A DNA stretch of 64,000 nucleotides from Gracilariopsis chorda (taxonomy: Eukaryota > Rhodophyta > Florideophyceae > Gracilariales > Gracilariaceae). Below, in pieces: positions 1 through 64,000 of the stretch; positions within the stretch are counted from its first letter, which is position 1; each line of letters opens with the position of its first letter. The notes under the pieces are model-generated. The model had not been told where the DNA came from, made no database searches, and saw only the letters and a list, made by a program, of their open reading frames with translations. The stretch covers positions 124,001 to 188,000 of the forward strand of contig NBIV01000167.1 of the NCBI GenBank assembly GCA_003194525.1, written 5' to 3'. The translations under genes were made by a program, and so were the position numbers.

Positions 1-1090
1 CTCCTACTCAGTGGTATGGAAGATAGGTGGACTGTGTCTCTCTTTTTGTGCGTTGTTGTACTGCAATTGCCTGTTTGGACTGTCGGTTCGGTGTCGGGAG
101 ACGCTAAGAATTTTATGGTCAACAGGAGAAGTCGTGCCGGCGTGTGATCGTGTCTTTTCTTTCTCCGAACAAAGCGAATACCAACACCAAAGGTCTCCTC
201 CTACTCAGTAATACAGAAGATAGGTGCGCTGTGTCTCTCTTTGTGCGTTGTTGAACTGTAATTGGCTTTTAGTACTGTCGGTTCGGTGTCGGGATGCGCT
301 ACGTATAAGTTATCAACCAGTCCAAGCTCCAAGACACCGCTCCGAGGTGCAATATCGAGCCGAGGCGAAGCCGAGGCCCGATTATTGCACCAAGGAACAG
401 GGGTATGGAGCAGGGACAGAGGTTGATAACATGTTTGTCCATAAGCACCGATCATATTCCGACCACGCCTGATATCGATACCGGGGATTGAAAATAGCGA
501 CTACATATAACTCGCCTTCTCAAACACAATCAACAAGTCAGCACATTGATGATGTGGCCCAGAAACTTGAGTACCGGAGAAGCGAGCGGAGCTGGTAGTG
601 TCTTCGCTGTCTCTGTTGTTGTGAAAGGCAACAACAAGAACCTGCGTTGTGAATAAAAAAACGTGTGTCTTCGTATTGTGTCGCCCTGATGGCCTGATAT
701 CCAGTATCAAGCTTTGTCCTGCCCAACAAAATTCGATAGTCAACAGGAGAAACCGTGCCGGCGTGTGATCGTGTATGGTCTCTCTCCGAACAAAGCGGAT
801 ACCAACACCAAATTTCACCTCCTCCTCACTGGCATGGAAGGGTGATGGAACGTGTCTGTTCTCGGGCGTTGTTATACTGCAATTGTCTTTTCGTACTGTC
901 GGTTCGGTGTCGGGATGCGCTAAAACTTCAATAGTCAACAGGAGAAAGAGAAACAGTGCCTTCGTGTGATCGTTTATGTTCTGTTTCTGTTGAACAGGAG
1001 AAGCCGTGCCGGTTTGTGATCGCGCCTGTTCTCTCTCCAACAAAGCGAATGGCAACACAAGCTCCCCCTCTTCCTCACAGGTATGGACTG
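1..1090. repeat. Imperfect ~200-bp repeat array
   Basis: A unit of roughly 200 bp recurs several times. Recognisable blocks are CAACAGGAGAA (near 121, 740, 939 and 999), GTGCCGG-TGTGATCG, a CTCTCTTTGTGCGTTGTTG block, and TGTCGGTTCGGTGTCGGGA (near 80, 277 and 897). Copies are partial and interrupted, for example by unrelated DNA around 300-735. The array runs directly into the headless zinc-finger copy. A small inverted repeat (346-357 against 379-391) lies inside it. Open frames here have no family resemblance and are not called as genes. Confidence 0.7.
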
Positions 1091-1761
1091 TCGGCGCAGC
1101 ACTGCCTCCAGTCTGTCGCACGCGAACGGCGCCTGCGCCTGCTCTTGCGCGTGCGCCTGTACGAGCGCCTGCCCCATGGCCTGGTCCAAGGCCTGTCCCA
1201 GAGCCTAGGGCCGCTGGACAACGGCAATCCAAGAAAAGTCGGAACTACGAGTTCAATAAGTGCAAGCGCACATTCAACACCGTGCAGGAAGCCCATGAGC
1301 ACAAACGCAGCTGTATACAAGTTCACAAATGCGCGTGTGGCTATACAACCCCATATGTGAAAGTGTTCTTACGGCACTCCGCAAGGCATGAGGAAAAGAA
1401 ATGTCCCGAATGTGACCAGACTTTTTTCTCAAAGGAGGCTCGAAACAGTCACATTGCATCACATCATAGGGTTCCGTCACAACCGCAAAGTTATACCTGC
1501 GAACTATGTGGAAGGACTTACTCAAGACAAGACAGCTTGAAAAATCATACTCAGCAAATGCACCCAGGCACGATTCCGCTGCCATTTTCATGTCCACATT
1601 GTTCTCGTACCTTCACTTCAGAAAGAGCCTTGAGGACCCACTCTTCCAAATCACATGGGAGAGAAGAGAGGCCGAAACTTCAATGTGACATTTGTGGACG
1701 TGAATTCGACAGAAGTTTTAATCTGAAGAGACATAGGGATTCTCATAAAGAGGGCCAATAA
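1090..1761 (+). pseudogene. Headless duplicate of the C2H2 zinc-finger gene
   Basis: This copy matches the complete gene at 3327-4730 from its Pro/Ala-rich linker to the stop codon and on into the 3' flank. Homology begins near 1093 at a GAA-PP--R-R block. Upstream there is only the repeat array, and no in-frame ATG precedes the zinc-finger part, so it has no obvious start. The Pro/Ala linker is shorter and diverged. The first finger has lost a zinc ligand: the tract reads YEFNKC where the complete gene has YDCNKC. The other five fingers are identical. I read it as a 5'-truncated copy, though a spliced start in the upstream repeats cannot be excluded. Confidence 0.75.
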
Positions 1762-1919
1762 CTATACCCATTGTGATTGTGAAGCAATACTTTTGGAAAA
1801 CGAAGGATATGAATCGCTGCATAGAGCAATTGCCAAGTCCCTCAACTGCATAGACATTACATGACAGACTCTGTAAACGATAAATCCCTTCCATTAAAAC
1901 TTGCTCGCAGTATTGAGAT
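1216..1919 (+). repeat. Segmental duplication, copy 1 (pair 4185-4888)
   Basis: About 704 bp are almost identical to 4185-4888, at a constant offset of 2969 bp. They cover the six-finger coding part, the stop codon and about 155 bp of 3' flank. Visible differences cluster at the first zinc finger. Identity ends sharply after ATTGAGAT in both copies, which marks a breakpoint. Confidence 0.95.
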
Positions 1920-3326
1920 AAGCACAACCCGCCAAGACGGAGATGAGCATTAAAGCGGTCCACAAACGCACTTGCATACAGCACCACGATATTGGTACAG
2001 GACGTATTCCATAATAAGACATGCGAGTACATATTCACTACTCATGTCGTATTCAATTCCGGGGGTTCACGTATCGAGCAGAATCGTAGCAAGTAAACGA
2101 TGACGTGGTACTGGGAACATGCCAGAATCAATCTATACGACACATTCGGTTGCTTTTTGTAAAACTTAAAGAGGTCAAACAAATTAAGAGAGCCAGTGTC
2201 GGGAGCATCGAACTTTCTACTTCGTGCTACCCGTGGTGCCGTTCATGTATTAAGAGAAGCATAAAGGTAGGTAGCTTTGCCTTCAGTGAATTGATTAGAA
2301 AAGAATACGGCTTCCAGGGCACTGCAGAAGTGGATTTATTTGAGCCAAATTTGGTTATGGAGGGCAACAGAACACCCGGCCGGCGCTACTTTGGCAAAGG
2401 CGACCTTTCGTTGTTGTTCTGTTGATGTACTACGGTATCAATCGTGTTCGATGTGTGATATGCTGTAGCACTTCAAGTTACCCGCTCACCACTCCCCGGA
2501 ATAGTATGTAACTTCTGCATCACCCTGTAGGATCCCAGCTCTTCTGAGGTCCTGGTGATGGTTTGTTAACCTTCACCTCTCCCCTTCCCAAAGATAAAAG
2601 ATATGTCGCCTGGCTACAGCCCAAGGGCGAACAATAATTTATTCCGCCCTTGTCCGCAGCCAGAACACTGATCGTTTTAAGATGATCAGCGAAAACAGAA
2701 CCAGCATATCGAGTTTTAATGTTTGCTGAAAGCTGCGGACTTGCAATGGTTTCTTTCACAAAAGAGGCCAATTTCAGAAGAGCACGCTCAAACCGCATTT
2801 GTATCATTTTCATACATGCGCCTACGCGGCAGCAATGGTCAGTGTATGCAACGCCATCCATTACTCGTTTGAACCTGCAGCCTATCGTATCCAAATCAAA
2901 GAATGGAGCAAGACCCTTGAGCACGTTTCTAAGTTTCGAAGAAGGCGCGCCATCGACCGAGAGGATGGGTTTCTGTCGACATTTGAAACATCACGCATAT
3001 GACGACCAATGCGTTTAGATCTTATGTAACCCGTAGGATTCTATCAATACCAATTACACTGTGTATAATCGATGAAAAGAGAATGCATTCATCATACAAC
3101 AAAGGAGAACCTAGAGTTCATCCACAGTTCTAAATATGTATTTCAGGAAGACGCTATCGTCTATAGCGACCCAGCATCCTCCATAAATACCAGGAGCACA
3201 GTAAAGAATTGACTTCTATCCATAAGCAGTACCAATCACAATACGTACAAAAACAACTATCAAACCAACTATCAATCAACTTTGAAGCGATTTTCATAAA
3301 ATACCAAAGCAAGGGTTTAATCTAAT
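1920..3326. other. Spacer between zinc-finger copies; one unidentified minus-strand frame
   Basis: No recognisable gene. A minus-strand open frame at about 2520-2990 has ordinary protein-like composition, including an ILSVDGAP-like stretch and amphipathic helices. It has no usable upstream ATG and I could not place it in a family. It may be debris of a transposon. A small plus-strand frame at 2105-2425 is no more convincing. The stretch 3170-3326 is AT-rich with a CATAAATA box near 3184 and is the likely promoter of the zinc-finger gene. Confidence 0.4.
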
Positions 3327-4730
3327 ATGTCATCACGAAAACATTCGAATAGAGACAGGTCCGGTATCTACCGCTCGACAAGCAGTAGCCGAACAAGTAG
3401 TGCCACACGAAATAGTGACACAATGGAAGTTGCCGAAGCTCTTTTGCAACTCGGTAATAGAAGGAGGTTCCCCACTACGCCAGCTCCCTCAGGTGCCGGA
3501 ACGCCGGCAGCATCCGAGAGGAATGTTGCTCGCGGACGGGGATCTTCAAGCGTAGCACGTCAGTCGGGTGCAGGTCCACTTACTGCAGGTCAGCCTACTG
3601 CAAGTCAGCCTACTGCAAGTCGACCTACTGCACGTCGACCTACTGCAGTTCGATCGCCTGTTGTAGGTCAATCACCTGTTGCAGGTCGATCTACCGGAGG
3701 TCCATCAGGAGCAGCAGCTTCTGGCACATCCCCACACGTTGCCGGTCCATATCTCATAGGTCCTTTTGTGCCAACAACAAGAACATATTTCGCCGGTTCC
3801 GCAGGCGCAGGCTCATCTGGCGCAGGCCCATCTGGCGCAGGCCCATCTGGCGCAGGCCCATCTGGTGCAGCTCGTGGAGCAGTCCCTGGTGCGTCTCGAC
3901 ATGTTATAGGTCCATATTTCACAGGTCCGAATGTCGCAAGTTCATCAGTCGCGGGAGCAGGTCCATCGGGCGCAAGACCATCTACAGGCGGCGCAGCACG
4001 ACCTCCAGCCTCTCGCAAGCGAGCTGTGTCTGTGCCTGCACCTGCGCCTGCGACTGCGCCTGCGCCTATGCCTGCGCTTGCCCCTGCACCTGCCCCTGCA
4101 TCTGCCCCTGCACCTGCGCCTGCGACTGCGCCTGCGCCTATGCCTGCGCTTGCCCCTGCACCTGCTCTAGCACCTGAGGCCGCAGGACAACGGCAATCCA
4201 AGAAAAGTCGGAACTATGATTGCAATAAGTGCAAGCGCACATTCAACACCGTGCAGGAAGCCCATGAGCACAAACGCAGCTGTATACAAGTTCACAAATG
4301 CGCGTGTGGCTATACAACCCCATATGTGAAAGTGTTCTTACGGCACTCCGCAAGGCATGAGGAAAAGAAATGTCCCGAATGTGACCAGACTTTTTTCTCA
4401 AAGGAGGCTCGAAACAGTCACATTGCATCACATCATAGGGTTCCGTCACAACCGCAAAGTTATACCTGCGAACTATGTGGAAGGACTTACTCAAGACAAG
4501 ACAGCTTGAAAAATCATACTCAGCAAATGCACCCAGGCACGATTCCGCTGCCATTTTCATGTCCACATTGTTCTCGTACCTTCACTTCAGAAAGAGCCTT
4601 GAGGACCCACTCTTCCAAATCACATGGGAGAGAAGAGAGGCCGAAACTTCAATGTGACATTTGTGGACGTGAATTCGACAGAAGTTTTAATCTGAAGAGA
4701 CATAGGGATTCTCATAAAGAGGGCCAATAA
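3327..4730 (+). CDS. Six-finger C2H2 zinc-finger protein with Pro/Ala-rich N-terminus
   Basis: A 467-residue intronless frame starting at an ATG. Residues 1-110 are Ser/Arg/Pro-rich with repeated QPTAS/RPTA units. Residues 110-290 carry Gly/Ala/Ser and Ala/Pro repeats (GAGPS and PAPAP runs), so the region is probably disordered. From about residue 295 there are six Cys/His modules: a C2HC-type (CNKC...H...C), an atypical module with CAC spacing, then four canonical C2H2 fingers opening CPEC, CELC, CPHC and CDIC. The protein is probably nuclear and nucleic-acid binding. The target is unknown, and the simple repeats suggest rapid N-terminal evolution. The last 544 bp of coding sequence and the 3' flank are duplicated at 1216-1919. 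It could be an element-borne gene, but no transposase is linked to it. Confidence 0.8.
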   Translation: MSSRKHSNRDRSGIYRSTSSSRTSSATRNSDTMEVAEALLQLGNRRRFPTTPAPSGAGTPAASERNVARGRGSSSVARQSGAGPLTAGQPTASQPTASRPTARRPTAVRSPVVGQSPVAGRSTGGPSGAAASGTSPHVAGPYLIGPFVPTTRTYFAGSAGAGSSGAGPSGAGPSGAGPSGAARGAVPGASRHVIGPYFTGPNVASSSVAGAGPSGARPSTGGAARPPASRKRAVSVPAPAPATAPAPMPALAPAPAPASAPAPAPATAPAPMPALAPAPALAPEAAGQRQSKKSRNYDCNKCKRTFNTVQEAHEHKRSCIQVHKCACGYTTPYVKVFLRHSARHEEKKCPECDQTFFSKEARNSHIASHHRVPSQPQSYTCELCGRTYSRQDSLKNHTQQMHPGTIPLPFSCPHCSRTFTSERALRTHSSKSHGREERPKLQCDICGREFDRSFNLKRHRDSHKEGQ

Positions 4731-4888
4731 CTATACCCATTGTGATTGTGAAGCAATACTTTTGGAAAACGAAGGATATGAATCGCTGCATAGAGCAATT
4801 GCCAAGTCCCTCAACTGCATAGACATTACATGACAGACTCTGTAAACGATAAATCCCTTCCATTAAAACTTGCTCGCAGTATTGAGAT
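4185..4888 (+). repeat. Segmental duplication, copy 2 (pair 1216-1919)
   Basis: Complete-gene copy of the duplicated segment. Its right end, 4888, is exactly where sequence reading as a pogo transposase on the opposite strand begins. The duplicated piece may therefore have landed in, or been joined to, that transposon. Confidence 0.95.
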
Positions 4889-5690
4889 CTTTGAATATCT
4901 CCGACGGAAGAGGGTCGTATCATCGCATCAAATTTTTCTTTCCCGCGAAAATGAGAAACGGTGGAAGCACTGCCTAGGCTGCTGATGCCATGATGCTTGC
5001 AGTCAAGGGCTTGCTTGGTTTTGAAAGTGACATATTTTACCCTCCGCAATGTGTAGAGGACGAAACGAATGCTGTACGGTTTTTTTCATACTCTCCGCAA
5101 ACTGGTGTTTCGTCCATGTTCCAGATTCGATCTGGATTGGACAACATTCCCTCGTTCTGTTTTTCACACTCTTGCAGGGCACGAACGAAGCTCTCCACAT
5201 GTTGCGAATTTTCTGCTGAAATCTTCGAGAGGTCTTTGTTTTCTGCTTTTTGCAGAGTTATTTCACGATGTCATTCACCACATGCGCGCACCCCATCATC
5301 TGAGGGGTAACCATTAGGAAATTCTTTCCGTCCATCATTCGCAATTTTTACTGGCGATAGTTTTGAGAACGACTCTTGTTGCTGCAAAGCCTCTGGATGC
5401 TACGAAAGTGAACCTATCGACTATGAACTGCTCTTCATGTTCGGAAAGTAGTATCGGTCGACCAACACGCAAGTTTTAGACGCTGTCGCAATGCTGACTA
5501 CCGGTTTTGTTTGCGCTTTCGATTACTTGGCGTAGACGGTTTACCGTAAAAATTGATAGATTTGTGCACAAAGACACATGGCGAATGGTTTTGCCGTCTT
5601 GCAGTGCTCTTATAGATTGTTTGCGTTGCTGTGCTAGTCATGTTTCCAGTTTTCTGCGCTTCGTAATCGCCGCAGATTGCCTACGCATAG
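4889..5690 (-). pseudogene. pogo/Tigger-like DDE transposase remnant
   Basis: Read on the minus strand, several frame pieces in order resemble a pogo-type transposase. There is an HTH part (GRPILLSEHEEQFIVDRF followed by ASRGFAATR). Next comes a stretch with ENSQHVESFVRALQECEK, then the catalytic-core signature NPDRIWNMDET, whose first Asp lies in NMDET, and then a PPFLIFAGK block. The frame carries multiple stops and lacks the later acidic residues, because it ends at the zinc-finger duplication breakpoint. It is therefore a truncated dead copy. Family assignment rests on the NMDET and PPFLIFAGK motifs, which are typical of DDE_1 (pogo) proteins. Confidence 0.7.
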
Positions 5691-5820
5691 CGTTAGTGAC
5701 CATTAGTGTCCTGGGTTGTATTGGTGGAGAGGTCATTATGCAGCTGGGTAGTAGGTATTGAAACTACACTGAAGTGAGGTAGGATACGGATTTCAGATTG
5801 AAAGGGGTCCGTCGGCCGTC

Positions 5821-5862
5821 ATTTTGGCGCCATGTTGGTTTTAAACTGTCGCGTATGGCGCC
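5821..5862. repeat. Short inverted and direct repeats
   Basis: TTTTGGCGCCAT (5821-5832) pairs with ATGGCGCCAAA downstream, and GGTTTTAAACTGT recurs as GGGTTTAAACTGT about 30 bp later. They sit just upstream of the LINE fragment. Their function is unknown. Confidence 0.5.
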
Positions 5863-6419
5863 AAATTGGGTTTAAACTGTTGCTATGGTATCCGAGAGTA
5901 GAAATACTTGGGAGATATCGTGTGATGTGTGAGGATCTTGAGCGAGGAAGTGTAGGAAGATTGACCAAAGAAGCATTGAAACTACCTCAGCATTTGCAGA
6001 TAAACGTGCCAGTGGACTACGCAGAAGTGAAACGAAGAGTGAAGTCTCGAACACGATGTAGGAAAATTATTCATTCTATACCTCAGGAGCTCACACAAGT
6101 GGTATCACAAAGAGAAGCGGAAGTTACATTGTCGCAGTTTGCAGTAGGCCATAAACCTCTTTTGCACCCGCTCGGAACGCACTTGTACAAGCGAAGAATC
6201 GTGTGTACTTGCCGACCGGGAGTACTGAATGATGTGGACCATTTTGTTCTAAGGTGTCCTTTGCGAACAAGATCTCGCCGAACCTGCCTGCCAAGTATGC
6301 AAGAAAGACACGGGATGGATGTTGGAGAAATCATCAAAAAGTGGCCGGAATGTATGCTGGTCTTCCTAGCGAGAGAACGCTTTTTTCACATGAAGCGATC
6401 TACACTATGTAGGAATTAG
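5832..6419 (+). mobile_element. LINE (non-LTR retrotransposon) 3' fragment
   Basis: A 195-residue open frame matches the extreme C-terminus of LINE polyproteins. It has a TLSQFAVGHKPL-GTHLYKR block followed by CTC...DHFVLRCPL, which is the terminal Cys/His motif seen after the RNase H region in many LINEs. Reverse transcriptase and endonuclease are absent, so the copy is strongly 5'-truncated, as is usual for LINE insertions. A GA-rich simple tract (about 6432-6455) follows the stop and may be the 3' tail. The frame itself is open. Confidence 0.65.
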
Positions 6420-6585
6420 ACTAGTGTACCCGTAAAAGAGAGAGAGAAAGAGGAAGATTGAGTGTAGGACGTGAAGTGCAAGAGGTCTAACCTAAAGGGC
6501 TACTCATCAGAGTTCATCTCGGAAGGAATAACCGTTTGTAAATCTAATACTGTTAGAAGGGATCCAGTTTGCAATAGGATCTTGG

Positions 6586-7713
6586 ATGCTGTTCGAAATT
6601 ACCCTTTGTTCCAAATTACTCTTGTGGGGAAGGGTTCATGCGTACGAGGGGGTGTTGATGACAGATGGGAGGCGTTGTGCCATACCATCGCTTTGCACGC
6701 TCCTGTACGCGCATGCAAAACCTTTTTGCGCAACCCTGCCACTCCAAAAAATCAGTTGCAGAAGCAGCCAGTAGAAGCAGCAGAAAAACGTACAGTGCAT
6801 TGGCTGGTGCTTCATGTTGATTGTCTTCTTGCTGCTCAGTGGCTTGCACTCCAAAAATGACTGCTGTGCCAGCCACTCAGCATAAGGCAGGTTTTGCGAC
6901 GTGGCCAAAGCGGACAGCTGCCCTTTAGTGGAACTCCACATTGCATTGAATAGGGTCACAAAGGGCCATCTATAGCCTTTCAGTCTCAAAATCCCTCTCG
7001 GTGCCACAGCCCTTATTAGTCTGCCGGCCGTTTGTGAGCGTTAGCAAGCATAAGTAGCCTGCATATCCCTTAAGTTCACCCGAGCTCAACGAAACGCAGC
7101 GCCTCCCGCAGCTGAAACCTGATTCTACTCGCCACTATACTCTTAAGCATTTGTTCGTGTAGAAAAGAGAGGTTTTTAATTGATTGGAGGTCTTGCGCGA
7201 ACAAACTGCCTTACATACTTCTCTAGGTACATTGGCACTCCCATTTGACCAACTTCTCTCTACCAATTACAAACTTCAGCAATAGCAGCAGCAGCAGCTG
7301 CAAAGTCTGCTTCTTAGTGACCGGAACTCCCACAATGACTACAGTGCCAGCCACTTACAAAACGGAACGCGTTACCTTTCACACTTATCAACCCAAACTA
7401 CAGTCAATTTACGCACCTACACACAAAACTCTACTGCTCTTGATACTCTAAGCACCGTGGCCCACCAGAACTCTATGAGCGCTACTGCTAGCTAGCACTC
7501 GCAAAAATGCCCGTAGAGCCTCCTAAAGCCACTCCGTGAAGAATGCTTCTCTACCAACGCGCGTTGCAGCGTCGCTTGCCTTCGAAGACCGCATTCACTT
7601 TTCTCAACATCTCCCTGCACTATAATCGTTTTTAAAAGGATAAAGAAGGTGCTTTTGATTGAAGAGAGGTTTTGCGCTGCAATGTAATCTTAAACGCTTC
7701 CTTCCATGCATGT
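6586..7713. repeat. Old tandem array of a ~450-550-bp repeat (family S)
   Basis: Three diverged units start near 6590, 7140 and 7619. Each has a GAGGCGTTGTGCC-like motif, a CAGCAGCAGCAGC tract, then ACTCCCA-AATGACT-CAGTGCCA and a CAGTCAATTTA-GCACCTA block. The same units form the fresh pair at 54504-55410. The third unit is cut short at 7713, where the 5' LTR of the chromovirus begins. It encodes no protein, so it is a satellite or a non-autonomous element. Confidence 0.65.
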
Positions 7714-8540
7714 TGAAGTGCAACGCCCTCAAGCAGGGATTCTGGGTACTTGAACGCTTTCCCGATATTATCGGTTGTGTAGTGTGTATATGAACTACTC
7801 CCCACTATGGTGGATATGGACACGTGGGACACGGTTTTGGGTCAATTGGCGGTTGGCCACAGTAGTGGATGTTGCCACGAAATGTGGAGTATTTTAGTTA
7901 ATATTATTTATTATTTTCACACCCATTTCTGGGAAGCTAGTACTTAGTGCGACGGCGCACTGCCGTCGCACCAGTAAACCTTCCCCAACAAGGGACCCCA
8001 ACCTGGGGAATTGGCTCTAGTTGTTGCCGCTTGCGCGCGTACTCTACTCCTCCTTGGAGGGAAACGCCGTAAACCACGGGACATCTAACCCCCTTGCACA
8101 TCTGAAGGAGACCTATCATTGGGAGTACTAATTGTTCCAAGTGTCTTGGTGTTTCGCCCTGTATAGGGTTATTGTTACCGGCATCGCCGTATTTGTTCGT
8201 CGCTCTCGCGACTCACTTCGCCCTCTCTTCCTCCTCTTCGCCCTTCCTTTTTCCCCTTTTTAGGGTAGCACCTCCCGCTATCCGCGGCTCTCGTGTTCGA
8301 ATCTGCTCACACACCCCCACTTACGTGGAAGCATACCTCTACTGAGGATCACACCCCGCTCACGCGGATACCGATTCTTCGCCTTCACCTCCCTGCGCGA
8401 GTCGCGACAGGTGTCCCTGGTCCTACAAACCGGCTTCGCCGTGACACCTCTGGGAGGGCTCTACCCAACTGGGTTCACCTCGTGAGAGGAAGATCCCGGA
8501 CGTCTTTCGGTGTTTTTCCCCTTTGGGGCATTGCACCACA
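7714..8540 (+). repeat. 5' LTR, family A
   Basis: 827 bp, beginning TGAAGTGC and ending CACCACA. The ends are fixed by comparison with 18434-19257 and with the solo LTR at 51741-52566. It contains a conserved 8-bp-stem hairpin, GCGACGGC/GCCGTCGC (7949-7969), just after an AT-rich TTATTTATTATTTT stretch that may hold the core promoter. Another is GTCGC-loop-GCGAC, whose loop varies between copies while the stem is kept. Confidence 0.95.
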
Positions 8541-8543
8541 AAG

Positions 8544-8561
8544 TGGTCTCCCGACTTAGAA
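8544..8561 (+). other. Primer-binding site
   Basis: TGGTCTCCCGACTTAG begins three bases after the 5' LTR end. Starting with TGG, it would pair with the CCA end of a tRNA acceptor. I cannot name the tRNA. Confidence 0.65.
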
Positions 8562-8644
8562 TCGGTTTTGTTTTCCCTCTTACGAGGTTTGTTTTCACTC
8601 ACCGGAAGTTCCGTGATCGTTTCCCGTCGTAACGATATTTTCTC

Positions 8645-10420
8645 ATGTCGAGAAATCCCTCCGATGCGGAACCAGTGGTTACGCGTAGTCGCTCCCGCGA
8701 CAACGCGGGCACTTCCGAAGTTCGGTTTGTACCCCGTATCCCTTTACGGACAAGTTCCAGCCGTGCTGGCGCCGCTTCATCGCGGAATGATACCCCCGAC
8801 CGGGAACCCCGGAACCTCCTTTTGCCCTCGTTATCACCCCCGCAGGGGAATGCAGCATCGACTCCGGCTGTTGCCGCAGTGCCCCAGGCACCCCGGCCTG
8901 CTCCCGCTGTCGCGGCTTCAAGCCCCCGTGGAACGGGCGATAACACCCCCAGGGGACTTCCCTGGAATCCCAGGTCCGCGCTCTGTGGACCGCCCATGAC
9001 ACCCTTGTAGGGGAACTAAAATCCCTCCAAGAGGTGGTCTCGGCAACCCCCGTAAAGGAGGTCGCCGAGGAACTCCGTATTTTACGGTCTGACGTCAACT
9101 CCGTGTTGGAGAGTTTGGGACAACCCGCCGCCTTCATCGAAGGAGTTGAAGCCCGATTTGATCGGATTGGTGCCCGCCTGGAGACGCTGGAGCAGTTCGT
9201 CCTCATGGACAAACCATCCCCGGGTGATCCGGTAAACGAGGCATCGCACAACGACCAGCTTGCTGGGAAGAAGAAACGCCGTCACCGACGGAAACACCAC
9301 CGAAAATATTCGGACTCCGATTCTTCGACATCGTCGGACTCATCCCGAAACCATTCGGTTAGCTCGAGCTCCTCGGACTCCGACTCGGAGGACGAGAAGC
9401 GAGGCTACTCCTCCCGCTCGAAGCGGTCATCGGCCACTGAAGGTGTGGTTCGAACCCGCCAGAAGGGGAGAAGACACCCCGGTCTCCGGGAATTGAAACC
9501 GACAAACCCGGATTACCGGAAGCTTTTATCATACCGGTACTACCGGCTCGAAGATTCGTCACTTGGACGTACGCCCCGTGGTACGGGAAAGGTGCGAGAA
9601 TGCATTAAGCGAATGCAGCTCTCGCTCCGCAACCAGTATTTTACTGGAGAGGACCCAGTCCTAGTACTGGATTTCCTATCCCGCTTTGTAGCGGAGGCCG
9701 ATATCCTCGGTATGAATGAGGGACAAGCCTATTTGGCTTTACCGTATTTCTTACGGGGAGTGGCGGAGGACCAATACACCTCTGTCAGAGGATCTTCTCG
9801 CGCCTCCGAGGGAGGAGTTACTTGCTGGCCGGAGGCTGTGCAGTATCTTCTGCGCTCCTACGCCACCAACACCGCTATTCAGCAGGCTATCCTCGCTTTG
9901 CAAGATACACGCCAGCGTGCTGGAGAGACCGAGACCGATTACTCGGTGCGCTTTAACAAGGCTTTCCACAGATGTGGTAATGTATACCCCGCTGGGGAGC
10001 GCTGCACCATGTTCATCGATGGTCTTGACCCGGCAATCCGGGGTTTAGTTACCCGTTATCGGGAGGATAAGCGGAGGATCACCTACCTCGAGCTGGTCCA
10101 ACACGCTCGAGCGGAAGGGGATGCACTTCGTGCAAGAACTCCGAACAATCGGTCTAAATCCGCCAAGGCGTTGATGCTGGAAAGTGAAGCTTCCTCACTC
10201 CCGCTCACTGCGGATGGGAACCCTGGACAGGGATTTGATACCGTGCATTTAGCGCAGGGGGATGGTGTGTCGATACCCACCAGTGAGTTGCCGTCAACGA
10301 CGGAGATGACCCATGATACGGGAACAGAAGATCCCGTTCTATACGGTGGTAACAGTCGGGTTCAACCCCAACGACTCCCGTTTTCAAACGGTCAATCCCG
10401 TTATCAACGGCCTGGATAAA
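8645..10420 (+). mobile_element. gag region (family A)
   Basis: Coding in more than one frame. It has a Ser/Arg/Pro-rich head, an Arg/Lys/Ser stretch, then a typical retrotransposon gag core at about 9620-10140 (GEDPVLVLDFLSRF, YLALPYFLRGVAEDQY, and ETDYSVRFNKAFHRCG followed by MFIDGLDP). This would form the particle shell. It is a fossil and no intact polyprotein is claimed. Confidence 0.8.
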
Positions 10421-10494
10421 CTGACACCCGCCCTGCGGTTCGCTTCTCCGATACTCGGAATAATAATCCGCGTGTCGCGGTGCTGGCTCTCATT

Positions 10495-10540
10495 TGCCAC
10501 CTGTGCTATGCCCATGGCCATACCTCTCCTCAGTGTATTT
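10495..10540 (+). mobile_element. CCHC zinc knuckle of the nucleocapsid (family A)
   Basis: CHLCYAHGHTSPQC fits CX2CX4HX4C exactly, the RNA-binding knuckle at the end of gag. It is followed by a TPEEKRSVPTASYLRAKT segment. Confidence 0.75.
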
Positions 10541-11059
10541 GTTCACTGAAGAATATGGCCAAGGTGGTGGCAAATTATGAGGCCCTCACTCCAGAGGAGA
10601 AACGTTCCGTCCCGACGGCTTCCTACCTCCGTGCTAAAACGGACTTTTCCCACGCCCTACCACAGACCACGCGTGCGCGGCAAGCTTCATACACCCCGAT
10701 TCGGGAGATCACGCAACCATCCGTTGCAACCCCCGCTTTTGCGGATAGAAACCCCCGTCAACGGGATGAAGCACTCGTTGTCGAGGAAACCAACCCACCG
10801 CCGACGGCGGAAAACTAACTGAGGGAGTCTCCCCTTTGGGAGAGGCGTCCTCAAGAACGAGGCTTTTGGCGCCCGAGGCGTCCTCGCCTCGCTCCCCGGT
10901 GAAAATCCTCTCGAGGAAAGACACCGCTGACGCGGACTCTGCGCACCTCGGTGTGTTGCGTCGCCCGTGGATACGGAGTAAAAATCCCCGGATTCCCGGT
11001 AGAGTCCTGGTCTTGGCCAAGCGCAACTATAAGGTCTATGCCGACCTTGGCCTTGACCC

Positions 11060-11370
11060 CCAGTTTATGGTGAGGTTTCTCACCGTCCTGGATACAGGTG
11101 CAGGCCCCAACTTTGTTGTGGAATCATTGTTACCCCCGCTTGTGCGGTCGCGTATCCGCTCTGACGCGGTCCCCGACATTTCGGATGAGAACAACAATCC
11201 GTTACAAACGGTGGGCACAGTGGACCTCGTCGTGAGACTTGGTACCTCTGTGGTAAAGTTGGACTTCATCTTTTGCCGTTCATTGGCAGCACCAGTCATA
11301 CTGGGATGTGATTACTGCGACAGATTTGTCGACGCAATCAGGCCCCGCCTCAGGCGTGTAGAACTTGACG
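11060..11370 (+). mobile_element. Aspartic protease domain (family A)
   Basis: The active-site motif is VLDTGAGPNFV (DTGA near 11091), followed by a hydrophobic PVILGCDYCDRF flap-side block. This is the usual layout of Ty3/gypsy proteases ahead of reverse transcriptase. Confidence 0.85.
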
Positions 11371-12039
11371 ACGGATCGTCGGTTCCGATTGTTCGCCGCC
11401 CGCTAAAGCGGTCCTCTCGGAAACAAGTTCCGCTCCCTGCTGCGCAGGAACCACCGCCCGCGTCCCGCGAGTCCACCAAGCTTTGCGTCGCTGCCTCGGT
11501 TTCTATACCGGCTGAGTCCCAAGTCTGGGTGCAGGTAAATTCCCGTCAACACGGTCTTCGGGTTATACAACCCCTCGCCTCGTTGTACGAGAAATCCCAG
11601 CTGGCGCTGGCTAATGGAATTGTCTCCATTTCCCCGGATGTCCCTTTCCGGATATTGGTTGCCAACCTTGGCAAACACCCCCAGTATCTGGTCAAACACC
11701 AAGTAATTGGGAGTGTAACCCCCATCCTATGGGAATGCTGCCAACAACGATGACAGCCGCCGATGTACTCGGAGTTACCACCTCTTCTGAGGAGTTCGCC
11801 TCGCCGTCCGAAGACGTCAAGTCTAAGGAGGGGGAGGAAACCGCTACTTCAGCGTCGAACATACCGAGTAACTCGGAATTGGAATTGCGAACCACACCTG
11901 TTCCACAGGACAATGCTCCATCGAGCAACGACCGGATTGATCCGGAAAAAGCACTTGAAGCGCTGAACTTCAGCCACGTGCCAGAGTCGCACCGCGACAA
12001 ACTCCGTACTATGTTACGGGAATTCACCACAATGTGGGA

Positions 12040-12760
12040 TGGCTCGCTTGGCGAGATTAATGCAACGGAACACCGGATCGATTTAATCCCCGGTGCGCGA
12101 CCGGTTGCACAACCCCCTTACAGGGCAGGTCCGAAAGCTCGGGAAGAGGAGCAATCCCAAGTGGACAAGATGCTCCGCGCAGGGGTGATTGAGCCCGCTC
12201 AATCACCCTGGGCATCCCCAGTTGTACTGGCTTTGAAGGCCGACGGAACCTGGAGGTTCTGTGTCGACTACCGCCGGCTCAATGCCGTGACTGTTAGGGA
12301 CACGTACCCCATCCCTCTTATGGATGAGTGCATTGACTCCCTTGGAGACGCCACCGTGTTCACGGCCCTTGATGCCAATTGGGGATATTGGCAAGTACCT
12401 GTCAGACAGGAGGATCGCGACAAAACCGCATTCACCTGCCATGCAGGAACGTACCGCTTCAAGCGGATGCCATTTGGGTTAACCAACGCCCCCGCCACCT
12501 TTCAGCGTGCAGTAGATATTCTACTCAACCGCTTTAAGTGGCGGAGTTGTCTGGTCTACCTTGACGATATTATCATCTTCTCCAACTCGTTGGACGACCA
12601 TCTCACTCACGTCCGAGACGTGCTGACCGTACTCCGCGGTGCGTGAATTACCCTCAAGTTGAGGAAATGCGAGTTTTTCACAGATACTGAGAAGTATCTG
12701 GGTCACATTATCCGTCCTGGACGGTTAGCGATCTAGAAAGCTCGAGTCAAATCCCTCGTT
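12040..12760 (+). mobile_element. Reverse transcriptase domain (family A)
   Basis: It carries the Ty3/gypsy signatures VIEPAQSPWASPVVL, WRFCVDYRRLNAVTV, RMPFGLTNAPATFQ and the catalytic LVYLDDIIIF (YLDD at 12557-12568). Confidence 0.92.
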
Positions 12761-12999
12761 GAGGCGAAAGAACCCCGTACTCAAACGGAACTGCGCTCCT
12801 TTCTGGGGCTGGTCAACGTCTATCGACGGTTTATCCCGAACTTTTCGGATACTGCAGCGCCCCTGAACGCGTTGTTGCGAAAGGGGAACCCCCCAAAACT
12901 GGGAACATTTACGCCCGAGCAATCGGAAGCTTTTAACTCCTTAAAGGAGGCTGTCACATCAGCACCAATCCTACATCTCCCAAAACTTGGGTTGCCATA

Positions 13000-13370
13000 C
13001 TCCGTAGATACGGACTCGAGCGACTACCAAGTCGGGTGTGCTCTTTTTCAAACCACCCCCGAAGGGGAACGACATCCAATTGGTTATTGGTCACGTTCAC
13101 TCAATGTTCATGAGCGGAACTACTCCGTATCGGAGAAAGAGTCCCTCGCCGTCGTATGGGCGATGTCCACTCTGCGCCCCTACCTTATGGGAATTCACTT
13201 CACCGTGTACACGGATCATTCCTCATTGAGGTGGTTGATGAATATCTCCGACCCGTCGGGACGCCTCATGCGCTGGAGACTCCGCCTCGCGGAATATGAC
13301 TTTCAAGTCATTTATAAAAAGGGTGCGCAGAACACCCAGGCCGACGCTTTATCGCGGTTACCCACAAGTG
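13000..13370 (+). mobile_element. RNase H domain (family A)
   Basis: DTDSSDYQVGCALFQ, YSVSEKESLAVVWA, FTVYTDHSSLRWL and NTQADALSRL are the ordered RNase H motifs of gypsy polyproteins. Confidence 0.9.
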
Positions 13371-13722
13371 GGGAAGCACTCCCAACGGAGGATGATGAAG
13401 TCCCATGTTTCATGGCCATAGACCCGGATGATCCGGAACATGCCGTCGAGGCTAGGCCAGAAACCTGGGACGAGGATGCTGATTTTGACGAACTACTCGC
13501 ATCGCGAGATAAATCTGAGAACCCGTTACCGGGAAACTTTGTACCGGTATCACCGGAAGAAATGATCCGAGAACAATTCGGCGACCCATTCTGTACGAGA
13601 ATTCGTGCCCGTATCAACGGTGGTGAAGATCTCCCTTTCGGGGTAAACGACAAAGGCTACCTCGTAAGAAAGGTCGAAGCCCGCCCACAGATTGTGGTAC
13701 CACATTCCCTGCAATCGTGGGT

Positions 13723-14760
13723 GTTACATCTATCACACTACGCCCCCATTGGAGGTCACCCAGGTGGGAGGAAACTCTACCTAACCCTGCGAAGGGATTT
13801 CTATTGGCCCGCAATGGCGGTGGATTGCTACGCAACTGTGCGGTTTTGTAGCGAATGCGCGAAGAATCGCGTCAAACTCCGCAAAAATGCGAAGAAGATG
13901 AAACTATTCCCCGCAAGGGCGCCGCTCGAGTTTATCGCGATCGATATTCTCGGACCATTACTCACCACGAAACGTGGAAACAAGTTTCTACTTGTCATTA
14001 CCGACCGCTTTTCTAAGCTGGTACGGACTGTCCCTCTTCGGAGGATAACCGCTCTCACGGTGGCCCAGGCTCTGGTGACGCACTGGATTTTTGTCTACGG
14101 TCCCCCTGTAGAGGTGCTCTCTGACAACGGGAAGCAGTTCGTGAGCAAGTTCTTCCAGGATGTTTGTCGCATCCTGGATGTCAAGAACTTGTTCACGACT
14201 ACCTACCACCCCCAGTGTAATGGGCAAGTTGAACTGTTTAACCGGACGTTACTCGCGGCGTTACGTTCCTACGTCGCTGACCACCCAACGAATTGGGATC
14301 TCTACGCTGATGCGGTAACCTACGCGTACAATACGCAGGTACACCGGACTACCGGAGTTTCGCCATTCGAGTTAGTTCTATCTAGAACACCCCCGCCTGT
14401 GGCGCTGGAACCCCAAGCTACCTTGGACAATTTCCCATCTGTGGGTATCTACCGGCAGCAATGGAAGCAATGGCTTTCCAAGCTGGTCCCCGCTGCGTGG
14501 AAGTCTATGGCACGGGCCCAAGCCGCTTACAAGCGGAATTTTGACGCTCGCTTGCGAGGAAAGACCTCCCCGATTCGGGCAAATAACTACGTCTTCATCA
14601 GGAAGGAATACTACAACCCGGAACGGGAGAAGCGTCACAAACTCTCGCCTGTGGCGGATGGACCCTTCAAGGTCATCTCTGTTAACACCGACACTGTCGT
14701 GGTAGAGATGGGCGACACGCACGAACGGATTTCCCGTGATCGTGTTGTCCTTGCCCCTCC
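13723..14760 (+). mobile_element. Integrase domain (family A)
   Basis: An HHCC zinc module (H-SHY...GGHPG, then CSECAKNR at 13723-13870) is followed by a DDE core: FIAIDILGPL near 13930, LSDNGKQF near 14118 and CNGQVELFNRT near 14225. A GPF-like module (SPVADGPFKVI, about 14650) ends the domain. Confidence 0.9.
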
Positions 14761-14917
14761 TCCCTCGTCAGAGGTAGTCCTGGATCCAGACAACCCCGTT
14801 TCTACGGACTCCGCAACACCGGAACATCTGGGAGTACTAGACCTACGGTACTACCAACCCCAGCCGGGGACTCTCAGACCTACCGACTCTGTCGGACTCA
14901 CCGGCTCAGCCGGGTAA

Positions 14918-16185
14918 TTCGGGCCCCTCAGCGCCCGCCCCTACCACGTCTGCCCCACTGGCGCGCATCTATACCCGCCAGGCGGGGAATTTTATCCCTT
15001 ATCCCGCCGCTCCGTCTAAGGAGGGGGAGGGGAACACTCGTTTTCGAGGAACGATATCGCCGTCGCAACGGGAAACACACCGTAACATACGGAACACTGA
15101 CCGTGGAGCACTGGAGTATGTCACGCGACACTAATCCCCCGTTCCCGGGCAGTGCTGTGCAACAGGAACCAGACGCGCAGGCCCCGCAAAAGCGGCAAAT
15201 ACACCGTTTGTCACGGGAAAACGAGAAGCCTCATTCCAATACCGCAGCAGCAGAAAGGCAATCGCCCGATGCCTCGAAGCCGCCGTTGGCGGAAGTCCCC
15301 GCGGAAGCGGTTCAATCAGGTCGATCAGACCCGCGCCCTGCGGAGAAGGGGCGCCCAGATACGCCGGCCTCACAGGGGAATACCCACACCCCTCTTGGGG
15401 AAAAAGGCGGCCAAGCTGCAGTCGAAGCTTTAAGCCCTGGCTCGCAAGCACCGGAAACGCCTCCCGTCGTTGACGGAATCAAAGCCCCCGCTACGGGGAA
15501 TAATTTGCGCCAACCCCCGCATCGCTGCGGCGAAGAACCGAGGAACTCGGGAATAACGCGCGCCATCGCACGCTCGAAACCGGTCGTACCGGACGCTGCT
15601 CCTCCTCACGGAGATGGTGTACTGCGCTTAGCGGCAATTCCCCTGAAAAAGGTGTCATCGGCACCTGACCGGCACCCCCCAGAGGGAATTTTGACCAAAA
15701 TACCGGTGTACCGGAGATTAGCCCCAGGCAACCCGTCAGTAGCCGGGGACACCACGGCATCGCCGGAACGTATGGTGCAAAGCGCTCGTGCGCCTGCCAG
15801 GGAGGCGGTTTGCCACCCAATCACCGTGTCGCACGGGACCCCCCAGGGGATTGTGGAAATGCCGATCCCGCAGGAGCGGTCATCTTCCCGCAAACTCGCG
15901 GTTCGTGAGCTCAAACGCGAAGGCGGAGCCCAAGTCCCCCGCCGACTGGCGGCTCGCCCGGCCTACCGTGAAGACGGGAACAACGACACCCCTGGGGAAC
16001 GACTTGCCGGTGAAAACCGTGACACCACACACCCTCTTGAGGGATATTTTCCCGCATGAGCAGTGGCCACTAGGACAGCGCACGGCAACGTCGGAGTTAT
16101 CGCCGAACACCCTGCCAAGGGACATTATACCGCACCGCGGGCAACCCTCGCCAGGGATTACAACCACCACCCGGCACGGCCGGCA
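14918..16185 (+). other. Pro-rich linker between integrase and chromodomain
   Basis: About 1.25 kb of low-complexity Pro/Ala/Glu-rich coding potential in more than one frame. It is crowded with CCCC-loop-GGGG type hairpins. I recognise no domain. It is unusually long for the spacer between an integrase and a chromodomain. Confidence 0.5.
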
Positions 16186-16189
16186 GGTC

Positions 16190-16350
16190 TACGAACGAGA
16201 GTTCGTAGTAGACCGACTTGTCGGACACAACTGGGACCAGGATGGTATTCTAAAATACTGCGTCCGCTGGTACGGGTATGACCCCAGTGGGGACACGTGG
16301 GAGCCAATCGAACACCTCCCACGGTCGCAGGTCCTGCGATACCACCGTCA
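16190..16350 (+). mobile_element. Chromodomain (family A)
   Basis: YEREFVVDRLVGHNW, YCVRWYGYDPSGDTWEP and HLPRSQVL match the chromodomain fold (V-R/K-W-x-G-Y...TWEP). This places the element among chromoviruses, whose integrase-linked chromodomain guides insertion to particular chromatin. Confidence 0.92.
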
Positions 16351-16590
16351 AACGGGAACTGCAGCCCCAGCCACGCTGGTTAATGCCCAAGTTGGGTAAC
16401 GTTGCCGCGCGAGCGGGGAGCGAAAGGAAAGGATAACAAGGCAAAGTCCGTCGAAGACGGGGAACTCAACCGAGAAGCACCGTTCTAAACGGGAAAGTTT
16501 ATTCAAGGGAGCAGCTAGCTCCCCACAATACTACACTACACTAACTGGCATAGCCAGGGAAAGAAGAACCAGGAAATTGGACCAGAGGTT

Positions 16591-18377
16591 TCACTCACCC
16601 CCATCGTCCGGGGCGTAACCCCCAGCAAGGCGGTAGGCCAACGCGTCCGCCATGGTGGTGACATCCCCCGATACCTCGGCAGCGCTAAGACCGGCACCCC
16701 GGAGGAAACGTGCGATGATTTCGTTTTCATTCGCCGTCACCCCGCTGGGGATAGAAGGTCCGGCACTTGCCGCCGAAGGGTCAGCAGCCGGCTCGGCCGG
16801 AGATGCCCCCTCTGGGAAAGCTTCCGCGCTAGCGCTGGTTTCCTCTACATCCATCTCCCCGGGTTCTTCCGGTTCGTTATCGACCATTGGGTCATCCCCG
16901 CCGTATGCGCGGTAGTAGTCGTCGGAATCAACGTACCCCACTGGGTGGTCTTCCGGCACATGCCGGGGCGTATCGCGAAGCTCGCGCGCCTCCTCGGAGG
17001 AAATTTCCCGGAACTCCCAGGGGTCGAAGTAGATAAAATCCCCCGCAAGGGCGGTGTTTCTACCGAGTCCCGGACCACCGGTGTTACCGCTACCGCCATC
17101 CAGACGACCACTTTGCTCCAGTGGTACCTCACTCCAGCTAACGCTGTCGATGTACCCAAGTAATTGGAGGACCTCTTCATTGTTGGCCTGGCCCCCAAGG
17201 GGGATGCGAAGATCCAGGTTTCGGATCGCTGCCCGCACACGCGGTTGAAGGAACCAGAGACGATACTGGTCGTACGCCTCGTTGAGGATATAAGCCGCAC
17301 TGCGGGCCACCCACTTCGTAACCACTACGGACCACAACCCCGACCGGGGATCCTACATGAGCAGCGAATCGAGGTACGTAAGTACCGGCGGGAGTTCTAT
17401 GTAGCACCCCCGGCAGGCTTCATGGAAGCGCCACCACTCGGGGAGTGCTACATACCGACCTAGTCGGTGAGGCGGCGCAATCCGCTCCATCTCCACGTTC
17501 TGATATGGGATAAAATACCCGAATCGGGATCGCCAACGCCGCTCGTACCGGATGAAGTTTTGGAGAAAGTTGGACTGGTATTGCCGGGGAAGGTACCTGA
17601 ACTCCGCCCGAATAATCGGTCGCTCCCAGCAAAGGGCTTCTTGCCGCACTGCGGGGAAATTCCTCCAAGCGAGGGTCTCGAGGCGGAACAGGTTCTCGCC
17701 GTACCCAATCTCCCCGCGAGTGCAGAAGTAGCTAACGTCGAAGCCAAACTCCGGGGGACCGGTACATCGAATGGAGCCCGGCTCTTCCGTTGATACGCCA
17801 TGCGCGTCAACGCGGTCTGTGCCGCAGTGACGGTCTCGCCCGAGTTTCTTCGGAGGTGGTGACGTGGAATCGCAATCCGGTGACGCCAATCCCACGATGT
17901 GGTGACTGCTCTGGGCAGATCCCCCGGAAGGGTGTCTGAACCATCCGCATAAGCGGTGACCAATCCCTCATTGAGGACAGCGACCGGGTGAAACCACGGG
18001 GCAAGGCGCAGGCGCGACGCGTGATTCCAATTCATCGGGTTGAGCCCCACCAGGGTGTTGTAGGTTGGCCAGTTGGACACCGGAGTGGTTCCGGAGGACA
18101 CCACCGAAGGTGGTAGTGCGAAGGGATGGTCGGCTGCAGCAGCCATATTCCCCGGTTGTACCGGATTTCGATCGCCCTGAGGCAGGGGAACTGACCAGAA
18201 ACCGGTGGTGTATCGCCCGAGAAGTCTCGGAGGTTGGCTGTGGTTGTTGATATTGTTGTCGTCGTTCATTTTTCCCTTTTGGAGGGTGGCTGTTGTTGTC
18301 GTTTGTGTGCTTGATGACTCTGGTGCAGAGGGATTTACCGGAGAACCGGAGACAAAGCACGCGCTTTTATCACCCAT
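16591..18377 (-). mobile_element. Opposite-strand coding region between pol and the 3' LTR (family A)
   Basis: About 1.8 kb coding on the minus strand, in a few open pieces. Recognisable blocks are NWPTYNTLVG, LAPWFHPVA, YADGSDTLPGDLPRAV, NFPAVRQEALCWER, SNFLQNFIRY and RFGYF. The same blocks in the same order occur on the minus strand of the related element at 43718-44479, so this is a genuine family protein and not a shadow frame. The far part is acidic and Ala/Pro/Ser-rich. I recognise no fold. Antisense ORFs in this position are known from some plant Ty3/gypsy elements. Confidence 0.8.
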
Positions 18378-18421
18378 TTTAGTCTGGGAATCCTCTGCGT
18401 CCGCGGTCGTTTTCCCGTCTT

Positions 18422-18431
18422 AAGGGGGGGA
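18422..18431 (+). other. Polypurine tract (family A)
   Basis: AAGGGGGGGA lies directly before the 3' LTR start (TGAAGTGC) and is the expected plus-strand primer. The related element has AAGGAGAGGA at the matching place (near 44667). Confidence 0.75.
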
Positions 18432-18433
18432 TA

Positions 18434-19257
18434 TGAAGTGCAACGCCCTCAGGGAGGGATTCTGGGTACTTGAACGATTTCCCGATATTATCGGTTGTGT
18501 AGTGTGTATATGAACTACGCCTCACTATGGTGGGTATGGACACGTGGGACACGGTTTTGGGTCAATTGGCGGTTGGCCACAGTAGTGGATGTTGCCACGA
18601 AATGTGGAGTATTTTAGCTAATATTATTTATTATTTTCACACCCATTTCTGGGAAGCTAGTACTTAGTGCGACGGCGCACTGCCGTCGCACCAGTAAACC
18701 TTCCCCAACAAGGGACCCCAACCTAGGGAATTGGCTCTAGTTGTTGCCGCTTGCGCGCGTACTCTACTCCTCCTTGGAGGGAAACGCCGTAAACCACGGG
18801 ACATCTAACCCCTTGCACATCTAAAGGGACCCATCACTGGGAGTATAATTGTTCCAATTGCATTGGTGTTTCGCCCTGTATAGGGATATTGTTACCGGCA
18901 TCGCCGTATCCGTTCGTCGCTCTCGCGACTCACATCGTCCTCTCTTCCTCCTCTTCGCCCTTCCCTTTCCCCCTTTTTAGGGTAGCACCTCCCGCTATCC
19001 GCGGCCCTCGTGTGCGCATCCGCTCACACACCCCCACTTACGTGGAAACATACCTCTACCGATGACCACATCCCGCTCACGCGGATACCGATTCTTCGCC
19101 TTCACCTCCCCGCGCAAGTCGCGACAGGTGTCCCTGGTCTTACAAACCGGCTTCCCCGTGACACTTCTGGGAGGGCTCTACCCAACTGGGTTCACCTCGT
19201 GAGAGGAAGATCCCGAACGTCTTTCGGTGTTTTTCCCCTTTGGGGCATTGCACCACA
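18434..19257 (+). repeat. 3' LTR, family A
   Basis: 824 bp, TGAAGTGC to CACCACA, close to the 5' LTR with scattered substitutions. Confidence 0.95.
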
Positions 19258-20244
19258 AAACCCTCGCGGTATCATCGTCCAGCAATTTCCAAGTACCCGA
19301 AAGGCTGCAGGGACACAATCGACCGCACAGGTGAAGAAAGATATCCCTCAAAGTATGAGGGAATCTCTACAGACGGCGACAGACAAGAAAAAAAAGCCCC
19401 AGGAAATGCATAAGATATGCCATGACCAAAAGGTGAGAGTGATAACCAAAGTGGAACAAAGATATTACATCTTTATGTACATGCCATCGAAGGGTGCTCA
19501 CCCATACCCATTGAGAGGGATGAACGCTTGGCTCATGAGAGCATAAAGTCAAAATTGCCTCCCAGGTCCACGGGAGTCTTCAAGGTTATTTGTTGTAATG
19601 AACAGACAGTAACCATCTGGGAAAACCGACTCGAGAATACCGTGTCGAAACACAGAGTAATAAAAGCTCTGCGCTTTGAGCCCACACACCAAGTGGTACC
19701 ACCCGCAGAAAAGACGAATCCCTCGACACCAATAAGCCAAAACCAAAACGGAACACCACTGGAAGCAATCCCTGATTGGAGAAGTCCCGCCTCCACTGCC
19801 TCTCCCCAAGAAAATTCCATTCAGGCTGGAACCAAAGAGTAAACGGTAGAACCAACCGTCCCCTCCACGGTCTGCCCGAAACGTGACAACCAGCCACCTC
19901 CAGGGAATGAATCTATGGACACCGAATAAATAATCGATTGCATCGTCGGTCACTAGCATACCATATTCGGCACTCGTTACAGTGTACGGTGGTATGGCCA
20001 ATCGGTCTTCCATGATACCATTGAGCGGCCTGAACACACACTTAATACCTTCCTCATAAGGTAGTAGCGCAAACTAGGCAATACCCGACCCGACCAATTG
20101 GATCACGTAACACCACTGCCGTGCAGCTCCGCTAAGCAGAGGGGGGGTGACTGTTTCGAGCGCAATTCCGAGAGATATGGTACTAATAAGAACTAAAAAT
20201 AAGAAACAATACTCCACATTTGCGCACAACATACTCATGAGTTG

Positions 20245-22340
20245 TCACAAGAGTATACCAGAAGAAACTAGAAGCTTACAGGGGATGACCAGATGGATAT
20301 CCGTATCCACCGCGTCCACTTTCGTGACCAAAACGTAGGATAGGCCCTGAAGGGTGCCATCCAAGACCACGACTGGCCAATCCAATAGAACTGGGACCAC
20401 CGCCTGGAGTAGTACCAGCAATGGGAGACGGGCCAGTTGAGGGGACGGTTTGACCAGATGGCAAGTTTTGCGAGATCTAAAGAGGCGAAGTACGATTGGA
20501 ATATTCCAGCTGGGTCTATATTGGTTGGGCCAAAGTGGCCGCAGGACCAAACGAAGCAATGGCCGGACCACTGTATTGGGAAGCGAAACCTGCTGAGGCA
20601 GGTAGCTGGAAACACGTCGATGCAGATCCAATGGCGACACCAAACGGGTGGGCCAGTCCCACAGCAACCTGTTGGTTGTAGGAAGAACCAGTATATGGAT
20701 TATCGTCGATTATGTGGTAAAGGGCTCCCACATGGTATATCACCGTCTGGTATACAGCGTGCTGGAACTGCTCTCGGAACCGATGGAGTCCATCGCTTTG
20801 GGACCCCATCGGCGTTAAAACCGGAAGGTAACTTGTCAGCGTTTCTATGTTCGCGGTAGCGTTTAGAGGAGCTGGTCGGTTAAAGTACTGCAGACAACCA
20901 CGATTGAGCCGATTCAGAGCACTTTCGATACCGTCAACAAGCCCATCATCGGGGGCACAAAAAAACCGACCACTAGGACACAACGACACGTACTAGCAAC
21001 GACCTGATCAAGTGAAGGGGAAGGCGTCATGTCACTGAAAGGGGTTGCAATCGTATTAGGTGGAGTAGCAGTCACTGGGACGCTCGGAGATAGCGCAGGG
21101 GATTCTATAACCGATTGGGGTATAGCAACATCCTCATCCTGCCCATCGTCTCGATTGGAAGAATGACCTGGACGTCTCTGCTTTTACTTGGTAGCTACGC
21201 GAAGTTTCTTATGGTCCCGTACCACCCAGGCTTGGCCCAACTTCCAAGGATGGTTTTCAGCGGCATCTAAAATGGGAGTCAGCTCCTCGTGCGAGTATGG
21301 TGTGTCCCTGAGAAGCTTTCCCATGCCATGTTCGTCACCAACAATTTTCAAAAGGTGTTCAAAGATACGGAAGATACGACGAAAACGATAGAGCGCGTCG
21401 GCCAGAACGGTGAGATCGCTGGAACCGTTGGGCCACGTCACACCCTCCCTAGCCTTCTGAAATGATAACGGCGCTCTCATGGCAGCGAACTCCGCGAGGG
21501 CAATTTTTCAATTGGTACCTGCCAAAGGGGTGCTATTAATAATAGTGCTGCCAAAGTAGCCCAATATCCGTGGGGTTGGAACGTCCAAGAACTGGCACAT
21601 TTCGTAATGCTCCCACTAACTTGGTCCGGGTAAATACATCTCACAGCGCACTGCGTCACCTAATGAGAAGAATTCCTTTAGTTTGTACGTGTGCATCGTT
21701 CACACGCTAGTCCCACATTGACGGAGACGGGACTCATCACCTCAGTCCCTACCCCACAGGACTCCGTCCAGGACCCAATTGGAAGTTAAAGGCTTGTCGA
21801 AACAAACAATGTTGAAGTTACACATCACAGCTGACTTATGGCAGCCCATCTCGTATAAGGTCCAAACCGCTCTGCAAGATTATCCAAGCTCTTGGAGACC
21901 ACGGACGGAAGGAACGTCAGGCTGAACCATACAGAGAGTGAAGTACACACACGTTATATGAAGCCGCCTGGCACTGAATACCGGCGGTTGGTTTAGTTGA
22001 CGATTTCTGGTATCAGGTGTTGGAGGAGCACTATAGGTAGGAATCTGCGCGAGTCGCTCGCAATCCAATTGGTTGTAGTTGAGGTCAGTGTCCACGGAGG
22101 GTAGATGGTACTCATTGGGAGATTGAATCGAGTTGGTCTTGATAAGCCAATAGGTGGAATCGATGATGCGAGGATCTATGTACTTCAGAGCTGTCCCATA
22201 ACCACCTTGACCCCAAAAAAACTCATCGACATGAAGAGGACGTGGATTCAGTTGAGACATGAGAGAAATCGTGGCCGGAGTGGTATGAGATGTCACAGGA
22301 ACTGCCACAAGATCGTGGTAATTATCCTGAGAGGTCAAAG
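20245..22340 (-). mobile_element. Opposite-strand coding region, family B copy 1
   Basis: Minus-strand open pieces fill the same slot (after the chromodomain, before the 3' LTR) as in family A. Protein-like pieces include FREQFQHAVYQTVIYHVGAL and a block with TLADALYRFRR-like character near 21400. Direct residue similarity to the family A protein is weak, so homology is inferred mainly from position and strand. Confidence 0.45.
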
Positions 22341-22816
22341 GGTGCCCACGGCAGCAGCCACGACTTCAACCTCTGCTGGGTGTTTGCGAACCACTACGGG
22401 ATGGAGAACGTGTAAACCCTCCGGCTATGACCCCGTAAGGACCCATCTGAGGATGAGAGTGTATCGCAGACGCCAAAACGATTGGTCCTGTACGGAACCC
22501 TGAAGGTGGAGGAAGAGCAGACGAACCTGACAAACAGTCTCGAGTGGTGAAATGCGGGTCAAAAGACAAAAAACGCCTCTGTGACCTTTGAAAGAGCCCT
22601 CTCACCTTTTGTTCTCGCGCCCCCAGTGAACGCCTCCGAAGCGGGACAAAATGCCAAAGGGTATGGTGCGGCTCCGTCCGCATGGAAGGACCTGAATGAG
22701 TATTCAGCTACCCTCCCCGGAGGCCACAGTCCGTGTGGGTGCGGGAGGGGTACTGTGCCGAGGGTGCGCCTACTCAAAACCATTTACTGAGCGAGCGTAT
22801 GAGACCTCCCGCTTCT

Positions 22817-23608
22817 TGTATTGCAATGCCCTCAAGGAGGGATTCTTGGATCTTGGTTGATTTCCCGACTGTTTCAGTAATGTACTTGTTGCATGAACTA
22901 CGACCAATTATAGTGTATTTGACACGTGGGACAGGTAACAGTCAATTGGCGGTTGGCCACAGTAGTGGGCATGAACCAACAAAGTGGAGTAATTTATTTT
23001 TTTTTATTTCTTATTTCTACACCCATCTCAGGGATTGTTAGTACTTAGTGCGCCGGCGAGTTTCCGTCTCACAAGTAAACCTTCCCCTAAAATGGTACCC
23101 CAACCTTGTTAACTGGCTCTAGACCTCACCGCCTTCTTGTTTTCTCTACTCCTTTTTGGAGGGAAGCACCGTAGCATACGGAAAGTCAAACTCCTTTGCC
23201 TATCTAAAGGACCCGAGTATTAGGATTTTCATTCCAACTGTCTTGGTGTTCGCCTTGTATGAGGTTTATTTACCGGCACTGCCGTCAGTCTTCGTCACGA
23301 AACTCGTGAATCAGCTCCCTCTTTCTTTTCCCTTTACTGGATGGCTTTCCCGCTACCCATGGCTCGTGTTCGCGCGTGCCACTAACGGGGAGATCTCGCC
23401 TTTCTAGAGGACGAACACCCCCACAAACCAGTCTTGGGGATACCTGATTCTTGTCTCAACATCCCTGCACAAGTTGCAACGGATGGCCTCAGCCTTACAA
23501 ACTGACATAGTCGTGGCACTTCTGGGAGGGCTCTATCCAACTCGGGTCACCTCTAACGAAGAAAGATCCCAAACATCTTTCGGTGCACTCCTGCTTCCGG
23601 GCATTGCA
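22817..23608 (+). repeat. LTR, family B copy 1
   Basis: It starts TGTATTGCAATGCCC and ends near GGGCATTGCA. It aligns throughout with the family A and B LTRs, for example GTCAATTGGCGGTTGGCC, ACACCCATCTCAGGGA and ACCTTCCCC. Its right end is uncertain by a few bases and I found no target duplication. Confidence 0.75.
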
Positions 23609-24089
23609 CTGCGTCAGTGTCCTCAGAATGCTAGATAGAGGTGCTACATCGCAAATTTCTTACGCAAAAGCTCAAAAATACTACGAAAATGATAGATTCT
23701 GCTAGTTTCTGGCGCTTGCCAAGTAAAAAGTAAAATTTTATTGGAATTCACAGTTCCATTTCTTACAGAGCCTTGCCTCACCTGCACTGCACATCGCTAG
23801 TTTCAAGTTTGGAGCAAGTTCATTCTCAATTAAAAGCTAGATACAGATCTCGAAATGGCGCTGGCCGCTGCGCGGCCAGCACCATTTCGAGCACCCAACC
23901 AAAACTAATATTTTTATTTCCATCTTTTGAATTTCAAACTTCATACTGCCCTAGTTTGACTTCTAACCCATCCCCAGGAACTCATCTGGGCAGCTCTCTA
24001 CGTTCACACAAACCCGACACACCGCGCATCAGATTCCAATAGGACCCATTTCGTCGTTCTAACAGCCTCAACGACACTCCAAAACATCA
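23609..24089. other. Intergenic, with a near-perfect 20-bp hairpin
   Basis: No gene seen. At 23849-23891 two 20-base arms (CTCGAAATGGCGCTGGCCGC and its complement) pair at 19 of 20 positions around a 3-base loop. This lies between the LTR and the 3' end of the first minus-strand gene of the cluster. Confidence 0.7.
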
Positions 24090-24950
24090 CTAGCCTTCTT
24101 CTCCCTCTTCCCTCTTTCCATGCCTCCTCTTCAACCGACTCTTAACCTCCAATCCTTCTTCGTCCTTTTCCTCGAACCTCCTTTTCACTACCCCTCTACC
24201 TCCAGGAGTAACTGGAGACCAACTCCCGACAGCACCTCCCACCCCACCTTCCCCTCCACCTCCATACATCTTGTTCCGCATATCCTCGACTAGATACACA
24301 GCCCTGTTCACCAGTAAAAGCCTCTTCTCCAACTTCAAAATCCGTCCTCGCAACTCCTCATTCTCCTTCCACAGCCTCCCCAGCTCCTCTCCCACACACG
24401 CTACAACCCCATCGTCGTGCTGCTCTGACCACAACCCAGCCTCCCTCACCCTCCGGCGCAACTCAGCCACAGAACCCATCGGCACTTCTTCCTCTAACGC
24501 AATCAGAACCATCCCTCCAAACTCCACGACAAACTCCTCAATACACTCATCCAAACGCTCCTTAAGACCTCCCCCAGCGCTCTTCAATAGTTCCTTCATA
24601 TGGCGATAGAACCCATCCATTGGTTTCCCTCCACCTCCCCCTACCCCTCCTCCTCGACCACCCTTGCCGGCACCTCCCTCCCCACAATCCCTTCCCATCA
24701 TCGTCCCAACCCCAAGCTCTCCGATCCCAACAACCGCCTTCTCCTCGCCCCTTTCACCATCACCATCCCCTTCCTCATCCCTCTTCTCCCCCGTAGGCGT
24801 CTCCGGCATTTGTTTCATCTCTGCTTTATCCAACAACTCCAGGAGCTGCTCATCCCTCTTCTCCCCCCAAGACGTCTACGGCACCTCTTTCATCCCCGCT
24901 TTATCCAACAACGCCAGGAGCTTCTCATCATTCATGGATCCGCTCGACAT
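24090..24950 (-). pseudogene. Charged, coiled-coil-like cluster gene 1 (one in-frame stop)
   Basis: The frame begins at an ATG at 24950 (MSSGSMNDE) and stays in phase to 24090, apart from a single early stop. The N-terminus contains two copies of a ~23-residue unit built on ELLDKAGMK / ELLDKAEMK. Next comes a Gly-rich linker (GGGVGGGGG), then a helical part (YRHMKELLKSAGG, ENEELRGRILKLEKRLLLVN) with heptad-like spacing, and a basic tail (RLKRRHGKREEGEEG). A coiled-coil adaptor is plausible. I recognise no family. A functional product would have to start after the stop, so I call it a probable recent pseudogene. Confidence 0.5.
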
Positions 24951-25159
24951 GGCTACTACACTCCCCACCCCAACGGTGATCCCGTTCCCAACCCTCTACC
25001 ACCAAGCGTGCACACTCCAACTACTTATCCATCCCCATTTTTTCAATACGTTTCCGCGCCATTTCCCACCGCCATACCACGTGTCCCACCAATGATCAGA
25101 AACAGCCTATCTAGGACAAAATGTTACAATTCAGTCACCCTAAGTATGTAAAGGTAGAA

Positions 25160-26343
25160 CTACAATTCTATCTGAAGGAATGGTCGAAAACAAGACCCAA
25201 AAGGCCTCGATTGTTCTCCCAGACTCGCAACATACCTCTCAAAATTGTACTCTAAGTCCATATCCACAGCCATATCTAAAAGCAACAACACAAAAAAAAT
25301 ATTTTTCTCTACTACAGGCCCCAGTCCCCTTACATTCTGCAAAGAAGTCTCCTTCACAAATGTAGATATCAAATAATTAAATACCACAGGGAACAGCCTT
25401 CCAGTAAAGAGCCTAATAGCAGCCAAACCATCTGTTATCCCCACCACCTTCTTCATACAGTCCCGCAAACACCAAAAATCAGCTCACCAATACCTCTCTG
25501 CACATATGGAAGCCCTATCTCATTGTTAATGCTGTCCCCAGTCACAAAGAACATCGTCAGCCGCTCCACAACATATGATAGAGCCCCAAACAGGAACCCA
25601 ACACTAAAAAATGCAACAGCACCAGTCTTAAGTTATGTTCTAAGCGACATTGGCGTTCCCAAGAAATGATACGTAACAAAAATACAAGCATTCAACGGCA
25701 CCAGATCTCCCACTGTGAATCCAAGTAGTCTGTTTCGAATCACAGAAACCCTTCTCAGCCGTTCCCTCTACCTCCAACGTACAAACCCCAATGAGCCAAA
25801 ATACCTCCTATGCAATGAGGACACAATATCGAAGAGAAGCCAATGCAAAACCGTCTCCAATATCACCACAAATAACATCTTCGGAGACATCCTATCATCA
25901 CCCACCACATAATGCATTAAAACGGGTTTCAAAACCCCATAAAGAACACCAGTGGCTAATGAAAACATAAACTCATTAAAGCTGAACATATTTCCAGGGC
26001 CTTTAGAAAGGTTTGACGCACTCTCCAGATACTCTTTTAAGTGCCTACTGCCATACAGCACGTGCAAAAAATTTGCATTCGTTAAGATATGATTATGTGT
26101 CGGTATAGCGTCGAGAACTTCGTATATCTTCGTCACATCCTCCAAAAATCCAGCAGTCAGCAACCTCGACGCCTCTCGCACAACACTCTTCTCCATATCC
26201 GTGTTATACCGAATTTCAAGTACTTCATCAAACCTCATCACCGTCTCATTGGGAAAGATGTCCGCATGTATACTGGTGCTCCGGTCACTGACCGAAAGTT
26301 GGAAATAGTATTCATGGTGCGTGTGGATGTTCTCAAATGACAT
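25160..26343 (-). pseudogene. Multi-pass membrane protein, cluster gene 2, decayed
   Basis: It starts at a good ATG (26343, MSFENIHTHHEYYF) with an intact first 191 codons. Coding character continues to about 25160 through a few interruptions, including one change of frame. Hydrophobic stretches that could span membranes include LATGVLYGVLKPVLMHYVVG, MLFVVILETVLHWLLF, a GFTVGDLVPLNACIFVTYHF stretch and TGAVAFFSVGFLFGALSYVV. No family is recognised. Its orientation and spacing fit a co-oriented block with the neighbouring minus-strand genes. Confidence 0.5.
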
Positions 26344-26350
26344 GAATCTT

Positions 26351-26413
26351 CAAGAGTCGTGAATGAATGTTCATAAGTCGTGAATGAATGTTCAAAAGTC
26401 GATAATGAATGTC
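26351..26413. repeat. Three tandem 21-bp repeats just upstream of cluster gene 2
   Basis: Units CAAGAGTCGTGAATGAATGTT, CATAAGTCGTGAATGAATGTT and CAAAAGTCGATAATGAATGTC (each 21 bp, shown as 26351-26371, 26372-26392 and 26393-26413) lie 8 bp from the ATG. They could be a protein-binding array in the promoter or leader. Confidence 0.85.
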
Positions 26414-26996
26414 TAACCTCTTCATTTGAACCAACTTCATCTGTGCTTAAATGCACAGCTTATCATCTTCTCATTTGCTCACCCCTTGTCCTTCCCAACA
26501 CTCAAAACAATATTATGAACCTCTACACGATAATGCCTTCACCCTCTTTACTCTTCTTCATACATCAAGCACGGCACAATGGATTCATGTATGAAAAGAA
26601 CCAGTACTTTCTATATCAACAGAATGGACAATCGAGGTATTTGGCTATAATAACGGGATCCTTCACACCCGTACAACCACCTTCAATTCTCACACATTAT
26701 CCCATACTCAATTTTACATCCATTCGTGTTTCATATGAGCTGCCCCTTTATTCTCCCCTCCAATAAACCCATCCCAAGTTTCTTCTCATACTTGTAGAAC
26801 TATCTTTATGGAATATAACAAAGCGAAATCTTTGTGAACCTCATCCCTTCACTATTAAGCATCATTCGAATGAAGCCGCATAAAGAGCAATCCCCATCGT
26901 AGTAAACATCTCCCATTCACTATAAACATTCACTATAAAGATCAAAAAGCAATCATCAGATTTAACAAACTTATATCACTAGTTTACTTATCATTA

Positions 26997-29900
26997 TCAA
27001 TCGCTTTCATCCTCCTCACCTATCGGACCCTCTGCTCTTTTAGGAACCATTTCACCCTCATCGTCATCCTCCTGTTCATAATCTCCATCAGTGTTCATTT
27101 CCGCTGGTTTCAGTATATCCTCATCGTCCTCCTTATCCGACAGGTTTTCACCTTCGGCCTCTTGCATAACTACATCTCTATCGTCAGCTTCATCTCCTCG
27201 CTCCTCTTCCCATCCTCCCACCTCAGATAAATAGCCACGGTCCTCTTCATCATTAAAAAAGAGAGGGCGGAAACCGCTTTGCCTATGCACCGCATCCGGG
27301 AGATTGTATCCCTCAGGTACAAAGTACATATGGTATCGCATGCAATAGCCTTAGGATATTGCATCATTGTACCCAGCCCCAGCATGAACTACATCCCTTC
27401 TTCCAATGAACACAGAAAACCGTGGAACTCTCAACTTCCGAACCATCATAGAAGCCGAAAGCTCTTTCGAGTTACCCCGTGTCATTATTGGAGTATGTGA
27501 CCGTTCACAAACCCAAATCATGAACGCATCCGGTCCCAATGCCATTGAAAAATACCCCGGGTTCACATTTCTCATCCTGTCATTCTCTGTCAAACCCCTG
27601 AAATCCGTGTGTAGCACCTGCCTCGGACAATACTCTCCAGTACAAAGGATAAGGCCACCCGTGTGAGGGGCATACATCGTTCCACCTTCAGACAACCGGA
27701 GAGCGGCTGCAATCTGACCGAGTCTTGCATCCAACATGGCTCTCTTTCGAGCAAGAACCGCACCGTTTTCAAGCTCCTCAATTCTATCTGCAATCCCTCT
27801 TTTGGTTGTGATGAAACGCCCCACCGCCTTCATATCATTCTTAACATCCTTTAACTCTCCTGCATTGATGAACATATTCCAGAAAACACGATTCGCTTCG
27901 TTCGTGAGATCCCGTTGCGAAAAAAAGTTGCGTTCGAAGAAGTCCATCAGTTCTCATATCACATCTTCGTCTATTTGCAGTCCCCTCTTCGAAGCCTCAC
28001 TCGCCATGCCTTCATCTGTCCCGAAATTCTCCAGCACACAAAACCCTCTCTCCGACAGCTCCACTCTCTCCTTCGCAAAGTAAACAATAGCCAAGTCCTC
28101 TCTTTCAAAGGCGGCCATCCATAACGCTCCCTCTTCATTCAATGCCGTTCCTGATGACGGCATCTTTACGCCCAACACTGCACGTGTCGTAGTACCCATC
28201 TCTTTGTGCATGTTGCGCGACGCACGCCAGTACAAAGCATGATGAATCATTCGGAAGTAATCAGGTGATAGGCACTCCGCCCGATGGTGCTTCCTCAGAT
28301 TTATCCTCTGCATCCATGGATGGGAATGCTTCACTGCATTTCCGCTTGCAGGCCACTCCCTCGACAACGAGTATACCAGGTCCACCCGAGACATATCCGC
28401 TCCCATAGCCAGCTCTCCTGGCGTACTTAAGCCAGCTGGAAGCTTGTCAGGATTCTTATCGTCAAAGCTGCCTGCGGTTTGCTGCTCCTCTGCCTCATCT
28501 TCCTCGTCATCCACAAGTTCCTCCTGACCTTCATCCTCGCTTCACTCGAGCACAATGATCTCCTGTGCTGTGAAACACCTCTTCAAATCTCTCCTTTCCA
28601 TACTACGCAGCACCTCCACCACCTCCTGCGAGATACCAAATCCAGGTCGTTTCACAACAGGTGCAGTCGGCTTACGATTCGATCGTCTCTGCCTCTTCAC
28701 CGGTGGCTCAAAATCAACTGACTCTTCATCTTCATCTTCGTCCAGGACCTCAACTTTACGCTTCTTTAAGATTCGCTTACTTCTTCGAGGCTCGTGGTCA
28801 GCGTTCGGAGGCTCGTGAACAGCTTCCTCATTCAGACCAAGCAACTAGATCACGTCCACATATGCCGCAGAGGGAGCAGCAGTAGTAGCATCCTGTCCCT
28901 GCATGCCCGACAAAGCGCTGAACAACGTCCTACAAACCTCTTTCACCTTAATAATCACTCTGGACTCTAGTGAACTGCGTTTCTCTTTCTTATACCACTT
29001 CCCCAGACGAGATATGATATGCTTTGACACAGTCTGCTCAGAATCGCCGATGGTAACCGTGGTATTCATCACTTCCTGTACAATCTTTTTCTCCTTCATG
29101 GAACTCTCCAGCTCACTGCAAATGTCATACATTCTACAAGCGCAGTCGAAGAAGTACTTTCGGAAATCCTCAAACGGTCCCATCTTCACAGTGGCCGCCG
29201 AACTCACTCGAACATGTGCCTGTAGACATTGGATAGTAAAACGAAACTTATCCCCTGACATTCCAAGCCGAATATCACTAGACATATGACTGATTCCAAT
29301 TTGAGGCGTCTCCTGCCACACCACATCGAAGAACTCTAACAGACCGGGATTACGCGCAGACTTCAGAGCAAGAGCAGAATGGTGATTGAAATGACGTATC
29401 TTCCCTTCTCTCCCCTTCGTCTCACTGTTCCACAACACCCCCATGATTTGGCTTGGTTTAAGCTTCGATAAATCATACCCATCCTCCTCCACGCCATTAC
29501 GAATAAACGAAACAGCAGTGTGAATCTTATCTGCGAAGGACATCACCAGAACATTGGAGCTCAAATCATTCAACGTCTTACCCAGCCACAAAACCTCATT
29601 CAATGTCATTCTCTGGCCATCGTTCCGTTCCCAAAGCGTGATGTTCAAACCAGCAGTAATCCGTGACCATTTTGCAACATCCTGCTCGAGGTCCAGTAGA
29701 ACACTCACTCGATGGAAGCCGTCCACCAAAACCACAGGAACAATCAACATCCCACTGGCATTAATAGCGTCACGAACCGGCACATCCTCCAACAGTGCCT
29801 CCGCAATCGATCCAAGAGAAGGGAGCAATCCAAATTTCTTCAGTTTTTTCGAAGTATCTCGAAGATGTTTGTCATTCTTCGAACGAACCATGTTCTTTGG

Positions 29901-30871
29901 AAATCGAATGTTTTGGATATCGATTACGCAATTGTGCTGGTCATAATCATCTCGATTGATGTCTGAGACCCCCAAACTGTTATCCACCTCTTCCGAAGGA
30001 ACAGCATCACTGTCATCATATAAAACCCTCTACTCCAGATCAAGATCGTTCCTGGAGAGTACAGGCACCTCTATGACGTCATCATTGGAGCTTGCTCCGA
30101 CTTCAGGGCCTCCTCGGTTTCCAGAGCAGCCTGCGAGAGCACCTGATGTTCCTCCACCGCTCTGACGGGTTTTCACCGGAGCCTCTCCATCGCTCTCAAG
30201 GCTCTTCACCGGCGCTTTGGTCACCGAAATGCTTGAAGGTGTACCAGCAACAGCGGAAGGCGCTTGACTTGTCTTGCAGTGGTCCTGGAAGCCGTAATTC
30301 TGTGTACAGTCTTCACATTTGCTCCTGACTGCGGTGGAACCGACTCATTCCCCTCTCCGCCTTCATTTTTGACACTCATCATCGCAGTGTCTCATGCATA
30401 TAAACCCGCTGAAACTATCTCCTTCAAAGTTGCGGGCGGTTCTGTGGGACCCCCAAAAACATAAGGGTACTTCTCATCTTGGTGTGACGAAATATTTGTC
30501 TTAAAGATAACCACCAAGTCCTCTCCAGGCCTTTGCGTAGAGGAGAGGGGATGGTTGTGTATTTAACGACAGAGTATCCTCCCTGGGCCCCCAGCAACCC
30601 CCACACCGCGCAATTTCGCCTCTCCTACCTTCACCTGCGCATCAATACTCCCAACTCGTACGAACAGATTGACCTCCGCATCGCCCTTAAGCACCTGACC
30701 CGTATTGCGCCCAATTGATGGCTCAGGGTGGCTGGCAGTTCGGGTGGCGCCCCGGCTCTTTGCTTTGCCTCGCGTGGTCGGCATGTGGATAGCACGTCTC
30801 TTCGGGGAAACAGGCTTCCTCGGAGTCCGTTTCTGTGTTGGCGCATTTATCTTATTCCCAGTGGAATCCAT
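26997..30871 (-). pseudogene. Large ParB/sulfiredoxin-like plus 2OG-Fe(II) dioxygenase-like gene, decayed
   Basis: Coding character runs on the minus strand from an ATG at 30871 to 26997. The parts in order are: a basic head (KRTPRKPVSPKRRA), probably one intron, a possible zinc cluster (CEDCTQNYGFQDHC, about 30280), and a ParB/Srx-like domain (about 29200-29950) with the signature VVLVDGFHRVSVLL. A nuclear-localisation-like RRSKRILKKRK follows near 28790. A double-stranded beta-helix dioxygenase-like part (about 27320-27660) shows QVLHTDF (HxD), DVVHAGAGY (second His) and RYHMYF (Arg), in the right order and spacing. The tail is very acidic. About five premature stops interrupt it, yet from the ParB part to the end the frame is never shifted. 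The domain calls are motif-based. Confidence 0.55.
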
Positions 30872-31088
30872 GGCTGAGTACTTCAAAGGTCGCGCTTGCG
30901 TTTTCTTGGCACCCGCTGACGTTGAATGCTCCCGTGATCACGTATGCTTGGTTCCAAAGAGATGGACGTAAGCACTATATATCCCTTTCAAGACGCTTCA
31001 TGACATCCATTGTCGTCAACGTTGCATCCCTGCAGTTCCCCTCCCAATTGCTTGCATTTCAAAAAGAATTTGATACTTATTTGGTCAA

Positions 31089-31224
31089 GGCCCGTAGTCT
31101 GAGGTGTCGTGGTGCTCCATCGCGATTACGATGGAGCGCCAGGACGCGAAATGTTAATTAAAATTCATGCCTGGCGCTCCATCATAATGGCGATGGATCA
31201 CCATGACACCTCGGACCACGGACC
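31089..31224. promoter_or_regulatory. Large imperfect palindrome between divergent genes
   Basis: Two ~55-bp arms (31089-31143 and 31170-31224) are reverse complements apart from about eight mismatches, around a 26-bp AT-rich centre (TTAATTAAAATT). Each arm holds a smaller nested inverted repeat built on CTCCATCG/CGATGGAG. It lies about 220 bp upstream of the minus-strand ATG and 285 bp upstream of the plus-strand ATG, the place of a shared divergent promoter. A dimeric or cruciform regulatory site, or a solitary MITE-like element, would both fit. Confidence 0.8.
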
Positions 31225-31509
31225 TCGATCCAAAACGAAGAGAAACATATTCCGTGGCAACCAAGTCAAAAGCGTCTTCCGCATTCTTCGCAACCGCATT
31301 CGTTGCGTCGGTTTGGGCGATTGAAGACTTCTATTGAACCCAAAGAACAACTTTTTCTTGTTAAACAATGCACCGGAGTGGTCGTCTCCAACAGTGTTAC
31401 CCCTTTCCTTCGACGCTCCCGCGACCACTCCTTTTTTGCCATCCGCCCTTTCTCACCGCTTGGAACCTCCCGTGACTGCTGCGACGTCCGCTTACGACAC
31501 CGCTATTTC

Positions 31510-32523
31510 ATGAGCTCCTCTATAGAAGAAGTTATCATGGTGTCTAGCCCAGCCTCCACTGTAACCGCGAAAGAAACGGGTTCATTCAAGATGCACGGAA
31601 CCGTAGAAGAGCTTATTGATGCTTATCCTGCAGTTCGTGATGACTACGCAGCGACGAGGCAAAATGTGGATGAGACGAGAATTTTGAAGCACACCGACTT
31701 TGTGGAGTTCGCGTTACATAGTCGCGACGTTCATGACTCTGCCAAGAAAATGTTTCTCACTCTCATCGGACCAGATTACATCTCTTATTCGGACTCCGAG
31801 CTCCATAACATGTCTCTCAGAGGCCCTCCACGTCAAATCTATCTTATTAAAAGAGCGGTGGACGTTAAGGACCGTGAAGAAGACAGGCGTGTAAGGGACT
31901 TTTGGAAGGTTTATTGTAAAAGGGAAGGGCTGAAAGGAATTCCCCGTAACGTGTTGCTATCTGTCTTTTGCAAGTTCCGTGATCTGGGAGCAATCAAGAA
32001 ATCTCCCACTTTCCACACGGATCCTTGCACCGGTTTTAAAATGGTCGTTGGTTTGTCTATGTTGCAACAGATTGCGGTGGATAAGAAAGGAAGTGGTAGA
32101 AAGAGGAAAAGGGGCATGGCAGCTAAGAAGTTCTCGAAAGTGAGTTTGTCGGACAAAACCCAGAGTCAGAGAGTCGGGTATGGTGTGCAGCTGATGACCA
32201 GAGTTTGGGATTGTTTCGCCCAATTCCTCCGGTTTCCCAACGTTGAGGTTATGATCTTGCTTTACATTTGACTCGGCTATATCAGTGTAGTCTTCACCGA
32301 TATCGCGTAACGCTCCATAGGCTTCCAACACAAAGATTGTTCCAAACAGTTTGTGGAGGAGAAGAACGTCACCACCGTAGAAGAAAACGTTACCAAATGG
32401 GCATGGAATCTGCCGAACCCAGTGGATACAGCGCTTCGCCTTTGTGCCAAAGAATACCTTGGTGACCTTTCTAATGTGGTGGTACAAGAGAAACTGTTCG
32501 ACATCTCTGCTCCCAGCAAATAA
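31510..32523 (+). CDS. Unknown basic protein, cluster gene (two exons)
   Basis: First in-frame ATG at 31510 (MSSSIEEVIMVSS). Exon 1 runs to 32140 and ends in a Lys/Arg-rich stretch (KKGSGRKRKRGMAAKKFSK). A consensus donor, GTGAGT, begins the intron (32141-32349, acceptor AACAG) and the join is phase 0. Exon 2 (32350-32523) reads FVEEKNVTTVEENVTKWAW and ends DISAPSK. About 267 residues, mostly helical, with no family recognised. After the stop, coding character continues in the same frame for about 100 bp, so the present stop may be premature and the gene may once have joined the methyltransferase downstream. It is transcribed away from the ParB/dioxygenase gene. Confidence 0.5.
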
Positions 32524-32665
32524 GATGCCCTCAAAAGGTTCATCATCACGAGAACGAGACTTTTCCCTCTGCGGTTTGAGAAATTTAGTGAATCTCTTGT
32601 TACTACAGTTCAAGAGGCCATAAAGCCTCTGGAGCTCATTGCCCGCAGAAGACGTTGACATCATT

Positions 32666-33439
32666 ATGGAGCCGGTAGAAACTGTTACGGCTGGTTGTGG
32701 GAACGAACGTGCTGAGCGTTTGGAAGGTGGTGATCAGGGTGAGTTGGAAGAAGTGGAAGAGATAGAGATGGTAGAGGATGCGGAACGTGGTACTGCGGAA
32801 CGTGTTACTGCACCAAAGGCCACTGAAAGACTGCAGACAACAGCTTTGTCGCAGAATTTATCGTATGATGTCGAAGACACGGGGATTCGTGCACCACCGT
32901 ACCCTACGACTTTAGATGATGTCATAGTTTACAAGTATGGTGAGAAGGAGATGTCCTACAACTTCCGTCTCCACAACTGCAAGTTCGAAAATCTCATCGA
33001 AGTTGACGACAAAAAGTCTGACGAAAGCGAGGTATCTATTAAACGAAGGGTGCAGTTCCTGCTTTCTGATCCGCCATATGGGACTCGTTCTGAGCGTCGT
33101 TTGGAGAACAGCGAACACGATATTCTGACCGAGAAGTTCATGAGCAGGTCAGCGAGGAGGTCGTCAAAGCTTCTACGTCCTGGTGGACATATTATACAGT
33201 TCTGCTCATGGGATCAGGTACCGTTGTGGTGGGATATGCTACGGAAAGTTACCTACATGGATGACTCTGATACAAAGCGGTACTCCTTTGTCGTCGACGA
33301 ACAGCCCCTCCATTTCGTATGGTCTTTAGGTAATACGACGGGCAACGTTGGGAGAAGAAGTTGTTATTCGTTCATTTTAATTCCTTGCCTTTTGAATGCC
33401 AACCTAACATCCCGAAAACACCGACGTACACTTCTCTAG
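32666..33439 (+). CDS. DPPY-type (N6-adenine-like) methyltransferase, possibly truncated
   Basis: 257 residues from the ATG at 32666. The N-terminus is acidic (EELEEVEEIEMVEDAE) and the middle is unknown. The catalytic part shows LLSDPPYGTRSE (DPPY at 33068-33079, motif IV of N6-adenine and some N4-cytosine methylases), then LLRPGGHIIQFCSWDQVPLW, which fits the strand-5/helix-E region. I see no clear SAM-binding FxGxG motif after it, and the C-terminus loses coding quality near 33340. The gene may be cut short or may continue through an intron starting near GGTAAT. Substrate (DNA or RNA) is not decidable from sequence. It is the last plus-strand gene of the cluster. Confidence 0.6.
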   Translation: MEPVETVTAGCGNERAERLEGGDQGELEEVEEIEMVEDAERGTAERVTAPKATERLQTTALSQNLSYDVEDTGIRAPPYPTTLDDVIVYKYGEKEMSYNFRLHNCKFENLIEVDDKKSDESEVSIKRRVQFLLSDPPYGTRSERRLENSEHDILTEKFMSRSARRSSKLLRPGGHIIQFCSWDQVPLWWDMLRKVTYMDDSDTKRYSFVVDEQPLHFVWSLGNTTGNVGRRSCYSFILIPCLLNANLTSRKHRRTLL

Positions 33440-35058
33440 ATCCAAATGGGCTGTCAAGTTTTCATGGGTATGAATGAAGTGACAGAAAAGGATCGAATAG
33501 TCAGCAGGAAGACCAGTGCGCATGAATATGGCACGCAAACGCTTTGTGCAAAGTGAACTGAACGAGCAAGGCCAATTTGGATCGAGGGCAAGAAATGGAA
33601 TGGGGCTTTTACCATGAAAGGACAAAGCAAATGAGGCTATCAGCTGACAAATCAGAAAATTCTGCCAAAACTCTCGCCAATTACACGAAGAAGACAACCC
33701 AAGCGGTGAGTTGGGTCGACCACAGGGAAATGCCGCATAGTTCCAAAAGGTGAAACAAAACCAAAAGCTACAAGACGTGCTCCACTATCCAGATATAAGC
33801 CCTCAATGATGAAGGAGAGGATATCCCTTAGGTTCGCATTCGTCACAAAAAAGATGGCCCGCCGAACTTCAAGGGGACTACAGAATCGTGCTGCTCAGGC
33901 TGAGTCACGCTGCGCGCACCAAAATGGCCGCCAAAATGGTTCACGGACCCTGGCCACTGGGCCACGGTGTACAGCCATCAGGGCGTGCCTACCAGTAGGA
34001 GAGGGGTTTTTAATACAGTGATATAAGATCACGTGGGCAGTGAAACGCGCGCTGTACCAATTGGTTAGTGTACCACGTGGGCTAGAGTGGATAACCAGTT
34101 AGAGCACTACCTTTTTTAATTTTTTGCATAGGTAATGACACTCCATGATTATGGCGCTCAGCCATGCCACTAGAGCAGGCCCAGTCGTTTGTAACGTAGC
34201 AGATTGGACCTGAGGTTTAGCCTTACTCAACCTTAAGGTGAGTGCAGCGCTCTCTCTCCAAAAATGGTAAACGGGAACATCTCTTGGATACTTGTGATAC
34301 CATTTGGTGTCTACAGTCAACCCTCTGGTTTCATTAAGACTATTCAAGCTCGATTAGACCGTTTGCGCCGTACCACCAACGTTACCAATAGCTAGAGTTA
34401 GCCCGCCTGGCTATCTTGCGCTCCTAGTGGTTTAGTGCTGCCACCCCCATCAGGCTACTCAACTTCCACCCTTCAGGTTGAGCCCTCGCCGCGCTCCCCA
34501 TAATGTCTATCCAGACGGACTACCCAGCTGGTACTTCAAACTCAATTAGTTCTACTGCACAGAGTTAGAATGCAAAGCGGCAGGGGTTGACGTGCATATA
34601 TTTGACCTGAGCACTCCCAGGGAGATAACTCAGTGGATTTCTTTCGTAAACACTTTCAGGGAGGTTTCCTAACCCTACGATGGCAATTGTAAACAGAGCC
34701 ATCCTTGGCTGTCTTTATTCAAGGCTCGCCACCGAGAGGTTACTCGCCTCTAAGTAGGACTTACAAGAACTACCTAAACTGCTTAAAAATACTACTGTAC
34801 ACATAGTAAGGGCCATAGACGTAGAGGTCCCAGTGTCAGCCGCTAAAGTGAGATTTATTCAACCCATTAATATTCCAAAATCGGAGCTTGAAACGTCCCA
34901 CGCGTACCACTCTTTGCACCTGTACAGGGCCAGCCATACTCAGCTCATCGGCGTGCAAACTCAACATGGGCGCCATCGCAATGCATCCGTTCGTAGAAAT
35001 AAATGCATAACATGGGCTGACGCAGTGCAGGTACGACCAATTTCATTTGAAGGGTTCA
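33440..35058. other. No supported gene
   Basis: Short open pieces on both strands at 33466-34020 retain some protein-like composition and could be decayed continuation of the cluster. A CACGTGGGC motif occurs twice near 34030 and 34073. A CTAGAGTGG-ATAACCAGTTAGAGCA stretch near 34083 looks like a tRNA A-box, but no B-box or cloverleaf follows. Otherwise I see nothing. Confidence 0.5.
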
Positions 35059-35277
35059 CTACTCATACCATCCCAAGTGGTTGCTACCGAGATTTTTGTA
35101 CTCATTGAGCGTTGTTTTGGGAACAATTTCATGTCGATCGTACCCAAATCGGCACCTCCTGTCAAAGGTACGACCAAGTAAGTATGGATAATGTCTTTGC
35201 ATATTTAAGTTCTTCACCAACGTTCGGAGTTCTTGGTTCTCAAGCGAGTCACCCCGAGGCAGCTGGGCTCTGATCAA
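35059..35277 (-). mobile_element. Helitron fragment
   Basis: A 72-codon minus-strand piece includes CRFGYDRHEIVPKTTLNEY. It resembles the region after the Rep nuclease of Helitron proteins and the KCGYDR segment of the larger Helitron in this window. It is short and isolated, so support is modest. A second piece upstream (35437-35622, KMRLWRKEMERLHMDNK) is protein-like but unassigned. Confidence 0.4.
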
Positions 35278-37436
35278 ATTTACAATGATCTCACGATTTT
35301 CAAATACATGCCGCTCTAAGCAAAGACGATTATGATGATGGGAAGCATTTCTCTTCTGGATCTCAAGTTTGGCGGCGATCTAAACCGATTTCAAACCAGA
35401 GAGATCTTCTGAGTTATTCCATAAATCCTTCATGGTTCAGTTTTCATATTGGTTGTATACTGCTGTAATTAGATCTACCCTACCAAAAGGACGGGCACTG
35501 CCTCCCTGCGGTGCAATTGCTCCGCTGTTTTTGTTGTCCATATGAAGCCTTTCCATCTCTTTCCGCCATAATCTCATCTTAACTGTGATAAAACGCGTCG
35601 TGGAGCCTAGTCTAGGCATCATTTCTTACACATCCAATCTTTTTGTCTTCAGTCCCACGGAGAGTTTTTGTGATTACGGGGAAGGAAAATTTTACCACGA
35701 GAGCAAAGTTCATCTGTTTCGGTATAGGTTCCAGGCCACAGCTCACGTTGTTAAACCATTCTCATTTGTTTCCTTTTCAAGTAACAAAGTATCTAGTTTT
35801 TAATGCTTCTGTTTGTACGAAGCAACCATTTCTGAAGACGAGTGCCAGAGTTCAGCAGCACAGTATCGGTTACAGTCTTTGCTTAGAGTGCTCAGCCCAT
35901 GATAGCCTACTTTCAACCCGTTTGTTCATAAATAAGGTATATTTTGCTGTATCATATGGGGCATGAATCTTACTGCAAGGGTAGAGCAGCGGAATCGCCC
36001 TTTTTTCAGCCTCCATTGAATCAGACTTTAAACGCTTGTACTTGACAAACCGACAGCGAAGGTTTCCGAGTGACATATCATGTGATTCTCTTTCCCCTAC
36101 CAGTTGAGCAGCTGGGGGTTCCGAACTAACCAGTGCACTTGGCTGTACGACGAGCGCTTTAATTGTAAAAGGCGTCCCTCAGCACTGTTCTGATAAATTT
36201 ACAGCCCTGGAGCTCACCTCTAGTAGGGCTCCATGAGCACCATGATAGTTTCAGACAACTATTGCTTTCCGGGTAGAGTCTGCAGAGGTGTGCAGAGTAG
36301 ACTAGTCCCCGTTTGATCTCCTCACAATACTTTTCTCTGCTCTGAACAAACTTCTATACCTCTTTTAGACGATATCTGGTCTTGGTTGCAAGAGATCATA
36401 TAAATTCAGAGCCAAATACCAAATGTTAGAGTTTGACACACTTCTTCTCGTAAAAGAAGAATAGTAGTCCCGTGAACTAAGGTTCGCAGGACCTTCGGAT
36501 CACAAATACATGTATCGCACTGCTTGGATTGGAACAGAAAGAGACAAAGTGCCTTGAAGTCAAAGAAATAACGGACCTCCACCACGAACGTACTTCATAT
36601 GCATGAATATAACAACAGTTCCAAATACAATTTTTAAATGTGTTGATAGAATTTGAAAAGGACGTAAGCGAAATATTTCTTCAAGTTGAAAACTGAGATG
36701 CACTAGTCTGAAAGAAACGCCAAGCAAGCTTGGAATTCAATACCCACAGCATGTTCCTTCTATCTCCAAATTAAGCAGAACTGCGCCGCACGACATGCTT
36801 ATGCCAATCCAAAGCAACCCTTTCGATTCTTTTGGACAATGCGATGCACGTTTGCACCACACTTTCTACAGCAGGACGGTAGGCTACCCGTTCTGGGTTG
36901 GTACTCCGGATCTGAACTACTTGGAATCATATGGCCCAAAAAAATGCTTTCTGTGGTTGAATCTCAAAAATACCTCGCTCCGTAATGAATACCCTGACGA
37001 GGCCCGTAGCAAACCGCATAAGAGTCCTATCTCGTTTAATTTCAACTCTCGACTAGATAAGAGAGTTCATGTATAGCTGTTTAGGGTTATGAGGTTCTAG
37101 CCTACGTTGATGGAGTTCAGTCATGGTTCCAAAGTCCACTTGAGAAAGCTCTTCAGTACTTTTGGTATATACCTGGTGGATCCTTCATCGTTCAGGACGC
37201 CCAACGCCAGATTACGCCCTAACACGGCGTGATGGCAGTCACTGCGCAACTGAGCTCATCCTGGAGACTGGCAAAGTGATAAAACAATTCTGAGATGATA
37301 GTGTTGCGTTGAGCTTAGGTTGACTTAAACCTGAGTTCTAGCACTCCATCAATTGCTCGCTTGAATATTAAATTCCTACTAAATATGCTGGTATACAGCA
37401 TAGGCGACGTTGATTATTATCGTTGTCGGTCGCTAA
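35278..37436. other. No supported gene
   Basis: AT-rich DNA with short scattered frames. The longest, 36795-37076 plus, has no family resemblance. No RNA gene or clear repeat was recognised. Confidence 0.5.
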
Positions 37437-38439
37437 TGTTGCGGAATGTGCCAGACATTGCTGGAACACACGTGTAGAATGTTCCAGTAGTGTCTAGCAC
37501 ATTGCACGCTTTGTTGGCCCAGCAAAGACTACAGTATTTTAGTGATGCTGGCGCAAATTGTCGCTTTATTATTGGTTAGTGTGCAGCTCCAGAGGTCTCT
37601 AGAAGCCAATGGATTAACCTAGACGCACACATGAGTAACTAGCAAGTAGAAATGCGTATTTGGCTCGTTTGTAGTGCCTCTAAACACTATAAAAAGAGGT
37701 TCTGAGCTTCGGACTTTGGTCTGAACTCACCTCAACAATCGACCAACATCTAAGCCCCACCCCCTATCAACCTTCAGCCACTTCAACTATCATCAACAAC
37801 CAGTGAGGCGTTTGCCACTGGATAAAGGGCTTCTAGTGAGGCGTATGCCGCTAGTTGTCCAATAGGGTGGGGACGTACCGTCACTAAGGTTGAAGCGCCT
37901 TAGGCGTGGACGGGAGACGGGTAGTGTGTACCAAAGGTGTTTCTGTCGTCTGTGAGCCCCACCGGAGCTTTGCTCGGATAACGGTGTCGGTCGAAAGACC
38001 TGGTGATTTCCGGACGGAAGTACTTGACGGGAAGCTATCCGCAGGCGACGTGCCGTGCAACCTTTCCTGCAAAGGGCCAGCTTGGGTATACAGTGAAAGC
38101 ATATCCCGCTGTTAGTAGCTCTCCTCGGGAAGCCCTGTAAAGATTGTATGCGCCTGCTTCTGGTTAGTGCAGAGGTAGGTAGGCTGCAGAATCCACTTCA
38201 CATCCGGAGTGTCTGACCGGAAGCCGAGGGTCTGACCCTTAGTGATCCTTGACATAATTCTTGGGTTGCGCGCCGTTTCAACAAAGAAGTTAAGAAGTTT
38301 TATTTGGGGATTGAGCCTCTTGCTCTCCCTAGTGTTGTTTTATTTCATCGAGTGGGTTTAATTCTTTTGATCCCACTGTTTTCAACTTGTTTTGGGGCTT
38401 TTAGCTACGAAGAGCACCCTTTTGGGTTTTATTATTACA
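37437..38439 (+). repeat. LTR-like region (probably Ty1/copia type)
   Basis: It begins TGTTGCGG and ends ATTATTACA. It holds a TATAAAAAG box (37688-37696) and a 21-bp inverted repeat (37447-37467 against 37481-37501, about 18 of 21 matching). Six bases beyond the end, TTGGCCCCCTGC could serve as a primer-binding site. No second copy exists in the window, so the ends are inferred from structure only. Confidence 0.35.
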
Positions 38440-39989
38440 AATTTTTGGCCCCCTGCGTCACCGTCTCGTGATGGTGCCCACAATCGTAATACAGCAATTG
38501 AAGCTGCCATAGAAACATTACAATACTGTTGTGCATATGGATATCTTTAGGTACTCCCATTTCCATCAACTTGCTCCCTTTTATCTTGTAAGAGTTATTG
38601 GTAAATACTACCAATCTATTTCGTTTACAATGTATATGTTTCACTACCAAAATCATTCTATATACCATGCTATCATTTTACTGCACTCGGTATGATTGTT
38701 TTTTGCCAGGTGTAGCGCACTTCATTGCAATGCTTTTACAGCACGCGAGATTTATTTCTTATGCAATACTTTGCAGTGTACGTTGCACTGCAAGCACTGC
38801 AATGGAGACTTTTTTACATTTTGGGTTTCATTGTATACGTTTGCCACGCTATTACTGCACTGGTGACGATTCTTCTATTATAGATTTAAGTATATACGTT
38901 TATTTGTGTTTTGCTATCCCTTACACTAGTTCGAGTCAACAATACATCTATTAGCGCTCCCTCATTGCTGATAACTTGCTACTTATGGGTTTGCAGCGAC
39001 GAAAGAAACGTCAAACTCTTCAACACAAGATCTTCAGAAATGCCAAATAAGAGACCGAAAAGACGCCTTGATGCCCTTGCTGGGCTCTTTATTGGAAAAT
39101 ATATGTATTATTCAGGCAGGTATGAAGCATTAGGAACTGCAATCCAGCTCTTATAATTAGTTTTACTTGGAAGAGGTTCTGTCTTCTGTGAAGCAGAAAA
39201 TTTAATGTGTTTACAGTGGCATGGAAAACCGTCACCTGAATGGTTGTGCAGAAAATCTGCCTGCGAGTCAGCCGGGTGAGCTGGATATCTGGGATAGAGG
39301 TGGTGAGGAGTTGATTGACTTTAAAGCCGTTGAGGATGAGTTGTCGCACCACTCTTCGACGTGGACGACATCTTGAAGCACTGCTTCCCACCAGTATGCG
39401 AAAACATTTCATTTTCATTGGCTAGGCGTTTGGCATGCATAGAAGTCTAGTTCACTTTTATTTCATGAGCAGTTTCTTTGATCTTTTTGTGAAGAATCCT
39501 TAGGTATTTAGACAGTGTATACCTTCTGATCCATCTTTAGCTCGGCACAGTAACGAATGTTCTGCAGGTTGGGCCAGATCCGAAATGGGAGGGATGCATC
39601 CAAATTCGAACTGGTTGCACTTTGATAAGTGTGACTGGATGCGTAATTTGCAACATGGCGGAGTTCAAAGCCAATCCAGAGCGTCAGCAGCAGCAGTTGC
39701 AGCAAAGACCAATCAGCTTTCGGCTTTCCTGCTCCGGCTGCTGCTCCTGAAGGATTAAACATTGAGGACAATTGCCAGCATAGTGCTGTAATTACCCGCA
39801 AGAACGGGAATTGTAGCGCCCCTTTTTGGCGCACACGCTTTCTCTTTGCAAGTAATACTGCAGAGAATCAGAACTATAGTGTTGGGAGGAGGAAGCGTCC
39901 ATACCACTGGCGGCGCTGTGCGCCGCGCTGGAGAAATGGCAAAAAGCGGTGAGGAGAATAGAAAAAGTAGAGAAAGCAAGAGCAGAAAA
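38440..39989. other. No supported gene
   Basis: Open frames are short and compositionally poor. A CAGCAGCAGTTGCAGCAAAG tract near 39690 recalls repeat family S. The 3' terminus of the Helitron should lie in or near this stretch, but I could not identify a CTRR end with its hairpin. Confidence 0.5.
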
Positions 39990-42900
39990 GCAAGTAGTTT
40001 AATTCGACGAATGCGAAACGCATAATCTATGATTACGATTGTGGGGGTATTCAGAACTGATTTGCTTCAAAAGGAACTGGGTTTGTGAAAACAACAGGTG
40101 TAAGGAGAATTGTTTGCGGGTTCCCGTGTGTGATGTGTGGGTCGTGCAGACGCAGCACATGATGATTGCTTGAAAAGCATGACAACGCGACGTACACCTC
40201 ATCCTCGCAGAAGAAGTTGGATCGCAAATCCACAATCAGGCCATCGAATGACTTCCATATCCACTTTGAACGGTTGTTGTAAACGCAAGATGAATGGGGA
40301 ACGTCCGTGGTATCCTGCCAATGTCTGCGAAAGGAAACTGGAAGTCGATAAGGAATAGGAGTTATCGTTCCAGCACCTGCCCGTTCTCTTCAAATCGAGT
40401 CACCTACATCGTACACTTATCGACATTCACGACTACGAACAGCTTTCCAGTGACCAAAGTGAGATGCAGCACGTTCCAAATGATCATAACTGGCACATCT
40501 ATCTTCAAGTCCAAGTTATTAGGCGGTACTGCACTAGGCGCATATTGATATGATAACTCTAGAACGAAAGTATTTGTGATGTTGGACGCTGCGTTCCGTA
40601 CAAGGTCCGGTTTCACTGTCGTAGCTACCACAAGATTGAAGTGTTCGCCAGGAAACGGATCGAGCACTGCTGCATAACGTTCGTTGACCAACTGGTCTCT
40701 GGATAAAGTGATCATTTTCTTGACACCTACATCCTCTTTGCGTCATTTTGTGACTATCGTCGACAGGAATCGGTAAGTAGTTTGCATTTGATCTCTGTAT
40801 CTGAGCTGTAGGAGTGCGTTCTTGGACATTTTGTTTCGTGCAATGGACCTTAAGATCGACGCAAATGCCGGGTCGTTGGCTTAGACCACTTTTTCAGTGA
40901 GATACATAACATGAATAGAGCACAATGTTCACGCATCACTCTTCCTCTATAACCCATTGAGAATTTTTGTGTACACACGTCTGACAGTTCCACTTGGCTG
41001 AGCCTCCATGTACACTTGAGACACAACTGGAAGCCTTTGTGAGTTGCCGGCTGATAGAACGATCGTGAAGCCCCAAAAAGGAGGCGGGGTTTCTATTGCA
41101 CAACACCGAAAATCTTTGAGCAACGCATCTGTGAGTTCAAAAAGACCTCTTGAATGCATGGACGCCTCATCCACGAAGATTAGTTGTATTTCACGAAGCA
41201 GTTCAGTACGTTGATATAGGGGACCCTATCTGGACAAACTACCTATTCAGGGGTTTGTCCTGTCTTTATCTGCTACAAAACGTCATACCAAGCTATGTAT
41301 AGTGTGGCTGCCTTAGTAGAACGATGCTCTAATGCCCGTTGTCCCAGGGATTTCGGCGAGCATTCCTTCTGACTTCGTGATATCGCGGAAGAGGTTGACT
41401 ACGTACGTCCTTCCAGTGCCTGCGGATCCCTGCGCGAAAAATAATTTTCTCGGAGAGCTTGCTTGCTCTTTCAGTTGGTGTCTTTGATTTAATGTGACAA
41501 TGGAGGTGTAAATGGCTTGTGTATGGCAAGGTTTTAACTTGGCGTATCGTGACCGCAACATTGACGCATTTCGCACCACGTGCGCGCCCTAAGTAGTCTT
41601 AGCTCAATTTGTCTGAGTCAGTGCTGCAATATTTTGCTGTAGCTGCTGTGAGAATAAGCTGTGATCGCGAAGCAGTTGTGTACTGTGCCAGTCTGGGATC
41701 TCCACTACACGAGGATCCTGTTCTTGCTTTGGTTACTGCTCTTTGCTTTTATGTATTTCGAGGCATAGAGCCTCCCAGTTCTCAATGGTTATTTTGAAAG
41801 GTCATGGCCTCGATGGTATAGTCTGAAAAACAATTGCCTAAGTCTGAGGGCGTTCTTTATATTTTTACTGCCACTTGAAACGCTATATCAAACTCGGTTC
41901 CGTCCGCAAGCAGTCCGCTTGCAATAGCTGTTTCAATATATGTGTTGTGCTGCTGTCCATTGCAAGTCCTTGCATCTTCACAATAGCTGGAGCCCTGGTT
42001 TATGAGCAGCGAGCGAAGAGCAAACAGCTCAATGGCGGACGGTGACACACATCTCATCCTCGCCACGCACTGCTCGTCTGCTGTTTGCTCTACCAAGTAA
42101 ATGGGCGAATCGCAATTACCTGTGGGCATCCGAATATTGTCTACGCCGTTTTGATTAAACACACTTGCAGGAAGAGTGCGATACAAACACACCTTTTCAG
42201 AATACGAGAAGTAGTCGTGGTTTGCATATGCCTCGGGTCTTACAGAGTATCTCCCCAACTTAGACGGGTGGGATGCGGATGGGATCTGATTTGCAACTCT
42301 GAACAGAAAGAGTCGCTCTATTTTGATATGATGTGCATATGGCAAAACTAACAGATTCCCCAAGCAGTGTTGACGGCGCCTAACACACGTGAAATCATAT
42401 ACGAACGGATGTCATTCTGCACGTGCCCCTCTTGCTGCTACTCGGTCGTCATGCCAGTCTCGTTAGTTCCATTCACTTTGAGCACCACCGCCTGTATTCT
42501 TGGGTGCTTAAAAGCGTATGTATTCAGATAGGCCACTGCACTCCCTTCTTGAGTGCGTTCTATGTCAATATGGGAGCGGTACTGCTTGGTCAGAGTTGGT
42601 TTGTCCATCAGAAGTTTGAGGTGTTCCTGCTTTCTTCTGTGGTAGATCACGCAATTCGTGCCCTCTTCAATGTTCGTATCCTGCGCAATGATGATCCTGT
42701 CGTATCCACACTTCCATCGCTCAACGCGGTTCCGGCCGTAAGACGAGTGGCAATGGCTGTACATAGACCAAATAAGCACACGCAACACGTCTTCGTCACT
42801 AAGAAGGGGCACTTCTGCACGAATCAGCTCGTCGGTCAAATGAATTTCTCCAATCATGCTTCCTTTGAGACACACTGGGATGTGGTGATGAGGTACATTA

Positions 42901-43330
42901 CGCTCTTAAAACTCAAGCTCTGATGAAGGCCCCAAGCATTTCATTCCAAGGATATAGTACGAGTTCGTCTCCAAGTTCTTCAAGACGTCATTTGCGTACT
43001 GGTTTTACAACCTTGCAATCAGATCCGGTCGGTCAAACGGTTAAGGGCATTCAATCTGCGCTGTAAATGCGATACGATTGTTGGTGTCCATACGAGGGCG
43101 CTAGGTGTTCTCAGGGTAGATGTTTATGATGATGGTAGTGAAGAGAGAAGAAAGCCGTCTCTGTGCCACAATCGCCTCTAAATCCATGCATTTGTTCGTC
43201 CAGGAAGCTGCTGAGTTGACAGAGTCATCGCGCAAAAAGCTACGTCCTTTTTCCTCGAGCTGTGATGGTGGCACTTAGCCCCTTTGCTGCTGTGCTTGCT
43301 GGGTCTCCTGCTCTTTTATCATGCGCGCCT
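39990..43330 (-). mobile_element. Helitron (rolling-circle transposon), degenerate Rep-helicase gene
   Basis: Successive minus-strand pieces match a RepHel protein in order. The Rep approach is FDRPDLIARL, followed by a His-triad RNVPHHHIPVCLKG (about 42880-43090) where Helitrons usually have PHxH. Next are KCGYDRIIIAQDTNIEEGTN and RMRCVSPSAIELFALRSLL (about 42000-42700). The Pif1-type helicase follows: Walker A FFAQGSAGTGRTYVVN (about 41430), Walker B VDEASMHSRGLFEL with GNSQRLPVVSQ (about 41000-41170), and EDEVYVALSCFSS (about 40170-40210). Frames change repeatedly and stops are common, so it is dead. The Walker A lysine is replaced by Arg (GTGRT). Confidence 0.8.
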
Positions 43331-43496
43331 GTTGTTTTCTATCCAGACACCACAGTTTTATTTACCAAAGGTTTGCGTGAGATCGAGTCATAGACATATG
43401 CATCAACGGCCCATTGTTCAGACGGAGGCTGTCTGATTACAGTCGTCTCTTCGCAGTCTCAGCTCAAGTGAGCTTTCAGAGCTTCCAATCGTTAAC
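43331..43496. other. Junction between Helitron and chromovirus remnant
   Basis: Short spacer without recognised features. Chromovirus homology begins at about 43497. Confidence 0.4.
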
Positions 43497-43717
43497 GATG
43501 AGATATATGCCACAGTGCGGGCAACCCACTTGGTCACAATTACTGACTAAAGCCCCGACCGGGGATCCTGAATCAAAAAGGAACCGAGGTACATGAGTGC
43601 TGCCAGGAGCTCAATGTAGCAACTCCGGCCGGCCTCGTGAAACCTCCACCATTCGGTGAGTGCGACATACTGGCCCTGTTGGTGGAGTGGAGCAAATCGC
43701 TCAACCTTCAAGTTTTG

Positions 43718-44479
43718 TTATGGGACAAAGTAACCGAATCGGAATTGCCAGCGCCGTCCATAGCGGATGAAGTTTTGTAGGAAGTTGGAACGGGACTGCC
43801 AGAGAAGGTACTGGAATTCAGCCCGAAGAATAGATCGTTCCCAACAAAGGGCTTCTTGCCGCACAGCGGGTAAGTTCCTCCACACGAGGGTTTTGAGGCT
43901 GGCCAGGCGCTCGACGTAACCAATTTCACTGCGTGTGCGGATTTGGCTGATTCCGAAGCTAAAGCCGGTAAGCCCTGGTAACTCGAAATACGCCCGGCTC
44001 TGCCATTGATATGCTATCCACACCAAAGCCGCATGAGCAACAGCCGCGGATTCTCCAGAGTTTCTTTGGATATGGAGAACCGGGTTTACAAGACGATGCC
44101 GCCGGTTCCACGATGATGTGACGAGGCGGGGTAGGTCTCCATGCAGGGTACCGGAACCATCCGCATAGGCCAATTCCTCTTCGGGGGCAGCGATGGGATG
44201 GAACCACGGTATAAGATGGAGCCCAGAGGCCTGGCTCCGACTCATCACATTTGACCCTACGAGGGCATTATAAGACGGCCAAGTCGCCACTGGGGTCGGT
44301 CCGGAAGGAGCCGCTGATAGAAGTTGGAAGCCATGCTTGGAATCTGCGACAATATTGGCAGGCTGTGCCAGAGTTCGCCTTTTTTGTGGCAGGGCTCCCG
44401 ACCGGAAACCGGTTGTGAAGTTCCAGAATGAAGTCGGTCCTGGGGGTTGGTAGGTGTTGTTGTTCATATTATCCTTCAA
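43718..44479 (-). mobile_element. Opposite-strand coding region, family B copy 2
   Basis: The frame shares blocks with family A in the same order: WPSYNALVGSNVM, LIPWFHPIA, YADGSGTLHGDLPRLV, RNSGESAAVAHAAL, NLPAVRQEALCWER and SNFLQNFIRYGRRW. Identity is concentrated in these blocks while linkers differ, as expected for a protein under selection before the copies died. It begins near a Met/Asn-rich MKDNMNNNTYQPP, like MNDDNNINNHSQPP in family A. Confidence 0.8.
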
Positions 44480-44678
44480 AAGGGTGTGAACTGGGTGAGT
44501 TGACCAAGCAGGTGAAGAGTTTGCACTTGTGGAAGGCTGGTTAGCAGCTTTTGCAGGAGGTTGTTTCTCTGAGGCAGAGGTTTGACCCGGTTACTCGCAG
44601 AGGCCTGGAACTTTATCACCCATTTTCCGCTATGATTTGCCCGCGTTCGCTGTTGCTTTCCCCACTAAGGAGAGGATA

Positions 44679-45468
44679 TGAAGTACAATGCCCTCAGGAA
44701 GGGATTCTTAGTACTTGGTTGATTTCCCAAATGTTTCGGTAATGTATTCATGGCATGAACTACCACTACTAATAGTGGATTTGAAAGGTGGAACACGGAT
44801 GAGTCAATTTGCGGTTGGCCACAATAGTGGGCATGAACCACCAAAGTGGAGTTCTTTTGATAATTCTAATTATTATTTTTACACCCATTTCTGGGATGGT
44901 TAGTACTAAGTGCGCCGATGAGTTGCCGTCACACCGGTAAAACTTCCCCAACAAGGGATCCCAGCCTGGGGAATTCGCTCTAGACCTCAACGCCTTCGTG
45001 TTTTTTCTACGTCTTCTTGGAGGAAAGCATCGTAGGATACGGAAAGTCTAACCCCCTTGCGCGTCTGAAGGGCCCCAGTATTCGGATTTTCATTCCAACT
45101 TTCATGTGGTTTGCCTTTCACAAGGTTTGTCTCATGGCACTGCCGTTATTCTTCGTCACAACACTCGTGACTCAGCCCCCCCTGTCTTTTTCCCTTTACC
45201 GGGTGGCTTTCCCCCTACGCATGGCTCGTGTTCGCGCGTGCTACTGACGTGGAACCCTCACCTTTTTAGAGGACGAACACCCCCACACACTGCTTCGGCT
45301 GATACGCGATTTTTACCTCATCTACCCTGCGCAAGTTGCGACGGGTGTCCTCGGCCTTACAATTCGACTACTCGTGCCACTCTTGGAAGGGCTCTACCCA
45401 ACTGGGCTGACCTCTAACAAGGAAAGATCTCGAACATCGTTCGGTCTCTCCCGCTTCCGGGCATTGCA
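44679..45468 (+). repeat. LTR, family B copy 2
   Basis: It starts TGAAGTACAATGCCC and ends near GGGCATTGCA. It aligns with the other LTRs throughout. The right end is uncertain by a few bases. Confidence 0.8.
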
Positions 45469-46310
45469 CTAAAGCACCTTTGCTGAAAATTACAAATCAA
45501 TTAAAGACAGAGAGAACAAAAGGTTGAAAAAGGAGTAAGATCTTCTTCAGAACGCAACGACTGCTTCTCGCCTGCCGGTGGTTAGTAAATACCGTACGTA
45601 CCACGAGAACTTCAACAATATCTTAAAAAAAGTGTTCAAGTAAACAAGGGAGTGTCATCAATGACACAAGAGATTCAAACCATTGCGAAGAAAAGGGCAC
45701 ATTTCAACAGTATAGTCATTGATAGAACAAAAAGGAAAGTTAGAACCAACGTCTCAGGGGCAGTCGTGGCGAGCGAACATTGCATGGTGCTGGTGCAACA
45801 GAAAAGTGATATTTGCACGGAGAAAGATGAAGAGGGACAAGAAGGAAGAGGAGGAGAAGAAGCCTATTGAACTAGATCGTTTGACGGAGAAAGCAAATAA
45901 ATGCAAAGAGAAACTTGAAGCACCGGGAAAAGCAGAAGAGGCTAAGATAGCGTGGGAGAAGGAGAAAGAGAAGTGGCGATTGGCAAAACTTTCGGAACGC
46001 AAAGAATGTCATAAAATGTTCGTGGAATCATGCCGAAGCTGTGCAAAGGATGCGAAAAATAAGAAACTGTTGAAAAACATTAGCTGCGAAGTGTGTGGTT
46101 TCGGTTCAGGACTGGCAACGATGCGCAGCTCTGCTGTTTCAAGCTCAAAAGACAACGGGAAACAAAGGAAGACATCTTTATGCATGTTTCAGTTAGCGTC
46201 CCAGCTCATGTCTGAATGTTTGTACGGTGCCATCGATGTCAGTAGTGAGATGTTAGAGCGTTCCAAATATGACCATGTCCACCATGCTGGCTGTGGGGAC
46301 TGGTGTTGAA
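45469..46310 (+). other. Charged coiled-coil-like open frames, unassigned
   Basis: A frame from an ATG at 45661 (MTQEIQTIAKKRAHFNSIV) overlaps a second frame to 46309, rich in Lys/Glu (KKEEEEKKPIELDRLTEK, then EAKIAWEKEKEKWRLAKL) and carrying C--C-type pairs (CRSCAKDAK, CEVCGFGSG). The two read like one protein with a frame change near 45830. Lys/Glu tails with Cys pairs occur at the end of some DDE transposases, and a transposase remnant follows at 47.3 kb. No direct link can be shown. Confidence 0.3.
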
Positions 46311-47309
46311 GTGGTTGGAAATTGGCTTAGGCTCGCCGAACGTATGTTGGATTGCAGAAGATCATTTTAATCGGTTCTGCAACCTAATTCTATTTAGGAG
46401 AGCAACGAATCGGATTGAGCTCAATGAAGGGAATATTTCTTTTAATTCTTCTTAGGCATCGTAGATTAAACCATTAGAGCGTATGTACGAATTAACAGGT
46501 CGAGCGCAGGTACTCTCTCTGCCATAGAATGCTTCCATGCCTTTTACGGCAGAGGTCGTATCTACGCAGTTAGACACTGCACCCACAACAGAGTAAGAGA
46601 ACTACGTAGAACCTTGAATACGTCTGCGAAGTCTTGTTATTTCGGATAGACTAAGAAACATCATCGAAACACATAAAACTTATAGTTGACTACAACAAAC
46701 ATAACTTTACAGACTTTCCTACGTTTTCTACAGACCTTTCTATCCTCAACAAACGTCTTCGCGAGCATCTCGGCCACTGACAGCGCAAATGCGCTAAACT
46801 TGCTGCTTGAGACAACCTTGCAACGCCTGCGGGAAATTGACGCTGCACCCAGCACCATCGCCTGCTAAGATAGTAACGAAGATTCGGGCTCCCAAAGCCT
46901 TATCTGTGACGCTTTCTACAAGCAAAAGGGGTCCAATACGCTTCTTAAATATCCAATTTTCAATGCGTCAGAATTTCAACAGATCTGAAATTTTTCTTTG
47001 AGTGGTATTCGTAAAAACGGTACTAAGAGACGTGGAGAAAAAGTTTCAGTTTCTGGGAAAAATGTTTTACTTATGACGTTGTCTGTAGCGAAAATCAGTC
47101 GTAAATGAGGCTTTCTAGCAAACATTCTCAAAATGAAAACGACTACATTTGAGTGTATAATCAACACTTTATCAACATTATTAGTGAGCAAATGTAGGAC
47201 GATTTCGTTTTCAAAACCCACGTTCATTGCTCCATGCAGAAAAATACAAGAAACATAAGGAATTTAAATATTCCAAGTAAGCATGCTGTGCAACGGATGT
47301 TACTTTCCA
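46311..47309. other. No supported gene
   Basis: AT-rich, with only short frames. It may be the decayed middle of a DNA transposon flanked by the pieces at 45.7 and 47.3 kb. Confidence 0.4.
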
Positions 47310-47968
47310 GCAATCCTTTCACCCATCAGGATGTGTCGACGAAGGAAAGAAATATTTTAGGTGAAGGCATAAGCTTTGTGGATTTAAGCTTGACGTATCT
47401 GTGCCATTGAGTGGTTTGGCATTTGGATGATTGAATTAGTATGCTGGCTCAGTAGCGGATGTCAATAGTATTCTGCACGAACAATATGAACATTTTCATG
47501 ATTTTACCCTAAAAAAAGAAAATCTGAGAAAAGTACTACTGACATTGGAAATTTATTCGTCACGTATAAAGATCACTGGGCATTTCTATTGGAAAAATGT
47601 TATCATGCAGCAAAAGATTTCTTTAGGGCTATGCATCCTGAAAAAAGCCTAGGAACGGCTTGCTTACTTTACATGACAAACTGGACATAGGAAAATTTCT
47701 TCGGATCGCATTATGGTGGAAAATTATTTCGGTCGCTTGGGAAATTTATGGTGTATTATATGTTTCGTGTTTAAGTGGAATCAGAAAATGTACGACAAAA
47801 AGCTTAAATTCTCTCCTGGAATGCCAAAAATGCAAGTGGCTTTGCATCAGCTGCACAAATTTGGATGGAGATTTTAATATGTGTGTCATAAATAGGCAGT
47901 ATGCTATTGAAGAGGAAATTGGAAAAAAGAAGAAATTGCCTATTCACAACCGTAGCAAAAGAACCTAA
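47310..47968 (+). pseudogene. PIF/Harbinger- or ISL2EU-like DDE transposase remnant
   Basis: Plus-strand pieces in order read SGCVDEGKKYFR, RHKLCGFKLDVSVPLSGLAFG, YAGSVADVNSILHEQYEHFH, WAFLLEKCYHAAKDFFRAMH and SDRIMVENYFGRLGNLW. These match the catalytic half of Harbinger-type transposases: a GFK-EVSV--NG core, the SVAD block, a W-VL-DKGY block (here EKCY, so the second acidic position is lost), and a final RI-VENFFGRL carrying the last Glu. Stops and at least one frame change make it inactive. Terminal repeats were not found. Confidence 0.6.
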
Positions 47969-48194
47969 CGCCGCATGAAGGACGGGTTCCGTAACGTTGC
48001 GAGCGATGACAAGACGCCCGATTCACGTTTTTGATTGAAAAGTAGGGAATTTGCAGTTTTACTGGATTGTTAAGCTAATCACGCTAGTACTGTAGTTATA
48101 TGATAAGTTTATGAGTAAGTGAATTGTTTGAAGTTCCTGTGATTTTGAACGCTACATGCGCCTCAACTGTATATCAACTCATATCATATGAATG

Positions 48195-48330
48195 GAGCTA
48201 TTCTGCCCACCAGTTGGAATGGAGTTTACGGTCCACTCGTTCCAACTGGAGGCGGTAAAGAAATAAACTCGCTGATTTGCCTCCCCGGATAATGGGGAGG
48301 AAATACAGTGAGTGCTGCAACAGGTACACG
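48195..48330. repeat. Dispersed repeat T, copy 1 (pair 55662-55800)
   Basis: It shares with 55662-55800 the blocks CCACTCGTTCCAACT-GAGGCGGTAA and CTCGCTGAT-TG-CTTCC, then GGGGAGGA-A--A--GTGAG. Similarity is about 80% by eye over roughly 135 bp. No coding potential. Confidence 0.75.
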
Positions 48331-48943
48331 GTAGTATCGCCTGTGATTATCGATAACAACGTAGATGCGTGGTCATTTTCGTTTCAATTGACGATATCGA
48401 AAACCAGAGAGCGCCCGTGGCCACTACAGCCTACACTGGCAGTTTTCTGTGTTCTGGTCATTAAGAATCAGTGCATGAGAGCCCTTGACTCGCATACGTC
48501 AAGAGAGTCAACTCTCTCACCCCTTTCTTTGCACCTCGTAACACTCGTGCCTTCGCCTTGCTCCACGCAGGACTCTGGCAGGCTCCGTACAGCACCCGCC
48601 CTTTCTAACAATTGATTGACTCTCTTCTCTCCGAGCGCCGGTTTAATTTTCTCCTTTTCTGCCATCTTTTTGGCCCACTTACACCCGCCCAGTGTCCATT
48701 TGGCTTCCTCGCTCTCCCGGCGTCCGCTTGGCTCCTCCTCTGGCGCTCAATTGGCTTCTACCTCTCCCTGCAGTGGCTTCGCTCTCTTCTCTTTGTGGCA
48801 CATGCCTGTCACTTTACTCTTCCAGGAGCTGCGAAGACAAACCCTGCTCTCTTTTACCCATACGGCACACGTCTTGTCTCGCGCCCACTTGACGGTCCCC
48901 CTTCCACACTTTGCTCCCTGCGCCTACTCCCCTGATTCCCCTC
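48331..48943. other. Pyrimidine-rich spacer, no supported gene
   Basis: A long plus-strand open frame (about 48616-49179) results from C/T-rich sequence with no domain. I see no gene. Confidence 0.5.
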
Positions 48944-49113
48944 TTGGTTGTCTGTGCCTGCTATCCCCCCGCAACCCTGCTTGGTTGCCTGCTTCTGTCC
49001 CATCTGCTCGTCGCTTAGTTGTCTACGCCTGCACCTCCTGCCGCCCCCTGCTGCATGGTTGTCTGCGCCTGCTCCCCTGTCCTTTCCATTTGGTTGTCTG
49101 TGACTGCCTCCGT
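48944..49113. repeat. ~36-bp C/T-rich minisatellite
   Basis: About five imperfect units centred on TTGGTTGTCTGTGCCTGCT-CCCC follow each other head to tail. Confidence 0.65.
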
Positions 49114-51740
49114 ACCCCGCTGGCTCTGGAGTCATGCAGCACCTCGCTTCTCGCAGATTTGGTTTTGCGATGGCCCTGAACCCTACTTTTCCACTAGCCC
49201 CGCATCATAAGCCTCGGTATTCGATGTTGCGGTAGAGCGTGCACACTAGGAGCTTCTTGAAAGCCACCGTGTCGTTGAACAGCCCATGCCACTGGCTTGT
49301 AGTCTGGACCTATCACTTGAAGATTTCAGTGTCGGCCACCTCGCATTTTCTACACGTCGCGCATAATCGCCTTTAGCTTGGACCATCCATGGACCAAGAT
49401 GGCGAATTGGGAATGGAATGAGAAAGTCCCAGGTAAGGCCTCGCGATTTCATTGCCCCGGAAGTGAAGTTAAATATAAGACGATTTACGTGTTGTGAGTC
49501 ATGAATGACGCCTCCATCGGTGTTACCCCTTTATGAAAGCTAGCACTTGGCTGGCCTAGGGTTCGCAAGCCAAGCCCCGGTTGGAAATCGACTGAGAACT
49601 TGAACTAAGCCGGCATGTAGCGCACTGCCCGTATAACGGGCTAAGCTGAGGTGAGTGTTTCTGCTCGTACGTGGACAGGGTGTTTCTCCGTTCGGCCTAG
49701 ACCTTAGTAAGGACAAGGGTGTCTTACGGAGCACGATCGCCGCGGAGGTAACTGCAAGGGATTAGAAGAGGCCAAGTGTTGAACACATATCTCGCTGTTA
49801 GTAACATATCCTCGACATTCCGTAAGTTAGACGCACGCTCGTTCTGGATTGCACAGAAATTGGACAGGCCATTAAATGGAATCTCACCAAGGGAGCTGAA
49901 AACTTGTGAACACCAATCAGAGATTGGGGGGTTTAGAAGAATAAAGCTACCCTTCCATACCAGACTTATGTTACCGGTCAAACATACCCGATCCTTCGGC
50001 TCTAATTCGGTATCATTATCCGTCCTGGCAACAAACGTATAAGTGCAATTCTCAAACGGTTTCAGAATTAGAGACCACAAAACGGACGAGTTTGTACAAT
50101 GATACACTCCAAAGGACGGCCTCTAACCCTTACTGAGCCTCGTATAGCCACCGGCACAAGCCACAGGACACGCACCTGGCAATAGACCCATGGATTGGCA
50201 TGAGAAATTCGGATACCCTGGCTGAGATAAACTATTAACATATATTGACTTGTGTCACTGCGTATCCGAGCTCTCTCCGGAAGAAGTCAACAACGCATGC
50301 ACTCCATGCATTGACGTCGGTGCCAAGCGTGCTCCACTTCGGCAATCACACTCTGTAGTGCAGAGGCCATAGGAGTCAACGCACACCAATAAAAACGGAC
50401 CCATTAACCCAACCTCCTTACAATGTTCGAAGTACATGCAACTCCTCATTGATGGAAACAAGAGGGCAGGGTCCATATACTTTCTAAGTGAAACGACACA
50501 GTTTTTTGAATATGTCAGCTGGCACAAGTTTCGCGCGGAAATCGAACTACATCGTAACGTAAGGTATCGCTTTCGGTTTGGCGGGGTGAATAAGAATAGG
50601 TCAGACGGACTCGTGTCAATCACGACAGAGAACCGTACAGTACTATAGGTCACCTCAACGTAGGCAAATCAAATGAACAGCGTCACAGAGATAGTTATGC
50701 TGGACTTGTGGAAGATAGAGCGAACATTCCTGTTTGCCTCCAAACTACCGCATGAATAATGGGAGGAAGCCATCTCTCATGCAAAGTTCTTAAGCACTCG
50801 AAAACCAAACCACGGAGTAGGAATGAAGGTTCCATACACATCAAAGTTCGGAAGATAACCAGAACTCACAAACTTGCTGACGTTCGGGCAAGAAGGCCAC
50901 CAGTTCATATTCATGTCTCAAGCCGTTGCTCATAAGACGTTACTACCAAAAGGTATTCCTAGGAACTTCGTGGGGATGCATGGCCCCACGGACGTTGTAT
51001 AGAATATACACCACATTCATAAGACAAGTAAAAAAGTGCCACGATGCAGATTCTAATGTTCCCAAGGAGTACCTTCCTTAAATCCCAGACTTTAGGAGCT
51101 TCCTCGTCTCTCAGACGATACAAATCCATGATAAACATGAGTGGAGATGATGAAAATCTTTTAGATGTTTCTCTTGTTCATTGTCTTGTCGCAAACTTGC
51201 ACTTCGAAGACTTTGGGGATAGTGGCAGAGTTCCAAAGAGATTTTAAAAAGCTAGAATGATCCATAGAAGCTTAAAAAGCATCAATACCATCGATAGGGA
51301 GTACGTTGCGTTGGTAGACGGAGGAACTTCGAAACTGATTGATAGAGAACCTGGCATGAAACCCTTGCAATTCATATGAAGGTTCTTGCCAATCTTATTG
51401 AGCTCTGGCCCTGCGCGCATTCTTTCTAAAGCGCATTGCGTAGCACGGGGCGACGTGCAGCGTACGTACTTGGATCACAGCCCAGACAACTCGTATGCCC
51501 CAATCACCGGCCTTGAAACCATTCGTATTTTGTTGGCAAAGGCCGCAGACCAAGTCCTGATACTAGAGACGATGGCTATTAGCAATGAATATCTGTACGG
51601 TGATTTAAACGAGCGCCAAATCATGGAAGAACCCCAAATGCTTCTGGATCCTTATTTGTTCTTGGCAAGGTATGCTTGCTGGTAAAGTCAATATACGGCG
51701 CAAAGCAGGCCGGACAAATATGGGGATCTTTAATGCACAA

Positions 51741-52566
51741 TGTGGTGCAACGCCCCAAAGGGGAGAAACACCGAAAGACGTTCGGGATCTTTCCTCCGTG
51801 GAGGTGAACCCAGTTGGGTAGAGCCCCTCTAGGGGTGGCACGGCGGAGCCGGTTTGTAAGACCGAGGCCACCCTTCGCGACTAGCGCAAGAGGGTTTAGG
51901 ACAAGAATTGGTATCGGAAAGAGCGGGAATGCGTCCTCGCCAGAGGTAGGTTTCCACGTAAGTGGGGGTGTGTGAGCGGATGCGCACACGAGGGCCGCAG
52001 ATAGCGGGAGGTGCTAACTTAAAAAGGGGAAAAGGAAGGGCGAAGAGGAGGAAGAGAGGACGAAATGAGTCGCGGGAGCGACGGGGGCGAGCGGAGATGC
52101 CGGTAACAATATCCCTATACAGGGCGAAACACCAATGCAATTGGAATAATATGACTCCCAGTGATGGGTCCCTTTAGATGTGCAAGGGGGTTAGATGTCC
52201 CGTGGTTCACGGCATTTCCGTCCAAGGAGGAGTAGAGCACGCGCGCGAGCGGTAACAACTAGAGCCAAATCCCCAGGTTGGGGTACCTTGTTGGGGAAGG
52301 TTTACTGGTGCGACGGCAGTGCGCCGTCGCACTAAGTACTAGCTTCCCAGAAATGGGTGTGAAAATAATAAATGAAATCAACTAAAAAACTCCACATTTC
52401 GTAGCAACATCCACTACTGTGGGCCAACCGCCAATTGGCCCAAAACCGTGTCCCACGTGTCCATATCGACCATTGTGGGGCGTAGTTCATATACACACTA
52501 CACAACCGATAATATCGGGAAAGCATTCAAGTACCACGAATCCCTCCTTGAGGGCGTCGCACTTCA
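51741..52566 (-). repeat. Solo LTR, family A, with target duplication CACAA
   Basis: 826 bp in reverse orientation, TGTGGTGC to GCACTTCA. It is flanked by perfect 5-bp repeats CACAA (51736-51740 and 52567-52571). No internal region, so it formed by LTR-LTR recombination. It fixes the family A LTR ends and shows that family A makes 5-bp target duplications. Confidence 0.95.
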
Positions 52567-52783
52567 CACAAAGATTACTTGCGCTTGAAATTCAAGCAGT
52601 TGAGCGCAGAGAGCCGACTGTATATATAGAATTTCAACAGTGGAACCCTGACCATCATAGTGGTCGTTGATGACTTATTGACGTCCTGTAACTCTCGATT
52701 TCTTCTAGAATACCTTCAAGTCAGAGATGGAGAAGCTCTTAAAGGTTGAGTGTCTTGGCTAGGCGAAACGTTTTGTTGGATTT

Positions 52784-53636
52784 TGTGGTGCAATGCCCAG
52801 TGATGGGAAAACAGCCGAAGACGTTCGGGATCTTTCTCTCACGAGGGCAGCACAGCGAAGGAGCCCTTCCAGGGATGACACGACGAAGTCGGGTGTAAAC
52901 CGAGGTCAACCTTCGCGACTAACGCAGGAAGGTGAATAGGTAAACCTGTAACAAAATGCAATACTCCGGTGAGGAGGGATGACTCCACACAGTGGCGCAC
53001 ACACGACAGATGTCGGTATGAGCCGCGGATAGCAGGAACTATCCTAAATAGGAAAGGGGAAATATAAAGGAATATGGGGGGAATGGGACAAAGGAAAGGG
53101 ACAACAACGAGTCACGCAAGTGGCTCGGGGGAGGCCCGGCACTGCCGAGAAATATACCGTATACACGGGCGAAACCACAACAATGGGAACAATCCTCAAG
53201 AGAGGTATCTTGGTGAGCAAGGGGGTTGAGCACACCGTAGGCAACGGGATATCTCTCCTAAATGGAGTCGAGTACCGCCGAAGACGAATGAGCTCAGAGC
53301 CAAGTTCTTGGAGTAGAACACCCTTGGTGGGGAATATTTAATGGTGCGGCGGCCGCGAGGCCGGCGCACTAAGTAGTGTAGCTTCCCTAGTGTAATAACT
53401 AATTAAATAGATAAATAAATAAATATATAACAACCACCCGTTCACTATCTATCCTTGCCTGCAACCCTTGCCAGCGCCCGTGTTTTACGTGTACCACCGG
53501 TGTAACGGGCCAACTCCTGCTCGCAGGCAGTACCACCTGGCACGGGGAAAAGTCATGTATGAACATGTATGAAAGCCGGTGCGACCGGGAAAATTAACAA
53601 GTCCCCAAATGTCCCTCTTACAAGGCATGCTCGTCA
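52784..53636 (-). repeat. Solo LTR, related family C, with target duplication GATTT
   Basis: 853 bp in reverse orientation. It aligns with family A LTRs at both ends and at the central hairpin region (GGTGCGGCGGCCGCGAGGCC...GGCGCACTAAGTA) but is clearly diverged, with an ATAAATAAATAAATA stretch. Perfect 5-bp repeats GATTT flank it (52779-52783 and 53637-53641). Confidence 0.88.
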
Positions 53637-54503
53637 GATTTGATATGATGAGAGACAAGAGACAGACGTAAAGGCACAAAAGAGCAACTATATTGATAAG
53701 ATACTGCTCAAGAATGGTCTGGCTGACTTCAAAGTGCCCATAATCCATTATCGCCACAATGTGATGTCATTGCTTGTCGGGAGGACAAATGGCATGTACT
53801 ATCTGCAGTGCTTGGCTGCGAACGGAAACAGTTAAGACGATTAGTGTACTGGGCTCTCTCATAGAGGCCGAAAATCATGTTTGTTGCTTTAATGATGGAA
53901 GAGAAGTTCAATAAACCTTTTATGAAGCAGTTTAGGCGTTTGAAAAGAGTGCTGAGGTACGTAAATGCGAAAAAGGTCTTCGATTGTTCTTTCTCACTGA
54001 TAGTGCAAAAATGATAGAGACGTACTATGTAGCAGATTGGGCTGGTATTTGTGAGACAAAAAAATCTACAACTGAATTACTGGTACCGATGAATGAAGCA
54101 CCTGTCATGTAAATGACGAAGAACCGAACCCATGTTTCACTATAGTCTGCAAAGATAGAATAAATTGCACTTTCGCATTCTAGAAAGAATTTAACGCGGT
54201 TGCGTAGACTTTGTTGAGAAATACATAACGGAAAACAATCCTGGAGAATGAGCTTCAAATGTACCGATCTCAGTAGAAACGGAAAGTTCGATTGTTATGT
54301 CGATTATGAAGCAACTGAAGATCTTGAAAAAAAAACAACCTTATTTTATGAAATATTAACACATAGAAGAGCTGCTTGGAATCGGTTAAACTGTATTGAA
54401 TTCAATAAGAACTGAAGTGCAAGCTGTAGACATATTTAAAAGATTTTTTGTCCTCTAAAAGCTCAAAAACCTGACTTCACTTTATGACTTAATTTATTAA
54501 CGA

Positions 54504-55410
54504 TCTCTCCATTATAAGTATTTGTTCCTCTATGAGGGGGGTGTTCTTGATTGAATGGAGGCGTTGCGCCACAAAATCCTCTTGCACGCCCCCGTTTGCC
54601 CATCCAAATCTCTCATTTGGCGCAACGCCTCCCTACCATTTAAAAAATTCAGCAGCAGCAGCAGCAGCAAAGCTTCCTGCTTACTGGCTCGCACTCCCAT
54701 AATGACTGCAGTGCCACCCAGTTACACAAAGCAACGTGTCGCGCTTTCTCATCATTGGCTGGCACTGCAGTCAATTTAGGCACCTAAGCGCCGCGGCGCC
54801 CCGTGGTTCTACGAGCGCTATTGCGAGCGCAAGCGAGCAAAGTGCTCAGAGAGCCTCCGAACGCCACGAAATACACAAAGCTACAAAACCAACGCGGCGC
54901 GCAGCGCCGCCCACGGCCGAAGGCCGTTTCTACTTGTCTCTCCATTATAATGATTTGTTACTCTATGAGGGGTGTCCTTGATTGAATAGAGGCGTTGCGC
55001 CACAAAATCCTCTTGCATGCCCCCGTTTGCCCATCCAAATGGCCCATTTGGCGCAACGCCTCCCTACCATTTAAAAAATTCAGCAGCAGCAGCAGCAGCA
55101 AAGCTTCCTGCTTACTGGCTCGCACTCCCATAATGACTGCAGTGCCACCCAGTTACACAAAGCAACGTGACGCGCTTTCTCAACATTGGCTGGCACTGCA
55201 GTCAATTTTAGCACCTAAAAACAAACCCCTACGGCTCCACATACTCTCGGCGCCGCGGCGCCCCGTGGTTCTACGAGTGCTATTGCGAGCGCCAGCGATC
55301 AAAGTGCTCGGAGAGCCTCCGAACGCTACTAAAAACACAAAGCTACAAAAACAACGCGGTGCGCAGCGCCGCCCACGGCCGAAGGCCGTTTCCACTTGTG
55401 CCAATTTGTA
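54504..55410. repeat. Fresh tandem pair of repeat family S
   Basis: Two near-identical head-to-tail units start at about 54504 and 54939 (first unit 435 bp). Each carries a perfect inverted repeat, GGAGGCGTTGCGCCA with TGGCGCAACGCCTCC (54557-54571 and 54618-54632 in unit 1). A CAGCAGCAGCAGCAGCAAAG tract and a GC-rich tail (GCGCAGCGCCGCCCACGGCC) follow. Unit 2 has an extra ~35 bp before the GGCGCCGCGGCGCC palindrome. No coding capacity. Confidence 0.9.
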
Positions 55411-56296
55411 AGTATTATCTGAATGCATTGATGTTGAACTAATCTTTTATTTCTCTTATATATCTTGTTTTGATATATACTGGTTTCCTTGTGATGAGCA
55501 TTACGCTTAGTGAGAGTACTATACCATTTTTGGACTATGGATTCTTTCCTATAAGGTTTTGGTGTAATATAGGGTTTCAACGGTGGTTACTAAGCTCCGT
55601 AATAAAATAGTTTAGTCGCAATCTGCGGCGCTGAATAGCTGGGTTGCGAGGGACGGTGTGAATAAAGCTGTCATGGCCACCAGCTGGAACGTAGTTTACA
55701 GTCCACTCGTTCCAACTAGAGGCGGTAATAAATGACCTCGCTGATGTGTCTTCCGGGCAGACGGGGAGGATAGACGGTGAGCACGGCAACAGCTACATAT
55801 CCGACCTATGTGCGCTTTAGTGCGGTAACTGCCTTGTAGTCGTATTGAGAAGGGTATATCTCTCACAGGCCTATTTAGCCTGATCCTCCGAATTGTTTGG
55901 GATGTGGGTTGAGTCCAGGACAGGCTTTGTTCTCCCGGTGGACAAAACCTGTCCTGGGAAGCAACTCTGACCTTCTCCGAATAGTGTTCTTTGCCCTCAT
56001 ATATGCCGCACATTTGGGAGCTCCGCCCCGTCTTCTTCCCATCAGTACCACATTTACCACAATTTGACTACGTCTAACTTGCGACAAGGATTTCCATATC
56101 TTCATCCGGGCCATAGTTTAAAGCAGAACTGAACCACGACAGACAGGCGGCCCTGAAATCGTGGAGTATAATTACGGGCAAAACCGACCATGAAGAAAGC
56201 TGTAATGGATGCGATACTTCAGTGTACCCTTGTGGCGATATCAAAATGTCGACCACTGAACCACATTCATTTTGTGCATCTCAAGACTTTGACGAC
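55411..56296. other. Intergenic downstream of MSH6, with repeat T copy 2 and a hairpin
   Basis: Repeat T copy 2 lies at about 55662-55800. A hairpin at 55915-55957 has 16-base arms (CCAGGACAGGCTTTGT against its complement, 15 of 16 paired) around an 11-base loop. It lies about 340 bp beyond the MSH6 stop. No gene seen. Confidence 0.7.
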
Positions 56297-59200
56297 CTAC
56301 AAATGTTCTAGAATACGAACGACTGAACCTGGTCCATTGTCGAGCCCACGATGCAGTTTGCTGAACTGCGAGGCAGACAGTCTTCGTGCCAATGAACGAT
56401 CAAACCTTTGGGCAGCCTCCTCGGCTTCATCTGCGATATCCCCAGAAATGCCCGCGACTCTGGCACAGTAGACTCCACGAGATTGGCCGCCACTGCCCTC
56501 CTGAAGCTTGTACAAGAACGTGATGTTCTTTGTTTGCTCGTTCACCGCTGCCGCCATCTCATAAATTTTGAAAGGTGACCGGCCCCCTTGGCATCCTTGA
56601 GCCACAACGTCTTCTCCTAGCTGAGAATAGTGTGTAGAGAAAACAACTAATGACCTATTAACTTTCGCCATATGATCCAGTGACGCATACGCTACCGCAT
56701 AGCCATCATGGGTTGAAGTACCACGGCCAACCTCATCCGCAATGACCAAAGAGCGGCTTGTGGCATTGTTTAAAATATTGCTGACTTCTTCCATCTCGAC
56801 CATAAAGGTCGAACGGCCGCGTGCAAGATCATCGCTCGCTCCCATGCGAACATAAATGTCCTCAAAAGGTCTAAGAGCAAAGAACTGAGCAGGTACGAAG
56901 CATCCCGTCTGTGCCAGAATGGCAGACACTGCAATCTGACGAGCAAGTGTAGACTTTCCACCTGCATTCGGACCAGTTAAGATCATGATATCTGGGTTCC
57001 CTTCACCCCCTAGTCTCACATCATTTGATACGAAAGATTCGGACAGTCTTGCTAAAATGGGATGACGCAGACCCTTAGCGTGAACTGTAGGATGTGGGTG
57101 TTCATTCGGTAGTATAGTTGGGCGGGTCATAGGACCACTTCCTTCGTCACGGCTCGCAAACGCGAGTCCGATTATGGCGTCCACTTCCGCGCATACTTTG
57201 CTAAGCGCATCCCAGGTCTTGTATTCCTGATCGAACTGTCTCATGATATCCCGTGCAACAGAGCTAGCCGCGGCTTCAAATGATTCCAAGGCATCCTTTT
57301 GCTGGCGAACAAGAGACTTGATAGCCCTTGTGTAAAAGCGTTTCGCAGTTTTGCTTTCTGATACAACTTCAAACGCGTCTGGTGTACAATTGCGAATTGT
57401 GCTAAGCCTCACTTCAAGCTGATACGGTTCTTTCCCTCGATGATAAAACTTTACAGTTTTATCGCGGAGCTTGGTTTGCCATTTTCGAAGCTCCAACGAC
57501 AGCTCATACTCTATTTCATCGAGAGCTTCTCGACAAGTGTCATAGTTTGGAATTGCACCCGCCTTGGGGGCAATCTCCCCCAAACTCTCCGCTTTCTCGA
57601 GATCAAAGGCCTCTCCAAGGAAGTAGTTCAGCTTATCTAGGACATCAGCTGGGATTCCTCCACCAACAGCACAAAGCCATTTAAGACGTTTGGACTTCGG
57701 GTTTGATGAGTCCATTGCTCTGGCCAATGTTTCCAACGCACACAAACAGTCTTGAAGACTTCGAAGAACGGAAACAAAACTCTTCACATTTCTCTTGTTC
57801 GTGTCATCAAACATGACAGCGTTGTTTGTAGTTGTTGCTTGGCGATGCAACCTTGGCAGTGCTCTTTCCAAGTCCTTCTTCGTCCTAAGCTGTTTTAGCA
57901 GTTGGTTCAAGGTGCGCCCTCCGTCTTCATCTTCCAAAACATGGATATCAGAGACCGCCTGAAGCCTATCTTCAATCTCTTCCGCAGAAACTAAGGGCTC
58001 TGAAATCCATTTCCGAAGTAGTCGGCGACCTGCAGCAGTTTGCGCGCGATCTATGAATGAAAGAAGAGCTCCCCGCTCCGAGCCGTCCAGGCTCGATGAC
58101 AAGACTTCCAAATTCTGTAACGTTGAAGCATCCATAAGCAGTCTGTCGGGAGCACTGGCAGGAAAGAAGCGCTCCGCCGCAGCAGGACTTTCAGTTTCCA
58201 TTGTGTCTGGAGAAGGGAAAAGATTGTAGTTCCCAATTGACAGAGTTTCACGATCAATGACCAATGTCTTGAGGTATGACGCCATTGCTCCAAATGCTTT
58301 CGATCCAAGAGGATACTGCTTGATGTACTGGCATACTCTTTCATACTCCTCTCGATGCTGAGAGGTAGATGAAGGATCCAAGAGGTACGAAGCAAGGCGA
58401 GATTCAGTCATAATTTGGAATCCATTTTTCTTCGCAAGGTCGAAGAGATCGGCTTCATGTCGACGAGTATCCCATCGCACGATATTTCGCAAACGTTCGC
58501 TGCATGTGGAAGTATCAATGATATACTCGTGGGGCTGCAAAAACGTTAATAACCTTTCTGTCTTGCACAAGCGAGCATCGTCAAGAATTTGGCTGATGCT
58601 GATGCGTCCGGATGCCACGTCGACGTAACAGATGCCAATAACCGTAGAATTATCAGATCCTGATTCAGTAGCGGTGGGAACTGAAGGGAAAGATTCTAAA
58701 CCGTCTTCCAAAATTGCAATGACGTATCGAGAGCGATGATCCTTAAGTAATCCATCATCACTGACGGTCGCTTTTGTTAGTACACGCACCAGGGAGCGCT
58801 CACAGATGGATGATTTGTTCCCTTTTGATGCATTCTTGCGTTTCTCGGCAGCTATGGCCGTCTCTGTTTGTTCTACGCGACCAACTTTGTATCCTAGATC
58901 AATTAAACGCGCAGTATGCTTATCAAACGCCTGTTCAGGAACTCCGCAACAACGCATATCAACCCGGCCGCCCTTTGTATAATTAAGGCCAAGCTCCTTG
59001 TGCCCTATATCAGCATCAACGTCATAAAGCTCGTAGAACTTGCCCTTCTTGAAGAATATGAGAACATCATAGTGGTCTTTCTTGATTGACCAGAATTGCC
59101 TTTGAAATGGAGATAAACCACCGTTCTTCGTTCCACGATTATCGGAAAGCTCTGACGGAGGGACATAAAGAGTTGATTTGTCATAGTCCGGATGTTCAGG

Positions 59201-60136
59201 GGGTCGCTTCCTTGCATCACAGATCTGCACAGACCAGGGGTGACGTTCGCACCAACCGCCAACTTCATCTCCAACCCCACGTACATTGGCAGCATGTGCC
59301 GCTAATTTCTCCCTGGCTTTGCGACGTTCTTCTGTGAGCGGTCTCGGCGTAAGATCAAGCGATCTGGCCGTAGAGCGCCCGGGACACGACATAGACAATA
59401 GATCAACCCCACCTTCAAGATGATTTTCATTGTCAGGCTTGTCAACATCCACGGGATTAGATCCAGCGGGTGCTTCACCGGGTTCAGGGCTCAGGAGTTG
59501 TGCTTGGGAGAAGCTTTTGGTCTTGCCACTTGGTTCTTTTGCGGCGGTATGCGAGCAGTTTGAATAATATCGGCTAATGCTGTCTCCCACGCTGGTAGCA
59601 CGGATAGAGCTCTTTGCATCAGAACTCTCAAACTGAGAGAAAGATCGATTGTGATTCCTGGAAGGTGTTGCTATTTTGTTTTCCCTTGCGCCTGTGCGTG
59701 CAGAAGAGAACGGGGAAGTATCACTTGAACGATGTCCATGATCCCACTCGTCATGAATACGAGCACGCTTCGTAGAGAGAAGCTGTTCTTCATCATCCGC
59801 ATCAAGAAAAAGCTCGCGCTTGAGTGCGGAAGCGTGTTGATCAGGGCTCTTTTGGTTGAGGCGTTTCTCTGCATAGGTACGACTACGACTGGAGCGCGGC
59901 CTCGATGACACACCGAGCCCGGTAGAGGGTGTGTCATTGCTGAAAAGGGGTTTGAGTTTCTCGGGTTCTGATGGCGTGTTCTTGGGTGTGGTGTTGGACA
60001 TCGAGGGACCTTCTCGGTCCGCTTTAGGGCTGAAGAAAGAGAGGAGAGTTGACTGCTGCTTAGGGGCGGATGAGCGCGACAGACGCTTGGCCGTCTTCGG
60101 TGGTGTGCGCTTCATGGTGCTTCCCTGCCCCTTCAT
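56297..60136 (-). CDS. MSH6: MutS homologue MSH6, mismatch repair
   Basis: A 1279-codon intronless gene. I start it at the first in-frame ATG (60136, MKGQGSTMKRTPP), since no upstream ATG precedes an in-frame stop. Residues 28-35 form a PCNA-binding PIP box (QSTLLSFF). A ~330-residue disordered head follows, with no PWWP or Tudor domain. MutS domain I begins at SPFQRQFWSIKKDHYDVLIF, and GKFYELYDVDA carries the mismatch-wedge Phe and Glu (about residues 367 and 369). Connector, lever and clamp domains fill the middle. The ATPase has Walker A TGPNAGGKSTLA and Walker B VIADEVGRGTSTHDG. With MSH2 this protein forms MutS-alpha, which finds base mismatches and small loops in nuclear DNA. MSH7-type plant proteins are the main alternative. 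Confidence 0.95.
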   Translation of the reverse strand: MKGQGSTMKRTPPKTAKRLSRSSAPKQQSTLLSFFSPKADREGPSMSNTTPKNTPSEPEKLKPLFSNDTPSTGLGVSSRPRSSRSRTYAEKRLNQKSPDQHASALKRELFLDADDEEQLLSTKRARIHDEWDHGHRSSDTSPFSSARTGARENKIATPSRNHNRSFSQFESSDAKSSIRATSVGDSISRYYSNCSHTAAKEPSGKTKSFSQAQLLSPEPGEAPAGSNPVDVDKPDNENHLEGGVDLLSMSCPGRSTARSLDLTPRPLTEERRKAREKLAAHAANVRGVGDEVGGWCERHPWSVQICDARKRPPEHPDYDKSTLYVPPSELSDNRGTKNGGLSPFQRQFWSIKKDHYDVLIFFKKGKFYELYDVDADIGHKELGLNYTKGGRVDMRCCGVPEQAFDKHTARLIDLGYKVGRVEQTETAIAAEKRKNASKGNKSSICERSLVRVLTKATVSDDGLLKDHRSRYVIAILEDGLESFPSVPTATESGSDNSTVIGICYVDVASGRISISQILDDARLCKTERLLTFLQPHEYIIDTSTCSERLRNIVRWDTRRHEADLFDLAKKNGFQIMTESRLASYLLDPSSTSQHREEYERVCQYIKQYPLGSKAFGAMASYLKTLVIDRETLSIGNYNLFPSPDTMETESPAAAERFFPASAPDRLLMDASTLQNLEVLSSSLDGSERGALLSFIDRAQTAAGRRLLRKWISEPLVSAEEIEDRLQAVSDIHVLEDEDGGRTLNQLLKQLRTKKDLERALPRLHRQATTTNNAVMFDDTNKRNVKSFVSVLRSLQDCLCALETLARAMDSSNPKSKRLKWLCAVGGGIPADVLDKLNYFLGEAFDLEKAESLGEIAPKAGAIPNYDTCREALDEIEYELSLELRKWQTKLRDKTVKFYHRGKEPYQLEVRLSTIRNCTPDAFEVVSESKTAKRFYTRAIKSLVRQQKDALESFEAAASSVARDIMRQFDQEYKTWDALSKVCAEVDAIIGLAFASRDEGSGPMTRPTILPNEHPHPTVHAKGLRHPILARLSESFVSNDVRLGGEGNPDIMILTGPNAGGKSTLARQIAVSAILAQTGCFVPAQFFALRPFEDIYVRMGASDDLARGRSTFMVEMEEVSNILNNATSRSLVIADEVGRGTSTHDGYAVAYASLDHMAKVNRSLVVFSTHYSQLGEDVVAQGCQGGRSPFKIYEMAAAVNEQTKNITFLYKLQEGSGGQSRGVYCARVAGISGDIADEAEEAAQRFDRSLARRLSASQFSKLHRGLDNGPGSVVRILEHL

Positions 60137-60754
60137 CGAATCGACTAATGCATCCACAGAGGCTGAGAAGGTCGGGGCGATGACGTCTACTACGTCAGGC
60201 GACGCGCTGGCCGTGGAGGTCGTTTGTACGGAGCATCAAAGAGGGGACTGCAACAAGAGTTCGGCCTCAGACATCGAAAGGGTCGGTTTGGGTTTCGGTT
60301 CAGACAAAAGTTCCCGCCATTTCGTTCGGGCACAGACAAAGCGCCGGAAGGACAGGTCAGCGCAAGGGCGGTGTCAACAGCTGCGTATGAAAGGTGGACA
60401 CGTACAACAAAAAGTGCACTTCAGAGTTAGATGCTACCCCTTTACCCCGAGCTCGCTCGAATGGAAAATGTCAACCTGAGGTTGTACGCTTCACGAATCG
60501 TTCAAAATATATCCAAAAATCCGGCAAATGATGACCATGACGTACATTGAGCCAGATCCATTCCGCATTCAGTTGAGAATGTCCCGGACTCAGGGCTTCG
60601 GTGCGCAATGGTCCGCCAATCGTCGTCTTGCTCATCAAGTGTGCCTTTGTTGAACCAGGAGAGAAGAATCCGCGATCAAATCTCACACTCTGTCCGACGA
60701 TCAACAAACGATTTCAAACTCCAGCTTTCTGGTTAACTACATTGAGCCGCCGAT
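60137..60754. promoter_or_regulatory. Shared divergent promoter region of MSH6 and the BSD2-like gene
   Basis: About 620 bp separate two head-to-head ATGs. No TATA box stands out. The open frames seen here are unconvincing. Confidence 0.5.
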
Positions 60755-61327
60755 ATGCAGAGCGCTTTCGTATCCGCAATTCCTCTGCAAAGTACCCGCG
60801 TTCGAACTTCGCCGTCCATCTGCATGACTGAAAAACCAGCAGATGAATCCTCTCAACCCAAACCTGAATCCTCTCCTTCACCTTCGCCCTCCACCTCGCG
60901 TAAGAAGACAGTTAAATCTAACGCTTCATTCAAGAACGAGTTTCTACCTGAGTTTGGGGTGAAGGGCCCTGGCTCGAGACCGCCTTGGGATCTTCGCCCA
61001 AAAAGCTTAAGAAAAGAAGTTGAAAATCCGGAAGTGTGTGACTGTTGCCGCGGCACTGGAATTATGACTTGCTCGTTCTGTTCGGGAACTGATTTTCAGA
61101 AGGCAGACGGCTCCTTTTCAAAATGTCCTGCCTGCGATGGCAAGAAGCAGGTCCAGTGCTCCGTTTGCTTTGGAACCAAGAAGAACATCGAACTTGTAAG
61201 TTTTCCCACTGATTCATATCAGGACGTGCCATCTAGCTTCACGCGCACTGACTTCTTCGTTCGTTTTGTCTCTATAGGAGGGAAGTTGGTGGGAAAAAGG
61301 TATAGCGGCACTGTTCAGCAAATAAAC
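60755..61327 (+). CDS. Plastid-targeted BSD2-like DnaJ-type zinc-finger protein
   Basis: Two exons, 60755-61195 and 61280-61327, joined in phase 0 across an 84-bp intron with a consensus donor GTAAGT and acceptor TATAG. The spliced product is about 162 residues. The first ~25 residues (Ser/Arg/Thr-rich, almost without acidic residues) look like a transit peptide. Next is a Ser/Pro-rich linker, and then four Cys pairs: CDCCRGTGI, CSFCSGTD, CPACDGKK and CSVCFGTK. This is the DnaJ-type Zn module of BSD2, LQY1 and PSA2-like plastid chaperones and thiol-disulfide factors. The protein ends NIELEGSWWEKGIAALFSK. No J domain is present. In land plants BSD2 helps Rubisco assembly; the red-algal role is not established. 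Confidence 0.8.
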
Positions 61328-63207
61328 CAGGCAGCATGGCCAGAAGCAGGGCATTGTTTTCTTTCTCTGATTGCTTTGACTCATTCTGCTGTTGCAGTAT
61401 TGTTCAGAGAGCCGACAAATGCCGTGAAAAGCTACTGAAGCTGCATATTTATGACGTATCAATGGCTTAAATTCAAATCGCTTCAGTTCCCTCGTCCTTA
61501 TACGCTAATGCATAGGAGTTTTCCTATCTCATAATGCCCTCACCAACGTGGCAGAATTTCTTCGTTTCTTTTTCCGCGTCCATAATGTGGTTCCCAGGTA
61601 CTAGAATCGAATTTAGAGCATGCAGCTGCCAGCTCGATCGGCTCTTCTTTCTCCGCAAGCCCTAGCTTGCTGGCGGGGAAAGAAGGCCCTGTTGAGCTAA
61701 ACATTCACTTCCACATGCGTTATGCACGTGAGGGGCATGGCCATCTGTTTTAGTACTTGATGAGGGATGGGGTTTAGATTTTCGCAGCTCGTGAAGATAT
61801 GCATTCGTACAGATACGCAATGCTAAGCTTCTTGCTCTACCCTTGGGTAGTAGCACTACAATAAAGAATATGGCGGGGTAAACGCAACATGTGCGTGTAC
61901 AGAAGTACGGGCTCATGTCAATAGTTCCGAGACTGTGTTAGGGAACCTCGCTGAAGAACGCTTTCCTTCTAAACTGTAAGTGTTGGACATGCGAGGTCTA
62001 CTCAGTATCTGAATTTAAAACCGATACTTTGCAACACGTAGGGTCATCGTTAAGGTGATTAATTGCTTCTGGTTCCTTTACATGTGTACACATACGTAAC
62101 CAACTTTACTACGTAAACGGCCATCAAGGCTCATTGCCTTCTTCAGAAGAAGCAAAATCACTGAGGCATATCCTAGCACATGAACGGAGCAAAACGACAT
62201 GCGTTCACAACATGAAAACATAGAGAGCTACAATGGGTGGACCTTCGAATTTCATGCTAAACCTTTTAAAGGGTTAGAATGCTACACCAAACCAACCTGT
62301 TGTGCCCCCGTGGTCCTTGGAAGCAATTGTACATTAGATTGTGTGGTGACGTTCTTCCAAAGACGAAATTCGAATCTGAAACTATTGCAACAAGCTTTAA
62401 CTTTCTATCTTTCGCAACCCTTATTCGGCGTCCGAGTCATTGACCCCCGTTTTCAGGTAAATGAGACCTCAAGAGGATAGAACAGAGTCTCGTGACCGAT
62501 ATCGAATGTAAAAGAAAAGCCAAACCAATACAGGTGTCGTTACGTTCATAGCAGTTGGTCAAAGGTTGATGTGGCTCGTGATTTGCGCAAAAGCGCGAGC
62601 GCAGCGGATGACGAAGCAAAGTTCCCTTTGGGCTCGTCTTTTACACTTGAAACGCAAGTATGTAAGACGACTCCTCATGGGATACCAGAGTGTAAGGACT
62701 CGGGTTGTTCCGTCCAGTTCGGATTGGTACCAAAAATACCGAGAGTACGCACGCATGGAAGGGATCAATTCACATAGCTACCTGCACCCTTCGTAAATGC
62801 CTTGTATTGGCTCGTTTTCACAATGTCAAACGCAGTACCAGCTTCAACTCGGCTTTTCGTCGTGACCTTTTTGTCGTGAGCTCGATCAACCACCCTGATG
62901 CACGTGATCTGTGGCGTTATGCGCGGAGCTGGGCGATATCACGGAATACAACGAGATTGTTTAGCCAGTTTTATGCGTTGTTTTAATGGTGAGGATTGCG
63001 AAGAGTGTTGTTTGGGCAGAACTGTTAGCAGACCAGGTGCATGGTATCGTCAAGCTGAGTCGAAATGACGGGGGGATAAGAGAGGTGCTATGTGCAAGAA
63101 CTAGTGTGGGTAAAATGCACCTTGCTCAACGTGTACAAAGGTTAAGAGCGGCCACACCGTTGACCTGGACCTGGAGATTCGGATGGGGGTTGGGATGAGG
63201 TGAGAAT
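61328..63207. other. No supported gene
   Basis: Only short frames. A 76-codon plus-strand frame from an ATG near 62566 (KQSSLWARLLHLKRKYVRRL, then SDWYQKYREYARMEG) is helical and basic and could be a real small or spliced exon, but nothing fixes it. The stretch 61440-62190 shows nothing. Confidence 0.4.
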
Positions 63208-63783
63208 CTAACATGCATGCGTCTTGCATATAGGACACAAACTTCTCTTCTCTAGCCAAATATCGACACACTTCAGCATGTGAGGGACAATGAAGAAAAT
63301 GGAAACGGAAGGAAATGCGAACACACAAAGTGGGGTTAGTATCAAGTTGGGATCTCATTGAGCCGACAAGGGGATAGAAATTGGGGCACGACATACCTCT
63401 GCGTGAAATGCGTGGTTGCAGGTAAGATGTCGAACAGACTCGCCTTGTTCGTATGGGCCGAGGCAGATGGCGCATTTATCTCCTCTCTTAACCGGTATGA
63501 CGACGCTCTCAATGTCGTCTTGTTCTTCACCGACGATTTCAAGCGGCAGTTTATCAATCATGGTCTTGCAAGCACCATGTGGGACGAAGATTCCCAGAAG
63601 CATATCGAACAAGAGTGTAAAAGGGCCTGTGGGTTCACGCATACGTCGTGGTAAACAGGCCTTGAGCGCATTGGAGAAGGAATGCACAACGGATTGAAGG
63701 GTGGAAAGCGGGGTTGGGGCGGCAGCGCACGGTTGCACCGGTAAAGGCGCGCAATCGAAGATATCGAAGACCACGGCGTCCAT
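63208..63783 (-). CDS. Small RING-H2 finger protein (putative E3 ubiquitin ligase)
   Basis: Exon 1 is 63397-63783 from an ATG (MDAVVFDIFDCAPLP). The intron is 63271-63396 (126 bp, donor GTATGT, acceptor GAAG) and exon 2 is 63208-63270. The join is phase 0 and exactly completes the RING: CAIC (exon 1), TCNHAFHAE, then CVDIWLEKRSLCPIC (exon 2). That is the C3H2C3 pattern CX2C...CX1HX2HX2C...CX2C, with the Trp and the Pro-Ile-Cys typical of E2-binding RINGs. The product is about 149 residues, with no membrane segment. It ends CKTHAC. The N-terminus has no recognised domain. The substrate is unknown. Confidence 0.85.
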
Positions 63784-64000
63784 GCTGGGAGGGGAAGGTG
63801 AACAAGAACAGAGGTGAAGCGGGCGAGAGCAAGCTGCAGAGTGGAGAGTGGAAACGGGAGACACAGCTAGCTAGCGCATCAAAGGGCGAATGTTAAGATG
63901 AAGAAGTAGGATGTAGACGGGTTGGAGGCAGCGCAAACGCGAGGATGATTTGGCACAGTGCGAGATGGAGAACGAAAGTGAGTGCAAGATGCGCGATAGG
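63784..64000. other. Upstream flank of the RING-H2 gene
   Basis: Purine-rich on the plus strand (pyrimidine-rich on the coding strand). It is the likely promoter and leader, and no motif was recognised. Confidence 0.4.

What the first reader, a model, noticed from the sequence alone, without database searches (positions are those of the whole stretch)
7714..19257. A chromovirus studded end to end with short perfect hairpins
Seen directly: in the LTRs, gag, pol, linker and opposite-strand region, small palindromes of 4-6 bp stems around 2-5 nt loops recur every few tens of bases. Examples are CTCCGTATCGGAG (13123-13135), CCGCTCGAAGCGG (9414-9426), CCTGCCATGCAGG (12435-12447), CCGTGTTCACGG (12354-12365), and an 11-bp stem with a 4-nt loop at 12183-12208. 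By chance a 5-bp stem with a 2-5 nt loop should start about once per 250 nt (4 x 4^-5); here they are several times denser. MSH6 in the same window does not look like this. In LTR copies the loop can change while the stem is kept (GTCGC-TCTC-GCGAC against GTCGC-TCCC-GCGAC). Possible roles are RNA packaging or stability, resistance to RNA interference, or a copying mechanism that generates palindromes. I know of no described retrotransposon family with this trait.
Basis: partly seen in the sequence, partly recalled or inferred. Interest (0 to 1): 0.87.

Follow-up and report, generated by a model that had tools for sequence, protein, structure and literature searches.

The report
Red-algal retrotransposons packed with tiny hairpins
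A group of related jumping genes in a red seaweed is packed with short, perfectly paired hairpins of one limited size, while other jumping genes in the same genome show little or no such excess; this looks like a selected, genome-wide signal whose reader is unknown.

Summary
The element at 7714-19257 has 177 separate stems of at least 5 bp (loops 2-6 nt) against 51.6±7.4 in dinucleotide shuffles; none of 200 synonymous-codon shuffles reproduces its CC...GG hairpins in any of six ORF stretches. MSH6 lacks them. Five related families in the same genome, near synonymous saturation, share the trait (F5 weakly) and form one clade. Pieces of four sister-lineage families show little or no excess, and unrelated gypsy and copia families have no CC...GG hairpin excess. 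The unit: 4-5 bp around 2-5 nt, span at most 12-13 nt, a sixth pair avoided, G·U at chance, outer CC...GG, family-specific flanks. Positions turn over, but 48 of 192 dyad centres are shared by two or more families, some with both arms changed. Within families, stems decay like other sites. Best explanation: selected, dispersed binding sites on the genomic strand, probably for the element's own nucleocapsid (mechanism about 0.4, unproven). Ten literature searches listed no description.

The parts
7714..8540 (+). 5' LTR (TG...CA), 28 hairpins against 7.9 expected
18434..19257 (+). 3' LTR, 95.5% identical to the 5' LTR, 26 hairpins against 7.8 expected; one hairpin (CCAAG-TGT-CTTGG in the 5' LTR, CCAAT-TGC-ATTGG here) differs on both arms
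9034..10419 (+). gag ORF; 32 CC...GG hairpins against 3.6 in synonymous shuffles
   Evidence: no Pfam match
10495..10536 (+). CCHC zinc knuckle of the nucleocapsid (CX2CX4HX4C), the candidate hairpin reader
   Evidence: equivalent knuckle in F2, F3 and F4 stretches, none found in the F5 stretch
11729..12646 (+). reverse transcriptase part of pol, in-frame stop at its end in this copy
   Evidence: RVT_1
12872..14917 (+). RNase H and integrase part of pol; 36 CC...GG hairpins against 5.9 in synonymous shuffles
15788..16399 (+). ORF with the chromodomain (about 16202-16327)
   Evidence: Chromo, 3.4e-10
16591..17337 (-). antisense ORF, part 1; CC...GG hairpins 15 against 3.4 in synonymous shuffles
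17460..18377 (-). antisense ORF, part 2; CC...GG hairpins 14 against 3.1; related to the antisense frame at 43718-44479
12454..12466 (+). CCGCT-TCA-AGCGG, the one dyad kept as a perfect hairpin in all five families (RT motif YRFKRMPFGL)
12183..12208 (+). 12-bp stem with 2-nt loop; an exception to the size cap, not conserved in F2-F5
51738..52566 (-). solo LTR 88-89% identical to the element's LTRs, 21 hairpins against 7.1 expected
43502..45469 (+). remnant of a related family: antisense region (70%) and LTR (69%)
22822..23609 (+). LTR of a related family (68.5%)

Best explanation
The element belongs to a clade of chromoviruses in a red alga that are under selection to carry, along the whole genomic strand, many copies of one small structural unit: a perfectly Watson-Crick-paired hairpin of 4-5 bp, mostly closed by CC...GG, spanning at most about 13 nt, with unpaired flanks. 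I think it most likely that each unit is a binding site for an element-encoded nucleic-acid-binding protein, most probably the CCHC nucleocapsid part of Gag, so that the genome is recognised and compacted through many sites (dispersed packaging or condensation signals). Shown: enrichment, restriction to one clade among the families tested in this genome, size cap, exclusion of G·U, family-specific flanks, shared dyads some with both arms changed, same flank polarity in the antisense-ORF region.
For: Hairpins occur in LTRs, gag, pol, linker and antisense-ORF region alike, so the function is not tied to translation. The base after the hairpin is A in 18 of 47 and the base before is T in only 6 of 47 in the antisense-ORF region, the same polarity as elsewhere (96 and 36 of 249), so the unit is probably read on the genomic strand. 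A size limit: for loops of 3 nt the chance that the next pair closes is 0.51 (4th), 0.43 (5th), then 0.10 (6th; chance 0.25); 19 of 196 5/3 hairpins are extended against 49.5 expected, p=3e-8. Flanks differ between families (F1 against F2 at -1, p=8e-10; F3 has the CC one pair further in), as expected of co-evolution with a family-specific reader. Near saturation at four-fold sites (identity 0.27-0.44) the density is kept, and dyad centres are shared above expectation at codon-permissible sites (F1-F4 23 against about 5.5; 8 of the other 9 pairs at least twice the expectation, F3-F5 2 against 1.2-1.3). One RT-motif hairpin is perfect in all five families with a fourth pair C-G, A-T, C-G, T-A, C-G. 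A single CCHC knuckle is seen in F1-F4. 1-kb pieces of four related families in the same genome, at similar or higher G+C, have 7, 14, 8 and 14 hairpins against 9.6-10.4.
Against: No binding or packaging datum exists here. An RNA reader would be expected to accept some G·U pairs; they are at chance (6 against 5.7), at most about 6% as acceptable as Watson-Crick pairs. Loops are very diverse, unlike packaging signals with a loop motif. Spacing is close to random (CV 0.88). Stems are not better conserved than other sites among copies within a family. The CCHC knuckle is ordinary, was not found in the F5 stretch, and was not compared with that of the sister families. The contrast with sister families is not all-or-none: L072 and L074 lie slightly above chance (14 against 9.7 each; L074 8 stems of 5 bp or more against 3.2; L072 4 CC hairpins against 1.6), and F5 is weak (17 against 9.6 in a piece of that size, stems of 5 bp or more 3 against 3.3).
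Confidence: 0.4

Rival explanations
1. The unit acts as single-stranded DNA: the hairpins form in the minus-strand cDNA (or must form on both strands), for example to hold cDNA in the particle, to steer plus-strand priming, or to hinder sense-antisense annealing.
For: Strict Watson-Crick pairing: beside 138 perfect CC-outer 5-bp hairpins, about 125 with one inner G·U would be expected if G·U were as good; 6 are seen against 5.7 by chance; A·C 12 against 7.0. A related antisense protein frame exists in another family, so antisense RNA is plausible.
Against: The size cap is not predicted by hairpin stability on DNA alone; there is no direct evidence for cDNA structure. Flank polarity cannot tell RNA from its cDNA.
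Confidence: 0.22
2. A clade-specific mutational mechanism: the element's reverse transcriptase folds back or switches template at near-palindromes and makes them perfect, so hairpins are a by-product.
For: Perfect stems without G·U are what templated copying gives, and template switching is described as able to create and maintain stems (PMC8794818, abstract and opening seen). Between LTR5 and its relatives one hairpin has both arms and the loop changed (CCAAG-TGT-CTTGG / CCAAT-TGC-ATTGG / CCAAT-CAT-ATTGG), and at two more sites the solo LTR has a different hairpin where LTR5 has one (CCTCTGGGAGG / CCCCTAGAGGGG; CCTCGTGAGAGG / CCTCCACGGAGG, the LTR5 form of the last read by eye). A moderate correction rate would leave near-hairpins near chance, as seen (my reckoning, no call).
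Against: Among 114 distinct stem-pair variants in the copies of F1-F4 examined, 3 are changed on both sides and 1 of these is paired; the variant clusters printed (48 of 98) show by eye mostly single changes that break, extend or make a stem. Copying would not forbid a sixth pair, yet it is avoided, nor give family-specific flanks. Sister families with homologous RT show little or no excess.
Confidence: 0.17
3. Shielding: dense local hairpins keep the RNA inaccessible to small RNAs, or keep it from long duplexes that trigger silencing.
For: Stems of 4 bp or more come about every 30 nt (389 in 11.5 kb, chance one per 68), so most 21-nt targets would overlap one; local folding is stronger than in shuffles on both strands (-5.6 and -5.7 kcal/mol per 120 nt for the first 6 kb of F1).
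Against: Neither the exclusion of G·U nor the avoidance of a sixth pair follows; other families in the same genome, exposed to the same host, do without it.
Confidence: 0.12
4. Composition or codon usage gives the hairpins by chance.
For: The element is richer in G+C (0.52-0.59 in 2-kb bins) than the host flank (0.47-0.49 before it).
Against: Dinucleotide, codon and synonymous shuffles fail; loops of 8 nt show no excess; sister families of equal or higher G+C show little or none.
Confidence: 0.02

Closest known systems
Chromoviruses (Ty3/gypsy LTR retrotransposons with a chromodomain)
   Same: LTRs, CCHC Gag, RT-RNase H-integrase order, chromodomain after the integrase; protein relatives named as Agarophyton chilense and Chondrus crispus among the 120 listed hits
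   Different: Genome-wide capped hairpins; no such trait in the titles and abstract openings listed by the ten searches
Dispersed packaging signals of RNA viruses (Twarock and Stockley model; abstract of PMC6281560 seen)
   Same: Many short stem-loops spread over the genome
   Different: There a shared recognition motif is described; here loops are free, the closing end (CC...GG and flanks) carries the signal, the density is very high, and binding is not shown
Structured retrotransposon RNA, e.g. yeast Ty3 (passages of PMC11381356 seen)
   Same: Structured LTR-retrotransposon genomic RNA; Ty3 packaging sequences described there as not precisely defined
   Different: The passages seen describe a SHAPE-derived fold with a well-folded core, not one repeated capped unit
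Genome-scale ordered RNA structure of some RNA viruses (recalled, no call)
   Same: Local folding energy below shuffles
   Different: Here one small perfect Watson-Crick geometry, G·U excluded
Template-switch-made hairpins (abstract and opening of PMC8794818)
   Same: Perfect stems, some with both arms changed
   Different: Such events are rare in young copies here; stem length capped

Membership tests
Chromovirus | RT, RNase H, integrase in that order | tested here: met
Chromovirus | Chromodomain after the integrase core | tested here: met
   15788-16399 +
Chromovirus | Flanking LTRs and CCHC nucleocapsid | tested here: met
Chromovirus | Target-site duplication | tested here: not met
   flanks CATGT and AAACC do not match (read by eye); points to a recombined or decayed copy, not against the class
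Dispersed packaging signals | Multiple stem-loops spread over the genome above chance | tested here: met
Dispersed packaging signals | Shared recognition motif in the loop | tested here: not met
   85 F1 5/3 hairpins; commonest triloop 5 of 85
Dispersed packaging signals | Binding by coat or nucleocapsid protein and effect on assembly | not testable with these tools
   needs protein and RNA in the laboratory
Selected RNA secondary structure | Folding energy below shuffles | tested here: inconclusive
   (4 shuffles each), sense strand per 120 nt: F1 -5.6, F2 -2.7, F3 -1.7, F4 -2.5, F5 -0.8 kcal/mol; but families without the hairpins also reach -1.9 (L042), -1.75 (L044) and -1.6 (copia L059), others -0.2 (L046, MSH6) and +0.4 (L063); strand of the L046 and copia pieces not set
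Selected RNA secondary structure | G·U pairs accepted in stems | tested here: not met
   also 8 of 45 single mismatches at shared centres
Selected RNA secondary structure | Position-conserved stems with both arms changed | tested here: met
   48 of 192 centres shared; 10 of 192 pairs at shared centres with more than one Watson-Crick type, so modest in number
Template-switch hairpins | Multi-base events creating perfect stems in closely related copies | tested here: inconclusive
   1 paired double change of 114 distinct stem-pair variants; three LTR places with one hairpin replaced by another

The most novel reading that the evidence does not exclude
A generic hairpin code: a mobile-element clade evolved a genome-wide repetition of one structural unit, defined by perfect complementarity, a fixed maximal span and a family-specific foot, but with free loop and inner sequence, read by a dedicated element protein (possibly on cDNA), so that the whole genome is a lattice of binding sites written through the codons. 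No described retroelement or virus is known to me to do this.
Probability: 0.35. Interest if true: 0.95.

Novelty: new variant of a known kind. Interest (0 to 1): 0.83.

Why it matters
If selection keeps a hairpin every thirty to fifty bases through coding and non-coding sequence, then the element's codons are written under a second, structural code strong enough to keep families hairpin-rich after synonymous sites have nearly saturated. It offers a natural, statistically very strong case of possible dispersed genome recognition in a retroelement, with built-in controls (sister families in the same genome with little or no excess), and makes the question of how Gag finds and packs its genome directly testable with short oligonucleotides. 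If it is instead a by-product of reverse transcription, it would be an extreme case of template-made hairpins.

Tried and rejected
Chance from base or codon composition: rejected.

DNA recognition of a spaced CC...GG motif with an indifferent interior: rejected as the whole story, because the third to fifth pairs are all complementary in 31% of 189 F1 CC-N9-GG sites, where about 2% would be expected at 0.25 per pair. CC...GG at these spans is itself over-represented, partly, I think, because runs of CCC and GGG give out-of-register pairs.

Regular spacing (a lattice by distance): not seen, gaps 2-208 nt, CV 0.88.

Wobble asymmetry as a strand test: a first count suggested an excess of A·C mismatches (161 against 53.4); it included offset versions of perfect hairpins, innermost pairs and overlapping family members, and vanished in stricter counts (117 against 118.2; 12 against 7.0). 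I do not use it.

Stem conservation among close copies: stems looked less variable than loops in some LTR pairs, but hairpins defined in one sequence exclude changes on its own branch; adding both directions gives about the outside rate (0.092+0.060 against 0.129-0.137; 0.027+0.013 against 0.039-0.043). No constraint is shown at that level.

Relatives in viral contigs: none confirmed. Relatives in other algae are known here only as proteins, so their DNA could not be tested.

Generic stems: hairpin-less gypsy stretches have somewhat more stems of 5 bp or more than their shuffles (4.8-8.0 per kb against 4.0-5.2); the clean contrast is in the CC...GG unit and its geometry.

Literature: ten searches listed no paper on hairpin-studded LTR retrotransposons, by titles and abstract openings; only the papers cited were opened, and none was read whole. 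The library lacks most subscription papers.
Full report
What was checked. The window lies in a 91.3-Mb, 1081-contig genome. Its MSH6 protein is 69% identical to one of Gracilaria domingensis and 85% to an unnamed protein of source 'lgn', so the host is most likely a gracilariacean red alga; the species was not identified. The element at 7714-19257 has two LTRs 95.5% identical, a gag ORF followed by a CCHC knuckle, RT, RNase H, integrase and a chromodomain, and antisense ORFs before the 3' LTR. In a related remnant at 43502-44470 the antisense frame is the best-matching one (67% and 51% identity in two pieces, E 6e-101), though other frames also match because the DNA is 70% identical (best other 4e-59). 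It is a chromovirus copy with in-frame stops.

Excess of hairpins. Stems of at least 5 bp with loops of 2-6 nt: 177 against 51.6±7.4 in 30 dinucleotide shuffles; MSH6 23 against 17.0. The excess has a shape: 5/3, 4/4, 4/3 and 5/2 (stem/loop) are enriched 2.4 to 8.7 fold, loops of 8-9 nt and more hardly. The outermost pairs are C-G, C-G (5' CC...GG 3') in most 5/3 hairpins (first base C in 68 of 80, second in 63 of 80). Synonymous shuffles that keep the protein and codon counts give 3.6 CC...GG hairpins in gag where 32 are seen, and similar contrasts hold in the other five ORF stretches; none of 200 shuffles reached the observed number in any.

Where the trait occurs. A DNA search with a piece of RT scored 40 copies, of which 8 loci were cut out; a Pfam RT search gave 150 scored matches of 3380 candidates, of which 30 loci were cut out; 20 further stretches were chosen from its list. 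All 8, all 30 and 12 of the 20 are hairpin-rich (15.6-18.5 CC hairpins per kb in the 8; 4.0-13.5 in the others; 0.8-1.6 expected); 7 of the 20 (four separate gypsy groups) have 0.2-0.3 per kb; one (L048) holds the 5' end of an F1 copy beside another element; 12 of 12 copia loci cut out from 150 scored have 0-0.3 per kb. The hairpin-less gypsy stretches do have somewhat more generic stems of 5 bp or more than their shuffles (4.8-8.0 against 4.0-5.2 per kb). The rich loci fall into five families (F1, the window's, to F5), 64-73% identical in pol DNA. They form a clade with full support in a tree of 31 RT-integrase proteins, inside a larger group of database proteins, of which P0187 (Agarophyton chilense) is the one named; the gypsy groups without hairpins lie far outside (some long branches). 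With P0187 as query, families of that related lineage were found in the same genome. 1-kb pieces of four of them (not placed in the tree themselves) show 7, 14, 8 and 14 hairpins against 9.6-10.4 expected, whereas equal pieces of F1-F5 show 31, 21, 22, 24 and 17 against 9.4-10.1. Two of the four are slightly above chance (L074: 8 stems of 5 bp or more against 3.2; L072: 4 CC hairpins against 1.6), and F5 is the weakest of the five, so a weak form in sister lineages is not excluded. The nearest protein relatives in other species could not be tested for lack of DNA. The strong trait therefore arose in, or near the base of, the F1-F5 clade, as far as this genome shows, and is not a property of the host or of reverse transcription at large.

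Anatomy of the unit. Counting outward from a loop of 3 nt, the chance that the next pair closes is 0.25, 0.27, 0.38, 0.51, 0.43 and then 0.10; from a loop of 4: 0.25, 0.30, 0.37, 0.47, 0.23; from a loop of 2: 0.24, 0.25, 0.28, 0.40, 0.47, 0.20; from a loop of 8 it stays near 0.25 (F1-F5 pooled). The limit is thus on the total span, about 12-13 nt, and a sixth pair around a 3-nt loop is avoided (19 of 196, 49.5 expected). Around 4-nt loops a fifth pair is merely at chance. Pairing is strictly Watson-Crick: with outer CC...GG and 5 bp there are 138 perfect hairpins (9.9 expected), but single inner mismatches clear of perfect hairpins are near chance, G·T 6 (5.7), A·C 12 (7.0), purine-purine 14 (13.9), pyrimidine-pyrimidine 15 (14.4); 36 that overlap a perfect hairpin (18.3 expected) were set aside. 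If G·U were as good as a Watson-Crick pair about 125 would be expected. Flanks and feet differ between families: F1, F4 and F5 have C or A before the hairpin, F2 G or T, and in F3 the CC lies at positions 2-3. In the region where the ORF is antisense, the base after the hairpin is A in 18 of 47 and the base before is T in 6 of 47, the same polarity as in the sense regions (96 and 36 of 249). The hairpins are spaced almost at random.

Evolution. Between families, four-fold sites are near saturation (identity 0.27-0.44), yet each keeps its density: 70, 49, 48, 57 and 32 hairpins in 2055 nt against 21.6-24.4 in synonymous shuffles; F5 (32, highest shuffle 31) is the weakest. Most hairpins are at different places: 144 of 192 dyad centres are found in one family only. 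But 48 are shared by two or more, 11 by three or more, one by all five. Sharing exceeds what independent origin at codon-permissible sites would give: F1-F4 23 against about 5.5, F1-F2 8 against 3, F4-F5 10 against 2; the weakest pair, F3-F5, is 2 against 1.2-1.3. Among pairs of one family's hairpins where both sides changed in another, 0.31-0.56 still pair against 0.19-0.33 with the partner slid (comparisons are not independent, and in one, F4 to F5, the two are equal at 0.32). At shared centres 10 of 192 pairs have more than one Watson-Crick type. The RT-motif hairpin reads CCGCTTCAAGCGG, CCGATTCAATCGG, TCGCTTTAAGCGA, CCGTTTCAAACGG and CGCTTTAAGCG in F1-F5; in F2 it goes with an Asn where the others have Lys.

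Within families the picture is different and goes against a naive expectation: stems vary like the rest (F1 0.030 against 0.032, F2 0.011 against 0.019, F3 0.056 against 0.059, F4 0.097 against 0.084 variants per site; 8, 7, 19 and 7 copies), with 3 of 114 distinct stem-pair variants changed on both sides, 1 of them paired. L048 against the window and the LTR comparisons agree once the one-sided definition of hairpins is allowed for. I read this as neutral decay of inserted copies, which hides constraint acting on the active lineages. No burst of new hairpins was seen in recent copies, but three places in the LTRs show one hairpin replaced by another.

Mechanism. A selected, size-limited unit with a defined foot, free loop and genomic-strand polarity fits a protein that grips short hairpins at their base, many times along the genome; the element's own nucleocapsid is the natural candidate. 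That is inference: no binding data exist. Strict Watson-Crick pairing is the main misfit for an RNA reader and keeps a cDNA-level or two-strand function alive. A templated mutational origin explains perfection but not the avoided sixth pair, the family-specific flanks or the sister families with little or no excess. Shielding from small RNAs is possible but explains few of the details.

Verdict. The element is an ordinary chromovirus by its proteins; the hairpin architecture is, as far as ten full-text searches of an open-access library show, undescribed.

Noticed in passing
7947-7971 and 18667-18691: A 10-bp perfect stem with a 5-nt loop (GTGCGACGGC-GCACT-GCCGTCGCAC) sits in both LTRs and in the solo LTR at 51738-52566; in L048 one pair is broken. 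It is longer than the capped unit and may be a separate LTR signal.
   Followed up: partly
7699-7713 and 19257-19275: No target-site duplication is evident, and the two LTRs differ at 37 aligned sites including a both-arms hairpin change; the copy may be a recombinant of two insertions or an old one.
   Followed up: partly
16591-18377, minus strand; 43718-44479, minus strand: An antisense protein frame before the 3' LTR, without Pfam match; its closest frame in a related remnant is 51-67% identical.
   Followed up: partly
56297-60157: MSH6 has 12 stems of 6 bp or more with loops of 2-6 nt against 4.3 expected, although its 4-5 bp stems are at or slightly above chance.
   Followed up: no
24001-30000: Strong negative GC skew (-0.52 at 24001-26000, -0.30 and -0.26 in the next two bins), unexplained.
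   Followed up: no
1115-1198 and 4012-4191: A 12-18 bp periodic CTGCGC-rich repeat occurs in two related stretches about 3 kb apart.
   Followed up: no
L044, L045, L047, L058: A gypsy family of only 35% G+C, beside a window whose host flanks are mostly 0.43-0.51, with no hairpin unit.
   Followed up: no
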